From NCBI GenBank assembly GCA_947629825.1, contig CANRFF010000001.1, forward strand, positions 1 through 64,000: a DNA stretch of 64,000 nucleotides. Reading direction: 5' to 3'. This document shows positions 1-64,000 of this stretch, in pieces. The stretch comes from an uncultured Anaeroplasmataceae bacterium. Lineage in GTDB: Bacteria; Bacillota_I; Bacilli_A; Acholeplasmatales; Anaeroplasmataceae. Position 1 is the first letter of the stretch; each line of letters starts with the position of its first letter. The notes below the pieces were generated by a model. That model was not told where the DNA came from. It did no database searches and saw only the letters and a program-made list of their open reading frames with translations. The translations under genes were made by a program, and so were the position numbers.

Positions 1-316
1 GATATCATGCCAATTGTAATTTTATTTACTTTTAATTATTTTTTTATTCCGTGTCTACTTGACAAGGGTCAGTTCAGATCGAATGTGTTTTTTTATCTTA
101 TTTACCTGGCATATTGCCTAATAAACATATTGTAGTTAAATAAATTATTAATACTGCTTTTAATAGAATTATAATATGTAGATAATATTTAGAATTATAT
201 TAAAAAAAAATAATGAATTGTATGATATTTCTAAAATAGGCAAAGAAATAATTGAAGAGTTAATGACCTCCCTGTCTGACACATATAAGAGAATGTATCC
301 GATGGGGAGGTCATTG
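1..316. other. Gene-free AT-rich stretch
   Basis: I see no convincing gene here. The sequence is markedly more AT-rich than the rest of the window and has stops in all frames. It ends in an 11-bp inverted repeat (262-272 with 305-315) just beyond the stop codon of the minus-strand reductase gene. A TTGACA hexamer occurs at 59-64, but no well-spaced -10 element follows it. Confidence 0.5.
262..315 (-). terminator. Possible terminator-like inverted repeat after the reductase gene
   Basis: AATGACCTCCC at 262-272 pairs perfectly with GGGAGGTCATT at 305-315. It lies 1 base past the stop codon of the minus-strand gene. The 32-base loop is long and no clean U-run follows, so it is a poor intrinsic terminator; an operator or the remnant of a mobile-element end is also possible. 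Confidence 0.35.
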
Positions 317-1449
317 TTACATATTTAATTTTTTCGAAAAATCGGACATCGCCTCAGAAATCTTGATTTGCTGAGGACAGACGGCTTCGCAACTTCGACA
401 GCCGACACAAGCACTTGGCAGTTTTTCTTTCGGATACGACGACAGAGCCATCGGTGCGATAAATCCGCCGTTGGTGAAACAGTGCTCATTGTAGAAAGCC
501 AACAATGTCGGAATATCCAGACCTCGTGGGCAGTGGCTCACACAGTAGTGACAAGCGGTACAAGGCAGCACAATCTTTCGTACCATTTCCTCAGCCATGG
601 TCAGTAAGCCTTTCATTTCTTCTTCCGAAAGAGGTTTTTCTTCTTGGAACGTCCGGATATTTTCTTTGATCTGATCCAGATTGGACATTCCGGATAAAAC
701 GACAGTCACCTCAGGGATAGACTGCAGGAAGCGAAACGCCCATGCGGGAATTTTTTCATTGGGACGCAAGGCCTTTAATCTGGCCGTTTCCTCTTCGGTA
801 AGATTGGCCAGACGCCACCTCGCAGTGGCTCCATTACCAAAACCGGAATGTGGTATTCTTTCAGAAGTTTTACCTTCGCTTTGGCATCTTGGAAACTCCA
901 GTCCAAATAATTCAATTGAATCTGACAGAATTCCATACTCGTTCCGTATTTTTCCAAGAACCGTTTCATCACCTCATAACTTCCATGGGCGGAAAAACCG
1001 AGATGACGAATCCTTCCGTTTGCTTTCTGTTTCATCAAGTATTCATAAATTCCGTACTTTTCATCCAGATATGCGTCAATATTCATCTCACAGACATTGT
1101 GAAACAAATAGAAGTCAAAATATTCCACTTGACATTTTTCCAGTTGTTTTTCAAAAATTTCTTCGACTTTCGTCATATTGGAAAGATCATATCCCGGAAA
1201 TTTGGTGGCCAGGTAGAAACGCTCTCTCGGATATTCTTTTAAGATTTTTCCCATTACCGACTCGGAATTGCCGTCATGGTAACCCCAAGCGGTATCGTAA
1301 TAGTTGACGCCTTGTTCCATAGCGTAAGCAACCATTTCTTTGGTGGTTGCCTCATCAATTTCGGAATCATCTCCGTTGAAGACAGGAAGACGCATGGCAC
1401 CCATGCCCAAGGCAGATAATTTTAAATTCTGAAAATTTTTGTAAATCAT
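317..1449 (-). pseudogene. Aldo/keto reductase with C-terminal 4Fe-4S domain, frameshifted
   Basis: Two adjacent minus-strand frames together make one aldo/keto reductase of the large (about 375 aa) class that ends in a ferredoxin-like domain. The upstream part (start at 1449, preceded by AGGAGG) carries the TIM-barrel N-terminus, with motifs LGMGAMRLP, YYDTAWGYH and a catalytic-type lysine in ATKFPG. Reading breaks near 814-817 just after EPLRGG; one missing base restores RLANLTEEETARLKALRPNEK in the other frame. The downstream part contains CTACHYCVSHCP and CVGCRSCEAVCP, two cysteine clusters for 4Fe-4S centres. The family reduces carbonyls with NAD(P)H; the substrate here is unknown. The frameshift may be a true inactivation or a base-call error, as both halves are otherwise well conserved. 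Confidence 0.8.
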
Positions 1450-1610
1450 CGTTTTTCCTCCTGTAATAATGTTTAATTTGAATAGGAAAAAATACTTCCT
1501 TTTCATTCAATCTATGGCAGAATCGTTTTTTCACAAGAATATCTTCAAAAACATTCATTTGAAATTCGTATCAATGTTTTTGGGTGACGAACCGAATTCT
1601 TGTTTGGAAA

Positions 1611-2099
1611 TCAAAGTTTTTTGGATTTCATTTTTTGAACAATGGTTTCGGCAATGCTTTTCGGTACATATTTGGAAATATCACAGTCGAATTCCACCAA
1701 TTCTTTGATTGCCGAAGAAGAAATAATCTGATTGCGGGTCGAAGGAAACAATAAGACGGTTTCGACGTTTGGCATAATATCTTTATTATATTGAAACAGC
1801 GAATATTCATTTTCGTAATCGTTGTAATTTCTCAGTCCCCGAATGATAATGGAAATCTGATGTTCCTGACAATATTGCACGACCAAGCCGTCATAAGAAG
1901 TAATATGAATGTTCGGCAAATGGCCGACACAAGCTTGAATCATTTCGATTCGTTCCGATACGGTAAATATGGTTTTTTTGAAAATATTATTGGATACGAC
2001 GATATGAACTTCATCGAATAGTTTGCTGGCTCTTTCCACAATGTCCAAATGTCCGTTGGAAAACGGATCGAAACTTCCGGGATAAACTGCTTTTTTCAT
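1611..2099 (-). CDS. coaD: Phosphopantetheine adenylyltransferase
   Basis: Catalyses ATP + 4'-phosphopantetheine to dephospho-CoA + PPi, the penultimate step of coenzyme A synthesis, in the cytoplasm. The 162-residue length is standard. Residues 6-18 hold the nucleotidyltransferase T/HxGH-type signature (YPGSFDPFSNGHLDI), and the conserved RGLRNYNDYENE and PSTRNQIISSS segments of CoaD follow at about 88-100 and 119-130. The start codon has a GAGG ribosome site and an extended -10 element (TGC-TATAAT) upstream at 2125-2133. The gene is divergent from the lipoprotein gene at 2179. In many Firmicutes coaD neighbours rsmD, which is absent here; downstream on the same strand comes the frameshifted reductase, 161 bases away. 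Confidence 0.95.
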   Translation of the reverse strand: MKKAVYPGSFDPFSNGHLDIVERASKLFDEVHIVVSNNIFKKTIFTVSERIEMIQACVGHLPNIHITSYDGLVVQYCQEHQISIIIRGLRNYNDYENEYSLFQYNKDIMPNVETVLLFPSTRNQIISSSAIKELVEFDCDISKYVPKSIAETIVQKMKSKKL

Positions 2100-2124
2100 T
2101 GGTTATACCTCACATTTCATCTCT

Positions 2125-2133
2125 ATTATAGCA
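2125..2133 (-). promoter_or_regulatory. Extended -10 promoter of coaD
   Basis: On the minus strand the sequence reads TGC-TATAAT, an extended -10 element, about 26 bases before the coaD start. No good -35 hexamer is visible at the proper distance, which fits an extended -10 promoter. Confidence 0.6.
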
Positions 2134-2178
2134 TACTTTTATCCGAAGAAACATAATTTTTTTTGGAGGAGAATGCAA

Positions 2179-2595
2179 ATGAAAATGTGGTGGTGTTATT
2201 TGCTCGGACTGCTTGTTTTGACGGGATGTAAAAATAAAGAAATGAAAGTAGAGTATCAACTCATACAGCCGGATACTTCGGTTTATGCCATTGATGATGT
2301 CACGGAAGAACTGGTTCGGGTTGATATTGATTTTGCGATAGAGTCCAAAGAAGACATTTTTTATTTATATACGATTTATCAGAATCATTTACCGGTCGGA
2401 GTCCATTCCAACGGGAACGGAAATATCGAATTGATCGACTGTTATGAAGAAGATGAAGAAGTTTATTATGTGGTGAATTCTTTTATTTTATTGGTTGACG
2501 AACTTCCCGTTTTTCAATCGCTGATCACCAAAACAAATGCCCTATACCATTATGGCCCCGCACATTTCATTTTAAATGGTAGAAAACTTACATAA
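2179..2595 (+). CDS. Small lipoprotein of unknown function
   Basis: Encodes about 138 residues. The N-terminus is a lipoprotein signal: a short charged start, a hydrophobic stretch (MWWCYLLGLLVL) and a lipobox LTGC, so the mature protein should be acylated on that cysteine and tethered outside the membrane. Three ATGs cluster at 2173, 2179 and 2185; GGAGGA at 2165-2170 is best spaced for 2179. The remainder is acidic and beta-rich with no family that I recognise. It stands alone between divergent coaD and the promoter of rdgB. Confidence 0.75.
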   Translation: MKMWWCYLLGLLVLTGCKNKEMKVEYQLIQPDTSVYAIDDVTEELVRVDIDFAIESKEDIFYLYTIYQNHLPVGVHSNGNGNIELIDCYEEDEEVYYVVNSFILLVDELPVFQSLITKTNALYHYGPAHFILNGRKLT

Positions 2596-2642
2596 TTTGA
2601 CAAAAAAAATGAAAAAAGAGTGCTAAAATACCTTTGATTTTG

Positions 2643-2651
2643 TGGTAGAAT
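2643..2651 (+). promoter_or_regulatory. Extended -10 promoter for rdgB operon
   Basis: TGG-TAGAAT lies about 26 bases before the rdgB start. A TTGACA at 2597-2602 is too distant to serve as its -35, so the TG extension probably matters. Confidence 0.5.
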
Positions 2652-2676
2652 AAAAACAAAGAGGAGTTTGACAAAA

Positions 2677-3258
2677 ATGATTGTTCTGGCCACGAATAAT
2701 GTCAATAAATTAAAAGAGTTCCGAAGTTTGTTTCCGAAAGAGCAAATCTTATCTTTAAAAGAAATCGGTTTTCAAGATGAAATCAAAGAAACCGGGAAAA
2801 CTTTTCGGGAAAATGCTTTGATGAAAGCCAAACAAGTTTCCGAAAAAATGAATTGTTTGACCATATCGGACGATTCCGGATTGGAAGTGGAGGCTCTGAA
2901 CGGACAGCCGGGCGTTCATTCCGCAAGATATGCTTCGGATCATAATGAGGAGTTGAATAACCGAAAATTGATTCGAAAACTTCAGGGAAAAACCAATCGG
3001 AAAGCCAAATACGTTTGTGCGATATGCGTATATCATCCCGACGGAACTTATCGGATTTTCGAAGGTGAATGCGAAGGAATCATTATTGATGAGGCCAAAG
3101 GAAATCAAGGATTCGGATACGATCCTCATTTCTATGTTCCCGAACTTCGTCATACGTTTGCCGAAATTTCTTTGGAAGAAAAAAACCGCTTTTCTCACAG
3201 AGCGAAAGCCATTCGTAAAATGTTAGAGGTATATGATGAAAATTTTGGTATTAAGTGA
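2677..3258 (+). CDS. rdgB: XTP/dITP diphosphatase (non-canonical purine NTP pyrophosphatase)
   Basis: Hydrolyses ITP, dITP and XTP to the monophosphates plus PPi, keeping deaminated purines out of nucleic acids. The 193-residue protein opens with the Ham1 signature ATNNVNKLKEF. It continues with SDDSGLEVEALNGQPGVHSARYA at about 68-90 (substrate-binding loop and metal-binding acidic residues) and GFGYDPHFY near 147. The ATG at 2677 is chosen over an in-frame TTG at 2668 because GAGGAG at 2661-2666 leaves 10 bases to it and only 1 to the TTG. Its 3' end overlaps the phosphodiesterase gene, the common rdgB-yfcE/ysnB arrangement. Confidence 0.93.
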   Translation: MIVLATNNVNKLKEFRSLFPKEQILSLKEIGFQDEIKETGKTFRENALMKAKQVSEKMNCLTISDDSGLEVEALNGQPGVHSARYASDHNEELNNRKLIRKLQGKTNRKAKYVCAICVYHPDGTYRIFEGECEGIIIDEAKGNQGFGYDPHFYVPELRHTFAEISLEEKNRFSHRAKAIRKMLEVYDENFGIK

Positions 3259-3676
3259 CAGTCATCAACAGCCGATGGATCATATCTTTTCCGCTTCTTA
3301 CGATGCGATTATTCACTGCGGAGATTACGGACCATCCAAAGAATTGTTGACTTCTTACCGAGCATATTTCGTTCGGGGAAATTGTGATTTGGACGGAGTA
3401 AAGCATTGGGTGGGAGAGTTGTTTTCTCGGAAAATTTTAATTACTCACGGCGATTTGGAAGAAGTCAAGACGCACCGGGATTTTCTTTTGAGACTGGCGC
3501 TTGAACTCAAAGCGGAAGTCGTCTTTTTCGGACATACGCATCGGCAAGAAGTATTCGAATCTTCGGGTATTTTGTTTGTCAATCCGGGAGCGTATCCGGA
3601 TTATGTGGAAATCACGGATTATGAAATGGTTTTATATCATCAGGGACAACGAAAAAAAATGAAATATAAGTGGTGA
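3236..3676 (+). CDS. YfcE/MJ0936-family metallophosphodiesterase
   Basis: A 146-residue calcineurin-like phosphoesterase of the small YfcE/YsnB family. The metal ligands are visible in order: D and H in LVLSDSHQ near residue 8, GD in IIHCGDYG near 35, GNCD near 58, THGD near 79 and GHTHRQ near 108. Family members hydrolyse phosphodiesters in vitro; the physiological substrate is not settled. ATG 3233 and 3236 are adjacent; AGAGG at 3225-3229 favours 3236. Translation is probably coupled to rdgB, with which it overlaps by 23 bases; the next gene begins 6 bases after its stop. Confidence 0.88.
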   Translation: MKILVLSDSHQQPMDHIFSASYDAIIHCGDYGPSKELLTSYRAYFVRGNCDLDGVKHWVGELFSRKILITHGDLEEVKTHRDFLLRLALELKAEVVFFGHTHRQEVFESSGILFVNPGAYPDYVEITDYEMVLYHQGQRKKMKYKW

Positions 3677-3682
3677 TTTGAG

Positions 3683-6600
3683 ATGTCATTGTATGAAATT
3701 TTAAAATTGGATAAAGTGATCGGATCGATTAAAAAAATAGATCTTTTTTTGGCGGAATGCGATAAAAACAGTCCGGATTATTATCAGGCTTTTGCTTATC
3801 GTGCCGAAATTTTACATACGATCGGCAAAACCAATGACGCTTTAAAAGGGTTATATGGGTATGTTTTGGATTTCAAATATATGGAAGACGCTTCCGTCAT
3901 ATTCATTTGCGATGAAATTATCAAGATCACAATGGAAGTGGACCGACTGGATCAGGCGAAAAAATATATCGAGATCAAAAAGGATCGCCTGGCGGTTTCC
4001 AAGTCCAATGAATACAACAAAGATTTGATCCGGTATTATTTGAAAGCACAACAATTTTCGAAAGCCACACAAGAGTTGTTTTCTTTGTTGAATAAAGATC
4101 CGAATAAAGAAGACGAAACTTGGGTTTTGGAAAATTTGTTGACGATTTATTTCAAAGAACATCAATATGATCAGTATCTGGAATATTGTCCTCGGTTGGA
4201 AAAAATTTATCAGGATACGTTTCATACAAAAGCATTTTTGAATATCCAGTTGAAGAAATTATTGATTTTTTGGGATATGGGAAATTATGTTCGGGTCATT
4301 TGCGATGCCAATCGTTTTTTAAACGAAAATGATTTGGATGCGGAATCGAAAGTGACGGTTGCGACTCTGTTGATTAAAAGTTATATCAAAAGTAAGGATT
4401 TTCGAAAAGCGTCGATTATCGAAAGCAATTACGAAGAGTGGATCGAACAGGCTTCTCCCGCAACGGTATTGGACTTTGCGAAAGCTTGTCTGGATTTGTA
4501 TTCGCAAACCAATGCCTTGGTTCCGATGAAACATTACGAAGGGATTATCGCCACTTTCGAACAAAATCAAAAACAGGAAAAACAAATTCAGAAGAAAACG
4601 AAAAAAGCGATTGTCATTCCGACGGTCGAAGAACCGCAGGAAGTATCTTCTTCGCCGATATCGGAACCGATGGAAAAGAGACACTCTTATGAAGTTTTCG
4701 AACGATCTTCGGATGAAATTCAAACGGCGGTGGTATCCAAAACGTATGAGCAACTTTCCGATTTGTTCAAAATGTTAAATGGGTTGGATCCGACGGTTTT
4801 ATTCAGAGAAGTTTTTCGTTTGACGGGAATCGAACTTTCTTCTTTGGTATCGTTTCGGGAAATGTATTTGTTGTACTATAATCAAAGATATGCGGGAATC
4901 CACTATAAAAAAGAACGAGCGTATGACAAAAAAATAGAATATTCGGATATCGAAGGAACCCTCAATTTATTGTCGATGTCGTACGAACGGGAAGTATTTT
5001 TGAATCCCGATTCGACCGAAGGAACCAAAGATATCGTTACCGGGGAGACTTTTTCGCCGGTTCCTTACGGAATTGCATTCCCGTTTTTCAAAGAAGATCA
5101 TGTTTTCGGTTCTTTGGTTTTCGTATCCGATACTCCGTTTCTGCAGGAAGATACGGTGTATGAGGTTTTGAAACTCGTCAGTCAGATGCTGAATGCCCGC
5201 TTGTTATTCGAAATTCGTCAAAGTGAATTGGAGCAAGCCAATAAGCGAATGTTTTTCATTTACGAACATATGTCGATGGGAATGAAAGAAGTGATGAACG
5301 GTCACATTCATTTGTCCAAACAGGCTGCGGACATTCTCGGATGTATGGAAGATTTGTTGGAACAGGATTATGAGGCTTTGATTGTTTCCAAAGATTTGAG
5401 CGGATATAAATCTTGCGTCGAAACGGTGTATAAATCGCTGGATACCCGCAAGTCTTACGAATATCGGTTTCAAAAACAAGGAGAAGAAATCAAAATCAAG
5501 GAATCTTTTTATCCTTCGTATGAAAACGGTGTGATTTCTTTATATTCTTTGATTGAAGATGTCAGTTCGGAAGAAAAAATGAAAAACGATCTGGTTCAGC
5601 TGGCCTATACGGATCCGCTTTCCAAGTTGGAAAGCGAATTGAAGTTGATGGTGGATTTAAAAGAAGTTTTGCCTTCTCAAAAATTCGCTTTGGCAATCAT
5701 GGATGTCAATCAGTTTTCTTTGTATCGGGAACTTTACGGAATCAATTTTTCCAATCAGTTGATTTATGCACTGGCTCAGGAATTGAAAAAAGCATTTGAG
5801 GATGAATTTTATGTATCCGTTTATCATTTGGAAAGTGACCGGTTTGCGATTTTATTGAAAGATATCAACGATAAAAGAAGTATCGATGCGTTACTGAATA
5901 AAAAATTTGCGCTTATTTCCAAAAATCTGAATCTTTTGAATCATCGGGTACAGTTGTATTTTCATTGCGGAGTCTATCGTGTGGCGAAAAATTCAACGAA
6001 TCTGGATGAAGAAAAAATATTGTTTTACGCAAATGATGCGAAAGAAAATCTCAAAGAACTGCCGACGGAACCGAAACATCGGATTGCTCATTTCGACAGT
6101 GAAATTTCCAAAAAAAGATTTCATCGGAACCAGTTGATTACGCATATCAGCGAATCGATCGATCATGGGAAAATCGGATTGTCTTATCAACAAGTGGTTC
6201 GTCCTTCGGAAGAAGAAATCTTTGCCTATTATGCCCAGATTTCTTTGGATAATTATGAAGTCGACGAAAGTTATATGAAAGAAGTGATTCATAAACGCCA
6301 TTTGGAAGATATGATGGATAAATACGTCATCAGTACCGCTTCGAAAGAATTGAAAATGCTTTATGATGAAATGAGAGCGGTGGTTTCCATTATGATTTCG
6401 CTTTCCGATGAAACGATGACGGATTCTTTTTTGGCTTTTCTGGATTCGCAAAATCGGTTTTATAAAACGACCAAAAAGGGTTTGATTTTCGTTGTTTCGG
6501 ATGCTTCTATGGCAATAGTCAAAAAAATGAGAGAAGAAGGATATCGGATTGCGTCTTCCGATATGAAAGATTTGTATCATCGGAATATCGATTATTTTAT

Positions 6601-6811
6601 CTGGGATGTTTCCGTTGACGGTATGGATCTTCTTTTGGAATTGTCTGCTCTTTGCGAAGCCAAAAACTGTACGTTGATTGTCGGAGGAATCCAAACCAAA
6701 GAAGAACTGCAATCGGCATTGGATCGGCAGGCAAAAATCATTTACGGAAGTTATTACAAGAAATCCATACGGGTTCGGAAACTCATTGAAAAATACCGGA
6801 AAGTATCATAA
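3683..6811 (+). CDS. Large TPR-GAF-PAS-GGDEF-EAL protein with degenerate active sites
   Basis: 1042 residues without any membrane segment. Residues 1-280 are helical TPR-like repeats (paired helices, e.g. around DQAKKYIEIKKDRL). A charged proline-containing linker spans about 285-345, and a GAF-like domain about 350-505. A PAS-like stretch with a helical lead (LEQANKRMFFIYEHM) runs about 510-640, a GGDEF fold about 650-800 and an EAL fold about 815-1040. The GGDEF signature is replaced by ESDRF (in HLESDRFAILL), and the EAL motif by YYAQISL, so neither c-di-GMP synthesis nor hydrolysis is expected. IMDVNQF retains the first metal-site aspartate of the fold. I infer a scaffold or nucleotide sensor. 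It lies in one run with rdgB and the phosphodiesterase; its own ribosome site (TTTGAGATG) is weak, suggesting coupling. Confidence 0.8.
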   Translation: MSLYEILKLDKVIGSIKKIDLFLAECDKNSPDYYQAFAYRAEILHTIGKTNDALKGLYGYVLDFKYMEDASVIFICDEIIKITMEVDRLDQAKKYIEIKKDRLAVSKSNEYNKDLIRYYLKAQQFSKATQELFSLLNKDPNKEDETWVLENLLTIYFKEHQYDQYLEYCPRLEKIYQDTFHTKAFLNIQLKKLLIFWDMGNYVRVICDANRFLNENDLDAESKVTVATLLIKSYIKSKDFRKASIIESNYEEWIEQASPATVLDFAKACLDLYSQTNALVPMKHYEGIIATFEQNQKQEKQIQKKTKKAIVIPTVEEPQEVSSSPISEPMEKRHSYEVFERSSDEIQTAVVSKTYEQLSDLFKMLNGLDPTVLFREVFRLTGIELSSLVSFREMYLLYYNQRYAGIHYKKERAYDKKIEYSDIEGTLNLLSMSYEREVFLNPDSTEGTKDIVTGETFSPVPYGIAFPFFKEDHVFGSLVFVSDTPFLQEDTVYEVLKLVSQMLNARLLFEIRQSELEQANKRMFFIYEHMSMGMKEVMNGHIHLSKQAADILGCMEDLLEQDYEALIVSKDLSGYKSCVETVYKSLDTRKSYEYRFQKQGEEIKIKESFYPSYENGVISLYSLIEDVSSEEKMKNDLVQLAYTDPLSKLESELKLMVDLKEVLPSQKFALAIMDVNQFSLYRELYGINFSNQLIYALAQELKKAFEDEFYVSVYHLESDRFAILLKDINDKRSIDALLNKKFALISKNLNLLNHRVQLYFHCGVYRVAKNSTNLDEEKILFYANDAKENLKELPTEPKHRIAHFDSEISKKRFHRNQLITHISESIDHGKIGLSYQQVVRPSEEEIFAYYAQISLDNYEVDESYMKEVIHKRHLEDMMDKYVISTASKELKMLYDEMRAVVSIMISLSDETMTDSFLAFLDSQNRFYKTTKKGLIFVVSDASMAIVKKMREEGYRIASSDMKDLYHRNIDYFIWDVSVDGMDLLLELSALCEAKNCTLIVGGIQTKEELQSALDRQAKIIYGSYYKKSIRVRKLIEKYRKVS

Positions 6812-6857
6812 AACAAAAACTCTCGCATATACTTTTACTGTAAATGGAGAGGATAAT

Positions 6858-7349
6858 ATGAAAAAGAAACTAAGGCTGCCTATTCTTCTTTTAGCGGTTG
6901 TTGTAATGCTTTCGATTTTCTATATTCGCGAAGCCAATAAGACCAAAGAAACGCCGGTAACGGGTCCGACTTTGACCCCGACGACGACGAATGCCGAATT
7001 CGCCGAAGCCAGATTGCAAAAATTGGAAGAAGTTCAAGCGATGATCAAAGAGTGCGAAAGCAAAATTGCCGAAGGAAAACTGAGTGCGAAAGAGATTGCC
7101 GAACAAAATGCATTGATCGTTTCATTGAAAGAAACCAAAGCAAACGAAATCGCACTGGAAGAAATGATTATGGCTGCTTTGAATTATGACGACGTATTGG
7201 TTCTTTTAGAAGATGGTGTCATCGCAATTGACGTTTACACAGAAGAAACGCTGACCGTACAGACGTTTATCAAAGTGTCAAGACTGGCAAAAGAAAAGTT
7301 TTCTTCCAATTATACTGTAAAACTTTCCTCATCTTCTCCGTCTTCTTAG
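6858..7349 (+). CDS. SpoIIIAH-like protein
   Basis: 163 residues: a short basic N-terminus, one transmembrane segment (about 7-24, LPILLLAVVVMLSIFYI), a Thr/Pro linker, a coiled helical region (about 45-105) and a C-terminal ring-building-motif-like beta/alpha domain (YDDVLVLLEDGVIAIDV onward). This order and the final domain match SpoIIIAH, the mother-cell half of the SpoIIIA-SpoIIQ channel in endospore formers. No spoIIIAA-AG genes are adjacent, so it is an orphan. The start at 6858 has GGAGAGGA upstream; the longer frame reaching back into the preceding gene is not credible. A 13-bp bidirectional terminator follows. Confidence in the family is good, but in a sporulation role only moderate. 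Confidence 0.7.
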   Translation: MKKKLRLPILLLAVVVMLSIFYIREANKTKETPVTGPTLTPTTTNAEFAEARLQKLEEVQAMIKECESKIAEGKLSAKEIAEQNALIVSLKETKANEIALEEMIMAALNYDDVLVLLEDGVIAIDVYTEETLTVQTFIKVSRLAKEKFSSNYTVKLSSSSPSS

Positions 7350-7356
7350 AATGAAT

Positions 7357-7396
7357 AAAAAAGCAATTGCCCGAATGATGACAATTGCTTTTTTAT
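7357..7396. terminator. Bidirectional intrinsic terminator
   Basis: AAAAAAGCAATTG (7357-7369) pairs with CAATTGCTTTTTT (7382-7394) around a 12-base loop. The A-run and T-run on either side serve both convergent genes. Confidence 0.9.
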
Positions 7397-8004
7397 TATG
7401 ATTCCGTTTTTTCTTCTTTGGCTTTCTTTTCTTCTTTTTTCGGTTTTTCCGTTTCTTCCAAATGCAGTTTATTTAAAAATAGGATTCTTTTGCAGATACT
7501 GATATAGGCGTTGGCGGTCAAGGCCAAGGTCATTGCCAAATCCGTCAAAGCATTCAAATCGTTGTTTTGAATGTTTTGCAATTCCCGTTTGGTATAACTG
7601 ATGGCTTCTTGGTTCTTTTCCACAATCAACGATTTAAACCGATTGAACACTTCACTGATGGAACCGTCGATTTTATGATATCGTTCGTCGAGCATTTGTT
7701 TGACTTCCGCAATCGATAAAACCTGTTTCAATGTGCAGACCTCTTCGATTAAAGCCAAGTGTTCCCGATTGTATTTTTTGGCGATCGGCGCACTGACGAC
7801 TTCCCCTTTGACATAGTTATTGATCATCGAAGAAGTGATTTGCTTGTCCAAAGAAGACGTTTGAAAAATCGAAAGTTGTTTTTCCAAAAAGGTTACCACT
7901 TGATCCATATACAGATCGATTTCCGGTAAATTTTCATAATCCCGATACGAAAAATCGGCCAATTCGTCCAACCAATGTGCCAAAGTATGATTGATTGAAT
8001 CCAT
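7396..8004 (-). CDS. DUF1836 domain protein
   Basis: 202 residues. The central region, about 30-135, matches the DUF1836 pattern I know: MDQVVTFLEKQL, then SSMINNYVKGE, then KKYNREHLALI and LKQVLSIAEVKQML. This is a predicted MerR-like winged-helix DNA-binding fold. The C-terminus is a highly charged Lys/Glu tail (from about 180). The family is confined to Firmicutes and its regulon is unknown. GGGGTGA precedes the start. The gene is divergent from the gene at 8154, and the two promoters lie back to back (8027-8055 and 8074-8102), so it could regulate that neighbour; this is inference. Confidence 0.8.
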   Translation of the reverse strand: MDSINHTLAHWLDELADFSYRDYENLPEIDLYMDQVVTFLEKQLSIFQTSSLDKQITSSMINNYVKGEVVSAPIAKKYNREHLALIEEVCTLKQVLSIAEVKQMLDERYHKIDGSISEVFNRFKSLIVEKNQEAISYTKRELQNIQNNDLNALTDLAMTLALTANAYISICKRILFLNKLHLEETEKPKKEEKKAKEEKTES

Positions 8005-8026
8005 TTTTGATCACCCCACATCACAT

Positions 8027-8055
8027 ATTCTATCATATTATTTAACAAATTACAA
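8027..8055 (-). promoter_or_regulatory. SigmaA promoter of the DUF1836 gene
   Basis: On the minus strand: TTGTAA, 17-base spacer, TAGAAT, with a TG extension directly before the -10. It is placed 23 bases upstream of the start codon and 18 bases from the divergent -35 element. Confidence 0.7.
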
Positions 8056-8073
8056 TTTTTTTCATAAAAAAGG

Positions 8074-8102
8074 TTGACAAAATTTCAAAGTCGTTGTAAA
8101 CT
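8074..8102 (+). promoter_or_regulatory. SigmaA promoter with overlapping direct repeat
   Basis: TTGACA (8074-8079), 17 bases, TAAACT (8097-8102). The decamer TGTAAACTAG occurs twice, at 8095-8104 (covering the -10) and 8108-8117 (covering the start point), 13 bases apart. Such placement suggests a repressor operator. Confidence 0.75.
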
Positions 8103-8153
8103 AGTAATGTAAACTAGATGACAAGTTATTAAATTTTAAAAGGAGTGGTATTT

Positions 8154-8642
8154 ATGAAGAAGAACATTGCGGTATTCGGAGGAAGTCTGTTTCAGGATAT
8201 TAAAATCGAAAACGGGAAATACCATTTGACCTCCAAACAGTCGATTATCAAACTCAGCAAAAATTATGATTTCGATAATTTTTCCAATCAGTTTATGACC
8301 AGTCAGAAGGCTTGGGATTTGATTCGTCAAATTCAGATTCAAAGGTACAGCGACTGTATTTTGGCTTTGGGAGAACAAGATTTGGATCAATTGGAATTAT
8401 TCAAGTATAATATGTTGGAAATCGTGAAATACTTAGAAGAGAATCAAGTCCATATTCTGATGGTCAGTTTGCCACAGGAAGTAATGAATCACAGAAATGC
8501 CAATCAACTTCAGGATTTTTTGGATCAGTTGGTTTTGGAACATAATATCGATTACATTTACGATGGGAAAACGGATAAAATTGTCTCTTATAGTGTTTTG
8601 AACGATCAGGAAATGCAGAAAGCGATTTTGGAACTTTGTTAA
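8154..8642 (+). CDS. SGNH-hydrolase-like small protein, function unknown
   Basis: 162 residues, no signal peptide. The opening strand IAVFGGSLFQDI and the middle ILALGEQDLDQLELFKYNM resemble block I (GxS) and block III (GxND) of SGNH/GDSL esterases. The alternating strand-helix pattern (VHILMVSLPQEV) also fits. The block V D-x-x-H pair is not evident, so enzymatic activity is doubtful. AGGAG at 8141-8145 sets the ATG at 8154. The gene is monocistronic: a strong promoter with a repeated decamer upstream and a GAAA-loop terminator downstream. I would call it hypothetical with a fold guess. Confidence 0.55.
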   Translation: MKKNIAVFGGSLFQDIKIENGKYHLTSKQSIIKLSKNYDFDNFSNQFMTSQKAWDLIRQIQIQRYSDCILALGEQDLDQLELFKYNMLEIVKYLEENQVHILMVSLPQEVMNHRNANQLQDFLDQLVLEHNIDYIYDGKTDKIVSYSVLNDQEMQKAILELC

Positions 8643-8644
8643 TG

Positions 8645-8670
8645 AAAAGAGGCAGAAATGCCTTTTTTTA
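8645..8670 (+). terminator. Intrinsic terminator
   Basis: A stem AGAGGCA/TGCCTTT (with one G-T pair, lengthened by A-T pairs) closes a GAAA tetraloop and is followed by a T-run. Confidence 0.8.
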
Positions 8671-8676
8671 TTTTAC

Positions 8677-8705
8677 TTGTCTAAAAAGTCGGATTATTGT
8701 ATAAT
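8677..8705 (+). promoter_or_regulatory. SigmaA promoter of the glycosyltransferase gene
   Basis: TTGTCT (8677-8682), 17 bases, TATAAT (8700-8705), with TG just before the -10. Confidence 0.8.
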
Positions 8706-8731
8706 AGGGAAAGAATGGAGAGTAGTATTTT

Positions 8732-9877
8732 ATGGTTATTACATTGATTGTCGATTCTTATGCCGATGCGACGAATGGAACAACGATGACATCGAGAAGA
8801 TTTGCGGAAACGTTGATGAAACACGGACATACGGTTCGGATTGCCGCATCAACCATTGATGAAAGTATTCCCGAAGAAAATCGGTTTGAACTGGGAATCC
8901 GGAAAACGCCGGTGTTATATCAGGTTTCCAAAACGCAAGGGTTCATTTTTGCCAAGCGGAATAAAAAGCAAATCAAAAAGGCGATTGAAGGAAGCGATGT
9001 GGTGCATTTTTTGTTTCCTTTCAAAGCCCAAAAATACGGCAAGAAAGTTTGCGATCGACTTCAGGTTCCTTCTACGGCGGCATTTCATCTGCAGCCGGAA
9101 AACATCACATCGACCATTCATCTGAATCGGTTTGACAGTGTCAATAATTTTATTTACCGGAAATTCCGAAAATTTTATAATCGGTTTTCCCATGTGCATT
9201 GTCCTTCCGAAATGATTAAAGGACAGTTGGAACAACACGGATACACTTCGAAACTTCATGTGATTTCCAATGGTGTTCCGGAGTTTTTCCAATCGAAACC
9301 GGTGGAAAAACCGGCCGAGTGGAAAGATAAGTATGTCATTTTAATGGTAGGAAGACTGTCTGTGGAAAAAAGACAAGATGTGATTATCGAGGCCATTCAA
9401 AAAAGCAAATACGAATCGCAAATTCAGTTGGTCTTGGCCGGTAAAGGTCCGTGGAAATCCCATTTGGAAACTTTGTCCGAAAAATTGACGAATCCTGTCG
9501 TTTTCGGAACGTATGATGTCAATCATCTGGTCAATATCATCAATTCCGCTGATTTGTATGTTCATTCTTCCGATGCCGAAATTGAGGCGATCAGTTGTAT
9601 CGAAGCTTTTTCCTGCGGATTGGTTCCGGTGATTTCCGACAGTGAAATTTGCGCAACGAAGCAATTTGCGTTGGATGAACGGAATTTATTCGTTCACGGA
9701 GATTCGGATTCGTTAAAAGAAAAAATCGAATATTGGATCGAACATCCCGAGGATAAACAAAAAAGAAGCGAAGAGTATATCGAATATGCGAAAAAATTCT
9801 CCATTGACCACTGTGTCAAAGAATTGGAAGAGGTTTTCGAAATGGCCATTTCCGAAACCAAAGAAAAACGAAATTGA
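8732..9877 (+). CDS. GT4-family glycosyltransferase
   Basis: 381 residues with the GT-B fold. The N-terminal domain opens with ITLIVDSYADATNGTTMTSR (acceptor side, glycine loop). The C-terminal donor domain has LMVGRLSVEKRQDVIIEAI near 205-225, LAGKGPW near 245, and the EX7E-type segment EAISCIEAFSCGLVPV near 290-305. The closest described relatives by pattern are Firmicute diacylglycerol glucosyltransferases and other UDP-sugar GT4 enzymes; a role in glycolipid or teichoic-type anchor synthesis is plausible but not proven. GGAGAG precedes the start; a terminator follows the stop. No cell-wall partner genes are adjacent. Confidence 0.85.
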   Translation: MVITLIVDSYADATNGTTMTSRRFAETLMKHGHTVRIAASTIDESIPEENRFELGIRKTPVLYQVSKTQGFIFAKRNKKQIKKAIEGSDVVHFLFPFKAQKYGKKVCDRLQVPSTAAFHLQPENITSTIHLNRFDSVNNFIYRKFRKFYNRFSHVHCPSEMIKGQLEQHGYTSKLHVISNGVPEFFQSKPVEKPAEWKDKYVILMVGRLSVEKRQDVIIEAIQKSKYESQIQLVLAGKGPWKSHLETLSEKLTNPVVFGTYDVNHLVNIINSADLYVHSSDAEIEAISCIEAFSCGLVPVISDSEICATKQFALDERNLFVHGDSDSLKEKIEYWIEHPEDKQKRSEEYIEYAKKFSIDHCVKELEEVFEMAISETKEKRN

Positions 9878-9909
9878 AGCGATGAAATATAAAAAGCATC
9901 GCTTTTTTT
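9877..9909 (+). terminator. Intrinsic terminator
   Basis: AAGCGATG (9877-9884) pairs with CATCGCTT (9897-9904) and a T-run follows directly. The stem begins at the last base of the glycosyltransferase stop codon. Confidence 0.85.
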
Positions 9910-9994
9910 CTTGGTAAGCCTTCCGTTTTCGAGCGTATTTTAGTACGTGGTATTTTTGCCAACAATCTTTAAAATGAAAATAGAGGTGTTGGCA

Positions 9995-10222
9995 TTGATA
10001 AAAGAAGAATTCAAAGTGAATTTAGTGGCCATCGGAAATACGATCCGCGAAAAAAGAGAAAGTATGGAACTGTCTCAGGAAGAGTTGGCTACGGATATCG
10101 GAATTGATCGGAAACATTTATCCGCAATCGAAAACGGAAAACAGAATATGACGCTGGATACCTTATTCAGAGTTTGTTCCGGATTGAAAATTTCACCGAT
10201 CGAACTGTTTAAAAATTTATAG
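9995..10222 (+). CDS. Xre-family helix-turn-helix regulator
   Basis: A single-domain DNA-binding protein of about 75 residues. The HTH_3 pattern is clear: IGNTIREKRESMELSQEELA (helices 1-2), GIDRKHLSAIENGKQN (recognition helix and turn), TLDTLFRVCSGLKISPIELF. The likely start is TTG 9995, 6-7 bases after AGAGGTG; an in-frame ATG at 9974 would add seven residues. TGG-TATTTT at 9948-9956 may be its promoter. Targets are unknown; the repeated decamer at 8095-8117 is a candidate site but that link is speculative. Confidence 0.8.
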   Translation: MIKEEFKVNLVAIGNTIREKRESMELSQEELATDIGIDRKHLSAIENGKQNMTLDTLFRVCSGLKISPIELFKNL

Positions 10223-10231
10223 AATCTCGGA

Positions 10232-10258
10232 AAGAACCATCCCAATGGTTCTTTTTTT
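10232..10258 (+). terminator. Intrinsic terminator after the Xre gene
   Basis: AAGAACCAT pairs with ATGGTTCTT around a 4-base loop and runs into seven Ts. The next promoter's -10 starts only 5 bases further on. Confidence 0.88.
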
Positions 10259-10259
10259 G

Positions 10260-10268
10260 TGGTATAAT
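10260..10268 (+). promoter_or_regulatory. Extended -10 promoter of flavoprotein operon
   Basis: TGG-TATAAT immediately after the preceding terminator. Any -35 would lie inside the terminator hairpin, so the TG extension is probably decisive. Confidence 0.7.
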
Positions 10269-10289
10269 GAAAAAAAGGAGTGGAGAAGA

Positions 10290-11384
10290 ATGAGTGTGGC
10301 AATCATCGGCGGGGGCGCTTGCGGGCTGGTCGTCGCCAATATTTTACAGAAAAACGGAATCGAATATACTCTTTTTGAAAAAGGTTCCGTCGGAAAAAAA
10401 ATATTGGCGAGCGGAAACGGAAAAGCCAATATCGCCAATATCCGTCTTACGAAAGAAGATTACCACGGTTCTTCTTTGGCGTACCGGATTGTTTGTAAAT
10501 ATCGTCCGAAATTGTTTTCTTTTTGGAAAAGCCTTTCTCTTCAGACCAAAGTCGATGAGGAAGGAAGAGTCTATCCGATCAGTGAATCTTCTTTGAGTGT
10601 GTTAACTTGTTTATGTCGGGAAAAATTGAATCTTTTGGAACATTGCGGAGTGGAACGAATTGATAAAAATGACGGAAAATATTGGATCAATCAGACATAC
10701 GGCCCTTTTGACGATGTGGTTTTTTCGATCGGCTCGGCGGCTTCTTTTGTTGAAGAAAAAAGAAAAAATTTTTATCAATGTTTACAGCCTTTCGATCTTG
10801 CATTTCATGAAATCAAACCGTCTTTGGTGGGGTTTCGTTGTAAGGGATCTTGGAAAGAACTTTTCGGCGTTCGCTGTAAATGCAGTGTGGCCTTATTTCA
10901 AAACAATCAAGAAATTCATCGGGAATACGGGGAAGTAATTTTCAAAAAAGACGGAATTTCCGGAATCTGCGTTTTGAATTGTTCTTCTTATTATGCTCAT
11001 TTGAACGATCCTTCGGATTGTTCTTTGATATTGGATTTTTTTCCGCAACAGGAACTTCATTTTACTTCTTATGAAGAATTGAACGGGTGGGTACATCCGA
11101 AATTGGCAACCTATCTGAAAAGATATCCGCTTGAAAAAATTCCTTATGTACTTCATCATTTTCGCTTGGAAATCACGGAAACTTACGGGCTGGAATTTGC
11201 TCAAGTTTCCTGCGGAGGCGTCAAAATCGACCAAGTCGATGAATATTTACGGTTGAAAAAAGATCCGCATCTTTATTTCGGCGGAGAAATCCTCGATGTC
11301 GATGGCGTCTGCGGAGGATATAATCTGATGTTTGCGTTTTGTTGCGGAATGTTGATTGGAGAAGCACTATGCAATACCAAGTAG
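10290..11384 (+). CDS. HI0933/BaiN-family flavoprotein (NAD(P)/FAD-dependent oxidoreductase)
   Basis: 364 residues. The N-terminal Rossmann motif is VAIIGGGACGLVVANIL, followed by an FAD-binding ELFEKG-like acidic turn (LFEKGSVGKKIL) and the family's SGNGKANIAN motif near 40. The C-terminus has the closing signature QVSCGGVKIDQ and GGEILDVDGVCGGYNLMFAF (about 308-355), where FAD ribityl contacts are made. The family has members reported in bile-acid reduction (BaiN), but most are uncharacterised; the substrate here is unknown. ATG 10290 follows GGAGTGGAG. It overlaps the next flavoprotein gene by 16 bases, so the two are translated together. Confidence 0.88.
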   Translation: MSVAIIGGGACGLVVANILQKNGIEYTLFEKGSVGKKILASGNGKANIANIRLTKEDYHGSSLAYRIVCKYRPKLFSFWKSLSLQTKVDEEGRVYPISESSLSVLTCLCREKLNLLEHCGVERIDKNDGKYWINQTYGPFDDVVFSIGSAASFVEEKRKNFYQCLQPFDLAFHEIKPSLVGFRCKGSWKELFGVRCKCSVALFQNNQEIHREYGEVIFKKDGISGICVLNCSSYYAHLNDPSDCSLILDFFPQQELHFTSYEELNGWVHPKLATYLKRYPLEKIPYVLHHFRLEITETYGLEFAQVSCGGVKIDQVDEYLRLKKDPHLYFGGEILDVDGVCGGYNLMFAFCCGMLIGEALCNTK

Positions 11385-12901
11385 AAGCGTTTCGGGTCGC
11401 CGCCGACGATCATCGTCCTTTGGAACTCATTATCGGGGAAAAACTCAAATTGCGTCGATTTTCTTATCGAATTTTGAATCATTCGATCGACGCCCGTAAA
11501 AAAGAGGCGGTTTGTCATCAGTATCGTTTGAAAATTGAGACCGAAGAGACGTTGAAAGGAAAAAATATTTCCGTTTATCAACCGGTTTCAGACGAGCTTT
11601 CCTATCCGACTTGGAAAGAAATTTCTCCGGTGGTGGTGGGATTTGGTCCTTCCGGAATGTTTGCGAGTCTGTATCTGGCAAGATGCGGAGCCAAACCGAT
11701 CATTTTGGAACGGGGATCGATGATAGAAGATCGAAAGAAACAGGTAGAAGAATTCATTCGTTTGAAAAAACTTCTTCCGAACAGCAATGTTCAATTCGGA
11801 GAAGGCGGAGCGGGAACTTTTTCCGACGGGAAACTGACGACGAATTTAAAAGATCCGTTGATACGCTTCATTTTAAAAGAATTTGTCCGGTTTGGAGCCA
11901 AAGAAGATATTTTATATGAATCGATGCCTCATATCGGGACGGATTATTTGGTTTCCGTGGTGGCAAATATGCGAAAAGAAATCATTCGATTGGGCGGGAC
12001 CTTTTATTTTGAGACGACTTTTCAAGAGGCGGTTTTAAAAGATTCCATGTTGGAAGTCATGACGGCAGACGGAAAGATTTTTCATACCCGCCATTTATTG
12101 TTGGGAATCGGACATTCCGCTCGGGATACCTATCGGAATTTGTACCGAAAAATGCATCTGCAGATGGAACAAAAGTCTTTTTCCATGGGCGTCCGTATCG
12201 AACATTTGGCCCGAAAAATCAACGAAAGCCAGTATGGACGTTTTGCGAAGGATTTACCTGTGGCATACTATAAACTGGCCACTCATACGATCGATCGGGG
12301 GATTTATACGTTTTGTATGTGTCCCGGCGGGTATGTTTTGGCCAGTGCTTCCGAAGAAAATCGGATTGTGACCAACGGAATGAGTTATCAAGCCAGAGAC
12401 GGTCAAAATTCCAATAGTGCCGTTTTGGTGGAAGTCCGTCCGCAAGATTACGACTGCGGAGATGTTTTGGACGGAGTTTGTTTTCAGGAAGAATATGAAA
12501 AAAAGGCGTATGCCATCGCCAACGATGGTCGGGCTCCGGCCAATTTGGTAAAAGAATTTCTCGAGGATCGGCTGGCGACTCGGTTCAGAAGCGTATCACC
12601 GACATATCCTCACGGCGTTTGTTTTGCCGATCTTGCCCGATGTCTTCCGTCTTTTGTGGTTGATTCTTTGAAAACGGGAATTTTGGAATTTGATAAAAAA
12701 CTTCATGGATTTGCGGATCCCGATGCGGTTTTGATCGGTATCGAAAGCCGTACTTCTTCGCCGGTTCGGATCCTCAGAGACGAAAACCGGATGGCCAGTA
12801 TGGAAGGAGTTTATCCGATCGGTGAAGGAGCGGGATATGCGGGAGGAATCGTTTCTTCGGCGCTGGACGGTTTGAAAACCGCAATCAAGATCGCAAAGTG
12901 A
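11369..12901 (+). CDS. Uncharacterised FAD-dependent dehydrogenase (COG2509-type)
   Basis: 510 residues. Residues 1-80 form the small N-terminal domain typical of this family (FSYRILNHSIDARKK, a basic alpha/beta module). It is followed by the FAD site VVVGFGPSGMFASLYLARCG and an acidic strand end (IILERG), NVQFGEGGAGTFSDGKLTT, SMGVRIEH near 285, and a C-terminal YPIGEGAGYAGGIVSSALDGL. These are hallmarks of the widely conserved COG2509 flavoproteins. The reaction is unknown. It directly follows another flavoprotein with overlapping frames, a pairing that suggests a shared redox pathway. A UUCG-loop terminator ends the operon. Confidence 0.88.
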   Translation: MQYQVEAFRVAADDHRPLELIIGEKLKLRRFSYRILNHSIDARKKEAVCHQYRLKIETEETLKGKNISVYQPVSDELSYPTWKEISPVVVGFGPSGMFASLYLARCGAKPIILERGSMIEDRKKQVEEFIRLKKLLPNSNVQFGEGGAGTFSDGKLTTNLKDPLIRFILKEFVRFGAKEDILYESMPHIGTDYLVSVVANMRKEIIRLGGTFYFETTFQEAVLKDSMLEVMTADGKIFHTRHLLLGIGHSARDTYRNLYRKMHLQMEQKSFSMGVRIEHLARKINESQYGRFAKDLPVAYYKLATHTIDRGIYTFCMCPGGYVLASASEENRIVTNGMSYQARDGQNSNSAVLVEVRPQDYDCGDVLDGVCFQEEYEKKAYAIANDGRAPANLVKEFLEDRLATRFRSVSPTYPHGVCFADLARCLPSFVVDSLKTGILEFDKKLHGFADPDAVLIGIESRTSSPVRILRDENRMASMEGVYPIGEGAGYAGGIVSSALDGLKTAIKIAK

Positions 12902-12908
12902 ATTTCGG

Positions 12909-12935
12909 AAGAAAGACTTCGGTCTTTCTTTTTGT
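12909..12935 (+). terminator. Intrinsic terminator with UUCG tetraloop
   Basis: AAGAAAGAC (12909-12917), loop TTCG, GTCTTTCTT (12922-12930), then Ts. Confidence 0.9.
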
Positions 12936-13012
12936 TTTCGACAAATTTTCTTTAACATATATTCAAATCGAAGGTTTTATTATATAATAATAAGTAATTC
13001 GGAAGTGATGGT

Positions 13013-13666
13013 ATGTTTTCCTCTTATGCGGAAATGAAAAAATGGTTATCCCAATTGAATCAAAGACCGAGACTGTTGTTGCATAGTTGTTGTGCACCTT
13101 GTTCGTCGCATACCATTTTGTTTTTACATCGCTATTTTGATGTGACCGTCTATTATTCCAACGACAACTTATTTCCATTATCGGAATTTCAAAAACGTTT
13201 GGAAGAACAGAAAAGGTTGATTCGCCTTTTGAACCTCGATATTCCCGTTTTGGAAGACGGGTGGAATTCCGAAGATTACGAACAGGCGGTTTTGGGAGTG
13301 GAACATCTCGGGGAAAAAAGTATCCGCTGTTATCGCTGTTATGAATTGCGTCTGCGGAAAACGGCACTGAAAGCCAAAGAATCGAAATTCGATTTCTTTA
13401 CGACGACATTGTCGATTTCTCCGCACAAAAACAGTGTATGGATCAATGAAATCGGAAAAGAACTGGAAAAAGAGACGGGCGTTTCTTTCTTATATTCGGA
13501 TTTCAAAAAAGAAGACGGATTTCACCATTCCGTCGAACTTTCGAAACAATATCGTTTATACAGACAAAACTACTGTGGTTGTCAATACTCTTATGCAGAA
13601 AGCAGGCAAAAAAATGGAACGAACGAAAAAAACGAAAATATTACGACTGAAAGTAGATCCGAATAA
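13013..13666 (+). CDS. queH: Epoxyqueuosine reductase QueH
   Basis: Reduces epoxyqueuosine to queuosine in tRNA wobble positions, the last step of queuosine synthesis, as a non-homologous replacement for QueG. 217 residues. The family cysteines are all visible: vicinal CC plus a third Cys in LLHSCCAPCSSH near 25-32, CYRCYELRL near 106-114, and NYCGCQYS near 190-197. The TTTLSISPHKN motif near 130 is also typical. These ligate an iron-sulfur cluster and a second metal in the known structure. A TATAAT at 12983-12988 may be the promoter. The following phosphoesterase gene starts inside its 3' end. Confidence 0.92.
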   Translation: MFSSYAEMKKWLSQLNQRPRLLLHSCCAPCSSHTILFLHRYFDVTVYYSNDNLFPLSEFQKRLEEQKRLIRLLNLDIPVLEDGWNSEDYEQAVLGVEHLGEKSIRCYRCYELRLRKTALKAKESKFDFFTTTLSISPHKNSVWINEIGKELEKETGVSFLYSDFKKEDGFHHSVELSKQYRLYRQNYCGCQYSYAESRQKNGTNEKNENITTESRSE

Positions 13667-14750
13667 AAGATTGTTGTTTATGAGTGATATTCACGGCGAT
13701 ATTCGTCTTTTTCAGGAAGCTTTGAAAAAGGTGGAATTTTCGTCTTCGGATATTCTGTTTGTGATCGGTGATATGATTGAAAAAGGAGATGCTTCGGACA
13801 ATTTGAAAATGCTGAGGTATGTTCTGGAGTTGTCCAAACAAGACAATATTTATTTTATGGCAGGCAATTGCGATGAAATTTTCCGATTCATTTTGCCTCC
13901 TTTGGATCATCAAAAATTTTTGTATTACGCTTTGGAACGAAAAAAATCGGTCATCAATGATCTGGCAGAGGAAATGAATTGGCCGTTGAGCGAACAGATG
14001 GATGTGGACGCATTCGTATCGGAACTACAGAAAAGGTATCCGGAATTTTACGAATATACGGATCGGCTGAATGATGTGATTTTTGTCAATGATCAGTTGG
14101 TATTGGTTCACGGAGGGATTTTGGATATCAAAAACATTTCCAAAAATGCGATTGATTTATTGAAATTCGATCGTTTTGCGGAAATTTCCGGCCCTCAACC
14201 GAAATTGATGATTGTCGGGCATTATCCGACAAGAAATTATCGTTCGGAAACTCCGAATGTGGATCCGATTTTCGATTTCAGAAAAAGGATTATATCCATT
14301 GACGGCGGAAACAACATTGTCAAAGGGGGTCAGATCAATGTTGTGATTTTGGAAAGTTTATCCACGATGAAGTTTTCTTTTCAGGCGGTGGATCATTATC
14401 GGAAATATCAGATTCAAGAAGATGTCACTTATACGGAACCGCTTAAAAAATTCAATATCCAATTCGGTCACAACGAAGTGGAAATCATCAACAAAGATCT
14501 GGATTTTTATTATATCCGTCTGGTAGATACGCAAGATGCCATGTGGGTACACAATTCTTTTGTGTATTCGTATGAAGGGAAAAACTATTGTTATGACGGA
14601 TCCAATTGTTTTATCAGTTTGAAAAAAGGAGATATCATTTCGGTTATCAAAATCGCTCGGCCTTACAGTTTGGTAAAATTTCAGGGAACGATCGGTTTAA
14701 TCGAAACGAAGTATATAGATGAAGACTTTATATCCCATTTCGAAGCATAA
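13614..14750 (+). CDS. Calcineurin-like metallophosphoesterase with C-terminal extension
   Basis: About 378 residues. The catalytic domain, residues 15-235, shows the ligand order D-x-H (FMSDIHGD), GD (FVIGDMIEKGD), GNCDE, VHGGIL and GHYPT. That arrangement resembles PPP-type or ApaH-like phosphatases more than YfcE. Residues about 245-375 form an additional beta-rich region with no family I recognise. The start is ATG 13614, inside queH (53-base overlap); an upstream in-frame ATG at 13434 would overlap queH far too much. The pseudouridine synthase gene overlaps its end in turn, so queH, this gene and rluA form one translationally coupled set, two of them acting on RNA modification. Confidence 0.78.
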   Translation: MERTKKTKILRLKVDPNKRLLFMSDIHGDIRLFQEALKKVEFSSSDILFVIGDMIEKGDASDNLKMLRYVLELSKQDNIYFMAGNCDEIFRFILPPLDHQKFLYYALERKKSVINDLAEEMNWPLSEQMDVDAFVSELQKRYPEFYEYTDRLNDVIFVNDQLVLVHGGILDIKNISKNAIDLLKFDRFAEISGPQPKLMIVGHYPTRNYRSETPNVDPIFDFRKRIISIDGGNNIVKGGQINVVILESLSTMKFSFQAVDHYRKYQIQEDVTYTEPLKKFNIQFGHNEVEIINKDLDFYYIRLVDTQDAMWVHNSFVYSYEGKNYCYDGSNCFISLKKGDIISVIKIARPYSLVKFQGTIGLIETKYIDEDFISHFEA

Positions 14751-15594
14751 AAAGGGATTGACGGTTTTACAGTTTTTACAATCTTTTTCTTTGGGGAAGT
14801 CCAAAATAGAAAAGTTATTTCAAAATCGTCAGATATATATAAACGAAAAGGTTGCTTCCAAAGAAACGCTTGTTGAAGAAAACGACGTTTTGGCCATTGA
14901 AACATTCGCACATCGGGATTTCATCGAAGACGATGAGGATGTGGATGTCTTATATGAAGATGATTATCTGTTGATTGTCAATAAACCGGCGGGAATTTTG
15001 GTTCATCCGGACGACAAATCGAAGCAAAACACCATGTGTAATCGCATCAGTCGTCACTATCAATTAAACGGATATGACGGTCCGATCCGGTTTGTTCATC
15101 GGTTGGACTTTGATACCAGCGGCGTTTTGATTTTTGCGAAAGATCCGCTGACCGAATCGGCTCTGAACCGGATGATTTTCGAACATCGTTTGCAAAGAAC
15201 TTATCTTTGTTTGGCCGAAGGGACTTTTTCTGTGAAAAAGGGAACAATTTGCCAGCCGATCGGCAAGGATCGTCATCAGAACCGAAGAAGAGTATCCAAA
15301 ACGGGAGAGCCGGCAACGACGCATTATGAAGTCATTGGCAAACAGGATCGATACAGTTTGGTAAAAGTTCGTCTGGAAACCGGAAGAACTCATCAGATCC
15401 GGGTTCATTTTTCATGGATGGGTCATCCGTTGGTCGGTGATGTTTTATACGGATCTAAGATCAAGGCTCCTCGTGTGATGCTTCATTCGTATGAGGTTCG
15501 TCTGATTCATCCGATGACGCAAAAAAATATTTGCGTTTGGGCACCGTTGCCACCGGAGATGCGACACTATTTGAAAGGAGAGAAATTTTTATGA
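14719..15594 (+). CDS. RluA-family pseudouridine synthase with S4 domain
   Basis: Isomerises uridine to pseudouridine in rRNA or tRNA. 291 residues: an S4-like RNA-binding N-terminus (about 12-70, LTVLQFLQSF...IYINEKVASKETLV), then the RluA catalytic domain. The catalytic aspartate is in HRLDFDTSG near 130, the second motif is YLCLAEG near 158, and RTHQIRVHFSWMGHPLVGD near 223-240 completes the family signature. The exact target cannot be told from sequence. It overlaps the phosphoesterase by 32 bases and touches the ABC transporter gene by an ATGA overlap. Confidence 0.9.
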   Translation: MKTLYPISKHKKGLTVLQFLQSFSLGKSKIEKLFQNRQIYINEKVASKETLVEENDVLAIETFAHRDFIEDDEDVDVLYEDDYLLIVNKPAGILVHPDDKSKQNTMCNRISRHYQLNGYDGPIRFVHRLDFDTSGVLIFAKDPLTESALNRMIFEHRLQRTYLCLAEGTFSVKKGTICQPIGKDRHQNRRRVSKTGEPATTHYEVIGKQDRYSLVKVRLETGRTHQIRVHFSWMGHPLVGDVLYGSKIKAPRVMLHSYEVRLIHPMTQKNICVWAPLPPEMRHYLKGEKFL

Positions 15595-17390
15595 TTTTCG
15601 GCAAAAAAATCAACCGGTATTATTGGAAATATTTTCTCTTTTTTTTGTTTGGTGTTTTGGCGTTGTTGGTGGTCAATTGGTTTCAGTTGGAAATTCCCAA
15701 AATTTGCGGTCAGATCTTAGACGGAATCAGTGACAGTGCCCGTCAGGATTCGGATTCTCTTTTCAATCATCCGGAACGGATTCGGTCGCTGATGATTTAT
15801 TTGGGAATGATTGCGGTGATTATGTTTGCCGGAAGATTTACATGGAGATATTGTATTTTCGGTGTGGCGGCCCGGATTGAAGCAGACATTCGGGATGAGA
15901 TGTTTTTACATTCGGAACGATTGTCGAACGCTTATTACAAACAACATAAAACCGGTGCGTTGATGGCGTTGTTTACCAATGATCTGCAGGTTTTGAAACA
16001 GTCGTTCGGTATGGGAACGGTGATGATTATCGATGTGATTTTTTTGGGCGGTTTTGCGTTATACCGAATGTTTGCGTGTAATTGGATTTTGACGTGTTTC
16101 AGTTTGATTCCGATGATTTTAATTGCCGTTTTATCGGTTCTCTTGGGAAAAATACTGAAAGAAAAATTCCGTCAAAGACAGGAAGCCTATGAACAACTCA
16201 GTGATTTTACTCAGGAAAATTTCAGCGGAATTGCGGTCATCAAAGCCTTTGTCAAAGAAATTTTCGAAATTCGTCACTTTGATAAAATCAACGAATTGAA
16301 CAAAGAAAAAACATTGAACCATGTTCGCTATTCCACGATTTTGAATGTGTTGTTGAATGCGATTCTTTCGACGATTATCGCATTACTGATCGGCGGTGGG
16401 GCGTATTTTTGCATTCACGGATTTATGGGGAAAGAATTTACCGTTGGAAAATTGTGGGAATTCGTCGGATATTTCGATGCGGTGATCTGGCCGTTTATGG
16501 CGATTGCCCAATGGATCAATTTACGTTCTCAAGCCGGTGCTTCTTTGGGAAGAATCAATGCTTTTCTGGATGAAAAAATCGATATCGAAGATCGGGAAAC
16601 GGAAGCTATTGATACGATTTTGGGGAAAATCGAATTTCGTCATCTGAATTTCCGATATCCGGACGGATCCGATAATGTTCTTTCGGATATTTCTTTTACG
16701 ATTTTTCCCGGAGAAATGGTGGGGATTATCGGAAAAACCGGTTGCGGGAAGACGACGGTTGTCGATCTGTTGTTGAGAACATACAATTTGGAAGAAGGAC
16801 AACTGTGGATCGATGACAAAGATATCATGCATTTGCCGTATCGGAAAGTGCGGGATTCGATCGGGTATGTTCCGCAGGATAATTTTTTATTCAGTGATAC
16901 GATTGCCAATAACATTGCGTTTGCTTACGATTCGATGGAAGAAGAAAAGATCGAATTGGCGGCCAGATGGGCAGATGTTGCGAGCAATATCGAAGAGTTT
17001 ACCGAAAAATATCAGACGATTTTGGGAGAACGCGGTGTCACTTTGTCGGGGGGACAAAAACAAAGAGTTTCGATTGCCCGGGCATTGATCAAAAATCCGA
17101 GTATATTGATTTTCGATGACTCGGTATCGGCGGTGGATACCAAAACCGAAGAAACCATTTTACACAATCTACGGCAAATTCGTCAAGGGAAGACGACGAT
17201 TTTGATTGCACACCGGATTTCAACGGTGGAAACACTGGATAAAATCATCGTGATGGATGAAGGAAAAATCATTGCCGTCGGTTCGCATGAGACGCTTTTG
17301 ACCGAATGTCCGATGTATCGGGAAATGGTTCGCCTTCAGTCTTTGGAAAAAGCTGTGAACGGAGGGGACGAAAATGAAGAAATTCGATGA
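15591..17390 (+). CDS. ABC exporter half-transporter, degenerate-site partner
   Basis: 599 residues: six predicted transmembrane helices in about 1-320, then a nucleotide-binding domain. Walker A GKTGCGKTT (about 380), signature LSGGQKQR (about 484) and Walker B ILIFDDSVSAVD (about 504) are present. The usual catalytic glutamate after Walker B is aspartate, while the signature is canonical. This is the hallmark of the non-hydrolysing site in heterodimeric exporters of the BmrC/BmrD or TM287/288 type. Its partner is the overlapping next gene, which has the complementary pattern. Substrate unknown: drugs, lipids or peptides are possible. AAAGGAG precedes ATG 15591. Confidence 0.9.
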   Translation: MIFGKKINRYYWKYFLFFLFGVLALLVVNWFQLEIPKICGQILDGISDSARQDSDSLFNHPERIRSLMIYLGMIAVIMFAGRFTWRYCIFGVAARIEADIRDEMFLHSERLSNAYYKQHKTGALMALFTNDLQVLKQSFGMGTVMIIDVIFLGGFALYRMFACNWILTCFSLIPMILIAVLSVLLGKILKEKFRQRQEAYEQLSDFTQENFSGIAVIKAFVKEIFEIRHFDKINELNKEKTLNHVRYSTILNVLLNAILSTIIALLIGGGAYFCIHGFMGKEFTVGKLWEFVGYFDAVIWPFMAIAQWINLRSQAGASLGRINAFLDEKIDIEDRETEAIDTILGKIEFRHLNFRYPDGSDNVLSDISFTIFPGEMVGIIGKTGCGKTTVVDLLLRTYNLEEGQLWIDDKDIMHLPYRKVRDSIGYVPQDNFLFSDTIANNIAFAYDSMEEEKIELAARWADVASNIEEFTEKYQTILGERGVTLSGGQKQRVSIARALIKNPSILIFDDSVSAVDTKTEETILHNLRQIRQGKTTILIAHRISTVETLDKIIVMDEGKIIAVGSHETLLTECPMYREMVRLQSLEKAVNGGDENEEIR

Positions 17391-19164
17391 TAACGAAAAC
17401 ATCCGGGAATATCGGGATCAGACGATTGTTCGTCGGTTGCTTCGATATGCTTCTTTAGCCAAAGTAGCGTTTGTGGCATCTTTTGTCTTTACGGCCGTTT
17501 TGGTGGCGGCGGATTTACTTCCGGCTTATCTGGAAGGAGAACTGATCGGAATTTTGCAACAGACGGATCTTTCCAGTTCCGAGAAAATGAATTTTATGGC
17601 ATGGATTCTCGGCGGATATATGCTTGTGATTGTCGGTACGGCGGTTTTGAATTATTTGAATACGATGATGCTTCAAAAGGCTGGTCAAAAAATCATTTTG
17701 CATATTCGCAAAGAAGTGTTTGTCAAAATCGAAGAATTGTCGATTGCGCAAATCAATGCGACTCCCGTGGGAAAATTCGTTACCAGAGTCACTTCTGATG
17801 TCAATATGTTGAATGAATTATATACGAATGTCGTTGTAAATTTGATTCGCTATATCCTGACGATATTGTTTGTGTTGATGATGATGCTGGTCGTTTCGCC
17901 GATTTTGACATTATATGTTTTATGTATCGTACCGATTCTTTTGGTGATGACGTTCGTATTCAAGCATTTTTCCCGAAAGCAATATCGGAAGGTTCGGGGA
18001 AGCATTTCCAATATGAATGCCTTTTTATCCGAAAATCTATCCGGAATGAAAATCACGCAGATTTTCAATCAGGAAGAGAAAAAGTTGGAAGAATTCCGGC
18101 TGAAAAATTCGGATTTGAAGAAAAACAGTATCAAAGAAATTCTGATTTTCGGCGTTTTCCGACCACTGATCTATGTGCTTTATGTCACTTGTCATATCAT
18201 CATTTTGTATAACGGATTTTACTTGGTACGAAACGGGAAACTTTTAGCGAAAGATTTGGTTATTTTTTATCAGTACAACGGTCAGTTTTTTAATCCGTTA
18301 CAACAACTGGCGGATCAATTCAATCAACTGCAATCGGCGTTTGCGTCCAGTGAAAGAATTTTTGAAATTCTGGATATGAAAAAAGAAATTTTGGATAAAG
18401 AAGGAGCCATCGAACTGAACGAAATTGAAGGAAAAATCGAATTCGATCATGTTTGGTTTGCTTATCAGGAAGATCGCTGGATTTTAAAAGATGTCAGTTT
18501 CGTGATTGAAGCCGGGCAGACGGCGGCTTTTGTCGGAGCGACCGGAGCGGGCAAAACGACCATTTTGGCGCTGATTGTAAGAAATTATGAAATCCAAAAA
18601 GGGGCGATTCGGATTGATGGGATCGATGTTCGGGATATCCGGATTTCTTCTTTGCGGAAAAATATCGGTCAAATGCTTCAGGATGTCTTTTTGTTCAGTG
18701 GAACGGTTCAGTCCAATATCACTTTGAAAGACGATTCTTTTACCAAAGAAGAAGTGATCGAAGCGTGCAAATATGTCAACGCAGACCATTTTATCGATCG
18801 TTTGGAAGGCGGATATTCTTATCAGGTCATGGAACGGGGAATGAACTTTTCTTCCGGTCAAAGACAACTGCTGTCTTTCGCAAGAACGATTTTGCATCGT
18901 CCGCAGATTATGATTTTGGATGAAGCCACGGCCAATATCGATACGGAAACCGAAGTTCTGATTCAGAATTCTTTGGAAAAAATGATGAATATCGGAACAA
19001 TGCTGATTGTTGCGCATCGTTTATCCACGGTTCAACATGCGGATCAGATCATTGTGTTAAACAAAGGAACCATCGTAGAACGGGGAACGCATCAGGAATT
19101 GTTGTCTCATAAGGGTTTATATTATCATTTATATGAATTGCAGTATAAAAATATGGAAAAATAA
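17374..19164 (+). CDS. ABC exporter half-transporter, catalytic partner
   Basis: 596 residues with an N-terminal six-helix membrane domain and a C-terminal ATPase. Walker A GATGAGKTT lies near 387, Walker B IMILDEATANID near 512 keeps the catalytic glutamate, and the H-loop is in IVAHRLST. The signature motif is altered to FSSGQRQ, as expected for the half that donates the degenerate signature. With the preceding gene (17-base overlap) it should form one heterodimeric exporter with one hydrolysing site. The LRR protein gene follows after 15 bases, so it may be co-transcribed. Confidence 0.9.
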   Translation: MKKFDDNENIREYRDQTIVRRLLRYASLAKVAFVASFVFTAVLVAADLLPAYLEGELIGILQQTDLSSSEKMNFMAWILGGYMLVIVGTAVLNYLNTMMLQKAGQKIILHIRKEVFVKIEELSIAQINATPVGKFVTRVTSDVNMLNELYTNVVVNLIRYILTILFVLMMMLVVSPILTLYVLCIVPILLVMTFVFKHFSRKQYRKVRGSISNMNAFLSENLSGMKITQIFNQEEKKLEEFRLKNSDLKKNSIKEILIFGVFRPLIYVLYVTCHIIILYNGFYLVRNGKLLAKDLVIFYQYNGQFFNPLQQLADQFNQLQSAFASSERIFEILDMKKEILDKEGAIELNEIEGKIEFDHVWFAYQEDRWILKDVSFVIEAGQTAAFVGATGAGKTTILALIVRNYEIQKGAIRIDGIDVRDIRISSLRKNIGQMLQDVFLFSGTVQSNITLKDDSFTKEEVIEACKYVNADHFIDRLEGGYSYQVMERGMNFSSGQRQLLSFARTILHRPQIMILDEATANIDTETEVLIQNSLEKMMNIGTMLIVAHRLSTVQHADQIIVLNKGTIVERGTHQELLSHKGLYYHLYELQYKNMEK

Positions 19165-19179
19165 AAGGGAAGTGATCTG

Positions 19180-19833
19180 ATGAAACATCCGAAAATATGG
19201 CTGGGAATCGGCATTGGAATTTTGGTTTTTTTGATTGTATTCTTATCGTGTTTTTACGGAATCAACCGTATCAATTATCAATATGATCGAAAGACGGACA
19301 GTTATACGGTCACCGGCATGTACGGTCAATCTTCCAAAATCGTCATTGCCGGAAATATCAATGGAAAACCGGTTCGAAAAATTGCTTCCCGAGCCTTTTA
19401 TCACAATACGCATATCGAAGAAGTCATCTTCGAAGATCCTTCTAGTTTGACCGAAATCGACCGCTTGGCATTCAGCGGGTGTTCCAAATTGAAAGAAATT
19501 TCTTTGGAAGAAGTTCAAAACATCGGTCGGAATGCGTTTGAAGATTGTGTTTCTTTGGAAGAGGTCACGCTTACGGTAACCGATCTTCTGGGGTCGGTGT
19601 TCTATGGCTGCTCCCGGTTGAAAAAAGTAACTTTAAAACAAACGGAAAGTATCGGAACGTTTGCGTTTGCCGAAACGGGTCTGGAAGAAATCACTTTGCC
19701 TCTTTCGGTCAAATATGTTTATGTGGATGCTTTTTATCATTGTACTTCATTGAAAAAAATCTATGTCGGTGCCGATTTGGGCAGTCGCAATGAGTATTTG
19801 AAAGAACTGGGAATTTGCGAATTCCTTTCGTAA
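19180..19833 (+). CDS. Membrane-anchored BspA-type leucine-rich-repeat protein
   Basis: 217 residues. One transmembrane segment near residues 7-26 (LGIGIGILVFLIVFLSCFYG) leaves the rest outside. From about 60 onward, LRR_5/BspA-like repeats follow with the pattern I-x-x-x-A-F-x-x-C-x-x-L-x-x-[IV]-x-[IVL] (RKIASRAFYH, TEIDRLAFSGCSKLKEISL, QNIGRNAFEDCVSLEEVTL, FYHCTSLKKIYV). Such repeats usually mediate surface binding. The protein is small for the family. Position right after the ABC pair suggests co-expression rather than a proven link. Confidence 0.82.
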   Translation: MKHPKIWLGIGIGILVFLIVFLSCFYGINRINYQYDRKTDSYTVTGMYGQSSKIVIAGNINGKPVRKIASRAFYHNTHIEEVIFEDPSSLTEIDRLAFSGCSKLKEISLEEVQNIGRNAFEDCVSLEEVTLTVTDLLGSVFYGCSRLKKVTLKQTESIGTFAFAETGLEEITLPLSVKYVYVDAFYHCTSLKKIYVGADLGSRNEYLKELGICEFLS

Positions 19834-19856
19834 TTGTTTTAAAAATGTCTTATCTG

Positions 19857-19865
19857 TGATATAAT
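19857..19865 (+). promoter_or_regulatory. Extended -10 promoter of degV operon
   Basis: TGA-TATAAT, 25 bases before the DegV start codon; a TTGTTT at 19834-19839 is spaced 20 bases away, longer than usual. Confidence 0.6.
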
Positions 19866-19890
19866 AATAAAAAGGAAGAAGGGGAAGCAT

Positions 19891-20775
19891 ATGAAAGATT
19901 ATCAGATTATTTCGGATAGTTCCTGTGATTTTACTTTGGACGAAGTCAAAAGATTGGATGTTCGTATTGTTTATTTTTATATTTCCATGGATGCGGAAAA
20001 ATATCAAAGAGAAGTCTTGGAAATCGATATTCCCACTTTTTTTCAAACCATGGTGGATCATCCGACTCAATTTCCGAAGACGTCGCTTCCGACGGTAGAA
20101 GATTTTTATCGTGCATTTCAGGCCTCTCATGACGAAGGAAAAGATGTTTTGTGTATTACCATTACTACGAAATTCAGCGGGTCATATAATGCGGCGCTTG
20201 CGGCGAAAAAAATGTGGGAAGAAGAAGATCCTTCTTTCAAAATTGAAATTATCGACTCTCAAGTCAACACCATCTTGCAAGGATTGGTGGTTCGGGAGGC
20301 TGTCCGAATGAAACAACAGGGTTTTTCACTGGAAAAAAGTGCCGAAGTTTTGAATGAAATCAAAAAAACAGGTCGGATTTATTTTACGGTCAATGGGCTT
20401 TCTTATCTTCAGCATGGCGGAAGAATCGGCAAAGTATCGGCAATCATCGGTAATATTTTGAAAATCAATCCGTTGATTATTTTGAAAAACGGGGAAATCC
20501 AATCGGGAGGGATTGCCTTAAGCCGAAAAAGAGCCATTTTGAAAACCATTGAAAAATTAAAAGCGACATTTACGAAGTATGCTTTGAATTTCAAAGATTA
20601 CCTTTTTGCGATTGGCTATTGTCACAATCGCAACGAAGCGGAAGAATACAAAAAGGATGTGGAAGAAGTCATCGGAAAGCCGGTGGATTATTTCGGGCAG
20701 ATCGGTGCTGCGATTGCAGTGCATACGGGACCTCATGCGCTCGGATTGGCTTTCATTAAAAAATTTGACGTATAA
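19891..20775 (+). CDS. DegV-family fatty-acid-binding protein
   Basis: 294 residues. DegV/FakB proteins bind a fatty acid and, in the studied cases, present it to FakA kinase for phospholipid synthesis. Family marks: IISDSSCDF at the N-terminus, KTSLPTVEDF near 65, ITTKFSGSYNAAL near 92, the strand IEIIDSQ near 117, HGGRIGK near 175 and a C-terminal HTGPHALGLAF. No fakA is seen in the window. The next gene, a lipid-flippase-like membrane protein, starts 12 bases later behind AAGGAGG, which fits a lipid-related operon. Confidence 0.92.
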   Translation: MKDYQIISDSSCDFTLDEVKRLDVRIVYFYISMDAEKYQREVLEIDIPTFFQTMVDHPTQFPKTSLPTVEDFYRAFQASHDEGKDVLCITITTKFSGSYNAALAAKKMWEEEDPSFKIEIIDSQVNTILQGLVVREAVRMKQQGFSLEKSAEVLNEIKKTGRIYFTVNGLSYLQHGGRIGKVSAIIGNILKINPLIILKNGEIQSGGIALSRKRAILKTIEKLKATFTKYALNFKDYLFAIGYCHNRNEAEEYKKDVEEVIGKPVDYFGQIGAAIAVHTGPHALGLAFIKKFDV

Positions 20776-20787
20776 GGAGGTGGGACA

Positions 20788-21834
20788 ATGCAGAATATAA
20801 AGAAAATTCTGCCTAAAATCATTTTATTTGCGGCCATTACGATTGTGATTATCGTTGTGATTGTTTCTCTTAATGATATTACATCGATTTATGAAATTTT
20901 GAAAACAGTGTCATGGCAGTGGATTTTGGTCGGAATCGGAGTTCTGTTTCTTTATATTTTATTGCATCCGCTTTCTCTTTACTTTCTCGGTCGGAAACAA
21001 GAACAAAAAATTTCCTTTATCGATTCTTTTATGGTGGGAAGTATGGAATATTTTTTTAACGGGATTACTCCGTTTTCCTCCGGCGGACAACCTTTTCAAG
21101 TGTATTCCTACAACAAAATCGGTATCAAGCCGTCTCAATCGACGGGAATGTTGTTGATCAACTTCGTGGCTACGCAAACGGCGATTGTTTTTCTATGCCT
21201 GACTTCGTTGGTATATTATCAGCAACTGACACAAAATAAAACGTATCTGCAAGTGATGGTCATTGTGGGTCTGGTGATGAACCTTTTTATTTTGACTTTA
21301 TTTACCGCTTTGGGTTTGTCCGGAAAAATTCGGAAAGGATTGTCTTTTTTGGTCGAAAAATTTTGTCATTGGAAAATATTCAAAGGGAAATTGGATCGTT
21401 TTGCGCTGTCTTTTGACCAATATTGTCAGGACGCCCAGACAACTTTCAAGGCGTTGTTGCATCAGAAAATCACTTTTCTCATTTGTGTTTTTTTTAAAAC
21501 GGTATCTTTGATTTTATTATATATGATTCCGTTTATCATTTTTAAAGCGTTGAATATCGATATTTCCGTCCGTTCTTTGCCACTCATTACGGCAATGACG
21601 ACGTTTTCCATTGCGATGACGTGTTATATTCCGACGCCGGGGGCTTCCGGAGGAATCGAATTTGCGTTTACGTCTTTGTTTTCCACCATAGCGGAAATTT
21701 CTTCTTCGCAGGCGGTTTCCGGAATGTTGTTATGGAGATTTTTGACTTATTATTTATTGATGGGAATCAGTTTTGTCATCTATTTGATTTTCGAAAGAGT
21801 TACAGCGCATCCGAAACCCGAAATTTCATCCTGA
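20788..21834 (+). CDS. LPG synthase/flippase-type (UPF0104, YbhN-like) membrane protein
   Basis: 348 residues with about eight hydrophobic helices and the conserved FFNGITPFSSGGQPFQVY motif near 90-107 and PTPGASGGIEFAF near 282-294. These are diagnostic of the lysylphosphatidylglycerol synthase transmembrane (UPF0104) family. It corresponds to the flippase domain only; the cytosolic aminoacyl-transferase domain of MprF is absent. Transport or remodelling of a lipid is therefore the most that can be said. It lies in an operon with degV. A weak hairpin overlapping the stop codon may end the transcript. Confidence 0.85.
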   Translation: MQNIKKILPKIILFAAITIVIIVVIVSLNDITSIYEILKTVSWQWILVGIGVLFLYILLHPLSLYFLGRKQEQKISFIDSFMVGSMEYFFNGITPFSSGGQPFQVYSYNKIGIKPSQSTGMLLINFVATQTAIVFLCLTSLVYYQQLTQNKTYLQVMVIVGLVMNLFILTLFTALGLSGKIRKGLSFLVEKFCHWKIFKGKLDRFALSFDQYCQDAQTTFKALLHQKITFLICVFFKTVSLILLYMIPFIIFKALNIDISVRSLPLITAMTTFSIAMTCYIPTPGASGGIEFAFTSLFSTIAEISSSQAVSGMLLWRFLTYYLLMGISFVIYLIFERVTAHPKPEISS

Positions 21835-21853
21835 AATTTTAATTTGTTTTTTT
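21821..21853 (+). terminator. Weak terminator overlapping a stop codon
   Basis: AAATTTCA (21821-21828) pairs with TGAAATTT (21832-21839) around a 3-base loop; the stop codon is part of the stem and a run of seven Ts follows after a short gap. Confidence 0.45.
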
Positions 21854-21874
21854 GTGATCTCTTTTTATAAAATA

Positions 21875-21902
21875 TTGACAATTTCCCAAAAAGGAATATA
21901 AT
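21875..21902 (+). promoter_or_regulatory. SigmaA promoter of the diguanylate cyclase gene
   Basis: TTGACA (21875-21880), 16 bases, TATAAT (21897-21902): both hexamers perfect. Confidence 0.85.
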
Positions 21903-21965
21903 ATTAGTATAAAAGCGTTTTCTTAGTGTTTTTTATGCAGGAAAAAGTAAATAAGGGAGGAGGCT

Positions 21966-23321
21966 ATGGCGATGAATTTGGAAAAAGTATTGTCGTATTT
22001 TCATAGCTACATTCTGAAAATAGATACCCGACAAAATATGGTATTGTCTTCGGTACCGAATTTGTCTTTTATTATGTTCCCTTGCGAAATCAAAGAGTTT
22101 ATTTCTTCTTTGGATGCTCCGAATGACGAGGTGGATAAAATCCGTGATTTTTTTACGTGGGAAGATAAAACGGGTGGATTGAATATCGAGATCAAAAAAC
22201 ATCAATATTCTGTAGAATATGCCAAAATCGATGGAGATGAATATCTTTATATTTTTTTGGCGGATCAACTGGCAACAAGGCTATCCGAAAAACTTCAGGC
22301 CAATCAATTGGATCCGCTGACGTCTATTTTACATAAGAATGCGATTAAACATTACGTTGATAATAAAATTCAGTTCGAAAAATTGAAATTCGGTGCCCTT
22401 TATATGATTGATGTGGATTTTTTCAAAAATATCAATGATAATTACGGGCATATCTTCGGAGATAAAGTGATCGTGGCGATTGCGAATGCGTTGAAAGGAA
22501 TTGCGGGAGTGAAAGCCAAAGTCGGCCGTGTCGGCGGAGATGAATTTGTTTTGTTCGTAGAACATAAAATGGATCGGGACGGAATCAAAAATATCGCAAG
22601 ATTGATTCGTTATGTTTTGGATAATATCAAAATCGAAGGGGAACATTTCAGTATTACCGCAACGATCGGTATTTCCTGTTTCCCGAAAGACGGAACGTCT
22701 TATGACGCTTTGTACAACTGTTGTGACAAGGCTCTGTATCGCGGAAAACAAAAAGGAAGAGATTGTCATATCATTTATGATCCGGCAATGCATGAAAATA
22801 TCGATAAAGTACGGGAAAGTACGAGTACGATGGTGACGAAACTTTCGATTGCGACTTTTTTGAATCATATGGTTCGTCAACTGATCGGTTTGAAACCTTC
22901 GAAAGAAAGTTATTTGCCGATATTTAAAGAAGTAGCCGAATTTTTCCAACTGGATAGAATCGTATGTCTGGATGAATTCGGGTGTATGGCTCCGTATGAA
23001 AAAGAAGATACGAAAGAGTCATACAAAGCCTATCTGGATTTTGACTTGCAGGAATATTCCGAATATTTCGTCGTCGATCATATGCTGGCGATCAACGATA
23101 TTCGCACTTGGCAGAATCAGGATGTGCATGTTTTCGAAGTTTTGGAAAAAGCCAAAGTACAAAGTACGGTTCAGGTTTTATTGATGCGGGAAGAAAAGGT
23201 GACGGGATTCTTATCTTTTGAATCCATTCAGTCAAGAAGAGTATGGCAGGCAGCCGAGATCAATTATCTTATAATTATCAGTAATTTGATTGCTTCTTTC
23301 TATCTTCAAAACGCAGAATAA
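21966..23321 (+). CDS. Diguanylate cyclase (GGDEF), soluble
   Basis: 451 residues, no membrane helix. Residues about 1-110 are an unassigned sensor-like region. The GGDEF domain spans about 112-275: DPLTSILHKNAIKHYV (helix start), YMIDVDFFKNINDNYGH with metal ligands near 145, and an intact VGGDEFVLF near 188-196. The inhibitory RxxD site just before GGDEF is absent, so feedback inhibition is not expected. The C-terminal portion (about 280-451) looks GAF-like (a long helix followed by a sheet, ending MREEKVTGFLSFES). It should convert 2 GTP to c-di-GMP. It has its own promoter and terminator; a GGAGGAGG site precedes ATG 21966. Confidence 0.88.
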   Translation: MAMNLEKVLSYFHSYILKIDTRQNMVLSSVPNLSFIMFPCEIKEFISSLDAPNDEVDKIRDFFTWEDKTGGLNIEIKKHQYSVEYAKIDGDEYLYIFLADQLATRLSEKLQANQLDPLTSILHKNAIKHYVDNKIQFEKLKFGALYMIDVDFFKNINDNYGHIFGDKVIVAIANALKGIAGVKAKVGRVGGDEFVLFVEHKMDRDGIKNIARLIRYVLDNIKIEGEHFSITATIGISCFPKDGTSYDALYNCCDKALYRGKQKGRDCHIIYDPAMHENIDKVRESTSTMVTKLSIATFLNHMVRQLIGLKPSKESYLPIFKEVAEFFQLDRIVCLDEFGCMAPYEKEDTKESYKAYLDFDLQEYSEYFVVDHMLAINDIRTWQNQDVHVFEVLEKAKVQSTVQVLLMREEKVTGFLSFESIQSRRVWQAAEINYLIIISNLIASFYLQNAE

Positions 23322-23330
23322 ATATTTTTC

Positions 23331-23360
23331 GGGGAATATCATAGATATTCTCTTTTTTTT
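23331..23360 (+). terminator. Intrinsic terminator
   Basis: GGGGAATATC pairs with GATATTCTCT around a 3-base loop (some G-T pairs), followed by a T-run. Confidence 0.8.
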
Positions 23361-23362
23361 AT

Positions 23363-23370
23363 TGTATAAT
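23363..23370 (+). promoter_or_regulatory. -10 element of second ABC exporter operon
   Basis: TG-TATAAT directly after the upstream terminator; a -35 would fall within the hairpin. Confidence 0.6.
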
Positions 23371-23401
23371 GAAACCGAATGAAAAAAGGAGTGAGATACG
23401 A

Positions 23402-25192
23402 ATGTTTCGACTTTTAAAATATTTGAATAAAATTTCTTTTTTATTTATTCTTTTGGTCATCGGTTTGGTGATATTACAGGTTTATTGCGATTTGGAACTT
23501 CCGGATCGACTGACCAATATTTTAAATGCCGCCAGTGTTTCGCAAGGGTTGAAAAATCAGGGACTGTTGACGGAAGAACTTTCGCAAGAGTACCGCAATG
23601 AAATTTTAAAGAACAGTTTGGAAATGTTGGGCTTTGCGGCGGTTTCTTTGGTTTCGACGATTTTGGTGGGCTTTTTTGCCAGTCGGATTGCCGCATCGTA
23701 TTCGTATAATTTAAGAAAAAATCTGTATCGCCATATTCAGAATTTTTCGATGAAGGAAATCGATCGATTCTCAACTGCCAGTTTGATTACGAGAACGACC
23801 AACGATATCACGCAAGTACAAATGGTTGTGATTATGACTTTGAGAATGGCGATCTCCGCTCCGGCCATGGCGATTATGGGAATCATCAAAGCGGAAAATA
23901 TCCGTGCTTCGCAAAACCTTTCGCTGATTGTGGTCATTGCGGTGATTTGTCTGGTTCTTTTGGTGATTGGAATCTTTTTACTTGTGATGCCGAAATTCAA
24001 AAAGATGCAGGAATATACGGACCGTTTGAATTTGGTGACCCGAGAAAATCTGACGGGAATCCGGGTAGTCAGAGCCTATGGTGCCGAAGAATATCAAGAA
24101 AATAAATTCAATGACAACAATATTTTGTTAACCAAAACCAATATTTTCGCCAATCGGGCAATGAGTTTACTGATGCCGGGAATGAATTTGATTATGCATG
24201 GAACTTCGCTTGCGATTTTATGGGTCGGGGCTTATTGGATTGCGGAAAATCCGATTTATCTGGGAAGTGTTTTCGGCTTTCAGCAAATTACGATGATGAT
24301 CGTTATGGCGTTTATGCAACTGATTATGATTTTTATTATGATTCCGAGAGGATTGGTTTCGGCCAGAAGAATCAATGAAGTTTTTTCATCGCTTCCGTCG
24401 ATCACTTCCTCACCGTCGCCGCAAACGTCTTGTGAAAATGTCAAAGGAGAAGTGGAATTTCAAAATGTCGGATTTTCCTATGACCAGAGCGATGAAGAAG
24501 TACTGCAAAATCTTTCTTTTCGGGTAGAAGGCGGACAGACGCTTGCGATTATCGGTTCTACCGGTAGCGGAAAAAGTACATTGGTACACTTGTTAATGCG
24601 CTTTTTTGATGTGACACAAGGGAAAATTTTGGTCGACGGAGTAGATATCCGAGAGTATGATTTACATGATCTGCGTAGTAAAATCGGATTTATTGCCCAA
24701 AAGTCTTTATTGTTTAAAGGAACCGTTCGCAGTAATTTACTTTACGGAAAGGATACCGCCACCGACGAGGAAATGATTGAGGCGTTGAAAATGGCACAAG
24801 CGTATGATTTTGTGATGCGGGATCCCGAAGGATTGTCGATGGCGGTTTCCCAAGGAGGCAGTAATTTTTCCGGGGGTCAGAAACAACGGTTGTCGATTGC
24901 CAGAGCGCTTGTGAAAAAGCCGGAAATTTTGGTGTTTGACGATTCGTTTTCGGCACTGGATTTCAAAACCGATAAAACGTTACGGGACAATCTTCGGAAA
25001 TTGGAAGGAAATCCGACGAAAGTGATTGTTGCGCAAAGAATCGGGACGATTATGGACGCCGATTTGATTTTGGTTTTGGAAAAAGGAAAAATCGTCGGTG
25101 CGGGAACGCATGAAGAACTTTTGAAAAATTGTCAGGTATATCAAGAAATTGCTTATTCGCAAATTTCCAAGGAGGAATGGGATCATGCATAA
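23402..25192 (+). CDS. ABC exporter half-transporter, degenerate-site partner (second pair)
   Basis: 596 residues: membrane domain in about 1-320, ATPase in about 345-590. Walker A is GSTGSGKST (about 385), signature FSGGQKQR (about 489), and Walker B ILVFDDSFSALD (about 509), again with Asp where the catalytic Glu should be. The H-loop histidine is also replaced (IVAQRIGT, Q for H). It must act with the next gene. An in-frame ATG at 23369 overlaps the promoter's -10 box, so ATG 23402 after AAAGGAGTG is the real start. Architecture matches heterodimeric multidrug-type exporters. Confidence 0.9.
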   Translation: MFRLLKYLNKISFLFILLVIGLVILQVYCDLELPDRLTNILNAASVSQGLKNQGLLTEELSQEYRNEILKNSLEMLGFAAVSLVSTILVGFFASRIAASYSYNLRKNLYRHIQNFSMKEIDRFSTASLITRTTNDITQVQMVVIMTLRMAISAPAMAIMGIIKAENIRASQNLSLIVVIAVICLVLLVIGIFLLVMPKFKKMQEYTDRLNLVTRENLTGIRVVRAYGAEEYQENKFNDNNILLTKTNIFANRAMSLLMPGMNLIMHGTSLAILWVGAYWIAENPIYLGSVFGFQQITMMIVMAFMQLIMIFIMIPRGLVSARRINEVFSSLPSITSSPSPQTSCENVKGEVEFQNVGFSYDQSDEEVLQNLSFRVEGGQTLAIIGSTGSGKSTLVHLLMRFFDVTQGKILVDGVDIREYDLHDLRSKIGFIAQKSLLFKGTVRSNLLYGKDTATDEEMIEALKMAQAYDFVMRDPEGLSMAVSQGGSNFSGGQKQRLSIARALVKKPEILVFDDSFSALDFKTDKTLRDNLRKLEGNPTKVIVAQRIGTIMDADLILVLEKGKIVGAGTHEELLKNCQVYQEIAYSQISKEEWDHA

Positions 25193-26969
25193 CAGAAGAA
25201 TGACTTCTCATAAAGCCAAAAACTTTAAAGGCAGTCTGGCTCATCTTTTACCTTATCTGAAAGTCCATCGTATCGCAATTTTTTTGGCGATATGTTTATC
25301 GATTATCGGCGCATTCAGTTCGTTATTCGGCCCGAAACTGTTGGGAGAAATCACCAAAGAATGTCAAAAAGCCGCAGCCGGATTGGCAATTGATTTTTCA
25401 TATATCCGTAAAATCGGCATTCTTTTGATTGTCGTTTATTCTCTGTCGGCCATCGGCGGATATGTGGCGTCGTTTTTGTTGACGGGAGTAACGCAAAAAA
25501 TATCTTATCGACTTCGGAAAGACATTTCTTCCAAAATCAACCGGGTTCCGTTAAAATATTTCGATAATACTTATTACGGAGACTTGTTGTCGAGAGTTAC
25601 GAACGATGTGGACAGTATCAGTCAGAATTTGAATCAAAGTATGGTAAATTCTTTTTCTTCGGTGATTCTGTTGATCGGGGTATTCGTGATGATGTTTACG
25701 ATTTCATGGCAAATGTCGCTCATTGCGATTATCAGCATTCCGCTTTCTTTAATCTCGATGATTTTCATTATCAAACACTCGCAAAAATTTTTCAAATCCT
25801 TCCAAAAATCTTTGGGGGAACTGAATGGACATATCGAAGAAGCCTATTCCGGACATCAGGTCATTCAGGCGTATCTGCAAGAAGAACATACGTTTGAATC
25901 TTTTGAACGTTATAATGTTTCTTTGAAAAAGAATGCATGGAAAAGTCAATTCGTTTCCGGTTTGATGATGCCGATGATGATGTTTATCGGAAATTTATCT
26001 TATATCAGTATTTGTTTTTTGGGAGGAATATTGGTCGTTTCCGGTTCTGCGGGAATCGAATTCATTCAAATGTTTATTCAGTATACGAGAATGTGCAATC
26101 AGCCGTTACAGACGATGGGACAAATCGCCAATGTTCTGCAGTCGTGTGCGGCCGCCGCAGAGCGTGTGTTTGAATTTTTGTCCGAAGAAGAACTTTCCAA
26201 AGAAGAAACAACCGTAACATTGGATAAAAATCAGGTGTCCGGGGATGTGGTGTTCGACCATGTGGATTTTGGGTATTCGTTGGAAAAACAAATTATTTTC
26301 GATTTCAACTGTGTGATTCATTCGGGTCAGAAAATCGCGATTGTCGGCCCGACGGGCGCCGGAAAGACGACACTGGTCAATTTACTGATGCGGTTTTACG
26401 AAACGAATCGGGGAACGATTCTGATTGACGGGATCCCGACGAAGAATCTGACCAGAAAAAACGTGGCTTCTTTGTTCGGAATGGTTCTTCAGGATACGTG
26501 GTTATTCGAAGGTACTTTGCGGGAAAATTTAAAATACGGAAATCCATCGGCTACAGATGAAGAAATCTATCGGGCTTTGGAAGCTTGTCATATGGATCAT
26601 TTCGTTCGTTCTCTTTCGGGAGGATTGGATTATCCGATCGATGAAAATGCCAATATTTCTGCCGGTCAAAAACAGTTGTTGACGATTGCCAGGGCGATGT
26701 TGGAAGGAGCTCCGATGTTGATTTTGGATGAAGCGACTTCCAGTGTGGATACCCGGACGGAAGTGTTGATTCAAAGGGCGATGGATCAATTGACCTCCGG
26801 AAGAACGTCGTTTGTCATTGCCCACCGTCTTTCGACGATTAAGAATGCCGATTTGATTCTGGTATTGAAAGATGGGAATATTTTGGAGCAGGGAACTCAC
26901 GAATCCCTGTTGAAAAAACAGGGTTTTTATGCGGAATTGTATCAATCCCAGTTTGCGACACAGGAATAG
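25185..26969 (+). CDS. ABC exporter half-transporter, catalytic partner (second pair)
   Basis: 594 residues. Six-helix domain, then Walker A GPTGAGKTT (about 386), altered signature ISAGQKQ (about 492), Walker B MLILDEATSSVD with catalytic Glu (about 510), and H-loop VIAHRLST. The combination complements the preceding gene, with which it overlaps by 8 bases (GGAGG at 25171). Sequence differences from the 15.6-19.2 kb pair are large, so this is a separate exporter rather than a recent copy. A strong terminator ends the operon. Confidence 0.9.
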   Translation: MHNRRMTSHKAKNFKGSLAHLLPYLKVHRIAIFLAICLSIIGAFSSLFGPKLLGEITKECQKAAAGLAIDFSYIRKIGILLIVVYSLSAIGGYVASFLLTGVTQKISYRLRKDISSKINRVPLKYFDNTYYGDLLSRVTNDVDSISQNLNQSMVNSFSSVILLIGVFVMMFTISWQMSLIAIISIPLSLISMIFIIKHSQKFFKSFQKSLGELNGHIEEAYSGHQVIQAYLQEEHTFESFERYNVSLKKNAWKSQFVSGLMMPMMMFIGNLSYISICFLGGILVVSGSAGIEFIQMFIQYTRMCNQPLQTMGQIANVLQSCAAAAERVFEFLSEEELSKEETTVTLDKNQVSGDVVFDHVDFGYSLEKQIIFDFNCVIHSGQKIAIVGPTGAGKTTLVNLLMRFYETNRGTILIDGIPTKNLTRKNVASLFGMVLQDTWLFEGTLRENLKYGNPSATDEEIYRALEACHMDHFVRSLSGGLDYPIDENANISAGQKQLLTIARAMLEGAPMLILDEATSSVDTRTEVLIQRAMDQLTSGRTSFVIAHRLSTIKNADLILVLKDGNILEQGTHESLLKKQGFYAELYQSQFATQE

Positions 26970-26970
26970 G

Positions 26971-27005
26971 AAATTGCCATTCTTTAAAAGAATGGTAATT
27001 TTTTT
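26971..27005 (+). terminator. Intrinsic terminator
   Basis: AAATTGCCATTCTT pairs with AAGAATGGTAATTT (one G-T) around a short loop, then Ts. Confidence 0.9.
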
Positions 27006-27012
27006 CGACTTA

Positions 27013-27021
27013 TGGTATAAT
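27013..27021 (+). promoter_or_regulatory. Extended -10 promoter of HAD-ybeY operon
   Basis: TGG-TATAAT 17 bases before the HAD hydrolase start codon; the short distance gives a leader of about 11 bases with its AGGTGA ribosome site at the transcript's 5' end. Confidence 0.7.
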
Positions 27022-27038
27022 GATATCAGGTGATAACT

Positions 27039-27896
27039 ATGGCAAAAATTACAGTGGGCATTCTTTACGATTTTGATAAGACATTGTGTACGACGGATAT
27101 GCAGAATTATCAGTTTATGACCGATTTGGGAATGTCTGCGGAATCGTTTTGGAAACTATGCGAAGCGAATACGAAAAAAAATTCAATGGATAAAATATTA
27201 TCCTATATGCAGATGATGATTCTCGAAGCAAGAAAAAGCGGTCATCCGCTGACAAAAGAATATTTGAATTCTTTGGGGCAAAGTATGCAGTACTATCGGG
27301 GAGTAACCACTTGGTTTGAACGGATCAACGCTTATGCGGAATCTTTGAATGTCAATGTCGAACACTATGTGATTTCTTCCGGAGTTCAGGAGATGATCGA
27401 AGGATCTTCGATTGCCAAATATTTCAAGAAGATTTACGGGTGTCGTTTCATTTACGATCCGCAGACGAAAGAGGCCATTTGGCCGGCAATGGCAATCAAC
27501 TATACGCAAAAGACACAGTTCATTTTCAGAATATCGAAAGGAACTTTGGATGTGACGGATGAAGAAAGACTCAATATGGAAACTCCCGACGACAGCAGAG
27601 CCATTCAATATCGACATATGATTTATATCGGAGACGGATTGACGGATATTCCTTGTATGCAGCTATTGAAAGACAAAGGCGGAAAGTCGATTGCGCTTTA
27701 TCAGGCGAAAAACAAAGATAAGACGCTTCCTTTGGTAGAAGACGGGCGGATCAATTATGTTTGTCTGGCTGATTATTCCGTGAATTCCAATCTCGAAAAA
27801 ATCGTGAAGTTGATGATTGAAAATATGGCTTTGTTGGAAACGCTCAAAACCAAAGAAGAAAAGCAACTTCAAACATTTTTAAAGGAGAACAATTAG
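27039..27896 (+). CDS. HAD-superfamily hydrolase
   Basis: 285 residues. Motif I is YDFDKTLCTTD (nucleophile D and acid/base D near residues 9-11). A helical cap follows (about 20-100). Motif II is VISSG near 111, and motifs III/IV are in the region HMIYIGDGLTDIPCM near 192-206, whose GDGLTD holds the metal-binding aspartates. The organisation is that of phosphoserine-phosphatase-like HADs, but substrate cannot be deduced. It is the first gene of a run leading to ybeY 3 bases later, so its stop is nearly coupled to ybeY translation. Confidence 0.82.
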   Translation: MAKITVGILYDFDKTLCTTDMQNYQFMTDLGMSAESFWKLCEANTKKNSMDKILSYMQMMILEARKSGHPLTKEYLNSLGQSMQYYRGVTTWFERINAYAESLNVNVEHYVISSGVQEMIEGSSIAKYFKKIYGCRFIYDPQTKEAIWPAMAINYTQKTQFIFRISKGTLDVTDEERLNMETPDDSRAIQYRHMIYIGDGLTDIPCMQLLKDKGGKSIALYQAKNKDKTLPLVEDGRINYVCLADYSVNSNLEKIVKLMIENMALLETLKTKEEKQLQTFLKENN

Positions 27897-27899
27897 TTT

Positions 27900-28325
27900 A
27901 TGGGAATTTATTTTTTCAATCAAACTTCTGAAGATACGACAAGATATCAACAGGTTATTGAAAAAGTATTTGAAACTGTTTCTTTCGAAAAAGAATTCAG
28001 CATTATCTTTGTGGATGATGCGCAAATCCGGAAGATCAATTCCACATATCGAAAAATCGATCGGGTGACCGACGTGATTTCCTTTGCCTTATGCGATGAT
28101 CCGGATGAATCTTTCGAAGAAGAGTTGGGAGATATTTTCATCGATATTTTTCAAGCCCTTCGTCAAGCGGAAGAATATGGACACAGCGTGGAACGGGAAA
28201 TTGCGTTTTTGGCGGTTCACGGATACTTACATTTGTGCGGATACGATCATCAAACCAAACCGCAGGAAGAAGAAATGTTTTCCTTACAAGAAAAAATATT
28301 AAATGATGCAAACTTAAAACGATAG
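27900..28325 (+). CDS. ybeY: Endoribonuclease YbeY (16S rRNA maturation)
   Basis: 141 residues. The zinc site HGYLHLCGYDH (HxxxHxxGxDH) near 111-121 is complete, and RKIDRVTDVISF near 50 is the conserved substrate-groove motif. YbeY participates in 3' processing of 16S rRNA and ribosome quality control. In most Firmicutes it follows phoH and an HD-domain gene; here phoH is 18 kb away in the window and the HD gene and dgkA are missing from the cluster, which goes directly to cdd, era and recO. Confidence 0.93.
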   Translation: MGIYFFNQTSEDTTRYQQVIEKVFETVSFEKEFSIIFVDDAQIRKINSTYRKIDRVTDVISFALCDDPDESFEEELGDIFIDIFQALRQAEEYGHSVEREIAFLAVHGYLHLCGYDHQTKPQEEEMFSLQEKILNDANLKR

Positions 28326-28335
28326 GAGGACGAAA

Positions 28336-28749
28336 ATGGATATCAATGTAGAAAAACTGATCGAAAAAGCGAAAACCGCCAGAGGATTTGCTTATTCCCC
28401 GTATTCCCGATTTCAAGTCGGAGCGGCGGTATTGATGAAAGACGGAACGTATTTTTCCGGTTGTAATATCGAAAATTCTTCTTATGGTTTGTGTAACTGT
28501 GCCGAACGGACGGCATTATTCAAAATGATCAGTGAGGGATACCATAAAGAAGATGTTTTGGCGATGGCCGTCGTCGGTCAAACCAAAGCGCCGATCAGTC
28601 CGTGCGGAGCGTGTCGGCAAGTGATGGTGGAATTGTTGCCTCAGACGACGCCGGTCTATCTTTCAAATCTCAAAGGAGATCTAAAAAAGACGACGGTTCG
28701 GGAATTATTGCCTTATGCTTTCGAGGAAATCGAACATGAAGGATGCTGA
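28336..28749 (+). CDS. cdd: Cytidine deaminase
   Basis: Deaminates (deoxy)cytidine to (deoxy)uridine for pyrimidine salvage. 137 residues, the usual length of the small tetrameric class. The zinc-binding motifs CAERTALF (with catalytic Glu) near 53-60 and PCGACRQ near 87-93 are intact, as is SPYSRFQVGAA near 21-31 and the substrate-contact GCNIENSSYG. TAGGAGG precedes the start. It overlaps era by 14 bases. Confidence 0.95.
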   Translation: MDINVEKLIEKAKTARGFAYSPYSRFQVGAAVLMKDGTYFSGCNIENSSYGLCNCAERTALFKMISEGYHKEDVLAMAVVGQTKAPISPCGACRQVMVELLPQTTPVYLSNLKGDLKKTTVRELLPYAFEEIEHEGC

Positions 28750-29647
28750 GTTTAAATCGGGATTTGTTGCGGTCATCGGCCGTCCCAATGTGGGAAAGTC
28801 CACTTTCGTCAATGAAATGGTCGGTAAAAAAGTGGCGATCATTTCTCCGAAACCGCAAACGACAAGAAATCGGATTTTGGGAGTTCGGACGACGGAAGAG
28901 TATCAGTTGGCATTTACGGATACTCCCGGGATTCACAAACCGGAAACGGAATTGGGCAGAAGAATGGTTCAGACCTCTTATCATGTTGCGAAAGAAGTCG
29001 ATGTCGTTTTGTTTATGACTACGCCTTTGAAAAAAGTATTGAAAGGCGACGAAATCATTTTGGAAAATCTGAAAAAAACGAATATCCCCGTTTTTTTGGT
29101 AATCAATAAAATCGATCAACTGCCGAAAAAAAGCAGTGTGGATCTGACGATTGCGTTATATCAGAATCTGTATCCATTCGAAGGGGTGTTTCCGATTTCC
29201 GTTTTGGAACGAAAAAATTTGGATCATTTATTGGACGCCCTTTTGGAAAAAATCCCTTACGGACCGAAATATTATCCCGAAGAGATGATTTCCGATCATT
29301 CCGTTTCTTTTTTGATTCAGGAAGTCATCCGGGAAAAAATTCTCTTTCTTTTTCAGGAAGAAATTCCTCATAGTATTGCGGTTGTCGTCGAGCAGATTCT
29401 TCCTTGTCTGGAATTTCCGAATTATCAGGATGTCTATGCCACGATTTATGTGGAACGGGAAAGTCAACGGAAAATTTTAATCGGCAAAAACGGTGATAAA
29501 ATCAAAGAAATCAAAGAAAAAAGCAAAAGCGACATCCGAAAAATTCTTGGCAGCAAAGTCCATTTGGAATTATGGATCAAAGTGAAAAAAGATTGGAAAG
29601 ATCGTCCGAACGACTTACAAAATCTGGGATATTCAAAGGAGTATTAG
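28736..29647 (+). CDS. era: GTPase Era
   Basis: 303 residues. GTPase motifs: G1 GRPNVGKST near 14, G2 region QTTRNRILG, G3 DTPG near 63, G4 NKID near 124. The C-terminal KH RNA-binding domain includes ILIGKNGDKIKEI near 246-258. Era binds the 3' end of 16S rRNA and couples ribosome assembly to growth. ATG 28736 follows GAGG and lies inside the end of cdd; the cdd-era-recO order is the common Firmicute one. Confidence 0.95.
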   Translation: MKDAEFKSGFVAVIGRPNVGKSTFVNEMVGKKVAIISPKPQTTRNRILGVRTTEEYQLAFTDTPGIHKPETELGRRMVQTSYHVAKEVDVVLFMTTPLKKVLKGDEIILENLKKTNIPVFLVINKIDQLPKKSSVDLTIALYQNLYPFEGVFPISVLERKNLDHLLDALLEKIPYGPKYYPEEMISDHSVSFLIQEVIREKILFLFQEEIPHSIAVVVEQILPCLEFPNYQDVYATIYVERESQRKILIGKNGDKIKEIKEKSKSDIRKILGSKVHLELWIKVKKDWKDRPNDLQNLGYSKEY

Positions 29648-29651
29648 GCAA

Positions 29652-30341
29652 ATGAAAACCGCATTTGAAGGAGTGGTGCTTTCTTCTATTTCCTACAAAG
29701 AAAAATCGAAAATCGTTTATCTTTACACGCCGAACGGAATGGAAAGCATTTTGGTTCCCAACGGGGCTTCGGTTTCTTCGAATCGGCTGGGATTTACGAC
29801 CACCCTCAATCGCGTATCGTATTCGAAAACCTCTTCCGCCTATCCGAAACTGATCGAGTATTCCGTTTTGGAACAATTCTATGACTTTCATCAGGATTTG
29901 GAAAAAATTCAAATTGCGATGATTATGATTCAAGTCATCAAAGCGTTGGAAGAAGACGCACCGCATCATCGGATTTATCCTTTTTGGATTCAATGTTTGA
30001 ATTTGCTGAAAAAACGAAATCCATTGTATGTTTTGAGTTTGTTTTTATGCAAAATGCTTGCGGTATTCGGAGTTCGTCCGGAGTTTGAGAGTTGTGTCCG
30101 GTGCGGGAATCGTGAAATTGTGAATTTTTCCATTGTGGAAGGTGGAAGCTTGTGTCGGTTCTGTTCGACGGTTTCCGAAGAGAATACGGAATTGAAAAAC
30201 GCACTTCGGCTTCTTTACAATCACAAAGAATACGAAAAAGTTTTGGATTTGGATGATACGAAAATTTTGACATCTTTGTATGAATATTATCAGATTCATG
30301 TGCATTTGACGTTGAAACCATATCATATTGATTTACAATAA
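29652..30341 (+). CDS. recO: DNA repair protein RecO
   Basis: 229 residues. An N-terminal OB fold (EGVVLSSISYKEKSKIVYLYT) is followed by a helical domain with the zinc-type cysteines CVRCGN near 148 and CRFC near 169. RecO loads RecA with RecR on SSB-coated DNA in recombinational repair. It begins 4 bases after era. Length is slightly short of the B. subtilis protein (about 255) but all parts are visible. Confidence 0.9.
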   Translation: MKTAFEGVVLSSISYKEKSKIVYLYTPNGMESILVPNGASVSSNRLGFTTTLNRVSYSKTSSAYPKLIEYSVLEQFYDFHQDLEKIQIAMIMIQVIKALEEDAPHHRIYPFWIQCLNLLKKRNPLYVLSLFLCKMLAVFGVRPEFESCVRCGNREIVNFSIVEGGSLCRFCSTVSEENTELKNALRLLYNHKEYEKVLDLDDTKILTSLYEYYQIHVHLTLKPYHIDLQ

Positions 30342-30359
30342 AAAAAAGGAGGGATTGTT

Positions 30360-31184
30360 TTGTTTGACTTGAAATTGTTTTTGGAAAATTGCCCGAATCC
30401 GATGTTCGTCATCCGACCGATCATCGTCAAAAACGAATCTCGTGATTTCGAGTATATCTATGTGAATAAGTCATTTTGTCTGTTTTTGGGAAGAGAAGAA
30501 GACGAGTTGACCGGAAAAAAGTATTCCGAAGTTTTCGAAATCGGAGAAGAATATTGGTTTACCGCTTTCCGAAAAACCGTCCAGACGAAAAAGAATTCTT
30601 ATGTGGAAGCCGATAGTTCGGTCATCGGCAGACATTTGTTTGCACAACTGTTTCCGATCGAAGAAGAATATTGCGGATGTATTATTCAGAATTTCGAAGA
30701 AATTTCCAAGAATATCAAATTTATATCGGATGAAGAAAATTTGATTCGCCGAGCCAACTATGACTTTTTGACAGGCTTTTACAATCGGTATTATTTGAAC
30801 GAATATGCCGCAACGATTTCCACTCATTCGCGGATCGGGATTGTGTGTGTGGATATCAATGATTTGAAAATCATCAACAATACTTACGGTCGGGAATACG
30901 GGGATAAAAAAATTCAGAATTTGGCCAAACAATTAAAAAGAGTTTTTTCCAAATCTCAGATCTTCCGTGTCGGCGGAGATGAATTCGTGGTGATTGATAT
31001 CGTAGAAAATTCTCAGGCATTTTTGAAGTCCTGTTCGAATCTGGAAAAAAATTTTTTGAAATCCGGTTTCGCATCCATCGGATATGCGTACTACGAAACG
31101 ATTGAAAATCTGCATAAAGGAATTGAGTTTTGCAGTCAAATGATGTGGCAGAACTATGCCAAGCAAAATCATCCCGTAAAATGA
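30360..31184 (+). CDS. PAS-GGDEF diguanylate cyclase
   Basis: 274 residues. The PAS domain is in about 10-125 (NPMFVIRP...FEYIYVNKSFCLFLGREEDELTGK), and the GGDEF domain in about 138-270 with VDINDLKIINNTYG (metal site) and intact VGGDEFVVI. There is no RxxD inhibitory site. The domain is short at its end but complete. The start is TTG 30360 with GGAGGG 8 bases upstream; no ATG fits. It follows recO by 18 bases and probably shares its transcript. A second apparently active c-di-GMP synthase in the window. Confidence 0.85.
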   Translation: MFDLKLFLENCPNPMFVIRPIIVKNESRDFEYIYVNKSFCLFLGREEDELTGKKYSEVFEIGEEYWFTAFRKTVQTKKNSYVEADSSVIGRHLFAQLFPIEEEYCGCIIQNFEEISKNIKFISDEENLIRRANYDFLTGFYNRYYLNEYAATISTHSRIGIVCVDINDLKIINNTYGREYGDKKIQNLAKQLKRVFSKSQIFRVGGDEFVVIDIVENSQAFLKSCSNLEKNFLKSGFASIGYAYYETIENLHKGIEFCSQMMWQNYAKQNHPVK

Positions 31185-31193
31185 CAAAGATTC

Positions 31194-31222
31194 TTGACAT
31201 TGTCGGCGGTGTGCGATAAAAT
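31194..31222 (+). promoter_or_regulatory. SigmaA promoter of the T-box operon
   Basis: TTGACA (31194-31199), 17 bases, TAAAAT (31217-31222), ten bases after the preceding stop codon. Confidence 0.88.
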
Positions 31223-31228
31223 GGGATA

Positions 31229-31452
31229 AAGCGAAGAACCAAAGGAGTATATATTTTTTCTTTTTCAGAGAAGGTCGCTTGGGTGAAAAGACCGAAAGAA
31301 AGATATAGAAGGTAGTTGGGGAGCCGAAAAGATGAAAGAAGAGTAGTTTTTTCCGTAGATTCTGCGTTAAAGAAAACGAGTGCCATAAATGATTTTATGG
31401 AACTAAGGTGGTACCGCGATGATTCGTCCTTAGAAATAAGGACGTTTTTTTT
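31229..31452 (+). promoter_or_regulatory. T-box leader (valine, predicted) with terminator
   Basis: A tRNA-sensing leader. The T-box core AAGGTGGTACCGCG is exact at 31405-31418; its centre pairs with the CCA end of uncharged tRNA. Downstream, CGTCCTTA (31425-31432), GAAA loop, TAAGGACG (31437-31444) and eight Ts make the terminator, whose left arm is partly shared with the antiterminator. Stem I features include AGTA at 31244-31247. The most likely specifier codon is GTA (Val) at 31312-31314, followed by G as usual; I did not fold the RNA, so this rests on the downstream valS. Confidence 0.92.
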
Positions 31453-31464
31453 ATGGAGGAATAT

Positions 31465-32028
31465 ATGAAGTTGGTCGGCAAACGAATTGTGATTCGTGAT
31501 TTGAAATTATCCGATGATGAAGATTTATTCGAATACGGTTCCCATCCGGAAGTGGGATATTCTGCCGGTTGGAAACCCTATCCATCGATCACTGTTGCCA
31601 GAAGGGTCTTATCGTCGTTTATTCTTTCGAAAGAAACCTTTGGGATTGAAGAACTGGCGACTTCCAAATTGATCGGGACGATTTCTTTATATCATCAGTG
31701 TATCCGTCCCTATAACAAAATCCGATCGTTAGGTTTTTCTTTGCATCCGGATTATTGGAATCAAGGAATTATGACCGAAGCGGTGTTGTTGATGCTGGAC
31801 TATGCTTTTACCAAAGAAAACTGTGAATTGGTGGAAGTCGGACATCATTCGGACAATTACGGAAGCAAACGGGTGATTGAGAAGTGCGGTTTTCAGTATG
31901 ATGGCCGTTTGGCTAAATTCAAACAATTATATGACGGTCGGGTGATTGATGCCGATTTTTATTCTATGACCAAAGAAGAATATGAAAGGAGAAAACAAAA
32001 TGAAGAAAGTTTTGGAAGCAAAATATGA
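31465..32028 (+). CDS. GNAT-family (RimJ/RimL-like) N-acetyltransferase
   Basis: 187 residues. N-terminal strand KRIVIRDLKLSDDEDLFEY, the core strand IRSLGFSLHPDYWNQGIMTEAVLLMLDYAF containing the acetyl-CoA pyrophosphate loop (Q/R-x-x-G-x-G/A-type, NQGIMTEA) and the C-terminal NYGSKRVIEKCGFQYDGRLA are typical of RimJ/RimL relatives. Acceptor unknown. It begins 13 bases beyond the T-box terminator and overlaps valS by 29 bases, so its expression should rise when Val-tRNA is uncharged. ATG 31465 follows GGAGGA; an in-frame ATG at 31453 lies against the terminator T-run. Confidence 0.85.
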   Translation: MKLVGKRIVIRDLKLSDDEDLFEYGSHPEVGYSAGWKPYPSITVARRVLSSFILSKETFGIEELATSKLIGTISLYHQCIRPYNKIRSLGFSLHPDYWNQGIMTEAVLLMLDYAFTKENCELVEVGHHSDNYGSKRVIEKCGFQYDGRLAKFKQLYDGRVIDADFYSMTKEEYERRKQNEESFGSKI

Positions 32029-34621
32029 TTTTAAGAAAACCGAAGCCGGAAAATATGATTTTTGGTTGAAAGGCGGATTTTTCGAAGCGGGAGATCTTTC
32101 CAAAGAACCGTTTACGATTGTGATTCCACCGCCGAATGTTACGGGAAAACTCCATTTGGGACATGCTTATGATACTTCCATTCAGGATATTATCATCCGG
32201 AGAAAAAGAATGCAGGGCTACGACGCTTTATGGCTTCCGGGAATGGATCATGCCGGGATTGCCACGCAAGCCAAAGTAGACGAAAAATTAAAAGCTCAGG
32301 GAATATCGAGATATGATTTGGGCCGGGAAAAATTTTTGGAAGTTGCGTGGAGTTGGAAAAAAGAATATGCTTTGAAAATCCATGAGCAGTGGGCGGCTTT
32401 GGGGTTGTCCTTGGATTATACCAAAGAACGCTTTACTCTCGATGAGGGCTTAAGCAAAGCGGTCAATCATGTTTTTATCAGTTTGTATCGAAAAGGCTGG
32501 ATTTATCAAGGAAAAAGAATTATCAACTGGGATGTGGAGGCTCGTACCGCCTTGTCCAACATCGAAGTAGAACATAAAGATGTGGAAGGTGCGTTTTATT
32601 ATTTCAATTATCCGTTGGTCGACGGAAGCGGATTTGTGACAATTGCCACTACCCGTCCGGAAACGATGTTTGCCGACCAAGCGGTGATGGTTCATCCTCG
32701 GGACGAACGATATCAAAATATCATCGGGAAGTCGGTTTATATTCCCAATACCGATCTTGTGATACCGGTCATTGCGGATGAGTATGTCGATATGCAATTC
32801 GGTACGGGTTGCGTCAAAGTAACTCCTGCTCACGATCCGAATGATTATGAAGTGGGATTAAGGCATCATTTGGATATGCCACTTTGTATGAATGAAGACG
32901 GAACGATGAATCGTTTGGCTGGTAAATATGAGGGAATGGATCGATTTGAATGCCGGAAGGCGTTACTGAAAGATCTGAAAGACTGCGGTTTGTTCGTCAA
33001 AGAAGAGAAGATCATCCATTCCGTAGGGCATAGCGAAAGAACCGGAGTGGTTGTGGAACCCCGTCTTTCGAAACAGTGGTTTGTGAAGATGGACGTTTTG
33101 GCAAAACAGGTACTGGAAAATGAAGAATATCGCTTTGTACCGGATCGGTTTAAACAGACTTTGGAACACTGGTTGACGAATATTCAGGATTGGTGTATTT
33201 CCCGTCAACTATGGTGGGGACACCGGATTCCCGCTTGGTATAAGGGAGATGATGTGATCGTCAGTGAAACATGCCCGCAAGAAGGATATGTTCAGGACGA
33301 AGATGTGTTGGACACTTGGTTTTCTTCGGCACTGTGGCCTTTTTCCACATTGGGTTGGCCGGAAGAAACAGACGCATTGAAACGGTATTATCCGACCAAT
33401 GTATTGGTCACCGGTTATGATATTATCTTTTTCTGGGTTTCGAGAATGTTATTCCAAGGAATTGAATTTACGCATCATGCCCCATTTAAAGATATCGTGA
33501 TTCACGGAATTGTGCGGGACAGTCAGAATCGTAAAATGAGTAAATCTTTGGGAAACGGAATTGATCCTTTTGATGTCATTGCGAAGTACGGAACCGATTC
33601 TTTGAGATATTTTCTGACGACCGGCGGCGCTTTGGGTTTTGATTTCCGTTTTGACGAAACGAAGATCGAAGCGGCATGGAATTATTTGAATAAGATTTGG
33701 AATATCTCAAGATATGTTCTGATGAATATCGGGGAAGACGCAAATCCGGATAACATCGATGTCCAATCACTGAATTTGGCTTCCAAATCCATTTTGGCAC
33801 GTCTCAATAAAGTGATTGAAAATGTCGACTATAATTTTGATAAATATGAATTCGGAGAAGCCGCCAAAACGCTATATAACTTCGTTTGGAACGATTTTGC
33901 TTCTTGGTATGTCGAAATTTCCAAAGTGGATCTTTTATCCGATGATGTTCAAAACCGGACGAACACTCAAAAAGTATTGGTTTTCGTTTTGAAATCCATT
34001 ATTAAATTACTTCATCCGTTCTGTCCGTTTATTACCGAAGAAATTTATCAGGCATTGCCTCATCGACATGCCTCCATAACGATTTCCGATTGGCCGAAAG
34101 TTCAAAAAGAACTGGATGATGAAGAATCGATTCTGCAAATCGAAGAATTGGAAGAGATCATTACCGGGATTCGAAATGCCCGTGCCAAAGCGGGAAAGGC
34201 TCCGTCGCATCCGATCCATATTACCATTGTTGCACGAGATGAAAAAACGTTACAGACGTTACAGATTTTAAAAAAGTACCTGATTCGTTTTACGAATCTC
34301 GAAAATTTGATTTTGACCATGCAGGAACAATCGATGGAAAACAATGAGGTTCTGGTGTTGACTTCCGTCAAAATCTTTATTCCGACGAACGACTTGGTGG
34401 ATGTTTCCGAAGTTTTGGAAACCCTGCAAAAAACCAAAGAAAAATTGGAAGCCGAACTTGCCAGAAGTCAAAAAATGCTTGAGAATCCCAATTTTATCGA
34501 AAAAGCACCGGAAGAAAAAATCGCTGCGGAACGCCTGAAACAACAAAAGTATCAAAAACAATATCAAGAAGTTCTGAATTCCTTAGAAAAATTGGGAGTA
34601 TCTTCATGCAAGAAGCACTAG
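32000..34621 (+). CDS. valS: Valyl-tRNA synthetase
   Basis: 873 residues, class I synthetase. Residues 39-52 give PPPNVTGKLHLGHA (HIGH motif), the CP1 editing domain follows (TIATTRPETMFADQAVMVHP near 213; GTGCVKVTPAHDPNDYEVG near 268), then the KMSKS loop in RKMSKSLGNGID near 513. The helical anticodon domain comes next, and the C-terminal coiled coil (about 800-870, EAELARSQKML) is typical of ValS. Attaches valine to tRNA-Val and edits threonine. AAAGGAG sets ATG 32000. Regulated by the T-box upstream and overlapping folC downstream by 16 bases, the usual valS-folC order. Confidence 0.97.
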   Translation: MKKVLEAKYDFKKTEAGKYDFWLKGGFFEAGDLSKEPFTIVIPPPNVTGKLHLGHAYDTSIQDIIIRRKRMQGYDALWLPGMDHAGIATQAKVDEKLKAQGISRYDLGREKFLEVAWSWKKEYALKIHEQWAALGLSLDYTKERFTLDEGLSKAVNHVFISLYRKGWIYQGKRIINWDVEARTALSNIEVEHKDVEGAFYYFNYPLVDGSGFVTIATTRPETMFADQAVMVHPRDERYQNIIGKSVYIPNTDLVIPVIADEYVDMQFGTGCVKVTPAHDPNDYEVGLRHHLDMPLCMNEDGTMNRLAGKYEGMDRFECRKALLKDLKDCGLFVKEEKIIHSVGHSERTGVVVEPRLSKQWFVKMDVLAKQVLENEEYRFVPDRFKQTLEHWLTNIQDWCISRQLWWGHRIPAWYKGDDVIVSETCPQEGYVQDEDVLDTWFSSALWPFSTLGWPEETDALKRYYPTNVLVTGYDIIFFWVSRMLFQGIEFTHHAPFKDIVIHGIVRDSQNRKMSKSLGNGIDPFDVIAKYGTDSLRYFLTTGGALGFDFRFDETKIEAAWNYLNKIWNISRYVLMNIGEDANPDNIDVQSLNLASKSILARLNKVIENVDYNFDKYEFGEAAKTLYNFVWNDFASWYVEISKVDLLSDDVQNRTNTQKVLVFVLKSIIKLLHPFCPFITEEIYQALPHRHASITISDWPKVQKELDDEESILQIEELEEIITGIRNARAKAGKAPSHPIHITIVARDEKTLQTLQILKKYLIRFTNLENLILTMQEQSMENNEVLVLTSVKIFIPTNDLVDVSEVLETLQKTKEKLEAELARSQKMLENPNFIEKAPEEKIAAERLKQQKYQKQYQEVLNSLEKLGVSSCKKH

Positions 34622-35832
34622 ACTGGCTTTATTCTCAGAAGAAGAGTCGTCCCAGAACGGATTTGTCGAGAATTCGCAAATGTATTGAATTGTTGAAAAT
34701 TCAAATGCCATATGACATTGTCCATATTGCCGGCACCAACGGCAAAGGATCGACGGCGAAGACGTTGGAAACTCTTTTGAAAGTCAAAGGAAAGACGGGA
34801 TTGTTCATTTCTCCTTATGTCCTTTGTTTCAACGAAAGAATTCAGGTGAACGGAAAGTTTATTTCCGATGAAGATGTGTTGAATTCGGTAAAACGATTGA
34901 AAAGTTTTTCTTTCGAATATCAAAAACAATATCATGACACGATTCCTTTTTTCGAATTGGTGTTTTTGATGGCTCTGTTGTATTTTGAACAACAAAAAGT
35001 TCGTTATGCGGTGATAGAATGCGGGTTGGGAGGACGTTTGGATCCGACGAATGTCGTTTCCTCAACCGTTTCCGTCATTACCGGAATCGGTTTGGATCAT
35101 ATGAATCTGCTGGGAAACACGAAAGAAGAAATTGCTTTTCACAAAATGGGAATTATGAAACCGGATCGTCCTTGTTTCGTATGTGTGGAAGAAGAGTTGA
35201 AACCGTTGTTTTCAAAATATGCCTCTCAAGTTCCTACGACGATTTCTTTTGTGAATGATTCCGTTTTTGACATCCGTTTGAAAAATGCCACGTTCTTTCG
35301 ATTTGGGAAAGAAGCGTTTCATACGCCTCTGGAAGGAATTTATCAGGCGTATAATACTTCCCTTGCGATTGCGGTTTTTCGTTGGTTTTTTCCCAATGAA
35401 TCGAAACGGTTCATTCAAAAAAGACTGAAAGAAGTCACTTGGCCTGCCCGCTTTGAAAAACTCAAAGATCATCCGTTGATTTATCTGGATGGCGCTCATA
35501 ATATTCAAGGGATGGAAGCACTGGTGGAAAGTATCAAAAAGAAAAAAATTCATGCGAAAATTTATGTGTTTTTTTCTGCTTTGAAAGACAAAGATTTCGG
35601 TTCGATGATTCAAAAATTAGATGAAATCAGCAGTTATTATTATTTTACGTCCGTTGAAGATTCTCGAAAAATTTCTCCGGAAGTTTTTGCCCATTCTACC
35701 CGAAAACCGTATGAAATCGTTTCTGACTGGGAAAAAGTTCTTTGTGATTTTCAAAAAGAACATCCGAAAGATGTTTTGTTGATTACCGGTTCTCTTCATT
35801 TTGCCAGTCAAATCCGGCCGTATCTGAAATAA
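34606..35832 (+). CDS. folC: Folylpolyglutamate synthase (probably with dihydrofolate synthase activity)
   Basis: 408 residues. The Mur-ligase-type ATP loop HIAGTNGKGSTAKT lies near 40-53, followed by FISPYVLCFNERIQ near 67 (the family's SPHL-like motif, here SPYV), ECGLGGRLDPTN near 138-149 and LDGAHNIQGM near 293. It adds glutamates to reduced folates. The SPYV variant is unusual but within the observed pattern for Erysipelotrichia-like proteins as far as I can judge. Coupled to valS by overlapping frames; a long hairpin terminator follows. Confidence 0.92.
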   Translation: MQEALDWLYSQKKSRPRTDLSRIRKCIELLKIQMPYDIVHIAGTNGKGSTAKTLETLLKVKGKTGLFISPYVLCFNERIQVNGKFISDEDVLNSVKRLKSFSFEYQKQYHDTIPFFELVFLMALLYFEQQKVRYAVIECGLGGRLDPTNVVSSTVSVITGIGLDHMNLLGNTKEEIAFHKMGIMKPDRPCFVCVEEELKPLFSKYASQVPTTISFVNDSVFDIRLKNATFFRFGKEAFHTPLEGIYQAYNTSLAIAVFRWFFPNESKRFIQKRLKEVTWPARFEKLKDHPLIYLDGAHNIQGMEALVESIKKKKIHAKIYVFFSALKDKDFGSMIQKLDEISSYYYFTSVEDSRKISPEVFAHSTRKPYEIVSDWEKVLCDFQKEHPKDVLLITGSLHFASQIRPYLK

Positions 35833-35876
35833 AAAAGAGGTGGAAAAACGAAGATCGTTTTCCGCCTCTTTTGATT
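35831..35876 (+). terminator. Intrinsic terminator of the valS-folC operon
   Basis: AAAGAGG...TGGAAAA pairs with TTTTCC...GCCTCTTT across a 5-base loop (CG/CG cap), then Ts. It also lies downstream of the minus-strand tRNA and may stop that transcript. Confidence 0.85.
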
Positions 35877-35886
35877 TTTTATTTAC

Positions 35887-35962
35887 TGGTGGACCCTTGG
35901 AGACTCGAACTCCAGACCCACTGATTAAGAGTCAGTTGCTCTACCAACTGAGCTAAGGGTCC
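35887..35962 (-). tRNA. tRNA-Lys (anticodon CUU)
   Basis: Read on the minus strand: acceptor GGACCCT/AGGGTCC, discriminator A and encoded CCA (35887-35889); D-arm GCTCAGTTGGTAGAGC; anticodon stem ACTGA/TCAGT with loop CTCTTAA, so anticodon CTT reading AAG; T-arm with GTTCGAGTC. All stems pair. It stands alone between folC and murE with its own consensus promoter. Confidence 0.97.
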
Positions 35963-35980
35963 ATATAAACTTGCGAATTC

Positions 35981-36008
35981 ATTATACCAAAAACAAAAAA
36001 AATGTCAA
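35981..36008 (-). promoter_or_regulatory. Consensus promoter of the tRNA-Lys gene
   Basis: On the minus strand: TTGACA (36003-36008), 16-base spacer rich in T, TATAAT (35981-35986) with TGG directly before it. Confidence 0.9.
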
Positions 36009-36073
36009 CATCATTCCGGGAAAGTTTAGTTTATTTTGGGGAAATGGCGCATACAATCTAACGGGTGATTCTC

Positions 36074-37483
36074 ATGCAAGTTAATCGATTATTGAAAAAA
36101 GCTCACTTACCGCCGGTTTCCTTTAATCATCGCATTTCCAAAATTTGTTCGGATAGTCGAAAATGTGTGGAAAATTCCGTTTTTGTCGCTTTGGATCGAG
36201 GCATTTGTTTTGTGGATCAGGCGATTGCCCATGGTGCCAAAACGATTATTGCCGAACAACAGATGGTCAAACGAAGTGATGTCAATTATCTCATCGTCAC
36301 TTCGTGTCGCAAAACTTTGGCAGAGATCTGTCGTATTTATTATTCCGATGTGAAGTCTTTAAAATTGATTGGTTTTCTTGGAACGAATGGAAAGACGACC
36401 ACTTCGACGATTGCTTATCGCTTTTTCAATTCCATCGGGAAAAAATCGATGTTGATTGGAAGTAACGGTGTTTTTTATGAATCCAATCGCTTTCCGCTTG
36501 AAAATACCACTCCGGATTTATTGACGATCTATGAATATCTGACAGAAGCGATTTCGAAACATATCCGATATGTAATGATGGAAGTATCCAGTGTGGCCGT
36601 CGACCAATTACGCATTGGCGGATTGGAATTTTCGGTGCTGTTTTTTACGAATTTTAGCGAGGATCATCTGGATTATCATCAGACGATGGAATCTTATTTT
36701 TTCTGTAAAATGATTCCTTTTTTGCAACTGTCGCGTCGGGCGACGGCGATTTTGAATACAGACGATATTTCCGTGCTTAAATTATATCCTCATTTACGAT
36801 GTCGGGTTTTGGAATACGGTTTTACAACGGCCGGAGATTTTTGCGGAAGTGATATCGAAAGTAATGAAAACGGAATTCATTATCGAATCAAAGGATACGA
36901 GGTAAGTTCTTTCCTTTTCGGCAAGTTTAATTGTTATAATACTTTGGCGATTTTCGGACTGTGTGAGGTGTTTCGCATTCCCTATCCCGTCTATATTGAA
37001 TTTTTGAAACAATTTCGGGAAGTTCCGGGAAGAATGAATCTGATTTGCGAACGCCACCGGACGATTTTTATCGATTATGCCCATACGGAACAAGCCGTAA
37101 CACAAGCGATTGAAACGGTTGCTTCTTTTTGTCGGTCAACCCTTTGGATTGTTCTCGGTTGTGGCGGGAATCGGGAAAAAGAAAAACGATATGCGATCGG
37201 CAAAAGACTGAATGATGTTTCCGGGAAAGTGATTTTGACCACGGATAATCCCCGTTATGAAAATCCGTCGGATATTTTGAAAGATATTCAAAAAGAAATG
37301 ACTCGGGATGTGGTAGTGATTTTAAATCGGGAAGAAGCCATTCGCTATGCACTGGATCAAATGAAAGAAGAAGATGTTCTTTTGATTTTGGGGAAAGGGT
37401 GCGAAGATTATATGGATATTCGCGGAGTCAAATTTCCTTATTCCGACAAGGAGGTTGTCCATGATTGGCTGGTTCATCATTAA
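36074..37483 (+). CDS. murE: UDP-MurNAc-tripeptide synthetase (MurE)
   Basis: 469 residues. Three Mur-ligase domains: the uridine-binding N-terminus (ICSDSRKCVENSVFVALDRG), the ATP loop GFLGTNGKTTTSTIAY near 97-112, TTPDLL and MEVSSVAVDQLR, and the C-terminal domain. The latter has DYAHTEQA near 335 and the amino-acid recognition motif TDNPRYENP near 393-401. DNPR is the version that selects meso-diaminopimelate, so an mDAP wall is predicted. Adds the third residue to UDP-MurNAc-L-Ala-D-Glu. It overlaps mraY but no other dcw genes are near; a second murE elsewhere cannot be excluded. Confidence 0.92.
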   Translation: MQVNRLLKKAHLPPVSFNHRISKICSDSRKCVENSVFVALDRGICFVDQAIAHGAKTIIAEQQMVKRSDVNYLIVTSCRKTLAEICRIYYSDVKSLKLIGFLGTNGKTTTSTIAYRFFNSIGKKSMLIGSNGVFYESNRFPLENTTPDLLTIYEYLTEAISKHIRYVMMEVSSVAVDQLRIGGLEFSVLFFTNFSEDHLDYHQTMESYFFCKMIPFLQLSRRATAILNTDDISVLKLYPHLRCRVLEYGFTTAGDFCGSDIESNENGIHYRIKGYEVSSFLFGKFNCYNTLAIFGLCEVFRIPYPVYIEFLKQFREVPGRMNLICERHRTIFIDYAHTEQAVTQAIETVASFCRSTLWIVLGCGGNREKEKRYAIGKRLNDVSGKVILTTDNPRYENPSDILKDIQKEMTRDVVVILNREEAIRYALDQMKEEDVLLILGKGCEDYMDIRGVKFPYSDKEVVHDWLVHH

Positions 37484-38393
37484 ATTGATATTATTGCCGT
37501 TGCTTTCCGTCTTTTTCTATAATTTATATATCAAATATTTTAAAAAATTAGCGCAGACCGAACGGAAAGAAGGATTGCCTTCTCATCGTATCAAAAACGG
37601 AACCATCACGATGGGAGGAATTGTGTTTTTAATTCTCCCGTTGTTTTTTATTTCCTATACTCCGACGACATTCTGGATTGTTTTTACAACGCTTTGTTTC
37701 GCCTCTTTGGGAATGGCCGATGATTTACTGATTATCGTTTTGAAAAAGAACAACGGTCTTTCGGCCAATTTCAAATTGTTGGTTGAAATTGTCATTTCCG
37801 GAATTTTGTTTTATGTCTATTTGAAAAACGATTTTTTGACGACGTTGAAAATCGGAAATTTTGAGTTGGATCTGAAATGGTTATTCGGTTTGTTGATTTT
37901 ATGGATGCTTACCGCTTCATCGAATGCCTGGAATCTGACCGATGGAGTTGATGGTCTCTGTTCCGGTTGCAGTTTGATTTTGGGCATCGGATTGATGATT
38001 GTTGCCTATCGTCAACAGGCATTTGATATTTTTTATTTGCTTCTTTGTGTCCAAATCGTTTTGTTTGTATTCTGGTGTTTCAATTTTCCCAAAGCATTTT
38101 TGTTTATGGGCGATGTCGGGTCGTTGGCATTGGGTGTTTTTTATGCGTCTTGCAGTATTTTTTTAAATTCCGTTTTGGCATTTGTTTTAATGGCGGGATT
38201 GTTTATTTTCGAAACGCTCTCCGTCATTCTTCAGGTGGCGTATTTTAAACATACCAAAGGCAAAAGATTATTTAAGATGGCTCCGTTTCATCATCATTTG
38301 GAGGCTTGCGGTTGGAACGAATGGAAAGTGAATTTTTTCTTTTATGCGGTTCAGATTTTATTGGTTTGGTCGGTCTTACATCTTCCGATATAA
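37461..38393 (+). CDS. mraY: Phospho-MurNAc-pentapeptide transferase
   Basis: 310 residues, about nine to ten transmembrane helices. Transfers phospho-MurNAc-pentapeptide to undecaprenyl phosphate, giving lipid I. Catalytic and metal residues are visible: GMADDLL near 87 (the DD pair), NAWNLTDGVDGL near 156-167, LFMGDVGSLALG near 215-226 and MAPFHHHLEACGW near 274-286. AAGGAGG lies 5-6 bases before ATG 37461. It overlaps murE by 23 bases, showing coupled expression of two cell-wall steps outside a full dcw cluster. Confidence 0.95.
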   Translation: MIGWFIIKLILLPLLSVFFYNLYIKYFKKLAQTERKEGLPSHRIKNGTITMGGIVFLILPLFFISYTPTTFWIVFTTLCFASLGMADDLLIIVLKKNNGLSANFKLLVEIVISGILFYVYLKNDFLTTLKIGNFELDLKWLFGLLILWMLTASSNAWNLTDGVDGLCSGCSLILGIGLMIVAYRQQAFDIFYLLLCVQIVLFVFWCFNFPKAFLFMGDVGSLALGVFYASCSIFLNSVLAFVLMAGLFIFETLSVILQVAYFKHTKGKRLFKMAPFHHHLEACGWNEWKVNFFFYAVQILLVWSVLHLPI

Positions 38394-38440
38394 AAAAGAT
38401 GTTTTCAAACAGATAAACATTGTGTTTAAAAACATCTTTT
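38394..38440. terminator. Bidirectional intrinsic terminator
   Basis: AAAAAAGATGTTTT-C-AAAC pairs with GTTT-A-AAAACATCTTTT across a 13-base loop. It ends both mraY (plus) and the ABC-FtsX operon (minus). Confidence 0.85.
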
Positions 38441-38445
38441 GATTT

Positions 38446-40686
38446 TTAAAGGGATTTTAAAAGTTGTAACGGATTTTGTTTTTGATTATACCGATAAAGC
38501 GGATAAATCAGGGAAACAATGAACAAAAACAAAGGAACACCGAACAAAAATAAAATCGTAGGGATTGAAATGATCGGAAGAACCAGCTGAACACCGAATA
38601 AACTGTTTAAAAGCGTATTGAGGGAAAAATTCATTACTACCGCCAAAGGAACGGCTCCCGAAAAAGTAAGGATTGCCGAAAAAACGGCTTGAATCAAATA
38701 TATTTTCGAAATATCGGAATAAGTCATTCCCAACACTTTATCAATGGCGATTTGTTTTTTATCGGATTCAATGGAATCCCAGGAAAATTTCAAACACAAA
38801 AGCACCCCAAGCAAGAACAAGACGATACTTAAATATAAAATGATGTTTTTCAGTAAGTCATAAGTATCTTTGATGGATTCCATCATAATCTCGTAAGGAC
38901 TTTCCACAACAAAATGATTTTTCTGAAAGAATTCGAGATTTTTTCGATTGATTTGTTCTTTTTCGGATAATTTCAAAAGAAAACCGGTTGTTTTCGGCGC
39001 CGTCGATTCCGTTCGGATCGTTTCGTAAAATTCTTCGGAAAGATAAATCCGATTTTCCGAACAAGATGATATGATTTTCACATTTTTTTCGCCTAAATTA
39101 TCGATTTTTATTTTGCTTTCTCCGATGAATGAGGTAGGGCAAATGATTTCGTTTCCCTGCAGATTTTTTGAAATTTGTACTTCCAGATCTCGATAGGAAA
39201 ATTCCTTATCGGCAGATTGGATGGAACAAGAAAGAGAAGAAACGGGCATTTGTTTGAAAAAATTCTCGTGGACAAAAAGAGCCGTATGGATTCCTTGATT
39301 TAAACTGTGTATTTCATCTGAAATGTGGTTGTTTGTTTTGTTTTCGATTTTGTTTTTATAATAGTCGTAATTGAATTTTGTATCGATTACACCCACAATC
39401 CGATATTCATGGGAATCGATATCAAACGGAACGGAAGTCAAATCTTCAAACGTATGGATGGAGTAGTTTGTGTTTTGATTCCGATATCCGAAAGCTTTAT
39501 AGGATTGAAACAGATAGTCGGTAATAACCACTTCATTTTCTTTGGTGGGAAAAGTTCCCTCGATGAGAAAATGATTGATTTTCTTTTGGTTTTGGGAAGA
39601 TAATACAATGATTCCCGAAAGATTGTCTTCCGCCAAACACAACGAAAAGCCGGAATACGTGCGGTTCGCAAAATTCGTATCTATCCCCGTTTGAAATCTG
39701 ATACAGGATTCCATATCCAAAACTTGATTTTGCAAAGCGGAATCAAGTTCCAAATCGGAAATATCTTTATTTGATTCCTCGGGTTTTAAGGTTAAAAAAG
39801 TGTCGTTAAAAGATTTTGCGGAATGTAGGAGGATTTCATTGGGATGATATTGATTCATTGTAAGAAAACTTCCGACAAACGCCAAAGATAAAATAATTGC
39901 AAATAAAATGAAAATATAAAATTTAAGATGATCATATAAATGATGAAAAGATTCCTTGATGATAAATTTTAAGGAAACGGAAGTTTTTTTAAAACAAAAA
40001 GGCTCGCATTCCGCATCGTAAAGTTGCGGTTGGGTATCGGAATGGATTTTTCCGTTTTCCAAGAGGATGATTCGATCGGCATAGGGCTTGATTAAAGAAA
40101 TGTCATGAGAAACGACAATTACCAGTTTTGTTTCGGAGATCTCTTTCAAAAGGTCTAAAATCATTGTCGCATTGTCAAGATCCAAAGAACTGGTCGGTTC
40201 ATCGGCAATCAGAATATTCGGATTTTTCAGTAAGGCTCTGGCAATGGAAACCCTCTGTTGTTCCCCTCCGGACAATTCGGAAGGATATTTGTCTTTGTGT
40301 TCTTCCAGTCCGAATTGATGAAGCAATTTTTCTATTTGATTTTCTTTCGAATTTTGAATTTCAAGCGGAAGAGATAAATTTTCAAAGACGGTTTTATTTT
40401 CAATCAGACAGAAATCCTGAAAGATAAAACCGATTTCACTGTTTCGGTATGCATTTAATTCTTTGCGGGATAAGTTTTTAAGATGGATATCCCGATAGAA
40501 TACATCACCCTCATAATCCGTATCCAGACCGGACAAGATGTTAATCAACGTCGATTTTCCGGCACCGCTTTTTCCACTGAAAAGAAGAAACCCTTTATTG
40601 TTGATTTTCAAAGAGATATCTTGTAAGGCAGAAGAACGTTTCCCTTTTTTGGACAAATATGTTTTCGTCAGATTTTCTATTTGCAT
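38446..40686 (-). CDS. ABC transporter: fused ATPase and FtsX-like permease (copy A)
   Basis: 746 residues in a MacB-like order. Residues 1-225 are the ATPase: Walker A SGKSGAGKST near 38-47, Q-loop FIFQDF, signature LSGGEQQR near 138, Walker B ILIADEPTSSLD near 157, H-loop VVSHD. A transmembrane helix near 247-270 precedes a large external domain (about 275-600), and three C-terminal helices form an FtsX permease (about 610-740). Such proteins couple ATP hydrolysis to work on extracytoplasmic substrates such as lipids, peptides or toxins. GAGG precedes the start, three bases after the stop of copy B. Its ATPase DNA is nearly identical to that of copy B while the permease parts differ completely. 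Confidence 0.9.
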   Translation of the reverse strand: MQIENLTKTYLSKKGKRSSALQDISLKINNKGFLLFSGKSGAGKSTLINILSGLDTDYEGDVFYRDIHLKNLSRKELNAYRNSEIGFIFQDFCLIENKTVFENLSLPLEIQNSKENQIEKLLHQFGLEEHKDKYPSELSGGEQQRVSIARALLKNPNILIADEPTSSLDLDNATMILDLLKEISETKLVIVVSHDISLIKPYADRIILLENGKIHSDTQPQLYDAECEPFCFKKTSVSLKFIIKESFHHLYDHLKFYIFILFAIILSLAFVGSFLTMNQYHPNEILLHSAKSFNDTFLTLKPEESNKDISDLELDSALQNQVLDMESCIRFQTGIDTNFANRTYSGFSLCLAEDNLSGIIVLSSQNQKKINHFLIEGTFPTKENEVVITDYLFQSYKAFGYRNQNTNYSIHTFEDLTSVPFDIDSHEYRIVGVIDTKFNYDYYKNKIENKTNNHISDEIHSLNQGIHTALFVHENFFKQMPVSSLSCSIQSADKEFSYRDLEVQISKNLQGNEIICPTSFIGESKIKIDNLGEKNVKIISSCSENRIYLSEEFYETIRTESTAPKTTGFLLKLSEKEQINRKNLEFFQKNHFVVESPYEIMMESIKDTYDLLKNIILYLSIVLFLLGVLLCLKFSWDSIESDKKQIAIDKVLGMTYSDISKIYLIQAVFSAILTFSGAVPLAVVMNFSLNTLLNSLFGVQLVLPIISIPTILFLFGVPLFLFIVSLIYPLYRYNQKQNPLQLLKSL

Positions 40687-40689
40687 AGG

Positions 40690-43137
40690 CTACCTCTTCA
40701 GCGCAACGAACGGATTGTTTCCTTTAAAATATTTTTTATAGCAAAGAAGCATAATCGGCAGTGTTAAAATCACATAGATCAAAGCGGATAGCAGAATCGA
40801 AATCCATAAATCATTCAGTGCGTTTAATGTAGTGGCAAAATGAGTGTTGATCATATCGAACAATCTGTAATATATTCCGTAAATCACTCCTATGGATAAC
40901 AGAAAAGTAAGCAAAGTGATAAAAAAGGAATGAAGAATATAAGGTTTTGCCACGTCTGTCCGGGAATAACCAAACGAAAAATAAAGCCCGATTTCTTTTT
41001 TATTGTGATAAAGAAGCGTTTTATAGTAAGAAATCAACATCAAAATCAGTATGAGAAACAGAATTACGGTAATCCCTAACATGATCAGCGTTAAAAACTG
41101 CAAAAACTCACCGGATTGATTTGCCATCAGTTGATAAGGATTGGTTATTCCCAAATTATATTTTTGTAATGTCCGCAACAAAGATAAATCTTTTTGTAAA
41201 TTTCCGGAAAGTTTGATCCACAAAGACGAAGAACCCCAAAAACCAAAGGTATTGTACAATTCCTCTTTGAACGTTTCACTGGTAATGAGAGAGTCTTTAA
41301 AGCCTTCGGTGTATATTCCTACCGGTTGGATCGCTATTTTGATGTCTTGAAAGGCACTTTCATAATCGGAAGTTGTGGAAAACGACAGATAATCGTATTG
41401 ACCTTTTTGAATTTCTTCTTTTTGATATTGTGCATAAGCGGGAAGAAGAACTTCGTTGTTTTCCAAATGATCTTTCGGTTCGGTAAACCAGATAATGTGA
41501 TCCTCTTGTAAAGAAATATCCTTATCGGAAAGACAATAATCAATGCTTCCGTTTAAATCAATGACATTCCGATTGGCGCTAGACATCAAAAAAGGTGCTG
41601 CAAAAATCGTATTTTTATCGAGAGGATTTCTTGTAAAATAACCGTCATTAAAAACGATAGTGCTGTAAGTGGAAGCGGAGATCAACCGGGAATGTTCGGT
41701 GCTTAAAGAAGTTTTCTGATCTTCGGATAAATTTTGGTCATCTATATGTTCATATCTTGTCAAATCCGCATTTCCGATCGAAAAGATTCCGCAGATCTGA
41801 AATTCCTTTTGATTGATTTTTACCGTATATTTCAATAAATCCCGATAAGAGTAAATTCTGTTTTTGGAAAATTCTTCCGATTCTTCTTTCAGTTGATTGT
41901 AGATCAACACAGGAACGGCGATTTCATTGTCGTCGGTTGGATAATTTCCTTCGACAAGATGAAAATCAAACGATTCGTAGGTCTGTGTTTTTTCTTCCAC
42001 ATATCCCGAAAACGTCGATTCGATGGAATCAATTTTATATTCGATTCCGTTAATTCGTTTGATGATATATTCATCTTTGAAAGTAATTCTCAAATCCATA
42101 AATTTGGAAAGATAGGAAAGAGAATTTGTTTTCAATAAGTCCATCTTTTTTTCTTGTAGTAATTGATCTGTCAAACCATTTGGAATCAAAGATGTCGCAG
42201 ACAGACTTTTTTCATATTTCGTATTTTCGGATTTATACATATCTTCCAAAAGAGAAACAGAAGCGTATAGTTCATGATCGGCATACATATTTTGCAGAAT
42301 AAGTTTATTTTTGTTTTGGGTGGCAAACGCAAATCCTATGGTAAACAAACTGAAACACAAGATAAAAAGAAATAAGGTAAAAACAATTTTAAAAACGGAT
42401 ATTTTCAATTTTAGAAATATGGAAAAAACTTTTTTCCAAGACAGATGTGCCGAAGTGAAATGATGTGTGTTTTCTTCTTGAATGGTTTCGAGTGGTTGGG
42501 AATCGGAACGGATTTTTCCATTTTCCAAGAGGATGATCCGATCGGCATAGGGCTTGATTAAAGAAATGTCATGAGAAACGACAATCGCCAGTTTTGTTTC
42601 GGAGATCTCTTTCAAAAGGTCTAAAATCATTGTCGCATTGTCAAGATCCAAAGAACTGGTCGGTTCATCGGCAATCAGAATATTCGGATTTTTCAGTAAG
42701 GCTCTGGCAATGGAAACCCTCTGTTGTTCCCCTCCGGACAATTCGGAAGGATATTTGTCTTTGTGTTCTTCCAGTCCGAATTGATGAAGCAATTTTTCTA
42801 TTTGATTTTCTTTCGAATTTTGAATTTCAAGCGGAAGAGATAAATTTTCAAAGACGGTTTTATTTTCAATCAGACAGAAATCCTGAAAGATAAAACCGAT
42901 TTCACTGTTTCGGTATGCATTTAATTCTTTGCGGGATAAGTTTTTAAGATGGATATCCCGATAGAATACATCACCCTCATAATCCGTATCCAGACCGGAC
43001 AAGATGTTAATCAAAGTCGATTTTCCGGCTCCGCTTTTTCCACTTAAAAGAAGAAATCCTTTATTGTTGATTTTCAAAGAGATGTCTTGTAAGGCCGTAA
43101 CCTTTTTATATTTTTTAGAGACATTTTCTATGACCAT
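40690..43137 (-). CDS. ABC transporter: fused ATPase and FtsX-like permease (copy B)
   Basis: 815 residues: ATPase domain (1-225) with the same motifs as copy A, a transmembrane helix near 265-285, an external domain of about 330 residues, and three C-terminal helices with the FtsX pattern. ATG 43137 is chosen because GGTGGGTGA lies just upstream and the family's usual first residues (VIENVSKKYKK) follow; the frame extends 29 codons further back without support. Promoter at 43157-43185. Copies A and B probably work as a heterodimer. Divergent from a LysR regulator gene, which may control them; that is inference. Confidence 0.9.
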   Translation of the reverse strand: MVIENVSKKYKKVTALQDISLKINNKGFLLLSGKSGAGKSTLINILSGLDTDYEGDVFYRDIHLKNLSRKELNAYRNSEIGFIFQDFCLIENKTVFENLSLPLEIQNSKENQIEKLLHQFGLEEHKDKYPSELSGGEQQRVSIARALLKNPNILIADEPTSSLDLDNATMILDLLKEISETKLAIVVSHDISLIKPYADRIILLENGKIRSDSQPLETIQEENTHHFTSAHLSWKKVFSIFLKLKISVFKIVFTLFLFILCFSLFTIGFAFATQNKNKLILQNMYADHELYASVSLLEDMYKSENTKYEKSLSATSLIPNGLTDQLLQEKKMDLLKTNSLSYLSKFMDLRITFKDEYIIKRINGIEYKIDSIESTFSGYVEEKTQTYESFDFHLVEGNYPTDDNEIAVPVLIYNQLKEESEEFSKNRIYSYRDLLKYTVKINQKEFQICGIFSIGNADLTRYEHIDDQNLSEDQKTSLSTEHSRLISASTYSTIVFNDGYFTRNPLDKNTIFAAPFLMSSANRNVIDLNGSIDYCLSDKDISLQEDHIIWFTEPKDHLENNEVLLPAYAQYQKEEIQKGQYDYLSFSTTSDYESAFQDIKIAIQPVGIYTEGFKDSLITSETFKEELYNTFGFWGSSSLWIKLSGNLQKDLSLLRTLQKYNLGITNPYQLMANQSGEFLQFLTLIMLGITVILFLILILMLISYYKTLLYHNKKEIGLYFSFGYSRTDVAKPYILHSFFITLLTFLLSIGVIYGIYYRLFDMINTHFATTLNALNDLWISILLSALIYVILTLPIMLLCYKKYFKGNNPFVALKR

Positions 43138-43156
43138 TTTTTCACCCACCGCATTT

Positions 43157-43185
43157 ATTTTACAATAGTTATTTTGAAGTGTCAA
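43157..43185 (-). promoter_or_regulatory. SigmaA promoter of the ABC-FtsX operon
   Basis: On the minus strand: TTGACA (43180-43185), 17 bases, TAAAAT (43157-43162), with TG before the -10. Confidence 0.85.
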
Positions 43186-43418
43186 ACAAAGAATAGTAGA
43201 TTTTATACATTTGGGAATTGTCAAGTCGATTATAATGGGAAACTGTATTTTTTCTCATAAATTTATGGTGTCTTTTGATTTTATCTCGTGCTTTTATTTG
43301 AAAGTAATGTACCCAAAAGGTCAAACCATCTTTTTTCTTTGCTCCAACTCTTGATTTTATTCCGAAAGAGTTATAAAATTTAAAATATCAATAAATTTTA
43401 TTTATGGGAGAAAAGAAG

Positions 43419-44300
43419 ATGAATGATCCGAGATTATTGACGTTATTGACACTGGTCAAAGTCAAAAATTATACCAAAACGGCCCAACAACTGTTCATTA
43501 CGCAACCGGCCGTAACACATCATATCAAATCGATTGAAAAAGAATTCGATATTCGTTTGTTTGCCAATCCCAAAACGTTTGAATTGACTCCGGAGGGAAG
43601 TATTATGGTGGAGTATGCCAGAAGAATGGTCAATCAGTCCACTCAACTTTCTTCGGCGATAGAAAAATCGAAACAGACGACCAAAAAGTTATTTATTGCG
43701 ATTACGGATTCGGCTTCCTGTCTGTTGAAAAATGTCGATTTGTTAAATGTCTTTTTTTCCTATTTCAATAATTTTTGTCAGATCGAAACGAATACATTGG
43801 ATCATATTTTTAGAGATATCCAGCAAGGAAATATCGATTTTGCGATTATCGACAGCGATTATGATGACGATATTTTCGAAGGAATTTTGCTGGATCAATT
43901 TTCCATTATTCCGGTTTGTTTTCAAGAGGGGAAGTTTAAAGAAATCAAAAGAGTGACTCGGGAAATGATTAAAAACAATACGGTCATTTTGGGAACAAAC
44001 AAAGAAGGATTGCTTCCGGCGACGATGAAAGCGTTGAAAAATGCCAATATTCATATCAATGCGAGCGATGTCGTTGTCAGCAATTCTTATCTTCTGATCG
44101 ATAAAATGATCGAAGCCAAAGACGGTATCGGCTTTATTTACGAAAATGCATTGGACGGATTTCCTCAACTGAAAAAAATGGAGTTGAGAAACTTTTCGGC
44201 CAGCCAGTCGATTTATCTGATTTATAATCAGAACAGTTTTGAGAAAAAGACGATCCGGGAAATTACGGGGGCTTTGAAAAAGTGGAGTAATCAGAAATGA
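43419..44300 (+). CDS. LysR-family transcriptional regulator
   Basis: 293 residues. The N-terminal winged helix reads LLTLVKVKNYTKTAQQLFITQPAVTHHIKSIE, with the typical LysR helix-turn-helix at about 17-40. The C-terminal effector-binding domain (about 90-290) resembles a periplasmic binding fold. GGGAG at 43406-43410 favours ATG 43419 over 43404. A divergent regulator and transporter arrangement suggests control of the ABC-FtsX operon, although the intergenic region is about 280 bases and other targets are possible. Its stop overlaps the pseudouridine synthase start by 4 bases. Confidence 0.88.
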   Translation: MNDPRLLTLLTLVKVKNYTKTAQQLFITQPAVTHHIKSIEKEFDIRLFANPKTFELTPEGSIMVEYARRMVNQSTQLSSAIEKSKQTTKKLFIAITDSASCLLKNVDLLNVFFSYFNNFCQIETNTLDHIFRDIQQGNIDFAIIDSDYDDDIFEGILLDQFSIIPVCFQEGKFKEIKRVTREMIKNNTVILGTNKEGLLPATMKALKNANIHINASDVVVSNSYLLIDKMIEAKDGIGFIYENALDGFPQLKKMELRNFSASQSIYLIYNQNSFEKKTIREITGALKKWSNQK

Positions 44301-44950
44301 AATTGGACATTTTATTTGAAGATCGGCAAATTTTGGTAGTCTACAAACCCAAAGGAATATTATCTCAACCGGATGGAAGTTTGAAAGAAGATCTGTATAC
44401 GCAAATCAAAAAATATTTACAGGAAGAATATCAAAAAGAACGAGTCTATTTGGGATTGGTTCATCGTTTGGATCGCAACACTTGCGGATTGATGGTTTAT
44501 GCCAAAACATCAAAAGCGGCAAAACGATTGTCCGAAGATATTGTAAATCATCATTTTGAAAAAAAGTATTTGGCACTGGTGGAAGGAGAGATTTGTCAAA
44601 AAGAGTGGAAAGAACTTTCCCACAGGCTCAAAAAAAATTTCAAGATTCGGAAAGCGTATGTCGATGAATCCGGAGTCGAAGCGATTTTGGAATATCGTTC
44701 GGTGGGTGTTTATGAGAAACAGCATCAAAAGGTAACTTTGGTGGAAATCATTTTGAAAACGGGAAGATTTCATCAGATTCGTGCCCAATTCGAAGCATTG
44801 GGGCATTCTTTGTGCGGAGATGTAAAATACGGCGGAAATCCCCTTTTTCAAAAAGATTATTATTTGGAAGCTTATTCGCTTTCTTTTGATCATCCGGTTT
44901 CCAAAGAGAAGTTGCATTTTGAAAGAAAGACATTTTCAAAAGCGGAATAG
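44297..44950 (+). CDS. RluA-family pseudouridine synthase, short form without S4 domain
   Basis: 217 residues comprising only the catalytic domain: ILFEDRQILVVYKPKGILSQ at the start, catalytic Asp in VHRLDRNTCGLMVYAKT near 58-70, KYLALVEG near 93, and GRFHQIRAQFEALGHSLCGDVKYGG near 156-180. Targets a uridine in rRNA or tRNA; which one is unknown. Coupled to lysR through ATGA overlap. The terminator stem includes its stop codon region. Confidence 0.88.
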   Translation: MKLDILFEDRQILVVYKPKGILSQPDGSLKEDLYTQIKKYLQEEYQKERVYLGLVHRLDRNTCGLMVYAKTSKAAKRLSEDIVNHHFEKKYLALVEGEICQKEWKELSHRLKKNFKIRKAYVDESGVEAILEYRSVGVYEKQHQKVTLVEIILKTGRFHQIRAQFEALGHSLCGDVKYGGNPLFQKDYYLEAYSLSFDHPVSKEKLHFERKTFSKAE

Positions 44951-44965
44951 TTTCCGCTTTTTTAT
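44938..44965 (+). terminator. Intrinsic terminator spanning a stop codon
   Basis: AAAGCGGAA pairs with TTCCGCTTT; the loop contains the TAG stop of the pseudouridine synthase gene. Ts follow. Confidence 0.8.
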
Positions 44966-44996
44966 TTTGGGCATATAGTAAAGGGAGGGGATTATC

Positions 44997-45227
44997 ATGG
45001 ATTTGGAATATCATAAAAATTTTTTGGCTGTCGACAATTATAAGCAAATTAAGCAGTTGTCCGATGATTTAATAGAACTCGAACAAGTAACCATCGAGGG
45101 CAAAGATTTAAAAATCGTCCGTTCGGACGGTTACCAGATGATCATTCAAGGAGTTGTTCAAAAAATATGGATAAGGACAGATGAAAATGATTTACAAAAT
45201 CAAAATGAACAAAGAAGATTATTTTAA
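44997..45227 (+). CDS. yqfC: YqfC/YabP-family sporulation protein
   Basis: 76 residues, a small beta-rich protein: FLAVDNYKQIKQLSDDLIELEQVTIEGKDLKI and LIIQG-type repeat MIIQGVVQKIWI correspond to the YabP/YqfC family. In B. subtilis yqfC is a SigmaE gene adjacent to yqfD and phoH; the same order here makes the assignment secure despite the size. GGGAGGGG precedes the start. It overlaps yqfD by 47 bases. Confidence 0.82.
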   Translation: MDLEYHKNFLAVDNYKQIKQLSDDLIELEQVTIEGKDLKIVRSDGYQMIIQGVVQKIWIRTDENDLQNQNEQRRLF

Positions 45228-46272
45228 AATCAACAACAAATTGATTTCCGCAAACGTGGAGATCAACGGAGAAGATGTTTATTTCGAAGTGGAAGCGGGT
45301 TCCTATCAAATTTTGAAAAAAAGCAATTACAAGTACAAATTGATCGAAAGTTTCCGCAGTAAAATCTTGAGATATTTATCCAAATATTCTTTGATAATCG
45401 TTGGACTTTTGTTTATGTTTTCGATTTTATATATGAATGCGTTCCGTATCAGCAAAGTGCAGTTCAATCGTGAGACTCCGATCAATGACGAAATGGAACA
45501 GACGATTCGCTCCGCTTTCAAAAAACTGTTCTTTTTTAATTTTTGCAACTTGAATTACGAAAAAATTTCCAGACAATTTCGGGTGAAATATCCGCAATAC
45601 CCGTATATCAATGTCTCTTTGAAACAAAACGTTATTTTTGTGGAAATTTACAATTACGATGAGGTAACTCATCCGGCGGACAATTCCACTCCGGGCGATA
45701 TTGTAGCCAAAAAAGACGGAATTGTCGACGTTTTTTATGTCTATAACGGAGAAAATCAAGTAAAGAAAAACGAATATGTCCAAAGCGGAGATATTTTAAT
45801 CAGCGGATCGGTGACGGACAAAAGGATTCAGGCCAGTGGGCTGGTTATGGCGACGACTTATGAAAAATACGTATTGTCCCAAGAGAAAAACACCACCGAA
45901 AGTCAACTGACCGATGAAAAAGATCGGTATGTTCAGATTACTTTTTTCGGTTTGAAATTCAATTTCGGCAAAGACCATCATTATACTCAGTTTGAACAAA
46001 ACAGCACGACGACATTTAACTTCTTTGATTTTTTTACGATAAAACAAATTGAAGATACCAAAAAAGATGATATAATGAAAACATATACTTATGAGGAAGC
46101 TTTGGAATATTCCGCAAGAAGAATCGAAGAAGATTTTCAAAAGTCGCAAGTGAATTCACTGGAAAAAATTGTGGCTTTACGGGAACTCAAATGTGAAGAA
46201 ACGGATCAGGCGTATACCTTTACATTCATCGTCAAAAAATATGAATCGATTGGGGTATTTCAAAGTTATTGA
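45181..46272 (+). CDS. yqfD: Sporulation protein YqfD
   Basis: 363 residues. A cytosolic N-terminal domain (about 1-65), one transmembrane helix near 70-88 (LIIVGLLFMFSILYM), then the external YqfD domain with INDEMEQTIRSAFKK, SRQFRVKYPQYPYINVSL and YNYDEVTHPAD. The region KKNEYVQSGDILISGSV is the typical KGDxLISG-like motif. YqfD is part of the SigmaE-dependent membrane set in spore formers. AAGGACAG lies before ATG 45181. Its neighbours yqfC and phoH keep the conserved order. Confidence 0.85.
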   Translation: MKMIYKIKMNKEDYFKINNKLISANVEINGEDVYFEVEAGSYQILKKSNYKYKLIESFRSKILRYLSKYSLIIVGLLFMFSILYMNAFRISKVQFNRETPINDEMEQTIRSAFKKLFFFNFCNLNYEKISRQFRVKYPQYPYINVSLKQNVIFVEIYNYDEVTHPADNSTPGDIVAKKDGIVDVFYVYNGENQVKKNEYVQSGDILISGSVTDKRIQASGLVMATTYEKYVLSQEKNTTESQLTDEKDRYVQITFFGLKFNFGKDHHYTQFEQNSTTTFNFFDFFTIKQIEDTKKDDIMKTYTYEEALEYSARRIEEDFQKSQVNSLEKIVALRELKCEETDQAYTFTFIVKKYESIGVFQSY

Positions 46273-46284
46273 GGAGTGATTTGT

Positions 46285-47235
46285 TTGAATTTGCATTGCG
46301 TTGTTTCCCATTTGGAAGATGCGAGAAATCTTTCGGGAATTCAAAATGAACATTTGCGTTTGATCGGAGAATTATTTCATTGTGTGGTGGAATTGCGCGG
46401 AGATTCGGTTTTGTGTGATTTGGCGGATCCGGATAAACTTCAGAAATTGGAAGTTTATATGCAAACGTTACTGGAAGTATCCCAACTCGGAACTCATTTG
46501 ACGACCAATGATATCGTCTATATTTTTCGGTTGCAGGAACAAGGACTTCTTTCGGAGTATCTTTCTTTTTTGAAAAATCGCAAACCGATCGGTCATACTT
46601 ATCATAATAAACCGCTCTATGCTAAGACATTGTGCCAACAAAAATATCTGACACTTTTGGAAAAGAAGGATTTGATTTTTTCCATGGGAGCCGCCGGTAC
46701 CGGAAAAACGTATCTGGCGGTGGTTTATGCCGTTTCCATGCTCAAAAAAGGATTTTATGAAAAAGTGATTCTGACTCGTCCGGCAGTCGAAGCCGGAGAA
46801 TCGTTGGGCTTTTTGCCGGGAGATTTCAAAGAGAAAGTCGATCCGTATCTGCGTCCTTTGTATGATGCCTTGTACGACTTATTGGGAGTAGAACAAACCA
46901 ATACGTTGATCGAAAAGCAGGTTTTGGAGATTGCTCCGCTTGCTTATATGCGAGGACGGACTTTGGAAAAATCGGTGATTATTCTGGATGAAGCTCAAAA
47001 TGCGACGAAAGATCAACTGAAGATGTTTTTGACTCGTTTGGGCGTCAATTCCAAAATGATCATTACGGGAGATTGTTCTCAAGTGGATCTTCCGGTTCAC
47101 AAAACATCGGGATTGAAAATCGCAGCGGAAATTTTAAAAGATCTTTCGGAAGTCGGTGTGATTGAATTCGGTTCTTCGGATGTCATCAGACATCCGTTGG
47201 TTGCGAAAATCATCGAACGATTCGAAAATAAGTGA
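46285..47235 (+). CDS. phoH: PhoH-like ATPase
   Basis: 316 residues. ATP loop SMGAAGTGKTYLAV near 133-146, Walker B VIILDEAQNAT near 233, and the conserved LTRPAVEAGESLGFLPGDFKEKVDPYLRPLYDAL near 164-197 define the PhoH family, likely RNA-related ATPases. The start is probably TTG 46285 with GAGGAG eight bases upstream; an alternative GTG at 46276 overlaps that site. It follows yqfD by 12 bases. The usual ybeY partner lies 18 kb upstream in this window. Confidence 0.92.
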   Translation: MNLHCVVSHLEDARNLSGIQNEHLRLIGELFHCVVELRGDSVLCDLADPDKLQKLEVYMQTLLEVSQLGTHLTTNDIVYIFRLQEQGLLSEYLSFLKNRKPIGHTYHNKPLYAKTLCQQKYLTLLEKKDLIFSMGAAGTGKTYLAVVYAVSMLKKGFYEKVILTRPAVEAGESLGFLPGDFKEKVDPYLRPLYDALYDLLGVEQTNTLIEKQVLEIAPLAYMRGRTLEKSVIILDEAQNATKDQLKMFLTRLGVNSKMIITGDCSQVDLPVHKTSGLKIAAEILKDLSEVGVIEFGSSDVIRHPLVAKIIERFENK

Positions 47236-47263
47236 ATATTTGGTTTTTCTTGAAAGCGAGAAA

Positions 47264-47297
47264 TAAAAAAAGACGATGTTCGATCGTCTTTTTTTTT
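47264..47297. terminator. Bidirectional intrinsic terminator
   Basis: AAAAAAAGACGAT pairs with ATCGTCTTTTTTT around GTTCG, serving phoH (plus) and the CYTH gene (minus). Confidence 0.9.
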
Positions 47298-47305
47298 GAA
47301 AACGG

Positions 47306-47848
47306 TTATTTTCGATTTTCGAAAGCCCGTTTACTTTTACGAATGGATTCTTTATAGGGAATCTGATGACAAGAGAGGAAGTCTTGAAAACTTTTGGTTC
47401 CCGGCTCCACTTCGTCTACTTCATATTCGATTTCATAGTCTACTTTCCCGTAGTATTCGCTCCGATCGATGAAAATCGTTCCGTCTTTGTAAGGGAAAGA
47501 TACCCGATAAGTAGTCAGTTCGGCAATTCTTTTGACTTGATAGGGAAGATCGATGATATGGGCGTCAAACCCATGTTCGAGCATCTCCGATGCTTTTTCT
47601 TTGCTGATGAAAATATGTGTTTCGTCGGCACCGATATCGGCACGGATTTTTTTCGTCAATTTGTAATTGTTTCCTTTTTGCCGGATTCGAAGAACGATTT
47701 GTTGATTCATCAAATCCAGATTTTCGGTGTCGAAATAGAAGTTGGTTTGGGAAAAAATATTGTTTTCCAAATCGAATTCGTGAATCAATTCTTCATATTT
47801 TTCTTTGGAAATAAAGGTTTTAAATTCGATTTCTTTATTTTCATTCAT
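47306..47848 (-). CDS. CYTH-domain protein (YjbK-like triphosphatase)
   Basis: 180 residues. The EIEFK motif at residues 6-10 and alternating charged beta strands of the triphosphate tunnel are evident (IVLRIRQKGNNYKLTKK, TIFIDRSEYYGKVDYEIEYEV). CYTH proteins hydrolyse inorganic or nucleoside triphosphates; B. subtilis YjbK is the closest Firmicute pattern. Substrate untested here. GAGGTGA lies before the start. Stands alone, convergent with phoH. Confidence 0.88.
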   Translation of the reverse strand: MNENKEIEFKTFISKEKYEELIHEFDLENNIFSQTNFYFDTENLDLMNQQIVLRIRQKGNNYKLTKKIRADIGADETHIFISKEKASEMLEHGFDAHIIDLPYQVKRIAELTTYRVSFPYKDGTIFIDRSEYYGKVDYEIEYEVDEVEPGTKSFQDFLSCHQIPYKESIRKSKRAFENRK

Positions 47849-47971
47849 GAAAAATCACCTCGGATTCCCAGTAGTATTTATATTATCTATCATTTATTTT
47901 AAAAAATCAAGTATTGTAACAAATTTATACATTTTCATGCTTTTTTATCGAAATCCGAAAAAGAAAAAATC

Positions 47972-48544
47972 CTATTTGCTTAGGATTTCATCAATGATAT
48001 GATATCGGAGGGCTTCCTCGCCGGACATATAGTAGTCCCTTTCGGTGTCGTGTTCTATTTTTTCTACCGGTTGGTGTGTCAATTCCGCCAGAAGTCGATT
48101 CATTTGATCTTTGGTTTTCAGTAATCTTTTGGCCTGAATATCAATATCCGAAACAACTCCTTGCATTCCGCCGTAAGGTTGGTGAATCATAATTTCGGCG
48201 TGCGGAAGAGCATATCTTTTTCCGGTTCCCGCCGCCAGCAGAAATGCCGCCATTGACATCGCCATTCCCACGACAATGGTATTGACTTTGGCTTGAATAT
48301 AGCGCATGGTGTCGAAAATGGCCAAGCCTGCGGTAATGGAACCTCCGGGAGAAGAGATATAGAGTTGAATTTCTTCTTTGGATACGGAGTCCAAATAGAG
48401 AAGCTGACTGATAATCAAAGAACTGATATGATCGTCGATTTCTCCGATCAAAAGGATGATTCGATCGGATAACAAGCGGGAGTAAATGTCGAAACTTCTT
48501 TCACCGGTACTGCTTTTTTCCAGAACATAAGGGATATAATTCAT
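47972..48544 (-). CDS. clpP: ATP-dependent Clp protease proteolytic subunit
   Basis: 190 residues. Serine protease of the ClpP ring: YISSPGGSI near 60, catalytic Ser in GMAMSMAAFLLAAG near 92-105, catalytic His in HAEIMIHQPYGG near 117-128, and Asp near 165-170 (DTERDYYMS). The nucleophile motif is GMAMSMA instead of the usual GMAASMG, a small variation. ATG 48544 follows AGAAGG; a longer frame to 48577 is less likely. The gene is divergent from gapA. It works with ClpX/ClpC chaperones not seen here. Confidence 0.93.
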   Translation of the reverse strand: MNYIPYVLEKSSTGERSFDIYSRLLSDRIILLIGEIDDHISSLIISQLLYLDSVSKEEIQLYISSPGGSITAGLAIFDTMRYIQAKVNTIVVGMAMSMAAFLLAAGTGKRYALPHAEIMIHQPYGGMQGVVSDIDIQAKRLLKTKDQMNRLLAELTHQPVEKIEHDTERDYYMSGEEALRYHIIDEILSK

Positions 48545-48621
48545 GGTTTTACCTTCTTTCCGATGAAATGGTAACAAAAACGTTTACATAATTTTGTTTG
48601 ATTTTGTCGATATAAAAAATA

Positions 48622-48650
48622 TTGATAATAAAAGTTTTAAGTGGTAAAAT
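48622..48650 (+). promoter_or_regulatory. SigmaA promoter of gapA
   Basis: TTGATA (48622-48627), 17 bases, TAAAAT (48645-48650) preceded by TGG. Confidence 0.85.
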
Positions 48651-48693
48651 AATATCGTAAATATTGATACAATATCAGGAGGAATTTAAAAGT

Positions 48694-49725
48694 ATGGCTA
48701 TTAAGGTAGCAATCAATGGTTTTGGTCGTATCGGACGTTTGGCATTCCGGCAAATGTTTGGTGCGAAAGGGTATGAAATCGTTGCGATTAACGATTTGAC
48801 CGACCCGAAAATGTTAGCGAATTTATTGAAGTATGATACTGCGCAAGGTGGCTATTGCGGTCGCATCGGAGAAGGCTTACATTCAGTAAAAGCAGATGAA
48901 AATTCGATTACGGTAGACGGAAAGAAAATCACGATTTACGCAGAAAAAGATGCGGTAAATCTCCCTTGGAAAGAATTGGGAGTCGACGTTGTATTGGAAT
49001 GTACCGGATTCTATACAAAGAAAGAAAAGGCTCAGGCACATATTACTGCCGGTGCCAAGAAAGTGGTTATCTCCGCTCCGGCCGGCAATGATTTGCCTAC
49101 GATCGTTTACGGAGTCAACGAACATACGTTAACCGCAAGCGATACGATTATTTCGGCTGCTTCTTGTACGACGAATTGTTTGGCTCCGATGGCAAACGCA
49201 TTGAACAAATATGCCGAAATCCAATCGGGGATTATGAGCACGATTCATGCTTATACGGGCGACCAGATGATTTTGGATGGTCCACATAGAAAAGGAGATT
49301 TGAGAAGAGCACGTGCCGGCGCTGCGAATATCGTTCCGAATTCCACCGGTGCCGCAAAGGCCATCGGATTGGTTATTCCGGAATTGAACGGAAAATTGAT
49401 CGGTTCTGCACAACGTGTTCCTGTCGTAACAGGCTCCACAACCATTTTAACCGCTGTAGTCAAAGGTCATGACGTTACCGTAGACGGAATCAATGCGGCT
49501 ATGAAAGCGGCATCTTCCGAATCTTACGGATACAATGAAGATCCGATTGTTTCTTCCGATGTCATCGGTATGAAATTCGGTTCTTTATTCGACGCAACTC
49601 AGACGATGGTCAGCAAGGTTGGCGAGGATTTATATCAGGTACAAGTGGTTTCTTGGTATGATAACGAAAATTCCTATACCAGCCAAATGGTTCGTACCAT
49701 CAAATACTTTGCGGAATTAAAGTAA
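48694..49725 (+). CDS. gapA: Glyceraldehyde-3-phosphate dehydrogenase, type I
   Basis: 343 residues. Oxidises glyceraldehyde-3-phosphate with NAD+ and phosphate in glycolysis. The NAD loop is [16 protein letters not shown] at the start, the catalytic cysteine is in [12 protein letters not shown] near 150-161, and [21 protein letters not shown] and [13 protein letters not shown] complete the signature. IVAIND at the end of strand 2 indicates NAD preference. AGGAGG precedes ATG 48694; start codons upstream in frame are not supported. Codons differ slightly from neighbours (more GTA/GCA), as expected for a highly expressed gene. Followed by a strong terminator. Confidence 0.97.
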
Positions 49726-49733
49726 TGAGAAAG

Positions 49734-49769
49734 AATCAAAGGCCTCCTCATTTGGCCTTTGATTTTTTT
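49734..49769 (+). terminator. Intrinsic terminator after gapA
   Basis: AATCAAAGGCC pairs with GGCCTTTGATT around a 9-base loop, followed by seven Ts. Confidence 0.92.
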
Positions 49770-49779
49770 ATTTTATTTA

Positions 49780-49788
49780 TGTTACAAT
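49780..49788 (+). promoter_or_regulatory. Extended -10 promoter of ung
   Basis: TGT-TACAAT shortly after the gapA terminator; the start codon of ung is 17 bases downstream. Confidence 0.5.
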
Positions 49789-49804
49789 AGATGAGGTGAT
49801 TCAA

Positions 49805-50464
49805 ATGGGTTGGAAAGAATTTTTGGATGAAGAGAAAAAACAGCCGTATTATCTGAAATTGAAACAGGCGGTCGATGAAGAATATGCGAATTATCGTTGT
49901 TTTCCGGATTATCGGCGGATTTATCATGCGTTTTCCAAGACGAAAATGGAAAATATCAAAGTGGTGATTTTGGGACAGGATCCGTATCATGAAATCAATC
50001 AGGCTCACGGTCTTGCGTTTTCGGTTTTATGTCCGGATTTACCTCCGTCTTTGGTCAATATCTACAAGGAAATGAGCGATGACTTACAGATTGCGGTTCA
50101 TCAAGACGGCAATCTGGATTATTTGGCGGAACAAGGGGTTCTTTTGTTGAATACCGTTTTGACGGTTCGTGAGGGACAAGCCTTTTCCCATCGGAATTTG
50201 GGATGGGAAATCCTGACCGACCATGCGATTCAAAAAATCAATGAATTGAATCAACCGATCGTATTTATTCTGTGGGGGGCTGCCGCACAAGCGAAAAAAA
50301 TATATTTAACCAATCCGAATCATTTGATTCTTTCTTCGGCACATCCGTCTCCGCTTTCGGCTCATCGCGGTTTTTTCGGGTCGAAACCTTTTTCGAAAAC
50401 CAACCGTTTTTTGAAAGAGCACGGAGTGGAACCGATTCATTGGGTCAAAGCCCAAAACGTTTGA
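49805..50464 (+). CDS. ung: Uracil-DNA glycosylase
   Basis: 219 residues, family 1 UDG. The water-activating motif is VILGQDPYHEINQAHGLAFS near 57-76, and the minor-groove intercalation loop is HPSPLSAHRGFFGSKPFS near 182-199. It removes uracil from DNA to start base-excision repair. GAGGTGAT at 49792-49799 fits ATG 49805. It overlaps nothing and is followed 36 bases later by the LysM gene, perhaps on the same transcript. Confidence 0.95.
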   Translation: MGWKEFLDEEKKQPYYLKLKQAVDEEYANYRCFPDYRRIYHAFSKTKMENIKVVILGQDPYHEINQAHGLAFSVLCPDLPPSLVNIYKEMSDDLQIAVHQDGNLDYLAEQGVLLLNTVLTVREGQAFSHRNLGWEILTDHAIQKINELNQPIVFILWGAAAQAKKIYLTNPNHLILSSAHPSPLSAHRGFFGSKPFSKTNRFLKEHGVEPIHWVKAQNV

Positions 50465-50500
50465 AACCAAAGCCATATATATAGTATGGGTGAAATAAAA

Positions 50501-50905
50501 ATGCAAGGAAATTATTATAATTCTTCCTACAATAATTTAGAACAATATATTGTTCAGAAAAATGATTCTTTATATATGATTGCCAAAAAATATAATGTTT
50601 CCGTAGAAGAGTTGAAGAAAATCAATCATCTGGTTACGAATATGATTTATCCGAATCAGATTCTGTTTATTCCGAAAACGACAACATATCCGCAGACGGA
50701 TAGTATTCAGAAATTTATCGGTAAATATCCGCAAGTTTATTCTCCTACCGCAAATACTTACTCTCAGGGCGTGAAAAATCATGTGGTCGGTAGTTCGGAT
50801 ACCATAGAGGATCTTTTGGCAAGATATCATCTGTCTCCGATTGAATTTTTGAAATTAAATGAAAAAATAATTTTAAAAGCCGGAGAAAATCTCATTGTCG
50901 GATAA
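50501..50905 (+). CDS. Small LysM-domain protein
   Basis: 134 residues, no signal peptide. A clear LysM motif occupies about 17-60 (QYIVQKNDSLYMIAKKYNVSVEELKKINHL...YPNQILFIP) and a second, weaker one about 92-134 (NHVVGSSDTIEDLLARYHLSPIEFLKLNE...AGENLIVG). Between them lies a Tyr/Pro/Thr-rich linker. Lack of a secretion signal together with LysM recalls spore-coat or cortex-associated LysM proteins (SafA-like), consistent with yqfC/yqfD nearby, though direct evidence is lacking. GGGTGA precedes ATG 50501. Confidence 0.8.
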   Translation: MQGNYYNSSYNNLEQYIVQKNDSLYMIAKKYNVSVEELKKINHLVTNMIYPNQILFIPKTTTYPQTDSIQKFIGKYPQVYSPTANTYSQGVKNHVVGSSDTIEDLLARYHLSPIEFLKLNEKIILKAGENLIVG

Positions 50906-50914
50906 GGAACGGAA

Positions 50915-50940
50915 AGGGCGTAAATCTACGCTTTTTTTTA
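50915..50940 (+). terminator. Intrinsic terminator
   Basis: GCGTA (50918-50922), loop AATC, TACGC (50927-50931), lengthened by G-T and A-T pairs into the eight-T run. Confidence 0.7.
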
Positions 50941-50946
50941 TTTTTA

Positions 50947-50955
50947 TGATATAAT
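50947..50955 (+). promoter_or_regulatory. Extended -10 promoter of the Nudix gene
   Basis: TGA-TATAAT directly after the preceding terminator, 24 bases before the start codon. Confidence 0.6.
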
Positions 50956-50978
50956 CTTTGCAAGGGAGTTGACGGAAG

Positions 50979-51473
50979 ATGAAATATTGTCTGGAGTGCG
51001 GAACGAAACTGATTTTGAAAGAATTGAAAAACGAAGGGCTGATTCCTTACTGCCCGCACTGCGAGGCCTATCGGTTTGAACCGTTCAGTACGGCGGTCAG
51101 TATGATTGTTTTAAGTCCGGATCTGAAAAAAACGTTATTCATTCAACAATACGGTGCGGGGAAAAATTGGTTGGTGGCCGGATATATCAATCGGGGAGAA
51201 ACCGCCGAAGAAGCCGTTTGCAGAGAATTGAAAGAAGAGGTGGGTTTAGAGATACGAAAGATGTTTTTCCAAAAGACATTGTACTGGCCGAAAAGCAATG
51301 CCCTTTTGCTGAACTTTGTGGTCATTGTCACTTCGGAAGAAGTCGTTTCGAATTGGGAAATCGATCACTATGAGTGGGTTCCGGTCGAACAGGGAATCAA
51401 AAACGTAGCCAAAGGCGGTTTGGCGGAGGCCTTTTTTCACTGTTTTTTACAGCATCGTACGGATTATCATTGA
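50979..51473 (+). CDS. Nudix hydrolase with N-terminal zinc ribbon
   Basis: 164 residues. The first 30 contain two CxxC pairs (CLECG and CPHC) forming a zinc ribbon. The Nudix box GYINRGETAEEAVCRELKEEVGL near 64-86 keeps all consensus residues (G...E...REUxEExG). This zinc-ribbon plus Nudix arrangement resembles NudC-like or ADP-ribose-type hydrolases; which nucleotide is cleaved cannot be told. The terminal HYEWVPVEQ is typical. Lies just before the unusual operon but on a separate promoter. Confidence 0.88.
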   Translation: MKYCLECGTKLILKELKNEGLIPYCPHCEAYRFEPFSTAVSMIVLSPDLKKTLFIQQYGAGKNWLVAGYINRGETAEEAVCRELKEEVGLEIRKMFFQKTLYWPKSNALLLNFVVIVTSEEVVSNWEIDHYEWVPVEQGIKNVAKGGLAEAFFHCFLQHRTDYH

Positions 51474-51540
51474 GATTTTTCCATTATTTTACATTCAAAG
51501 GTTACATTTTGACATCAATTTTCTTTTTTGACGGAAAAGG

Positions 51541-51569
51541 TTGAAAAGTCGCATCAATCATAGTATAAT
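51541..51569 (+). promoter_or_regulatory. SigmaA promoter of the AAA/repeat-protein operon
   Basis: TTGAAA (51541-51546), 17 bases, TATAAT (51564-51569). This is the only convincing promoter seen for the genes from 51626 to the window end. Confidence 0.8.
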
Positions 51570-51581
51570 GAAACAATAAGG

Positions 51582-51603
51582 TATAGAATTATATAATTCT
51601 ATA
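51582..51603. promoter_or_regulatory. 22-bp perfect palindrome in the operon leader
   Basis: A 22-base perfect palindrome, TATAGAATTAT followed at once by ATAATTCTATA. It starts about six bases after the expected transcription start and ends 22 bases before the first start codon. A dimeric repressor site is the simplest reading; a short RNA hairpin masking the leader is the alternative. Confidence 0.7.
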
Positions 51604-51625
51604 AAGTGATTGTGGGGATAGTAGT

Positions 51626-53011
51626 ATGTTGAAAGAAAATATCCGGGAAGAACAACCAGAACAAAAAGGAACGAAGGAAGAACATTCGGAGTTTCAACCA
51701 CCCAAAACGTTTTTCAAACGCAAGACGAAAATCTGTTTTGTCGTTTTTTGTTTTTTCTATCTGAATGCCTTGATAGGATATACAATGTATCGTTTATGGG
51801 AAAACAAAACATTACCGCAGATTCTTGTCGTTTCTTTTGTGGCGGTTGTTTTTAATTTTGCGTTGATTGCCTGTTTGATTCATTTATTACGAAATAAACC
51901 GATGATTGTTGCCGATGTTTCCGATTTGCTTCGGGAAATCGATTGTCCCAATGCTTATCCGGTGGAAATAAAAAAAGAAGATGCAGTCGAAGAGGATCTT
52001 TTGGAAGATGTCATCGCTGAGAAAGGTTCTTATGAAGAAATTTACAATCCGCAAGGTCAAGTGAAGTCGTTGAGTTTGGCTGATGCCTGTACTCAGTTTT
52101 GTGCGTATTCCGCTACGAGAGGATTGCTTGTCGACTATTCTACCGCCAGAGTTTTCTTCTCGGCGCTTACGACAACCAAATTGATTTTGATTCGCAGTAT
52201 TCAGGAAAATCTGGCGAAAAAGTTCATTACCATCGCCAAAGAATATTTTTCCAATCAGACGCCTCTTATTTTCATTGATTCGCAAATGATGACGAATCGC
52301 CAGTTTTTGAATCATCCGCTTTTCCGTCAAGCCGTGGAAGAAGCCAATGCGTTTCCCGATCGGATTACGCTTGCGGTGTTGGACGGAATGAGCATGAGTC
52401 AGATGGATAAAATTTTTGCGCCGATGATGCCGTTTATCGGAAAAGTCGAAAAAACATGGCCGATGAGCGGTGAGATGACGATTCCTCAAAATTTTTGGAT
52501 GGTTGCGCTTACCGAAGAAAATGAGTATTCCAAAGATCTGGCAATGAATACTCTGACTTTGGAATTGGATGGTCGTTTTGCGGAAGAAACGGAATTTACA
52601 GAAGAACTGAAATTGCTGAGTTACTCGAATCTTGTGGACAATCTGGTCGTGGATGACGATTTTCTCTATTCCATTTCGGAAGAAGATTGGAAGAAATTGG
52701 ACGAATTGGAAGACTATCTTCAAAGATATGCGAGATTTCATTTGGAAAACCGCTCGACGAATCAAATGGAAGACTTTGCGTTTGCCTATATGATTGCGGG
52801 TGGAGAAGAAAAAGATGCGCTGGACGGCGTTTTGGCTTGTAAGATTTTACCGCCGCTTCTTCAAAATTCCGAATTGACGTCGATGGAAAAAGAAGACAAT
52901 CTTTCTGCGAAAATCGAAGAACTATTCGATCCGGATCATCTTCAACACAGTCGTAAAGTTTTAAAGCGGGTGCAAAAGAAAGCAGAGGGATTGAAAAATG
53001 ATGTTGTTTAG
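51626..53011 (+). CDS. Membrane protein with inactive AAA-like domain (first gene of the system)
   Basis: 461 residues. A charged 30-residue N-terminus is followed by two transmembrane helices (about 34-52 and 66-88). An acidic linker leads to a cytoplasmic domain that lines up with the AAA proteins encoded next: FFSALTTTKLILIRSIQENL near 175-194 sits where their Walker A helix lies but has no GxxxxGK[ST]. LAVLDGMSMSQMDKIF near 250 replaces Walker B LDEMNIAR (Glu lost). PQNFWMVALTEEN near 288-300 parallels their sensor-1 segment PENMWFIGTANND. I infer a catalytically dead paralogue, perhaps a structural subunit of the AAA ring. The ribosome site is weak (GGGGA). Confidence 0.7.
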   Translation: MLKENIREEQPEQKGTKEEHSEFQPPKTFFKRKTKICFVVFCFFYLNALIGYTMYRLWENKTLPQILVVSFVAVVFNFALIACLIHLLRNKPMIVADVSDLLREIDCPNAYPVEIKKEDAVEEDLLEDVIAEKGSYEEIYNPQGQVKSLSLADACTQFCAYSATRGLLVDYSTARVFFSALTTTKLILIRSIQENLAKKFITIAKEYFSNQTPLIFIDSQMMTNRQFLNHPLFRQAVEEANAFPDRITLAVLDGMSMSQMDKIFAPMMPFIGKVEKTWPMSGEMTIPQNFWMVALTEENEYSKDLAMNTLTLELDGRFAEETEFTEELKLLSYSNLVDNLVVDDDFLYSISEEDWKKLDELEDYLQRYARFHLENRSTNQMEDFAFAYMIAGGEEKDALDGVLACKILPPLLQNSELTSMEKEDNLSAKIEELFDPDHLQHSRKVLKRVQKKAEGLKNDVV

Positions 53012-54380
53012 TGCCAATGATTTTTTTCATCAACTTTGGAATTTTTTATCCAGTAAATATGCGATGATTGTTTATGTGGCTCTGATTTTGATTTTAATTG
53101 TCATTTTGACCATTTTCGTTATGGTAAACGAACACAGAAAGGCAGAAATTTACCGGGTGACGGACGAAGAAGAAATCATTTATGAAAATCCGAAAGATGC
53201 TCCTTCTTCCGCTTCGCCCGTGGAATCTTCTCGGGTACCGGAGACTCCTTCTGCGGAACAAGGCGAAGAAGAACCGAAAGAAGAGAACAAAACGGAAGAA
53301 AAAAGCCGGTTTTATATGTTGAGTCAAATCGATCGGGAGATGGAACATTACGAAGCCCCGGAGTATGATGATAAAGTTACACTGAAAGAAATCTGCGAAC
53401 GGTTTCGCCGATATGCGGGAAGCCGGTTGGGATTATATTACGATATTCAGGATATCCGAAGATTTATCGCAGGGATGGCGGTAACGCATATTATGATATT
53501 ACAAGGGATGTCCGGAACCGGAAAAACATCGCTTGCGTATGCGTTCGGAGAATTCTTACGGAATCGGACGGTGATTGTACCGATTCAACCGATGTGGAAA
53601 GAGCGAACGGATTTGTTGGGATATTATAACGAGTTTACAAAGAAGTTCAATGAGACGATGTTACTGGAAAAGATGTATGAAGCCAATTATAACGACGAGA
53701 TCTATATTACGGTTTTGGATGAAATGAATATCGCAAGAGTAGAGTATTATTTTGCGGAATTTTTATCGTTATTGGAGATTCCGAATCAAGAAGGAAGAAA
53801 TATCGATGTAGTGAGTGACCGGTGGGAAAACGATCCGAAGTTATTGAAAAACGGACAGTTGAGATTACCGGAGAATATGTGGTTTATCGGTACGGCGAAT
53901 AACGACGATTCGACCTTTGCGATATCAGATAAGGTCTATGACCGAGCGATGATTATGAATTTGGATAAGAAAGCGACGGTATTCGAAGAAGGGGAAGAAG
54001 AATCGATGAAGATATCAAGCAGTCATCTTCACCGATTGTATAAAGAGGCAATGAAAGAATATCGTATCACAAGAAGGAATCTGAATCGGATCAAAGAATT
54101 GGATGAGTATATGATCAAAGAGTTTCACCTGACGTTTGGAAACCGGATAATGAAACAGATCCGGAGTTATGTACCGGTGATTGTGGCGTGCGGAGGAACG
54201 GAGTTGGAAGCGATTGATGATATCTTGTCAAGGAAGATCATTCGGAAATTGGAGTCGCAAAATCCGGTATATGTCAGAAATTCCGCAAGTGGATTGATTA
54301 CTTATATGGATGAATTATTCGGAGAAGACAAATTGCCTTTATGTAAGGCTTATATCGAACGAATCAAACGGACAGTTTAG
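52998..54380 (+). CDS. Membrane-anchored McrB/MoxR-like AAA ATPase (copy A)
   Basis: 460 residues. One transmembrane helix (about 20-43, YAMIVYVALILILIVILTIF), a Ser/Pro/Glu-rich acidic linker (about 55-110), then a cytoplasmic AAA domain: Walker A LQGMSGTGKTS near 169-179, Walker B TVLDEMNIARVEYYFAEFLS near 237-256 (the DEMN form typical of McrB and MoxR-like AAA), sensor-1 FIGTANNDDSTF near 296, and arginine-containing SDKVYDRAMIM near 310. A helical C-terminal lid ends the protein. From 53264 to the stop its DNA matches copy B (56542-57658). It overlaps the preceding gene by 14 bases. Confidence 0.85.
   Translation: MMLFSANDFFHQLWNFLSSKYAMIVYVALILILIVILTIFVMVNEHRKAEIYRVTDEEEIIYENPKDAPSSASPVESSRVPETPSAEQGEEEPKEENKTEEKSRFYMLSQIDREMEHYEAPEYDDKVTLKEICERFRRYAGSRLGLYYDIQDIRRFIAGMAVTHIMILQGMSGTGKTSLAYAFGEFLRNRTVIVPIQPMWKERTDLLGYYNEFTKKFNETMLLEKMYEANYNDEIYITVLDEMNIARVEYYFAEFLSLLEIPNQEGRNIDVVSDRWENDPKLLKNGQLRLPENMWFIGTANNDDSTFAISDKVYDRAMIMNLDKKATVFEEGEEESMKISSSHLHRLYKEAMKEYRITRRNLNRIKELDEYMIKEFHLTFGNRIMKQIRSYVPVIVACGGTELEAIDDILSRKIIRKLESQNPVYVRNSASGLITYMDELFGEDKLPLCKAYIERIKRTV
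53264..54380 (+). repeat. Long direct repeat, unit 1 (AAA module)
   Basis: About 1,117 bases identical by eye to 56542-57658 (offset 3,278), covering the end of the linker and the whole AAA domain. The only differences I saw are two bases near the 3' end (CGG/CGA codon and TAG/TAA stop). Upstream of 53264 the two genes diverge quickly, with patches of similarity back to about 53207. Confidence 0.92.
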
Positions 54381-54401
54381 TTTTGAAGGAGGGATCACAA
54401 A

Positions 54402-56219
54402 TTGGATAAATCAGATGTTTTATATCGTGCTTTTTGTGATTACCGCAAATGGACCGAAGGAAATAAAGAGTGCCGATATCAACGAAAAGAATTAAGACAA
54501 GCCGATTCGGATAAAGATTGGATTAAGACGAAAAAGTATATTTGTTCGATCGATGAAGATTGGGTTGTGGAAATCGAGAATTCTTTGGAATTTATTGTGA
54601 ATGCCATTCAGGAAGAACGGCAGTTTATTACGTCTATGGGCGAAGTGGTACCGATCGAAAAAGTTCGAAAAGTATCGAAAGCTTCCGTGGAGCATTTGGC
54701 CCGGCACAGCAATTTGATTACGCATGTTCCGGAAGAAGAAAAAGCCGATTTGGTCCCGGAAAAAATTTATATGGTCGAAAAACTGGCGGATTATACGGTT
54801 TACGAAAATCGCTTTTTGTATATGCTTCTTTGTTATTTAAGGGATTTTATCGAATTGCGGTTGAATAAAATCACGGCGATGACCAGTCGTTTTACGGGGT
54901 CTTACGAAGCCGATAAAAAAATAGAAAGTAAGTTGGCGAAATTTCAGTATCAGATTCGATTTTACGAGGAGCGTTCGGATAATCCGAAACCGTTGTTTTC
55001 GGCCAATTCCGATGATCTGTTCGACCGCATCAAATCGATTCAGCATACGGTTTTGTCTTTGTTGAATACGCCTTTGATGATTGAGGTTTCCAAAGCTCCG
55101 ATGATCAAACCGCCGATTGTCAAAACGAATCCTTTGAAGATGAACAACAATTTCAAACACGCTTTGGCGCTTTATGAATTCGTTTCCGCCTACGACAAAG
55201 ACGGTTTTACAATCGAAGAACAGGAAAAAAATTTCCATCCGTTTCCGGATGTCGTCTCCGATGAAGTTTCGGAATTGATGGTATTGACTTCTTTTTTGGT
55301 TTTCCTCTACGGAAATGATCTGAGAGCGGATTTGAAATTACGTTATGAAGCCGACGAAGAACGCCGAAAAGAAGCGGAAGCCAAGCATTTGGTAGAACAA
55401 ATCAAGCGTTTGAAACGAAGAATTCTGGAATCCGGTATGGGTACGGAAGAATATATGTTGTTGTTGGAACAGCGGAATCGGGATTTAGAAAAGGCCAATA
55501 CGGAATTGGTAATTGCCAAACAGTTGATCGAGCAGTTGAATACGCAAATCAACGATTTGAAAGATAAAAATCAGCAACTGCAAAAAGAGATTCGGCGGAA
55601 AGAAGCCGAAATCACGGCATTGAACGAAAAATATATTCATGATTTGAATGAACAGCAACAGGCCTATGAAGCGCAGATCGAACAAATGAGCGAAGAACAT
55701 CTGGAAGAAATTGCCGATTTGGAACAAGCCCACCAACAGGAGTTGGAAGATTTACAGGCGCAACATATCGAGGAATTGGATGAACAGGCGCTGTCTTTCG
55801 AAAACGAAAAACAACAGTGGCAGGAAGAGTTGGATTTGGCCGAACAGGCGAAAGAAGAATTGGTTCGTCGTCATCAGGAAGAACTTTCCGAGTTGGATCA
55901 AAAGCGGGAAGAAGAAAAAGGTTCTTTCGAACAGACATTGGAAAAACAAAATTCCGAAGCGTTGGAATTGGAAAAGAAACTTGCCGGACTGACGGAAGAA
56001 AAAAGATTGCTTTCGGCTCAGTTGAAAAGCGAACTCCAACAAAGAGGTCTGACGAAAGATATGGATTTTACTTCCAAGGAAAATTTTCAGGAATTGGAAA
56101 AAGAATATCAGGCATTTACCCGTTTTTTTCAGGAACAGTGGAAAGAAACAAAGAAAAAAATAAGAAAAGATATCCTTTGGAACAGCGAACCGAAGAAAAA
56201 GAACAAAGAAGAATCTTAA
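54402..56219 (+). CDS. Coiled-coil protein with DUF2357-like N-terminal half
   Basis: 605 residues, soluble. Residues about 1-300 are globular; the segment DYTVYENRFLYMLLCYLRDFIELRL near 127-151 is like the Y-x-x-x-ENRF signature of DUF2357 proteins, which accompany McrB-type AAA proteins. Residues about 310-560 form a long, highly charged coiled coil (heptads rich in Glu, Gln, Lys, e.g. LEKANTELVIAKQLIEQL). No PD-(D/E)xK nuclease motif is visible at the end, unlike McrC. The start is TTG 54402 with GGAGGG 8-9 bases upstream. It sits between the two AAA copies, 21 and 23 bases from them, so it is probably their partner. DUF2357 membership needs a profile search. Confidence 0.7.
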   Translation: MDKSDVLYRAFCDYRKWTEGNKECRYQRKELRQADSDKDWIKTKKYICSIDEDWVVEIENSLEFIVNAIQEERQFITSMGEVVPIEKVRKVSKASVEHLARHSNLITHVPEEEKADLVPEKIYMVEKLADYTVYENRFLYMLLCYLRDFIELRLNKITAMTSRFTGSYEADKKIESKLAKFQYQIRFYEERSDNPKPLFSANSDDLFDRIKSIQHTVLSLLNTPLMIEVSKAPMIKPPIVKTNPLKMNNNFKHALALYEFVSAYDKDGFTIEEQEKNFHPFPDVVSDEVSELMVLTSFLVFLYGNDLRADLKLRYEADEERRKEAEAKHLVEQIKRLKRRILESGMGTEEYMLLLEQRNRDLEKANTELVIAKQLIEQLNTQINDLKDKNQQLQKEIRRKEAEITALNEKYIHDLNEQQQAYEAQIEQMSEEHLEEIADLEQAHQQELEDLQAQHIEELDEQALSFENEKQQWQEELDLAEQAKEELVRRHQEELSELDQKREEEKGSFEQTLEKQNSEALELEKKLAGLTEEKRLLSAQLKSELQQRGLTKDMDFTSKENFQELEKEYQAFTRFFQEQWKETKKKIRKDILWNSEPKKKNKEES

Positions 56220-56242
56220 TGTAATTGAAGGAGGTGAAAACA

Positions 56243-57658
56243 ATGATCCATAAAAAACATACGATCCGATTGATTTTATTTTTGATGATCGTTTTCCTTG
56301 TGGGCGGACTTTTAATCTATGCTCTTTGGAACAGCAATATCGATTCCGCAAACACTTGGGTCAATTCCGAAGTGATTTATATGGTTCTTGTTTTAGCCGT
56401 CCTTTTACCGATTTTTTTAATCGTATTGATTGCGAAAGTTTCCAATCGGGAAACGGAAGTGTTTGAAGTTACTCAAGCGAAAAATCCTTCCGCTTCGCCC
56501 ATGGAATCTTCTCGGGTACCGGAGTCTTCTGCGGAAAAAACCGAAGAAGAACCGAAAGAAGAGAACAAAACGGAAGAAAAAAGCCGGTTTTATATGTTGA
56601 GTCAAATCGATCGGGAGATGGAACATTACGAAGCCCCGGAGTATGATGATAAAGTTACACTGAAAGAAATCTGCGAACGGTTTCGCCGATATGCGGGAAG
56701 CCGGTTGGGATTATATTACGATATTCAGGATATCCGAAGATTTATCGCAGGGATGGCGGTAACGCATATTATGATATTACAAGGGATGTCCGGAACCGGA
56801 AAAACATCGCTTGCGTATGCGTTCGGAGAATTCTTACGGAATCGGACGGTGATTGTACCGATTCAACCGATGTGGAAAGAGCGAACGGATTTGTTGGGAT
56901 ATTATAACGAGTTTACAAAGAAGTTCAATGAGACGATGTTACTGGAAAAGATGTATGAAGCCAATTATAACGACGAGATCTATATTACGGTTTTGGATGA
57001 AATGAATATCGCAAGAGTAGAGTATTATTTTGCGGAATTTTTATCGTTATTGGAGATTCCGAATCAAGAAGGAAGAAATATCGATGTAGTGAGTGACCGG
57101 TGGGAAAACGATCCGAAGTTATTGAAAAACGGACAGTTGAGATTACCGGAGAATATGTGGTTTATCGGTACGGCGAATAACGACGATTCGACCTTTGCGA
57201 TATCAGATAAGGTCTATGACCGAGCGATGATTATGAATTTGGATAAGAAAGCGACGGTATTCGAAGAAGGGGAAGAAGAATCGATGAAGATATCAAGCAG
57301 TCATCTTCACCGATTGTATAAAGAGGCAATGAAAGAATATCGTATCACAAGAAGGAATCTGAATCGGATCAAAGAATTGGATGAGTATATGATCAAAGAG
57401 TTTCACCTGACGTTTGGAAACCGGATAATGAAACAGATCCGGAGTTATGTACCGGTGATTGTGGCGTGCGGAGGAACGGAGTTGGAAGCGATTGATGATA
57501 TCTTGTCAAGGAAGATCATTCGGAAATTGGAGTCGCAAAATCCGGTATATGTCAGAAATTCCGCAAGTGGATTGATTACTTATATGGATGAATTATTCGG
57601 AGAAGACAAATTGCCTTTATGTAAGGCTTATATCGAACGAATCAAACGAACAGTTTAA
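56243..57658 (+). CDS. Membrane-anchored McrB/MoxR-like AAA ATPase (copy B)
   Basis: 471 residues. Unlike copy A it has two transmembrane helices (about 7-29 and 43-67) with a short external loop (NSNIDSANTWVNSE). The acidic linker and the AAA domain are then the same as in copy A: Walker A near 181, DEMN Walker B near 248, sensor-1 GTANNDDST. The protein sequence from the linker (about residue 100) to the end is identical to copy A. AAGGAGGTGA precedes ATG 56243. Two active copies with distinct anchors may make mixed rings or act at different membrane partners. Confidence 0.85.
   Translation: MIHKKHTIRLILFLMIVFLVGGLLIYALWNSNIDSANTWVNSEVIYMVLVLAVLLPIFLIVLIAKVSNRETEVFEVTQAKNPSASPMESSRVPESSAEKTEEEPKEENKTEEKSRFYMLSQIDREMEHYEAPEYDDKVTLKEICERFRRYAGSRLGLYYDIQDIRRFIAGMAVTHIMILQGMSGTGKTSLAYAFGEFLRNRTVIVPIQPMWKERTDLLGYYNEFTKKFNETMLLEKMYEANYNDEIYITVLDEMNIARVEYYFAEFLSLLEIPNQEGRNIDVVSDRWENDPKLLKNGQLRLPENMWFIGTANNDDSTFAISDKVYDRAMIMNLDKKATVFEEGEEESMKISSSHLHRLYKEAMKEYRITRRNLNRIKELDEYMIKEFHLTFGNRIMKQIRSYVPVIVACGGTELEAIDDILSRKIIRKLESQNPVYVRNSASGLITYMDELFGEDKLPLCKAYIERIKRTV
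56542..57658 (+). repeat. Long direct repeat, unit 2 (AAA module)
   Basis: Second unit of the 1.1-kb direct repeat described at 53264-54380. Recombination between the units would delete the coiled-coil gene and leave one hybrid AAA gene. Confidence 0.92.
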
Positions 57659-57678
57659 AAAGAAAGGAGATGAGTTCT

Positions 57679-60513
57679 GTGGTTCGCAAAGGAAAAAGAG
57701 CGGTTTATATTTTGGGAAGTGTCATCATAGGACTCATTTTTGTTCTGTTTGTTTATTTTGTGATGATTTCCATCGGCGTGATTCAACCGCGGAAAACGGA
57801 TTTGGTGATTATGTCGTCTACGATTCAAAAACAATATGACGGAAGTGCTTTGGTCGGAACCGGTTATGAGATCGTGGAAGGAAAACTGAAAGACGGTCAC
57901 CATTTGAATGTGGAATTTACTTCTTCCATCACAGAAATCGGTTCTTGCGACAATGAAATCAATGTTCAGGTCTTGGATTTGGAAGGTGCCGATATTTCCA
58001 ACCGATACAATTTACAGTTGGAATATGGAAAACTGATCGTTCGCAAACGGGCGCTGACCATTCAGATTTTGAATAAAACCAAAGTATACGACCGCACCCC
58101 ATTGGTTGTGGAAGAAAGCGACTGGACGGTTGTCAACGGAAGTGTTCTTCCGACCGATGAGTTGACGGTTACCGTGCAGGGCGAACGAACGGAAGTCGGT
58201 CAGGAACAGTGTTATATGACCGCAACGCTGACAAATATGAACGGACAGGATGTCAGCGATAATTATGATGTTCGTTTTCTCGGCGGATTGTTGGAAGTAA
58301 CGGGAAGACCGCTGACCATTCAAGTCGGCAGCGCAACGAAACTTTATGACGGACTTCCTTTGACGGCAGAAGATTACGAAATCGTTGAAGGGGGACTTTT
58401 TGAAAATCATCATTTGGAATTGGAATATTTGGGTTCACAAACCGAAGTCGGTGCTTCCGATTCGACGGCTCGAGGTGTCGTTTTGGATGAATCGGGAAAC
58501 GATGTTACCAAAGATTATGCCATTACGTATCTTCCGGGGACTTTGGAGGTAACGACCATCGATTTGAAAGTTTATACCGAAGATATCAGTAAAACCTACG
58601 ATGGAACGCCACTCGTTTGCGAAGATGAAACAAAAGTCCGATTTGAATCTCTTTTACCGAATCATCAGGTAACTTTCCGTTTTACCGGTTCCCAGACCAA
58701 TGTGGGAGAATGTGAAAATACCGTTGAAATCGTAAGTATTGTCGACGAAAACGGAAAAGATGTCACAAAAGCATACAACATCAACAATGAATTCGGTAAA
58801 TTGAAAGTTCAAAAATGCAGAGTGGATATCCGTTTCCAGAATCTCCGGTATTCTTATGACGGAATGGAACATTTTTATGAAGATAGCGAAGAAAATTGGA
58901 GTATTTCTCCGCTTGGGTTTCCGAATCATCGGGTGGAAGTTCATATTGAAGAAGCCGGATTGACGGAAGTCGGAACGAAAAACATCAAGGTTACCTCCAT
59001 GAACGTATATCGTGAAGACAATAACGAAGATGTATCCTCGAATTTTACTTTTCCGACCAATCTGAGAATCACACTGGAAATTACCAAATGTAAGATCAAA
59101 ATCAAAAGTAATGATATTGTTAGTGTCGAATATGACGGAACCGATCATAAAGATTCGAAAAACGTTGAAATCATATCGTCGGATTCTCCTTTTTCCGATT
59201 TGAAGATAGAATGTTCTTTTAGTGAATTGACGAAAGAAGTCGGCATTTTTAAAAATGAATTTACGATCAACAAAATCACAAACGATCAAGGACAGGATAT
59301 CACCAAAAATTTCGATATCGAATCCGAATTTGGAGAAATCAACATTACCAAGATCTCTCTTAAAATCGTTACGGCAACACTTGAAAAAGAGTATGACGGT
59401 ACCCCGCTTTTCCCGGAGCCGACAGATTGGGCTTTGGTGAGCGGAAGATTGGTAGATGGTGATACGATTAACGGCGAGTTAAACGCTTTTCAACAAGAAA
59501 TCGGATCCAAAGATAATGTTTTATCGAATTTGACGATTGGCAATGAGACGACGAAAGCCGATCATATGAATCACTATGAGGTGAATTGTGAGTGGGGAAA
59601 ACTGATTGTCTATGCGAATGACCGACATCAGATTACGATTTCTCCTCGACCGATTTATATCGATGAACAAGATTGGGACAAATCTCTTATCAAGGCCGAT
59701 AAATATTTACAGGAACAATACTCGCTCAATCCGGAATTGACCCCAATCATCGGATTCGGTGAATGGTTGGCTCAAGGATATCGTATCGAGGCTTCCATCG
59801 AAGGCGAGTTGAATGAAGTCGGTGCGGTTGAAACGAAGATCACGTATAACACTATCAGGGTTTATATGGGAGAAGAGGACGTCACTTCCGAATTCTTTTT
59901 CCAGACAAAACCATCGATTTTGCAGATTTATCAATATCGTTTACGGATTACGACTCCTTCGGCTCGGAAAGAATATGACGGAACCCCGCTTAAAACCACA
60001 ACGGAGGGCTGTTCGTATTCGATTACTTACCATGGCGAAATATATGAAACCAAAGATGAAATTTCTTATGAACTCATCGGTCAGCAGACGGAAGTCGGGT
60101 TGTCATATAATTCGGTTCGGGTAACGATTGCCGGAGAAACGGATTTCGAAGGAGAACGTTATAAATTATATTATATTGACGATTCGGCGTTCGGACGTTT
60201 GGAAGTAACCAGAAAAAGAGTGATTATTTCTTCCGAAAGCAAGACCATTACCCAGGAAGAACTGGAAAGAGATTATCCGATCGGATTTGTTTGGGAAAAA
60301 TATACGATTGACGGTGTTGCTCCCGACGAATTGCCTCAGGAGTGGGATCTGTTTGATATTCAGATTACGTTCAGTCCGGAAGCCAGACTGGATGGTGTCG
60401 GGCAGACGCTCAATGAATTTACGGTAAGAATCATCCTGAAAGAAACCGGTCAGGATGTCACAAAGAATTTTATTTGTTTCAATTCTTTTGGAGATTTGAT
60501 TGTAGAAGAATAA
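57679..60513 (+). CDS. Giant membrane-anchored YDG/MBG-repeat protein, first
   Basis: 944 residues. A short basic N-terminus, one transmembrane helix (about 8-35, YILGSVIIGLIFVLFVYFVMI), then only repeats of roughly 85-90 residues. Each unit has K-x-Y-D-G-T-P-L near its start, a G-x-L-x-x-x-H segment, a T-x-V-G turn, D-V-(T/S)-x-N-Y and a closing G-x-L-x-V strand. Eight copies show the YD signature and about two more are degenerate. Such units are Ig-like (YDG/MBG families) and usually extracellular. No LPXTG or second helix is seen, so it should project outward from an N-terminal anchor. GTG 57679 fits the AAAGGAG at 57663-57669 better than ATG 57670, only one base away. Confidence 0.85.
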   Translation: MVRKGKRAVYILGSVIIGLIFVLFVYFVMISIGVIQPRKTDLVIMSSTIQKQYDGSALVGTGYEIVEGKLKDGHHLNVEFTSSITEIGSCDNEINVQVLDLEGADISNRYNLQLEYGKLIVRKRALTIQILNKTKVYDRTPLVVEESDWTVVNGSVLPTDELTVTVQGERTEVGQEQCYMTATLTNMNGQDVSDNYDVRFLGGLLEVTGRPLTIQVGSATKLYDGLPLTAEDYEIVEGGLFENHHLELEYLGSQTEVGASDSTARGVVLDESGNDVTKDYAITYLPGTLEVTTIDLKVYTEDISKTYDGTPLVCEDETKVRFESLLPNHQVTFRFTGSQTNVGECENTVEIVSIVDENGKDVTKAYNINNEFGKLKVQKCRVDIRFQNLRYSYDGMEHFYEDSEENWSISPLGFPNHRVEVHIEEAGLTEVGTKNIKVTSMNVYREDNNEDVSSNFTFPTNLRITLEITKCKIKIKSNDIVSVEYDGTDHKDSKNVEIISSDSPFSDLKIECSFSELTKEVGIFKNEFTINKITNDQGQDITKNFDIESEFGEINITKISLKIVTATLEKEYDGTPLFPEPTDWALVSGRLVDGDTINGELNAFQQEIGSKDNVLSNLTIGNETTKADHMNHYEVNCEWGKLIVYANDRHQITISPRPIYIDEQDWDKSLIKADKYLQEQYSLNPELTPIIGFGEWLAQGYRIEASIEGELNEVGAVETKITYNTIRVYMGEEDVTSEFFFQTKPSILQIYQYRLRITTPSARKEYDGTPLKTTTEGCSYSITYHGEIYETKDEISYELIGQQTEVGLSYNSVRVTIAGETDFEGERYKLYYIDDSAFGRLEVTRKRVIISSESKTITQEELERDYPIGFVWEKYTIDGVAPDELPQEWDLFDIQITFSPEARLDGVGQTLNEFTVRIILKETGQDVTKNFICFNSFGDLIVEE

Positions 60514-60536
60514 AATGAAGAAAGGAGGAGATCGGT

Positions 60537-63500
60537 ATGGAAAGTTTATATGAAAAATATGAACAGAAAATGAAGAAAATCGCTCATATCAAAAATACGA
60601 TTTTACGTTTTAAAATCTTAATACTTTCCGCTTTCGCCCTGGTCATCGGCTTGGTCGTGAGTTATTTGTCCGTTTGCGGGATGATTTTAACCGATCTTCC
60701 TCCGATGACGGAAATGACTTACGGCGATGTGATTTCCTGTGAAACGAGCGCACTGTTTTCCAAGGTTCATTACGAATATTCTTTGGCTTCGGTCGAAACA
60801 TGGTCCGATGAGGTTCCGAAACTTCCCGGAGAATATAAAATCCGTGCCGTTTCGCATCGGAGTTTCGGAATAAAAGGGTATGGAAAAGAGTATCCGTTTA
60901 CGATTCTTGCGAAAAACATCGATGTTCGGATTTTGGAATCTTCTGTGGAATTCGGTGGGGTTCCGACTCCCGTGAGTACGGGTTTGGTCGGAAAAGATCA
61001 TTTTGTTTATGACGGGCAGTGTTTTGAATTTGCCGATCGCACAATTCAAAAGACGAAAGTATCTTTGAAAGAAAATACGCTTAAAATCGTCGATGAAGAA
61101 GGAACCGATGTCACTGCCGGATATATTATGAATCTTGAAAAAGACAAAGATATTTCTTATGTCGCAAGAAAACTGACGATTCAGTTAAAAGATCAGACCA
61201 AAGAATATGACGGAACTCCATTGACTTCCGAAGAATATGATATTGTCGGCGGAAGTCTTTTGGAAGGACACCGGTTGGAAATTGGGGTCAAGGGGTCTCA
61301 GTTGAATGTCGGCAGTAGTAACAATATTGGTGTGTCTGCCAGAATTTTATCGGACAATGAAGATGTTTCCGCCAATTATCAGGTTCAGTTTCTTTCGGGA
61401 CGGTTGACGATTCAAAAACGGAAAATTACGATTCAAACGGATAGTGATCAAAAAATATATGACGGCAAAACTTGGATTCGACCGGATTACGGATATGAAC
61501 TTTCCGAAGGAAATCTGGTTTCCGGACATCAGATTAAAGTCGTATCCAAACCGACGGTGCTGACAGTGGGAACGTATGCCAATCATTTCGATTTTCAAAT
61601 TGTGGATTCCCAAGGCGAAGATGTAACCGGAAATTACGAATTGACTTTGGAAGAGGGAACGCTAGAAGTTCTTCCGAAACCGATCACCATTTCCACAAAA
61701 GAGGCGTCCAAAATTTACGACGGCATTCCGTTGGTGGAATATGCTTTGACGGAAGAACCGACTTTGGCCGAAAATCAACAGTATCGTATTTCTTATACGG
61801 GAAGCCAACTCTTTGTCGGGGAATCGGAAAACAAAGCGACGATTTCGCTTTATGAAGGTTCGGTCAATGTGACCTCGAATTATCAGATTACGTACCATTA
61901 CGGAAAATTAAAAGTGGAAGCCCGATCCTTGACCATTCGGCCGAAAATCGGCTCGTGGATTTATGACGGCACCTATAAAACCATATCGCAAGTCGATTAT
62001 TTGTCGAGTTCTTTGGCTGCTTCCGATCGCATCGAAGTTGAAACCGATCGGATCCGAAATGTAGTAGACGGATATGAAAATCACATCCGGAATATAAAGA
62101 TTTATCATGGAACTACCGAAGTTACCCAATGTTATGATATCATCAAACAGACGAATACCATGACGATTACCCGCCGTCCGCTTCGAATCGAACCGCAAGG
62201 AGAAACGTTGACTTATGACGGGTTGGAACATTCGCTTTCTCAATATCGGTTATCAAATTCGACAACGCTGGGAAGCGGAGATGTTTTGAAAATCGAAACG
62301 CCGGCTCATTGGAAAACAGGTATTTATGTGTTATCCGTTACGTCGTATTCCATCACTTATGAAAATGAAGATGTGTCTTCGAATTATGAGGTGACGTTAA
62401 ATACCGGACAACTGAACATTCAGACAAGAACGATTTATCTGACTACCAAATCGGCAGAAAAAGTTTACGATAATCAACCGCTTACCTGTTATGAAGTCCA
62501 ACTGGATCGTAACACGTCTTTGGCGTCTACCGACCGGTTACAGATGTCTTATTCGAATTCGATTCTCGAACCGGGAAGTACTTCCAATCTTGCGACTGCC
62601 ACTATTGTTCATTCCGGGGAAAACGTCAACCATTGTTATCACATTGTGTGGAGTTACGGAAAGTTGACGATTCTCAAGCGACCGCTTTCATTACGAGCGA
62701 TGTCGGCAGACAAAGAATATGACGGAACACCGCTGGAAGCGACCTCTTATGAAGTGGTCGGAGCCTATGACGTTCTTTTGGGACATACGTTATTGGTAAC
62801 GGTTGCGGGAAGTATTACCGATTACGGAACGAGTCCGAACCGGATTGTTTCTCATCAAATTGTCGATGAAAATCATAAAGATGTATCCGAAAATTATAAA
62901 GTTGAATATCTGGAAGGCATTTTGAAAATCAGTCAGAGAACCATTCTTGTCCAAACGGGAACGGAAGAATGGGAATATGACGATCAGGCGCATTCCAATG
63001 AAGTGATTTCCGCAGATCGTTTGGTGGAAGGACATCAGTTGAAAATTCAAACCAAAGAAACGATTACGGAAGTGGGAAATAAAGCCAATGAGATTACGGT
63101 AAAAGTGATCGCAGGGACACAAGATGTAACGAACAATTATTCCATTCGTTATGATTACGGAAATCTATCGGTGACTCCGAGAAAGATGACGGTGACGACT
63201 CCTACTCATACCTGGATCTATCAATCTTACGATTTTTCCGATCCCGAAATCGAAACAGATCGTTTGATATCGACTCATACGACGAAAATTTCTTCTTATC
63301 CGACCATTCGTCATGTCGGAAGTATTTCCAATAATGTTTTGGTTGAGATTATGAAAGACGGAGTTTCCGTCACAAAAAATTATGAGATTACCTATGTATA
63401 TGGAACGTTGTCGATTACACCGCAACGGTTGGAGTTGGAGATTCTCGACAAAGTCAAAGAATATGACGGAGAAGAATTGACTTCCGATGAATATTCGGTT

Positions 63501-64000
63501 TCGGGATTACAAGGGGCGGATCGGATTGTGGTTTTGACCACGACCGGTCGTGTTACTTATGTTCATGAAGGATTTGTGGAAAATGGTTTGAATTCGCTTC
63601 AAATTCTCGATGAATTCGGAACGGATGTGGTAAAAGATTATGAAGTAGTGGTTCAAAAAGGAACGTTGTCGATTACGCCGAGACCTTTGGTTGTGAAACC
63701 GCTCGATTTGGAAAAGATTTATGATTCCACTCCTTTGGTACATAAATCTTCGGATTTTGAGACGATTCGCTCGACCTCGTTGGTTTTGAAAGATTACGGA
63801 CAAATGAGTACCGCCAATCGTTCGGTAACAAATGTTTGGGACGGAATTGTGCAAAATCAGATTACGGAATTCAAAATCTTCAATGAAAACGGCTTGGATA
63901 TTACTTCAAGTTATGAAATTACCTATGAAACGGGAACGTTGAAAATCAATCCGAGACCGATTTTAATCGAGACCGGAAGTTACGATGAAATTTATGACGG
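60537..64000 (+). CDS. Giant membrane-anchored YDG/MBG-repeat protein, second (truncated by window end)
   Basis: An open frame of at least 1,154 codons with no stop before the end of the window. ATG 60537 follows GGAGGAG. After a charged, coiled N-terminus of about 20 residues comes one transmembrane helix (about 25-47, FKILILSAFALVIGLVVSYL). A non-repeat external stretch to about residue 150 follows, then YDG/MBG-like units every 250 bases or so. YD motifs occur near 61206, 61456, 61716, 61961, 62216, 62466, 62718, 62981, 63467, 63720 and 63992. Units are diverse in DNA, unlike the AAA copies. It is the second giant repeat protein of the operon, 23 bases after the first. Confidence 0.85.
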   Translation, partial: MESLYEKYEQKMKKIAHIKNTILRFKILILSAFALVIGLVVSYLSVCGMILTDLPPMTEMTYGDVISCETSALFSKVHYEYSLASVETWSDEVPKLPGEYKIRAVSHRSFGIKGYGKEYPFTILAKNIDVRILESSVEFGGVPTPVSTGLVGKDHFVYDGQCFEFADRTIQKTKVSLKENTLKIVDEEGTDVTAGYIMNLEKDKDISYVARKLTIQLKDQTKEYDGTPLTSEEYDIVGGSLLEGHRLEIGVKGSQLNVGSSNNIGVSARILSDNEDVSANYQVQFLSGRLTIQKRKITIQTDSDQKIYDGKTWIRPDYGYELSEGNLVSGHQIKVVSKPTVLTVGTYANHFDFQIVDSQGEDVTGNYELTLEEGTLEVLPKPITISTKEASKIYDGIPLVEYALTEEPTLAENQQYRISYTGSQLFVGESENKATISLYEGSVNVTSNYQITYHYGKLKVEARSLTIRPKIGSWIYDGTYKTISQVDYLSSSLAASDRIEVETDRIRNVVDGYENHIRNIKIYHGTTEVTQCYDIIKQTNTMTITRRPLRIEPQGETLTYDGLEHSLSQYRLSNSTTLGSGDVLKIETPAHWKTGIYVLSVTSYSITYENEDVSSNYEVTLNTGQLNIQTRTIYLTTKSAEKVYDNQPLTCYEVQLDRNTSLASTDRLQMSYSNSILEPGSTSNLATATIVHSGENVNHCYHIVWSYGKLTILKRPLSLRAMSADKEYDGTPLEATSYEVVGAYDVLLGHTLLVTVAGSITDYGTSPNRIVSHQIVDENHKDVSENYKVEYLEGILKISQRTILVQTGTEEWEYDDQAHSNEVISADRLVEGHQLKIQTKETITEVGNKANEITVKVIAGTQDVTNNYSIRYDYGNLSVTPRKMTVTTPTHTWIYQSYDFSDPEIETDRLISTHTTKISSYPTIRHVGSISNNVLVEIMKDGVSVTKNYEITYVYGTLSITPQRLELEILDKVKEYDGEELTSDEYSVSGLQGADRIVVLTTTGRVTYVHEGFVENGLNSLQILDEFGTDVVKDYEVVVQKGTLSITPRPLVVKPLDLEKIYDSTPLVHKSSDFETIRSTSLVLKDYGQMSTANRSVTNVWDGIVQNQITEFKIFNENGLDITSSYEITYETGTLKINPRPILIETGSYDEIYD

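Follow-up and report, generated by a model that had tools for sequence, protein, structure and literature searches.

A conserved gene set of McrB-type AAA proteins and giant YDG-repeat proteins in Bacillota as a candidate trans-envelope machine

Why would AAA ATPases of a type known from DNA restriction share an operon with giant surface repeat proteins? The question is raised by the end of a 64,000-nucleotide stretch from an uncultured Anaeroplasmataceae bacterium (contig CANRFF010000001.1, positions 1 to 64,000; hereafter the window), which is part of a 263-kb contig in a 1.42-Mb genome. An initial annotation described six tightly spaced co-directional genes behind one visible promoter, and both observations were confirmed. 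The six open reading frames, g1 to g6, lie on the forward strand with spacings of −14, 21, 5, 11 and 23 bases. The promoter-like site TTGAAA-17-TATAAT upstream of g1 (51541..51569, +), proposed from an 11/12 consensus match only, is the top promoter-like match within the scanned region; all terminator-like plus-strand sites found there lie within genes and none in the intergenic gaps. The gene set runs past the window edge at 64000. In the sequence obtained beyond that point, g6 ends at 66368 and three further operon genes extend to 72390. On the 3' side of g9 come genes for a ferritin-like protein, a methyltransferase-like protein and acetate kinase, the first and the last of them named directly from the sequence. 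A simple hydropathy scan, the source of the topology given throughout, finds hydrophobic transmembrane (TM) segments in the products of five of the six window genes, one more than the four membrane-anchored proteins counted initially. The GC content of the operon (39–44%) is close to that of its surroundings (36–43%), giving no clear sign of foreign base composition.

The two motor genes are g2 (A1; 52998..54380, +), which encodes one TM anchor, and g4 (A2; 56225..57658, +), recognized by its nucleotide identity to g2 and encoding a two-TM anchor. Across loci, A1 likewise usually has one hydrophobic segment and A2 usually two in the hydropathy scan. Both proteins match Pfam AAA_5 (1.4e-07), and McrB provides the only PDB matches of the AAA by sequence. 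GxSGTGKT as P-loop and N-NDD-S (NNDDS) as sensor stretch are present in 48/48 A1 and 48/48 A2 proteins, although three of these 48 loci (L063, L082 and L092) duplicate contigs already in the set, so that independent numbers are slightly lower here and in later counts on this set. An intact P-loop together with an NxD signature, instead of NxxD, places A1 and A2 in the NxD branch. In Bell et al. (2024, PMC11090510), this shortened signature delimits one branch of McrB-like proteins. A DUF2357 partner, the other mark of that branch, is encoded in the same operon, with an AAA gene adjacent in 73 of 82 loci.

That partner is the product of g3 (D; 54402..56219, +). The full-length protein gives no Pfam match, but trimming away the coiled coil brings out DUF2357 (PF09823, 7.7e-10). 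Coiled-coil matches, SMC among them, fall at about residues 315–550. DUF2357 is the stimulator domain of McrC, and in g3 the coiled coil stands where McrC has its nuclease; no nuclease family, PD-(D/E)xK included, was matched on g3 in Pfam, NCBIfam or PADLOC. A fold search with the model of the DUF2357 protein matched no solved structure. The conserved stretch 74–126 is of low confidence in that model, and no structural claim is built on it.

The first gene, g1 (51626..53011, +; two TM segments), encodes a distant paralogue of the AAA proteins (E 6.9e-14, 22% identity). Motif inspection finds no Walker A, Walker B or sensor 1 residues, and its AlphaFold2 model resembles the AAA+ folds of RavA, MCM and McrB with modest scores (E 2e-4 to 1e-3). 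In most Clostridia, g1 carries about 600 additional N-terminal residues that form a degenerate GH3 domain. Among 30 g1 proteins of relatives, GH3_C is found in 29 and an Fn3-like domain in 28, and GH3_N, the catalytic barrel, is weakly recognized in just four. Neither the SDW nucleophile motif nor the KHF motif is present in the expected barrel region of these proteins. Judged by these domains and motifs, the extension in Clostridia is a pseudo-glycosidase.

The two giants follow the second motor. The g5 product (Y1; 57670..60513, +) has 947 residues and one N-terminal TM segment (residues 18–36), and the g6 product (Y2; 60537..66368, +, cut by the window at 64000) has 1,943 residues and one TM segment. 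Both match YDG above the cut-off of 25 bits, Y1 at 61.4 bits (1e-16) and Y2 at 34.5 bits (2.4e-08). The initial naming of the parts, a dead AAA, McrB-type ATPases, a DUF2357-like coiled-coil protein and two giant YDG-repeat proteins, therefore holds for each of them. Across loci, the hydropathy scan usually finds one hydrophobic segment close to the N terminus of Y1 and Y2, and the predicted cytosolic N-terminal stretch of Y2 is similar among loci. Neither a signal peptidase nor a sortase signal was recognized in the window operon, and the giants are presumably exported via Sec. Beyond the window lie g7 (66385–68226; 613 aa, several TM segments), g8 (68238–68951; 237 aa, three TM segments) and g9 (68932–72390; 1,152 aa, one TM segment, LRR_5 at 3.1e-48). 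Upstream of g1 in Clostridia lie g8 and a small gene that matches window g9 in its N-terminal domain and TM segment (3.3e-14). Thus, g8 and g9 are part of the system, flanking its core on either side.

Whether such genes travel together elsewhere had been set beforehand as a test of the initial proposal. They co-occur across 83 loci, far more than expected by chance. A search with gene 3 in 100 relatives gave strong matches scattered across the family and the order, and a scan of one genome per species yielded 158 relatives. The best 80 of these 158, which were fetched, are chiefly Clostridia MAGs, with Acholeplasmatales, Bacillales-labelled MAGs, a Haloplasma contractile MAG and the isolate Anaerocaecibacter muris. 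Across the 83 loci the order dead AAA, AAA, DUF2357, AAA, YDG, YDG recurs; the median gap is 14 bases, and 220 of 225 intergenic gaps do not exceed 100. Relative to D, an AAA gene follows in 73/82 loci and precedes in 65/79, and g1 stands at −2 in 55/66. Positions +2 and +3 are taken by YDG genes in 54/60 and 52/54 loci, respectively. ORF-calling losses account for most of the exceptions that were examined: tblastn recovered the missing AAA genes in most such loci, and some gaps marked '?' in the synteny table arose where antisense ORFs had won in GC-rich contigs. The eight or nine adjacent genes are an unnamed set common to gut and free-living Bacillota relatives.

The presence of this system is patchy, lineage-specific and at a variable site. 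No close match to gene 3 was found in the ten same-genus genomes searched. In seven of these ten, the corresponding site runs from NUDIX through other genes to the methyltransferase and acetate kinase in the space of a few kilobases; the window instead carries the 21-kb operon and ferritin there. An even sample of 245 phylum genomes gave a strong gene 3 match (E ≤1e-79) in three besides the window. Carriage by phage or plasmid was considered and rejected, with no match on the plasmids searched and no relative in viral contigs. Two unannotated fecal scaffolds labelled 'Bacteriophage sp.', MT835511.1 and MT837127.1, hold distant AAA relatives only (29–35% identity) and may be bacterial contigs.

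In the window, g2 and g4 share 99.3% nucleotide identity across 1,174 nt, a feature absent from the initial annotation, and their AAA domains are identical at the protein level. Within a genome, the AAA domains of A1 and A2 are at least 99% identical in 32 of the 48 loci, and median identity between genomes is about 65%. The first 80 residues behave in the opposite way: in other genomes they match best, without exception, the gene at the corresponding position, for A1 in 44/44 cases and for A2 in 43/43. It follows that the duplication is old, that the anchors have retained their identity and that homogenization has struck the catalytic domain repeatedly. We conclude that concerted evolution is restricted to the AAA motor domain. 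Near-identical A1/A2 pairs differ by 302 synonymous and 15 nonsynonymous codons, and this excess of silent changes means that selection also maintains the protein sequence. An assembly artefact is excluded because the identical pair recurs in many independent genomes; in the single-contig genome G086 the pair is 100% identical over 1,112 nt. Recent separate duplication in each genome is likewise excluded by the positional N-terminal anchors (87/87 cases).

Identical partners are not obligatory. In one Clostridia clade, the tree and pairwise identities (about 60–70%) place A1 and A2 in separate lineages, and locus L106 is a natural variant with a single AAA gene, in the order g1, DUF2357, AAA, YDG, YDG. 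The paired motors thus form a natural experiment, with identical catalytic domains and divergent anchors in most lineages and a parting of the two in one clade. Homogenized neighbours are also seen elsewhere in the window, where two adjacent ABC transporters (38446–43224, −) share 602 nt at 98.2% identity, corresponding to the ATPase part, and differ in their permease parts. The A1/A2 identity may partly come from such general conversion of tandem paralogues.

How does this operon relate to described systems? The initial annotation knew of none with this content, which stands in part. A related branch, CoCoPALM, has been named; the combination of dead AAA/pseudo-GH3, paired motors and YDG giants was not found in the literature searched. 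Bell et al. (2024, PMC11090510) give CoCoPALM a few sentences, with detailed treatment deferred, and characterize it by three features: an NxD McrB to which a membrane part resembling FtsB is fused, coiled coils on the DUF2357 protein, and signal-peptidase neighbours. No later paper on CoCoPALM was found in the literature searched. CoCoPALM is the closest named kind. Common to both are an NxD McrB-type AAA with a membrane segment, a DUF2357 protein with a coiled coil, the lack of a McrC nuclease and an envelope context. However, CoCoPALM has a signal-peptidase neighbour and an FtsB-like fusion, whereas the window operon is without signal peptidase and has two AAA genes, a dead AAA (often with pseudo-GH3), two YDG giants, and g8 and g9. 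Being CoCoPALM-like without the signal peptidase, it is best classed as a variant within the NxD McrB-DUF2357 systems. For the unexplored CoCoPALM branch, the operon offers a contrast case with conserved parts.

Other relatives are further removed. E. coli McrBC likewise joins a McrB-type AAA to a DUF2357 partner. In contrast to its NxxD signature, nuclease and DNA-reading domain, the window operon has NxD, no PD-(D/E)xK nuclease or DNA-reading domain, and membrane anchors and surface repeat proteins instead. CoCoNuT shares the NxD motif, DUF2357 and a coiled coil, which is on the AAA in CoCoNuT and on the DUF2357 protein here. Unlike CoCoNuT, the window operon is without an RNA-binding domain and without HEPN or another nuclease, none being recognized among its proteins in Pfam, NCBIfam or PADLOC. 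RavA-ViaA and MoxR-vWA have an AAA+ of a related clade, and the g1 model resembles RavA. However, these systems have a vWA protein; none was recognized in the window operon, which has the DUF2357 partner instead.

The genome of the window also contains a paralogous AAA and DUF2357 cluster with membrane segments (G000:C4:42816-52400, L052), and similar clusters occur at L042, L045-L051, L053 and L055. In most of these loci, the neighbours are SipW-like signal peptidases together with several secreted proteins whose signal is of the TFAWF type; no family model matched these proteins. By their signal motif, they may resemble TasA/camelysin. By its gene content, the paralogous cluster matches the CoCoPALM description. 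In a tree, the window-operon AAA and the signal-peptidase-linked paralogue AAA form separate clades with 100/100 support, the comparison being with this paralogue.

We propose that the operon encodes an AAA+ machine of McrBC type, anchored in the membrane, by which giant YDG-repeat fibres of the surface are exported, assembled or mechanically worked, a proposal to which we give an even chance. A1 with one TM segment and A2 with two, sharing one catalytic domain, would together make up a mixed ring at the membrane's inner face. A common ring is suggested because the domains are identical, and positional anchors on a shared motor domain would fit two anchors feeding one ring. The dead AAA would also enter the ring, either regulating it or simply not hydrolysing. 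Inserted into the ring, the DUF2357 protein would stimulate hydrolysis as McrC does for McrB, the coiled coil replacing the nuclease. Hydrolysis would then work on Y1 and Y2, both anchored in the membrane with their repeats outside, and g8 and g9 would assist. The sequences establish the gene content, the motifs, the conserved order, the homogenized motor domains and the hydrophobic segments; we infer the composition of the ring, the topology, the nucleotide used, the substrate and the direction of work, and likewise that the motor assembles, exports or pulls fibres. The initial suggestion of a trans-envelope layout, from cytosolic AAA to extracellular repeats, is supported. A more specific version is tentative and, in our estimate, somewhat short of even: an undescribed class of Bacillota trans-envelope machine in which a restriction-enzyme motor, NxD McrB with DUF2357, is recast as a mixed-anchor membrane ring driving giant extracellular Ig-like fibres, and in which gene conversion, together with strong purifying selection, keeps the two catalytic domains identical. 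If true, the McrBC motor, known from DNA restriction, also serves envelope biology, and the paired motor genes make the mixed-ring question directly testable.

Anti-phage defence was initially set beside this proposal as an equal alternative, a standing that it does not keep. A membrane-tethered McrBC-like system could sense infection through the giants or the dead AAA and then kill the cell or block DNA entry by its motor. Its McrBC and CoCoNuT relatives are restriction systems (PMC11090510), its patchy presence at a variable site would fit, and the AAA matches the candidate-defence model PDC-M26A at 1e-46. However, the same model matches the signal-peptidase-linked paralogue AAA at 2e-40, and thus marks the AAA branch rather than defence. 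The conserved set shows no nuclease, HEPN or methyltransferase, and the neighbours are housekeeping genes in the window and mixed elsewhere. Only three family matches to PADLOC models were found among 79 upstream flanking proteins, which gives no support to a defence-island setting, and neither the plasmids searched nor the viral contigs carried the system. Membrane anchors, outward giants placed after the motors, the envelope context of the paralogue, the lack of a nuclease and the housekeeping or mixed neighbours together favour an envelope machine, and we regard defence as unlikely.

Two further readings stay at the envelope. MoxR-type AAA proteins function in protein maturation, and a RavA/MoxR-like membrane unfoldase could extract or mature envelope proteins, with the YDG giants as substrate or scaffold. 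The resemblance of the g1 model to RavA and MCM is consistent with such quality control or remodelling, and the pseudo-GH3 domain could recognize glycans. Conversely, Pfam recognized no MoxR-type vWA partner, and the only solved sequence matches of the AAA are McrB; this reading appears decidedly improbable. In surface adhesion or motility, the motor would pull the membrane-anchored giants to produce sticking, twitching or gliding. Giant repeat and BspA-type LRR proteins on the outside, occurrence in the Haloplasma contractile MAG and in Acholeplasmatales, and the similar cytosolic N-terminal stretch of Y2, which could serve as a handle, all speak for it. However, force generation is not visible in sequence, and many carriers belong to gut Clostridia that are not known to glide, which leaves it doubtful, if still worth keeping in mind. 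It is a special case of the fibre machine proposed above and not its opposite.

The carriers of the gene set include common gut bacteria with unstudied large surface proteins. As a separate observation, locus L005 encodes, at 13332-19871 (contig 75332-81871) and shortly after acetate kinase, a 2,180-aa protein with an N-terminal hydrophobic stretch, long repeats and weak LRR_5/Flg_new matches.

Follow-up and report, generated by a model that had tools for sequence, protein, structure and literature searches.

What is an AAA+ protein that has apparently lost its catalytic residues kept for at the head of an operon? The question is raised by the gene at positions 51626-53011 of the window, the 64,000-nucleotide stretch of DNA from an uncultured Anaeroplasmataceae bacterium that was analyzed here. 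This gene, designated D, is the first of a tight run of genes on one strand, where it is followed by A, C, B and the genes for two MBG/YDG-repeat proteins, and D and A share an overlap of 14 bases. The literature searched contained no account of such an operon. Its features are the following:

51541..51569, + strand: promoter-like site TTGAAA-17-TATAAT upstream of D, with 11/12 matches; sites of this kind show no excess in the region, which leaves it only suggestive.
51626..53011, + strand: gene D, 461 aa, membrane hairpin plus a predicted catalytically dead AAA+ domain (ORF, BLAST, model and profile comparison).
51707..51892, + strand: predicted two-helix membrane hairpin of D, residues 28-60 and 63-89 (model, hydropathy).
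52061..52990, + strand: predicted dead AAA+ domain of D, residues 146-455 (structural match, profile-profile comparison).
52998..54380, + strand: gene A, live membrane-anchored AAA+ NTPase (AAA_5, E = 1.4e-7; closest solved sequence McrB).
53264..54370, + strand: 1107-base stretch of A identical to B (partner 56542-57648).
54402..56219, + strand: gene C, DUF2357 family (McrC finger type) with a long coiled coil (22/41 homologs match PF09823; model).
56225..57658, + strand: gene B, second live membrane-anchored AAA+ NTPase (AAA_5, E = 1.5e-7).
57670..60513, + strand: MBG/YDG-repeat surface protein 1, membrane-anchored (PF18657, E = 1e-16).
60537..64000, continuing past the window end, + strand: MBG/YDG-repeat surface protein 2 (PF18657, E = 2.4e-8 on the in-window part); 1943 aa at full length (L050).

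The initial annotation had described D as an ATPase-dead paralog of the AAA proteins downstream, and the kinship is confirmed. A BLAST search with D of its own genome (1.4 Mb assembly) found A, B and a fourth AAA gene with E-values of 1e-12 to 1e-14, those to the downstream AAA proteins being 5.6e-14 and 2.2e-13. When a profile of 53 D rows was aligned to one of 15 A/B rows, the probability was 100 and the E-value 2.3e-42 over 322 columns that spanned both core and lid. The AlphaFold2 model built from the D alignment had a mean pLDDT of 81.8, with most blocks in residues 150-450 at 84-98 and values for the AAA part lying mostly above 90. Among the structural matches listed for this model, all were AAA+ proteins with Z-scores of 11-14, including MoxR-type 2r44 (Z 13.7, 266 aligned, 4.1 A), RavA 3nbx (Z 13.3), MCM2 (Z about 13), McrB 6ut6_D (Z 12.7 over 161 residues) and the Mg-chelatase subunit BchI (Z 11.4), and the best Foldseek E-value was 5e-5. 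McrB was also the top solved sequence relative of the D profile, at a weak E-value of 0.0023. D thus possesses the core and lid fold of the AAA+ superfamily, and the structure prediction proposed as a check did not return an unrelated fold. Pfam recognized an AAA domain in none of the 53 D proteins, which explains why such genes would be annotated as hypothetical; its GGACT match on D (0.0088, below the cut-off) was dismissed as chance. In the D model the AAA domain is preceded by helices at residues 28-60 and 63-89, and hydropathy peaks were found for windows starting at residues 36 and 66-67. The two-helix anchor noted earlier is therefore a well-supported prediction.

The positions of Walker A, Walker B and sensor 1 can be recognized in D, as had been noted before, and are degenerate:

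52181..52222, + strand: degenerate Walker A of D, LILIRSIQENLAKK where the GMSGTGKTS region is expected.
52370..52402, + strand: degenerate Walker B of D, LAVLDGMSMSQ compared with ITVLDEMNIAR.
52490..52522, + strand: degenerate sensor 1/NxxD region of D, NFWMVALTEEN.
52748..52753, + strand: retained lid pair N375-R376 of D.

When the window copies are compared (residue of A first, residue of D second), G170 of Walker A corresponds to S191, and the P-loop residues K176 and T177 correspond to A197 and K198. In Walker B, D241 is kept as D253 and the Glu is gone (E242 to G254), and the Asn after Walker B is replaced by Ser (N244 to S256). Moreover, the sensor 1 residues N301 and N302 are replaced by E297 and E298, and the arginine finger R316 by N308. 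Window D hence has none of the residues expected of an active AAA+ NTPase, i.e., the Walker A Lys, the Walker B Glu, sensor 1 and the arginine finger. The same pattern was found among 61 D homologs, in which the Walker A Lys was absent from all 60 aligned and the arginine finger from all 61, while the Walker B Glu occurred in five and the sensor-1 Asn in four. Each of these four residues was present in 117 of 117 A/B copies. Judged by these residues, D appears to have completely lost what is needed for the use of ATP or GTP. Its deadness thus stands as first described, and only the wording requires change: "NTPase-dead" fits better than "ATPase-dead", as A and B have a McrB-like NxxD motif (GTANNDD).

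The exception in D is the lid, where the pair N382-R383 of A is retained as N375-R376; the two N-[RK] positions are kept in 58 and 59 of the 61 homologs. A role as trans-acting sensor 2, as suggested for BchI/ChlD, can be raised for this pair only as a possibility, given that McrB is without a canonical sensor 2 (PMC6624300). The identities between D and A were low throughout (14-21%), and the lid was hardly better conserved than the core, which counts against the reading of D as a subunit that is developed below. Apart from the N-[RK] pair, the alignments thus suggest no preferential retention of the D lid.

The loss of the catalytic residues is old, as the 61 D homologs formed a single fully supported clade on a long branch. 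In six pairs of related D domains dN/dS was 0.10-0.30, compared with 0.02-0.13 for A. D is under purifying selection and is constrained, less so than the motor A. The residue pattern of the 61 homologs, the dN/dS values and the single clade together rule out that D is a local pseudogene. It is likewise very improbable that D is a decaying copy without function or retains some unusual nucleotide-dependent activity. The high divergence of D (D-D identity of 17-28%) would fit such a reading, but the ORFs are intact in about 60 loci of one ancient clade, the dN/dS values are those just given, and the residues for nucleotide binding and hydrolysis are lost. The fast evolution of D, which also counts against the subunit reading, had a practical consequence: a direct search of the genome contigs with D gave no match because D diverges fast, and an alignment of A/B was used in its place as the query for loci. 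Viral contigs gave no relative of A/B.

The loci came from one scan of Clostridia and Bacilli genomes (67 loci), to which stretches from related genomes were added; 51 A-C-B loci remained after removal of known duplicates. This sample is biased, as the loci were picked by similarity to A/B of this operon type. The nearest relatives bearing names in the scan were Anaeroplasma sp. and uncultured Anaeroplasmataceae. D was directly upstream in 44 of the 48 A-C-B loci that had an upstream gene, and a relative of the MBG proteins was directly downstream in 43 of the 44 that had a downstream gene. The gene before D encoded a giant LRR protein in the two Clostridia loci scanned (LRR_5, E about 1e-210 and 1e-207), and at the locus of the window an LRR protein of 1152 aa is encoded downstream. 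A bin named Haloplasma contractile (L109) carried the full D-A-C-B-MBG-MBG order with a short D of 394 aa. Similar low-complexity C-terminal tails rich in Lys, Thr, Ser and Ala (KTT/AAKKT type) were observed at L050 6385-8226, L049 11919-13160 and L043 2036-5827, their carriers being a membrane protein downstream of the operon, a signal-peptidase-like protein and one D protein. Given that a dead D is kept at the head of the same cluster, beside surface-repeat proteins, in many uncultured gut-type bacteria, D very probably functions, without catalysis of its own, within an undescribed machine.

The motors of this machine would be A and B. McrB was the closest solved sequence of the A/B profile (E = 1.4e-4), and both proteins carry Walker motifs together with the NxxD in place of sensor 1, of which N301 was present in 117 of 117 and D304 in 111 of 117 copies. 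In McrB, residues N282, N333 and D336 relay the binding of McrC (PMC6624300), and their counterparts are retained in the live A and B. Unlike the identical 1107-base stretch, the N-terminal anchors of A and B differ. The A-B pair shared at least 98% DNA identity over more than 800 bases in 30 of 47 A-C-B loci, and A and B were mutual closest relatives in the tree in 33 of 46 loci, while the identity of A from one genome of the family to another was only 50-67%. The two AAA domains, of A and of B, evolve in concert across the intervening gene C, which is most simply explained by gene conversion; D takes no part in this homogenization. Five loci (L079, L089, L094, L099 and L106) had the order D-A-MBG without C and B. 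They were rejected as real variants lacking C, as near-identical A and B can collapse in short-read assembly, and they probably reflect such collapse, or a real deletion, between the two copies.

No Pfam domain was found in window C. However, PF09823 (DUF2357) was matched by 22 of 41 C homologs and also by the homolog at L049 (3.8e-11), and C can be placed at the family level among McrC-type DUF2357 proteins. DUF2357 is the N-terminal domain of McrC, which contacts and activates McrB (PMC11090510, PMC6624300). In the C model, residues 164-191 form a long beta hairpin and residues 348-547 a helix some 200 residues long. A conserved stretch at about residues 73-128 was partly of low model confidence and might become ordered only in a partner. 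A PDB fold search with the C model returned only coiled-coil and unrelated matches; the long helix dominated this search, so that the missing McrC match is no evidence against kinship.

Another reading takes the whole operon for an anti-phage or other defense system of McrBC descent, in which D would be a sensor or a brake. McrBC and CoCoNuTs are defense systems (PMC11090510), and A and B match the PADLOC candidate defense family PDC-M26A with an E-value of 1e-46, the match covering part of that model. We regard this reading as improbable: Pfam found no nuclease in the C or D homologs scanned, PADLOC matched neither D nor C, each of the three AAA proteins is anchored in the membrane, and the proteins that constantly accompany them are surface proteins of the MBG and LRR types.

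In most loci D carries a further domain. An N-terminal GH3 region was fused to D in 47 of 61 loci (L040, L042, L046, L054 and 43 others), and among 25 such D proteins tested by Pfam, GH3_C was found in all, an Fn3-like domain in 18 and, weakly, the GH3 N domain in six. The profile of the GH3 region matched the beta-glucosidase 7ms2 with an E-value of 2.5e-131. The nucleophile Asp (SDW) and the Lys-His (KH) substrate pair were absent at the aligned positions in all GH3 regions of D, which suggests that D with a fused GH3 is a double pseudoenzyme, dead in its AAA half and in its GH3 half. The GH3 region lies before the hairpin and no signal peptide was seen by eye, so that it should be cytoplasmic. 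It is missing from window D, from D of L058, L109 and L128 and from a few others, although some of the short D cases are cut by contig ends.

This extra domain bears on where D would sit. D may stand outside the A/B ring, as a membrane scaffold or receptor of its own beside the ring that regulates it, e.g., with the cytosolic GH3-like domain as a sugar sensor where present. Such an arrangement is possible but less probable than the subunit reading. It would suit a protein that has its own anchor and, in those 47 loci, a large extra domain, and the lost arginine finger means that D cannot complete the active site of a neighbor in the usual way. Moreover, A-C-B loci without D exist (4 of 48, L129-L132, from three genomes of one other family), with a different gene, of BspA-like repeats by eye, at the place of D; D is thus not required to build every such machine. 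On the other hand, a plain receptor would not need an AAA core and lid kept at full length, and D is missing from single-AAA systems. For instance, a second system in the same genome (C4; L049 8203-19173) has one live AAA protein (513 aa), one DUF2357 protein and no D. It also contains signal-peptidase-like genes that are SipW-like by position and motif, one of which matches Peptidase_S26, and genes for five proteins whose signal region is TasA/camelysin-like (TTFAW type). Single-AAA loci without D were also found in related genomes (L048 and L135-L139), seven such loci in all being examined. In this small sample, D therefore goes with the two-copy systems.

The reading that we favor, if only somewhat, makes D a dedicated AAA+ subunit, itself catalytically dead, in a McrBC-like machine that is anchored in the membrane and serves surface proteins. 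The D proteins of L044 and L045, which have 341 aa with neither the membrane hairpin nor GH3, count against it. The mixed asymmetric ring of D with A and B, proposed from the start, is plausible and agrees with the gene order, the conserved lid and the co-maintenance. McrB works as a hexamer in which the catalytic residues act in cis and the arginines in trans; its hydrolysis is stimulated by McrC, which is bound asymmetrically (PMC6624300, PMC7680126). By analogy, A and B, with the same live AAA domain behind different membrane anchors, would form a working ring on the cytoplasmic face. Like McrC in McrB, C would insert its DUF2357 finger into this ring and stimulate hydrolysis. D would occupy one or more ring positions, or cap the ring, through its retained lid and core surfaces, and would fix the register of the ring and silence an interface. 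In most species it would also bring the cytosolic GH3-derived domain that is lost here. The output of the machine would act on the MBG and LRR surface proteins that are co-encoded, whether to assemble them, to export them or to couple to them mechanically across the membrane, an action to which the gene order points. A precedent for a dead D is ChlD, an AAA+ subunit without observed hydrolysis that regulates the live ChlI (PMC3789969).

A bolder version, which we hold to be rather doubtful, is that monoderm bacteria have a membrane-embedded AAA+ machine of a new class, in which a mixed ring with a dead subunit, driven by a McrC-like finger, passes cytosolic NTP energy across the membrane to MBG/LRR surface fibers and is gated in most species by a cytosolic pseudo-glycosidase. 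Should the favored reading be confirmed, the operon would be a natural system in which the part played by an inactive AAA protomer in a ring can be studied. It would also suggest what this operon, widespread in uncultured Clostridia and Bacilli, may do. As the operon is carried by a named strain, Anaerocaecibacter muris CLA-AA-M11 (L080), it is open to testing.

MoxR-type AAA+ proteins (RavA, NorQ and CHU_0153) are live ATPases that work with VWA partners. They include the best structural matches of D (2r44 and 3nbx), but Pfam detected no VWA partner in this operon. The known McrB-McrC machines are motors that serve in the restriction of DNA or RNA. Similar to McrBC (PDB 6hz4 and 6ut6), the operon encodes proteins for which McrB is the closest solved sequence (A/B, and weakly D), and C shares DUF2357 with McrC. 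Different from McrBC, D, A and B all have membrane anchors, two live paralogs accompany one dead one, no nuclease or DNA-recognition domain was detected, and MBG and LRR surface proteins are part of the operon. In the type IV CoCoNuTs, too, a McrB-like NTPase goes together with a DUF2357 partner, and long coiled coils are present (PMC11090510). CoCoNuT GTPases, however, have NxD whereas A/B have NxxD and so lack the CoCoNuT motif, and neither a HEPN nor a PD-(D/E)xK nuclease was seen in this operon. In term searches of the McrBC census, neither membrane-anchored McrB nor glycosyl hydrolases were found (PMC11090510). Magnesium chelatase ChlI/ChlD (BchI/BchD), of the same broad AAA clade, likewise pairs one live with one inactive subunit. 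However, ChlD has an integrin-type domain and still possesses the Walker A Lys, the Walker B Glu and the arginines (PMC3789969), while D is seated in the membrane, has only the lid N-R left of such residues, and had no integrin/VWA domain in the C-terminal 500 aa of 53 homologs by Pfam. In this operon, the McrB-McrC core is tied to the membrane and to surface proteins, together with a conserved dead subunit.

Follow-up and report, generated by a model that had tools for sequence, protein, structure and literature searches.

Apparent domain-limited concerted evolution of paired McrB-like genes with different membrane anchors in an uncultured Anaeroplasmataceae bacterium and its relatives

Paralogous genes can be repeatedly homogenised by recombination. 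This is described for the tuf genes of Salmonella, where conversion drops towards the gene ends (PMC5485169), a trend that the mismatches reported below also suggest, and for 26 prokaryotic genes with long-lasting concerted evolution (PMC6053082). The nearest precedent for the present locus is provided by mtrA-1 and mtrA-2 of methanogens, paralogues in one operon whose transmembrane domains differ. Their soluble domains, which alone are homogenised by enduring gene conversion, cluster by species; PMC4632066 presents this as the first example of a gene in which two domains evolve in opposite ways.

Here we describe an operon of an uncultured bacterium, lying in the window (the whole stretch of 64,000 nucleotides analysed), in which a McrB-like module appears to have behaved similarly. 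Differently anchored paralogues lie in one operon, the modules are closer within a genome than between genomes (35 of 35 two-copy loci, and in a tree), and there is a conversion-tract signal (9 of 11 pairs). Set against mtrA as presented in PMC4632066, which encodes archaeal methyltransferase subunits, the proteins here are bacterial and of the AAA+ class, a further gene lies between the copies, and there are both non-homogenised relatives and apparent deletions. The tuf copies are homogenised as whole genes, whereas here a single protein domain is affected.

By family the operon is related to McrBC, sharing a McrB-like AAA+ module and a McrC-like DUF2357 fold. It would differ in its membrane anchors, the lack of a visible nuclease domain, its surface repeat proteins, and the presence of two predicted active AAA+ genes together with one that lacks the motifs. 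In CoCoNuT systems a nuclease (HEPN or other) is encoded alongside; Pfam, which could miss an unrecognised nuclease, gives none in the six operon proteins or in the two downstream proteins scanned. The operon also resembles the CoCoPALM systems, which are named in PMC11090510 and left there for a later paper; as outlined in that source these share the NxD motif, a membrane-anchored McrB-like protein, a coiled-coil DUF2357 partner and a link to surface structures. As outlined there, these systems are also marked by a linked signal peptidase and an FtsB-like domain. In the present operon Pfam detects no signal peptidase among the six proteins, and two homogenised McrB-like genes and MBG/YDG proteins set it apart. 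Another locus in the window genome, C4 (L040:7817-12161, minus strand), resembles the CoCoPALM systems named there, with a 45%-identical module, a DUF2357-like gene, a SipW-like signal peptidase and several similar secreted proteins. Our literature search, which most subscription papers lay outside, found neither a fuller description of CoCoPALM nor a description of the present operon.

The operon and its products

The window opens a contig of 263 kb, covering its first 64 kb; the genome totals 1.42 Mb in 12 contigs. Six genes form a same-strand cluster (Table 1), and their order, P1-AAA1-DUF2357-AAA2-MBG1-MBG2, is conserved across genomes. A complete MBG2 gene is present in locus L038. MBG1 and MBG2 are ~26% identical in amino acid sequence, in keeping with the observation of the first-pass annotation that the surrounding repeat genes are strongly diverged.

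Table 1. Positions of the operon genes and their parts within the window
Feature	Position	Strand	Description	Basis or remark
P1	51626..53011	+	Membrane-anchored AAA+ fold, predicted pseudo-enzyme, third paralogue; upstream of AAA1	Identity, predicted fold, motif scan
AAA1	52998..54380	+	One-helix anchor, acidic linker and McrB-like NxD module	
AAA1 anchor helix	53064..53120	+	Residues 23-41	Kyte-Doolittle scan
Repeat copy 1	53264..54380	+	Apparently homogenised module of AAA1	2 mismatches in 1117 against copy 2
DUF2357 gene	54402..56219	+	DUF2357 (McrC-like) domain and long coiled coil; no nuclease domain seen	Pfam on homologues, structure comparison
AAA2	56225..57658	+	Two-helix anchor, acidic linker and McrB-like NxD module	Start TTG 56225 or ATG 56243
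AAA2 anchor hairpin	56270..56431	+	Residues 16-34 and 51-69	Kyte-Doolittle scan
Repeat copy 2	56542..57658	+	Apparently homogenised module of AAA2	Base comparison with copy 1
MBG1	57670..60513	+	N-terminal hydrophobic stretch, MBG/YDG repeats	YDG domain, E 1e-16
MBG2	60537..64000	+	Longer MBG/YDG repeat protein; continues past the window to contig position 66368	YDG, E 2.4e-08

The two repeat copies lie as direct repeats ~3.3 kb apart. Comparison base by base confirms the near-identity first reported, silent sites included: there are two differences in 1117 bases, both G versus A, at 54371 and at 54380 in the stop codon. Both lie at the extreme 3' end, and directly outside the repeats identity falls to background. 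On the left the break falls in the acidic linker, as had been claimed, and the contrast between one anchor helix in AAA1 and two in AAA2 is reproduced by a Kyte-Doolittle hydropathy scan, from which all the transmembrane helices of the two proteins are predicted. The anchors had also been called unrelated, and this we must correct. Beyond the break, on its left side, the sequences remain similar in a diverged and gapped form (SASPVESSRVPE against SASPMESSRVPE), and the anchor regions are 24% identical over 50 aligned columns. Besides the two copies, the whole genome contains two distant homologues of the module (41% and 22% identity).

A second domain-limited identity occurs elsewhere in the window, in an unrelated family. 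Tandem ABC transporter genes on the minus strand (38503-40689 and 40690-43224) have ATP-binding domains that are 98.2% identical over 602 bases, with membrane parts ~10-25% identical in protein. The first of these genes has a strong match in one of the other 54 genomes of the family.

When a profile of 31 modules was compared with solved structures, only McrB was matched at E up to 0.01 (best 6.6e-07). The module retains Walker A, Walker B and the motif GTANNDDS, in which a single residue occasionally varies; this corresponds to the McrB GTPase signature in its NxD form, as set out in PMC11090510. The AAA1/AAA2 module is thus a McrB-like AAA+ domain and a predicted GTPase, with GTP its likely substrate to judge by the motif. 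Since the NxD motif is that of McrB-like GTPases, the earlier label of ATPase is probably wrong. The catalytic motifs are present in both copies in 46 of 46 pairs, and on this ground we reject the idea that one of the two subunits is inactive.

The gene between the copies apparently encodes a McrC-like DUF2357 protein without a nuclease. PF09823 (DUF2357) is recognised in 22 of 47 homologues but not in the protein encoded in the window. For the predicted model of the latter, the top four structural matches are all McrC, from two organisms, with Z of 8.9-7.7 over residues 46-269, a size of score that can arise by chance; the next, unrelated structure has Z 5.5. Plain Foldseek gave no match at E up to 0.001, though McrC came second. 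After residue 283 the model is all-helical, with a long helix where McrC has its nuclease, and no PD-(D/E)xK nuclease was found after the DUF2357 domain. Pfam identified no nuclease domain in this protein, in the other five operon proteins or in the two downstream proteins scanned, a search that unrecognised nucleases could escape.

P1 is 20-22% identical to AAA1 and AAA2. In structure comparison its model is closest to MoxR/RavA (Z 14.0/13.7), with McrB at Z 12.6. Walker A, Walker B and NxD motifs were not found in it, and the Walker A pattern is absent from the C-terminal parts of all 32 aligned P1 proteins. We predict that P1 is a pseudo-enzyme with an AAA+ fold. In many relatives it is longer, at 950-1290 residues, and the two long homologues scanned (L097:6474-9701 and L095:6477-9767) have an unusual fusion, with a GH3 C-terminal and an Fn3-like domain preceding the membrane part and the motif-less AAA+ domain. 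A search of NCBIfam did not yield an informative name for P1, MBG1 or the DUF2357 protein.

Homogenisation among related genomes

The GTDB genome collection was scanned, and the best 80 of 130 confirmed stretches gave 65 loci. With the window and the genome G083 this makes 67 loci, of which 35 have two full modules. The other 32, in which there is a single full copy or a contig end truncates a copy, were left out of the pair comparison. The 35 are the nearest relatives of the window's module and not a sample of all such modules.

Within this set, drawn from the best 80 of 130 stretches, the silent difference between the two modules of a genome is smaller than that to the nearest module of another genome in every one of the 35 loci. 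The median pS is 0.019 within a genome and 0.65 to the nearest other genome. Over all between-genome comparisons it is 0.87, so that silent sites are nearly saturated, and for this reason we reject a conserved DNA or RNA signal within the module. Silent and replacement sites are both homogenised. Mismatches were counted in 33 pairs, leaving out L110 and L115, whose module lengths differ; eight pairs have none, 26 have at most 10, 29 at most 20, and four have more (43 to 82). By BLAST the two copies in L113 are 98% identical over 408 bases. The repeat spacing ranges from 2940 to 3806 bases across loci.

For 70 of 70 modules the nearest module is the partner in the same genome, whereas for 70 of 70 anchors the best match outside the genome is at the same position. 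Since modules cluster by genome and anchors match by position, the duplication that paired the two anchors must predate these species, and the modules have apparently been overwritten since. The comparison thus points to an old duplication whose modules are repeatedly homogenised, that is, to domain-limited concerted evolution, in which the modules are seemingly copied over each other in most of the related species examined while the anchors stay different. The first-pass annotation had favoured recent gene conversion over a recent whole-gene duplication. That preference for conversion is now strongly supported by anchors orthologous by position, shared gene order and modules that cluster by genome, both in the counts above and in the tree; the word recent understates a pattern that recurs in over 30 genomes. 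Some closely related modules (L018-L053, L093, L096) come from genomes labelled Acholeplasmatales, Haloplasma and Clostridia that are mixed in the tree, which may reflect horizontal transfer or wrong labels on metagenome-assembled genomes (MAGs).

Near-identity within genomes together with large distances between them would also be expected if the module had been duplicated recently and independently in each lineage, each time becoming joined to a second anchor. However, the second anchor, its position and the intervening DUF2357 gene are shared between genomes, so the same fusion would have to arise dozens of times, and mosaic pairs would not be expected. The positional matching of all 70 anchors and the shared gene between the copies contradict such duplications, and we consider them very improbable indeed.

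Mosaic pairs are in fact observed. In a permutation test of 11 pairs, nine had an identical run whose length was reached in no more than one of 5000 permutations. In the mosaic pairs L056 and L057 such runs measure 380 and 389 nt and were matched in 0 of 5000, and L081 and L103 are likewise mosaic (1 of 5000 each); no significant run was found in L088 and L090. The remaining differences are concentrated at the module ends. The 21 pairs that have 1-20 mismatches contain 129 in all, of which 93 lie in the first 135 or last 45 nt, where 21.6 would be expected and 10,000 simulations never gave more than 39; these limits were set once the data had been inspected. Twelve equal bins give the same end bias, with counts of 39, 17, 3, 1, 2, 1, 1, 3, 2, 3, 8 and 49.

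Short-read assembly could imitate this bias, because differences far from the unique flanks merge most easily. Most of the genomes are short-read MAGs, and contigs of several relatives end inside the module, as might be seen if an assembler had copied or merged a single or moderately diverged module. Small internal differences may thus have been merged, leaving the exact identity and the end bias partly uncertain. Yet G083, assembled as one contig of 1,554,229 bases, has no differences in 1077 bases and 35 further identical bases to the left, and an artefact is therefore disfavoured as a general explanation. In the isolate Anaerocaecibacter muris (L090) there are 16 differences in 1074, spread over the module; many other pairs keep a few real differences, and each copy has its own, conserved flanking genes. 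On the evidence of the one-contig genome and the isolate we reject a general artefact, and we rate as improbable the view that assembly has created the pattern.

The explanation we favour, with high confidence for a reading drawn from sequence, is an old duplication followed by repeated gene conversion between the direct repeats of what would be a membrane-bound McrB/McrC-like operon. We infer conversion from the near-identity, its recurrence, the orthology of the anchors and the mosaic tracts. The crowding of mismatches at the tract ends, the one-contig G083 and the six single-copy loci described below also favour it. Against it count L090, whose 16 differences are dispersed and show no significant identical run, and the loci with diverged copies. 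The duplication would have created the two modules, and repeated homologous recombination, probably by a RecA-type pathway, would keep them nearly identical. The converted tract would be limited by homology, its borders being the linker upstream and the stop codon downstream, and the two anchors would therefore keep separate identities. Purifying selection would retain both genes and the DUF2357 gene between them, because simple recombination joining the two repeats would remove the latter along with an anchor. Conversion and ordinary purifying selection are sufficient for the pattern.

Diverged and single-copy loci

Homogenisation is not universal. In Anaeroplasma bactoclasticum (L115) the copies differ with pS 0.57 and pN 0.27, and those of L110 are also strongly diverged (pS 0.47, pN 0.24). 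We also searched 396 genomes of the order of Anaerocaecibacter muris and took 12 loci, comprising 11 pairs and one single copy; other two-copy genomes of this search were left out. Ten genomes have the same arrangement, with copies ~2.9-3.7 kb apart that are 53-71% identical, and a further pair (L135) is 79.5% identical. The DUF2357 gene lies between the copies in all six of the 11 loci that were annotated. A quick tree of 98 rows groups the first copies from these ten genomes in one clade (SH-aLRT 97) and their second copies in another (91), as ordinary paralogues do. Two McrB-like modules 15 kb apart in another genome (L139, G048; 944-2026 and 15801-16883) are 83.7% identical in protein, and other distant pairs within one genome are 62-75% identical.

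These loci bear on whether identity is itself selected. If differently anchored subunits mixed in one ring they might have to match, and conversion that restored identity would be favoured. This is compatible with gene conversion as the process, and agrees with the retention of catalytic motifs in both copies of all 46 pairs, with the homogenisation of silent and replacement sites alike, and with the action of McrB relatives as hexamers (entries 6ut6 and 6hz4; also PMC11090510). But in the ten genomes, as in A. bactoclasticum, both genes persist although their modules have diverged strongly, and since the ten keep copies only 53-71% identical, module identity is not required for keeping both genes. 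Furthermore, the four pairs with 43-82 differences have pN of 0.006-0.011 at pS of 0.17-0.34, roughly the level of an ortholog pair (L056/L057, 0.018 at 0.42), so no extra constraint is visible. Selection for identical subunits, which the first-pass annotation had offered as an alternative to conversion, is thus neither shown nor needed, and we regard it as unlikely, if by no means far-fetched.

At six single-copy loci (L083, L087, L095, L097, L100 and L114) the first-type anchor and module are followed directly by MBG1. These look like deletions by recombination between the repeats, because such an event would produce this structure. A search of the contigs of these six genomes did not find the DUF2357 gene, which was present in the two other genomes searched. 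The single-copy state may instead be an effect of assembly, given that contigs under 3 kb are outside the genome collection.

What the operon may do

The simplest reading of the operon is a membrane-bound McrB-like ring with a McrC-like partner, which would act on the repeat proteins encoded beside it, as kinship and gene neighbourhood suggest. Its parts can be graded separately. That both subunits co-assemble in one ring is a possibility we hold tentatively, at somewhat below even chances, and a role in handling the surface repeat proteins is to our minds just as conceivable and just as provisional.

McrB/McrC kinship might suggest defence instead, by a system like Type IV restriction, and AAA1 matches the PADLOC candidate model PDC-M26A (E 1.1e-46). 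This sits poorly with the membrane anchors, the constant linkage to surface repeat proteins, the absence of a Pfam nuclease domain from the six operon proteins and the modelled helical C-terminus in place of the McrC nuclease, and we think a defence system doubtful.

A more speculative idea, which we put forward as rather unlikely in its entirety, is that conversion takes the place, at the DNA level, of alternative splicing. A single GTPase module would be continually copied onto two anchors, and the differently anchored subunits would mix in one membrane ring beside the motif-less third subunit and the McrC-like coiled-coil activator. The ring would drive the handling or assembly of the surface Ig-like repeat proteins, and where conversion stops the subunits would specialise, as in the clade of ten genomes and, long ago, in P1.

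Domain-limited concerted evolution between differently anchored paralogues, which is a rare mode of gene evolution and open to testing, would now extend to dozens of bacterial genomes and to a McrB-like system. The analysis also brings out a putative membrane-bound, apparently nuclease-less McrBC-like operon tied to surface proteins. Three natural states occur side by side: pairs that are homogenised, pairs that have diverged, and loci apparently reduced by deletion to one copy. It can therefore be tested whether conversion simply follows from the closeness of the repeats or whether mixed rings depend on it to keep working.
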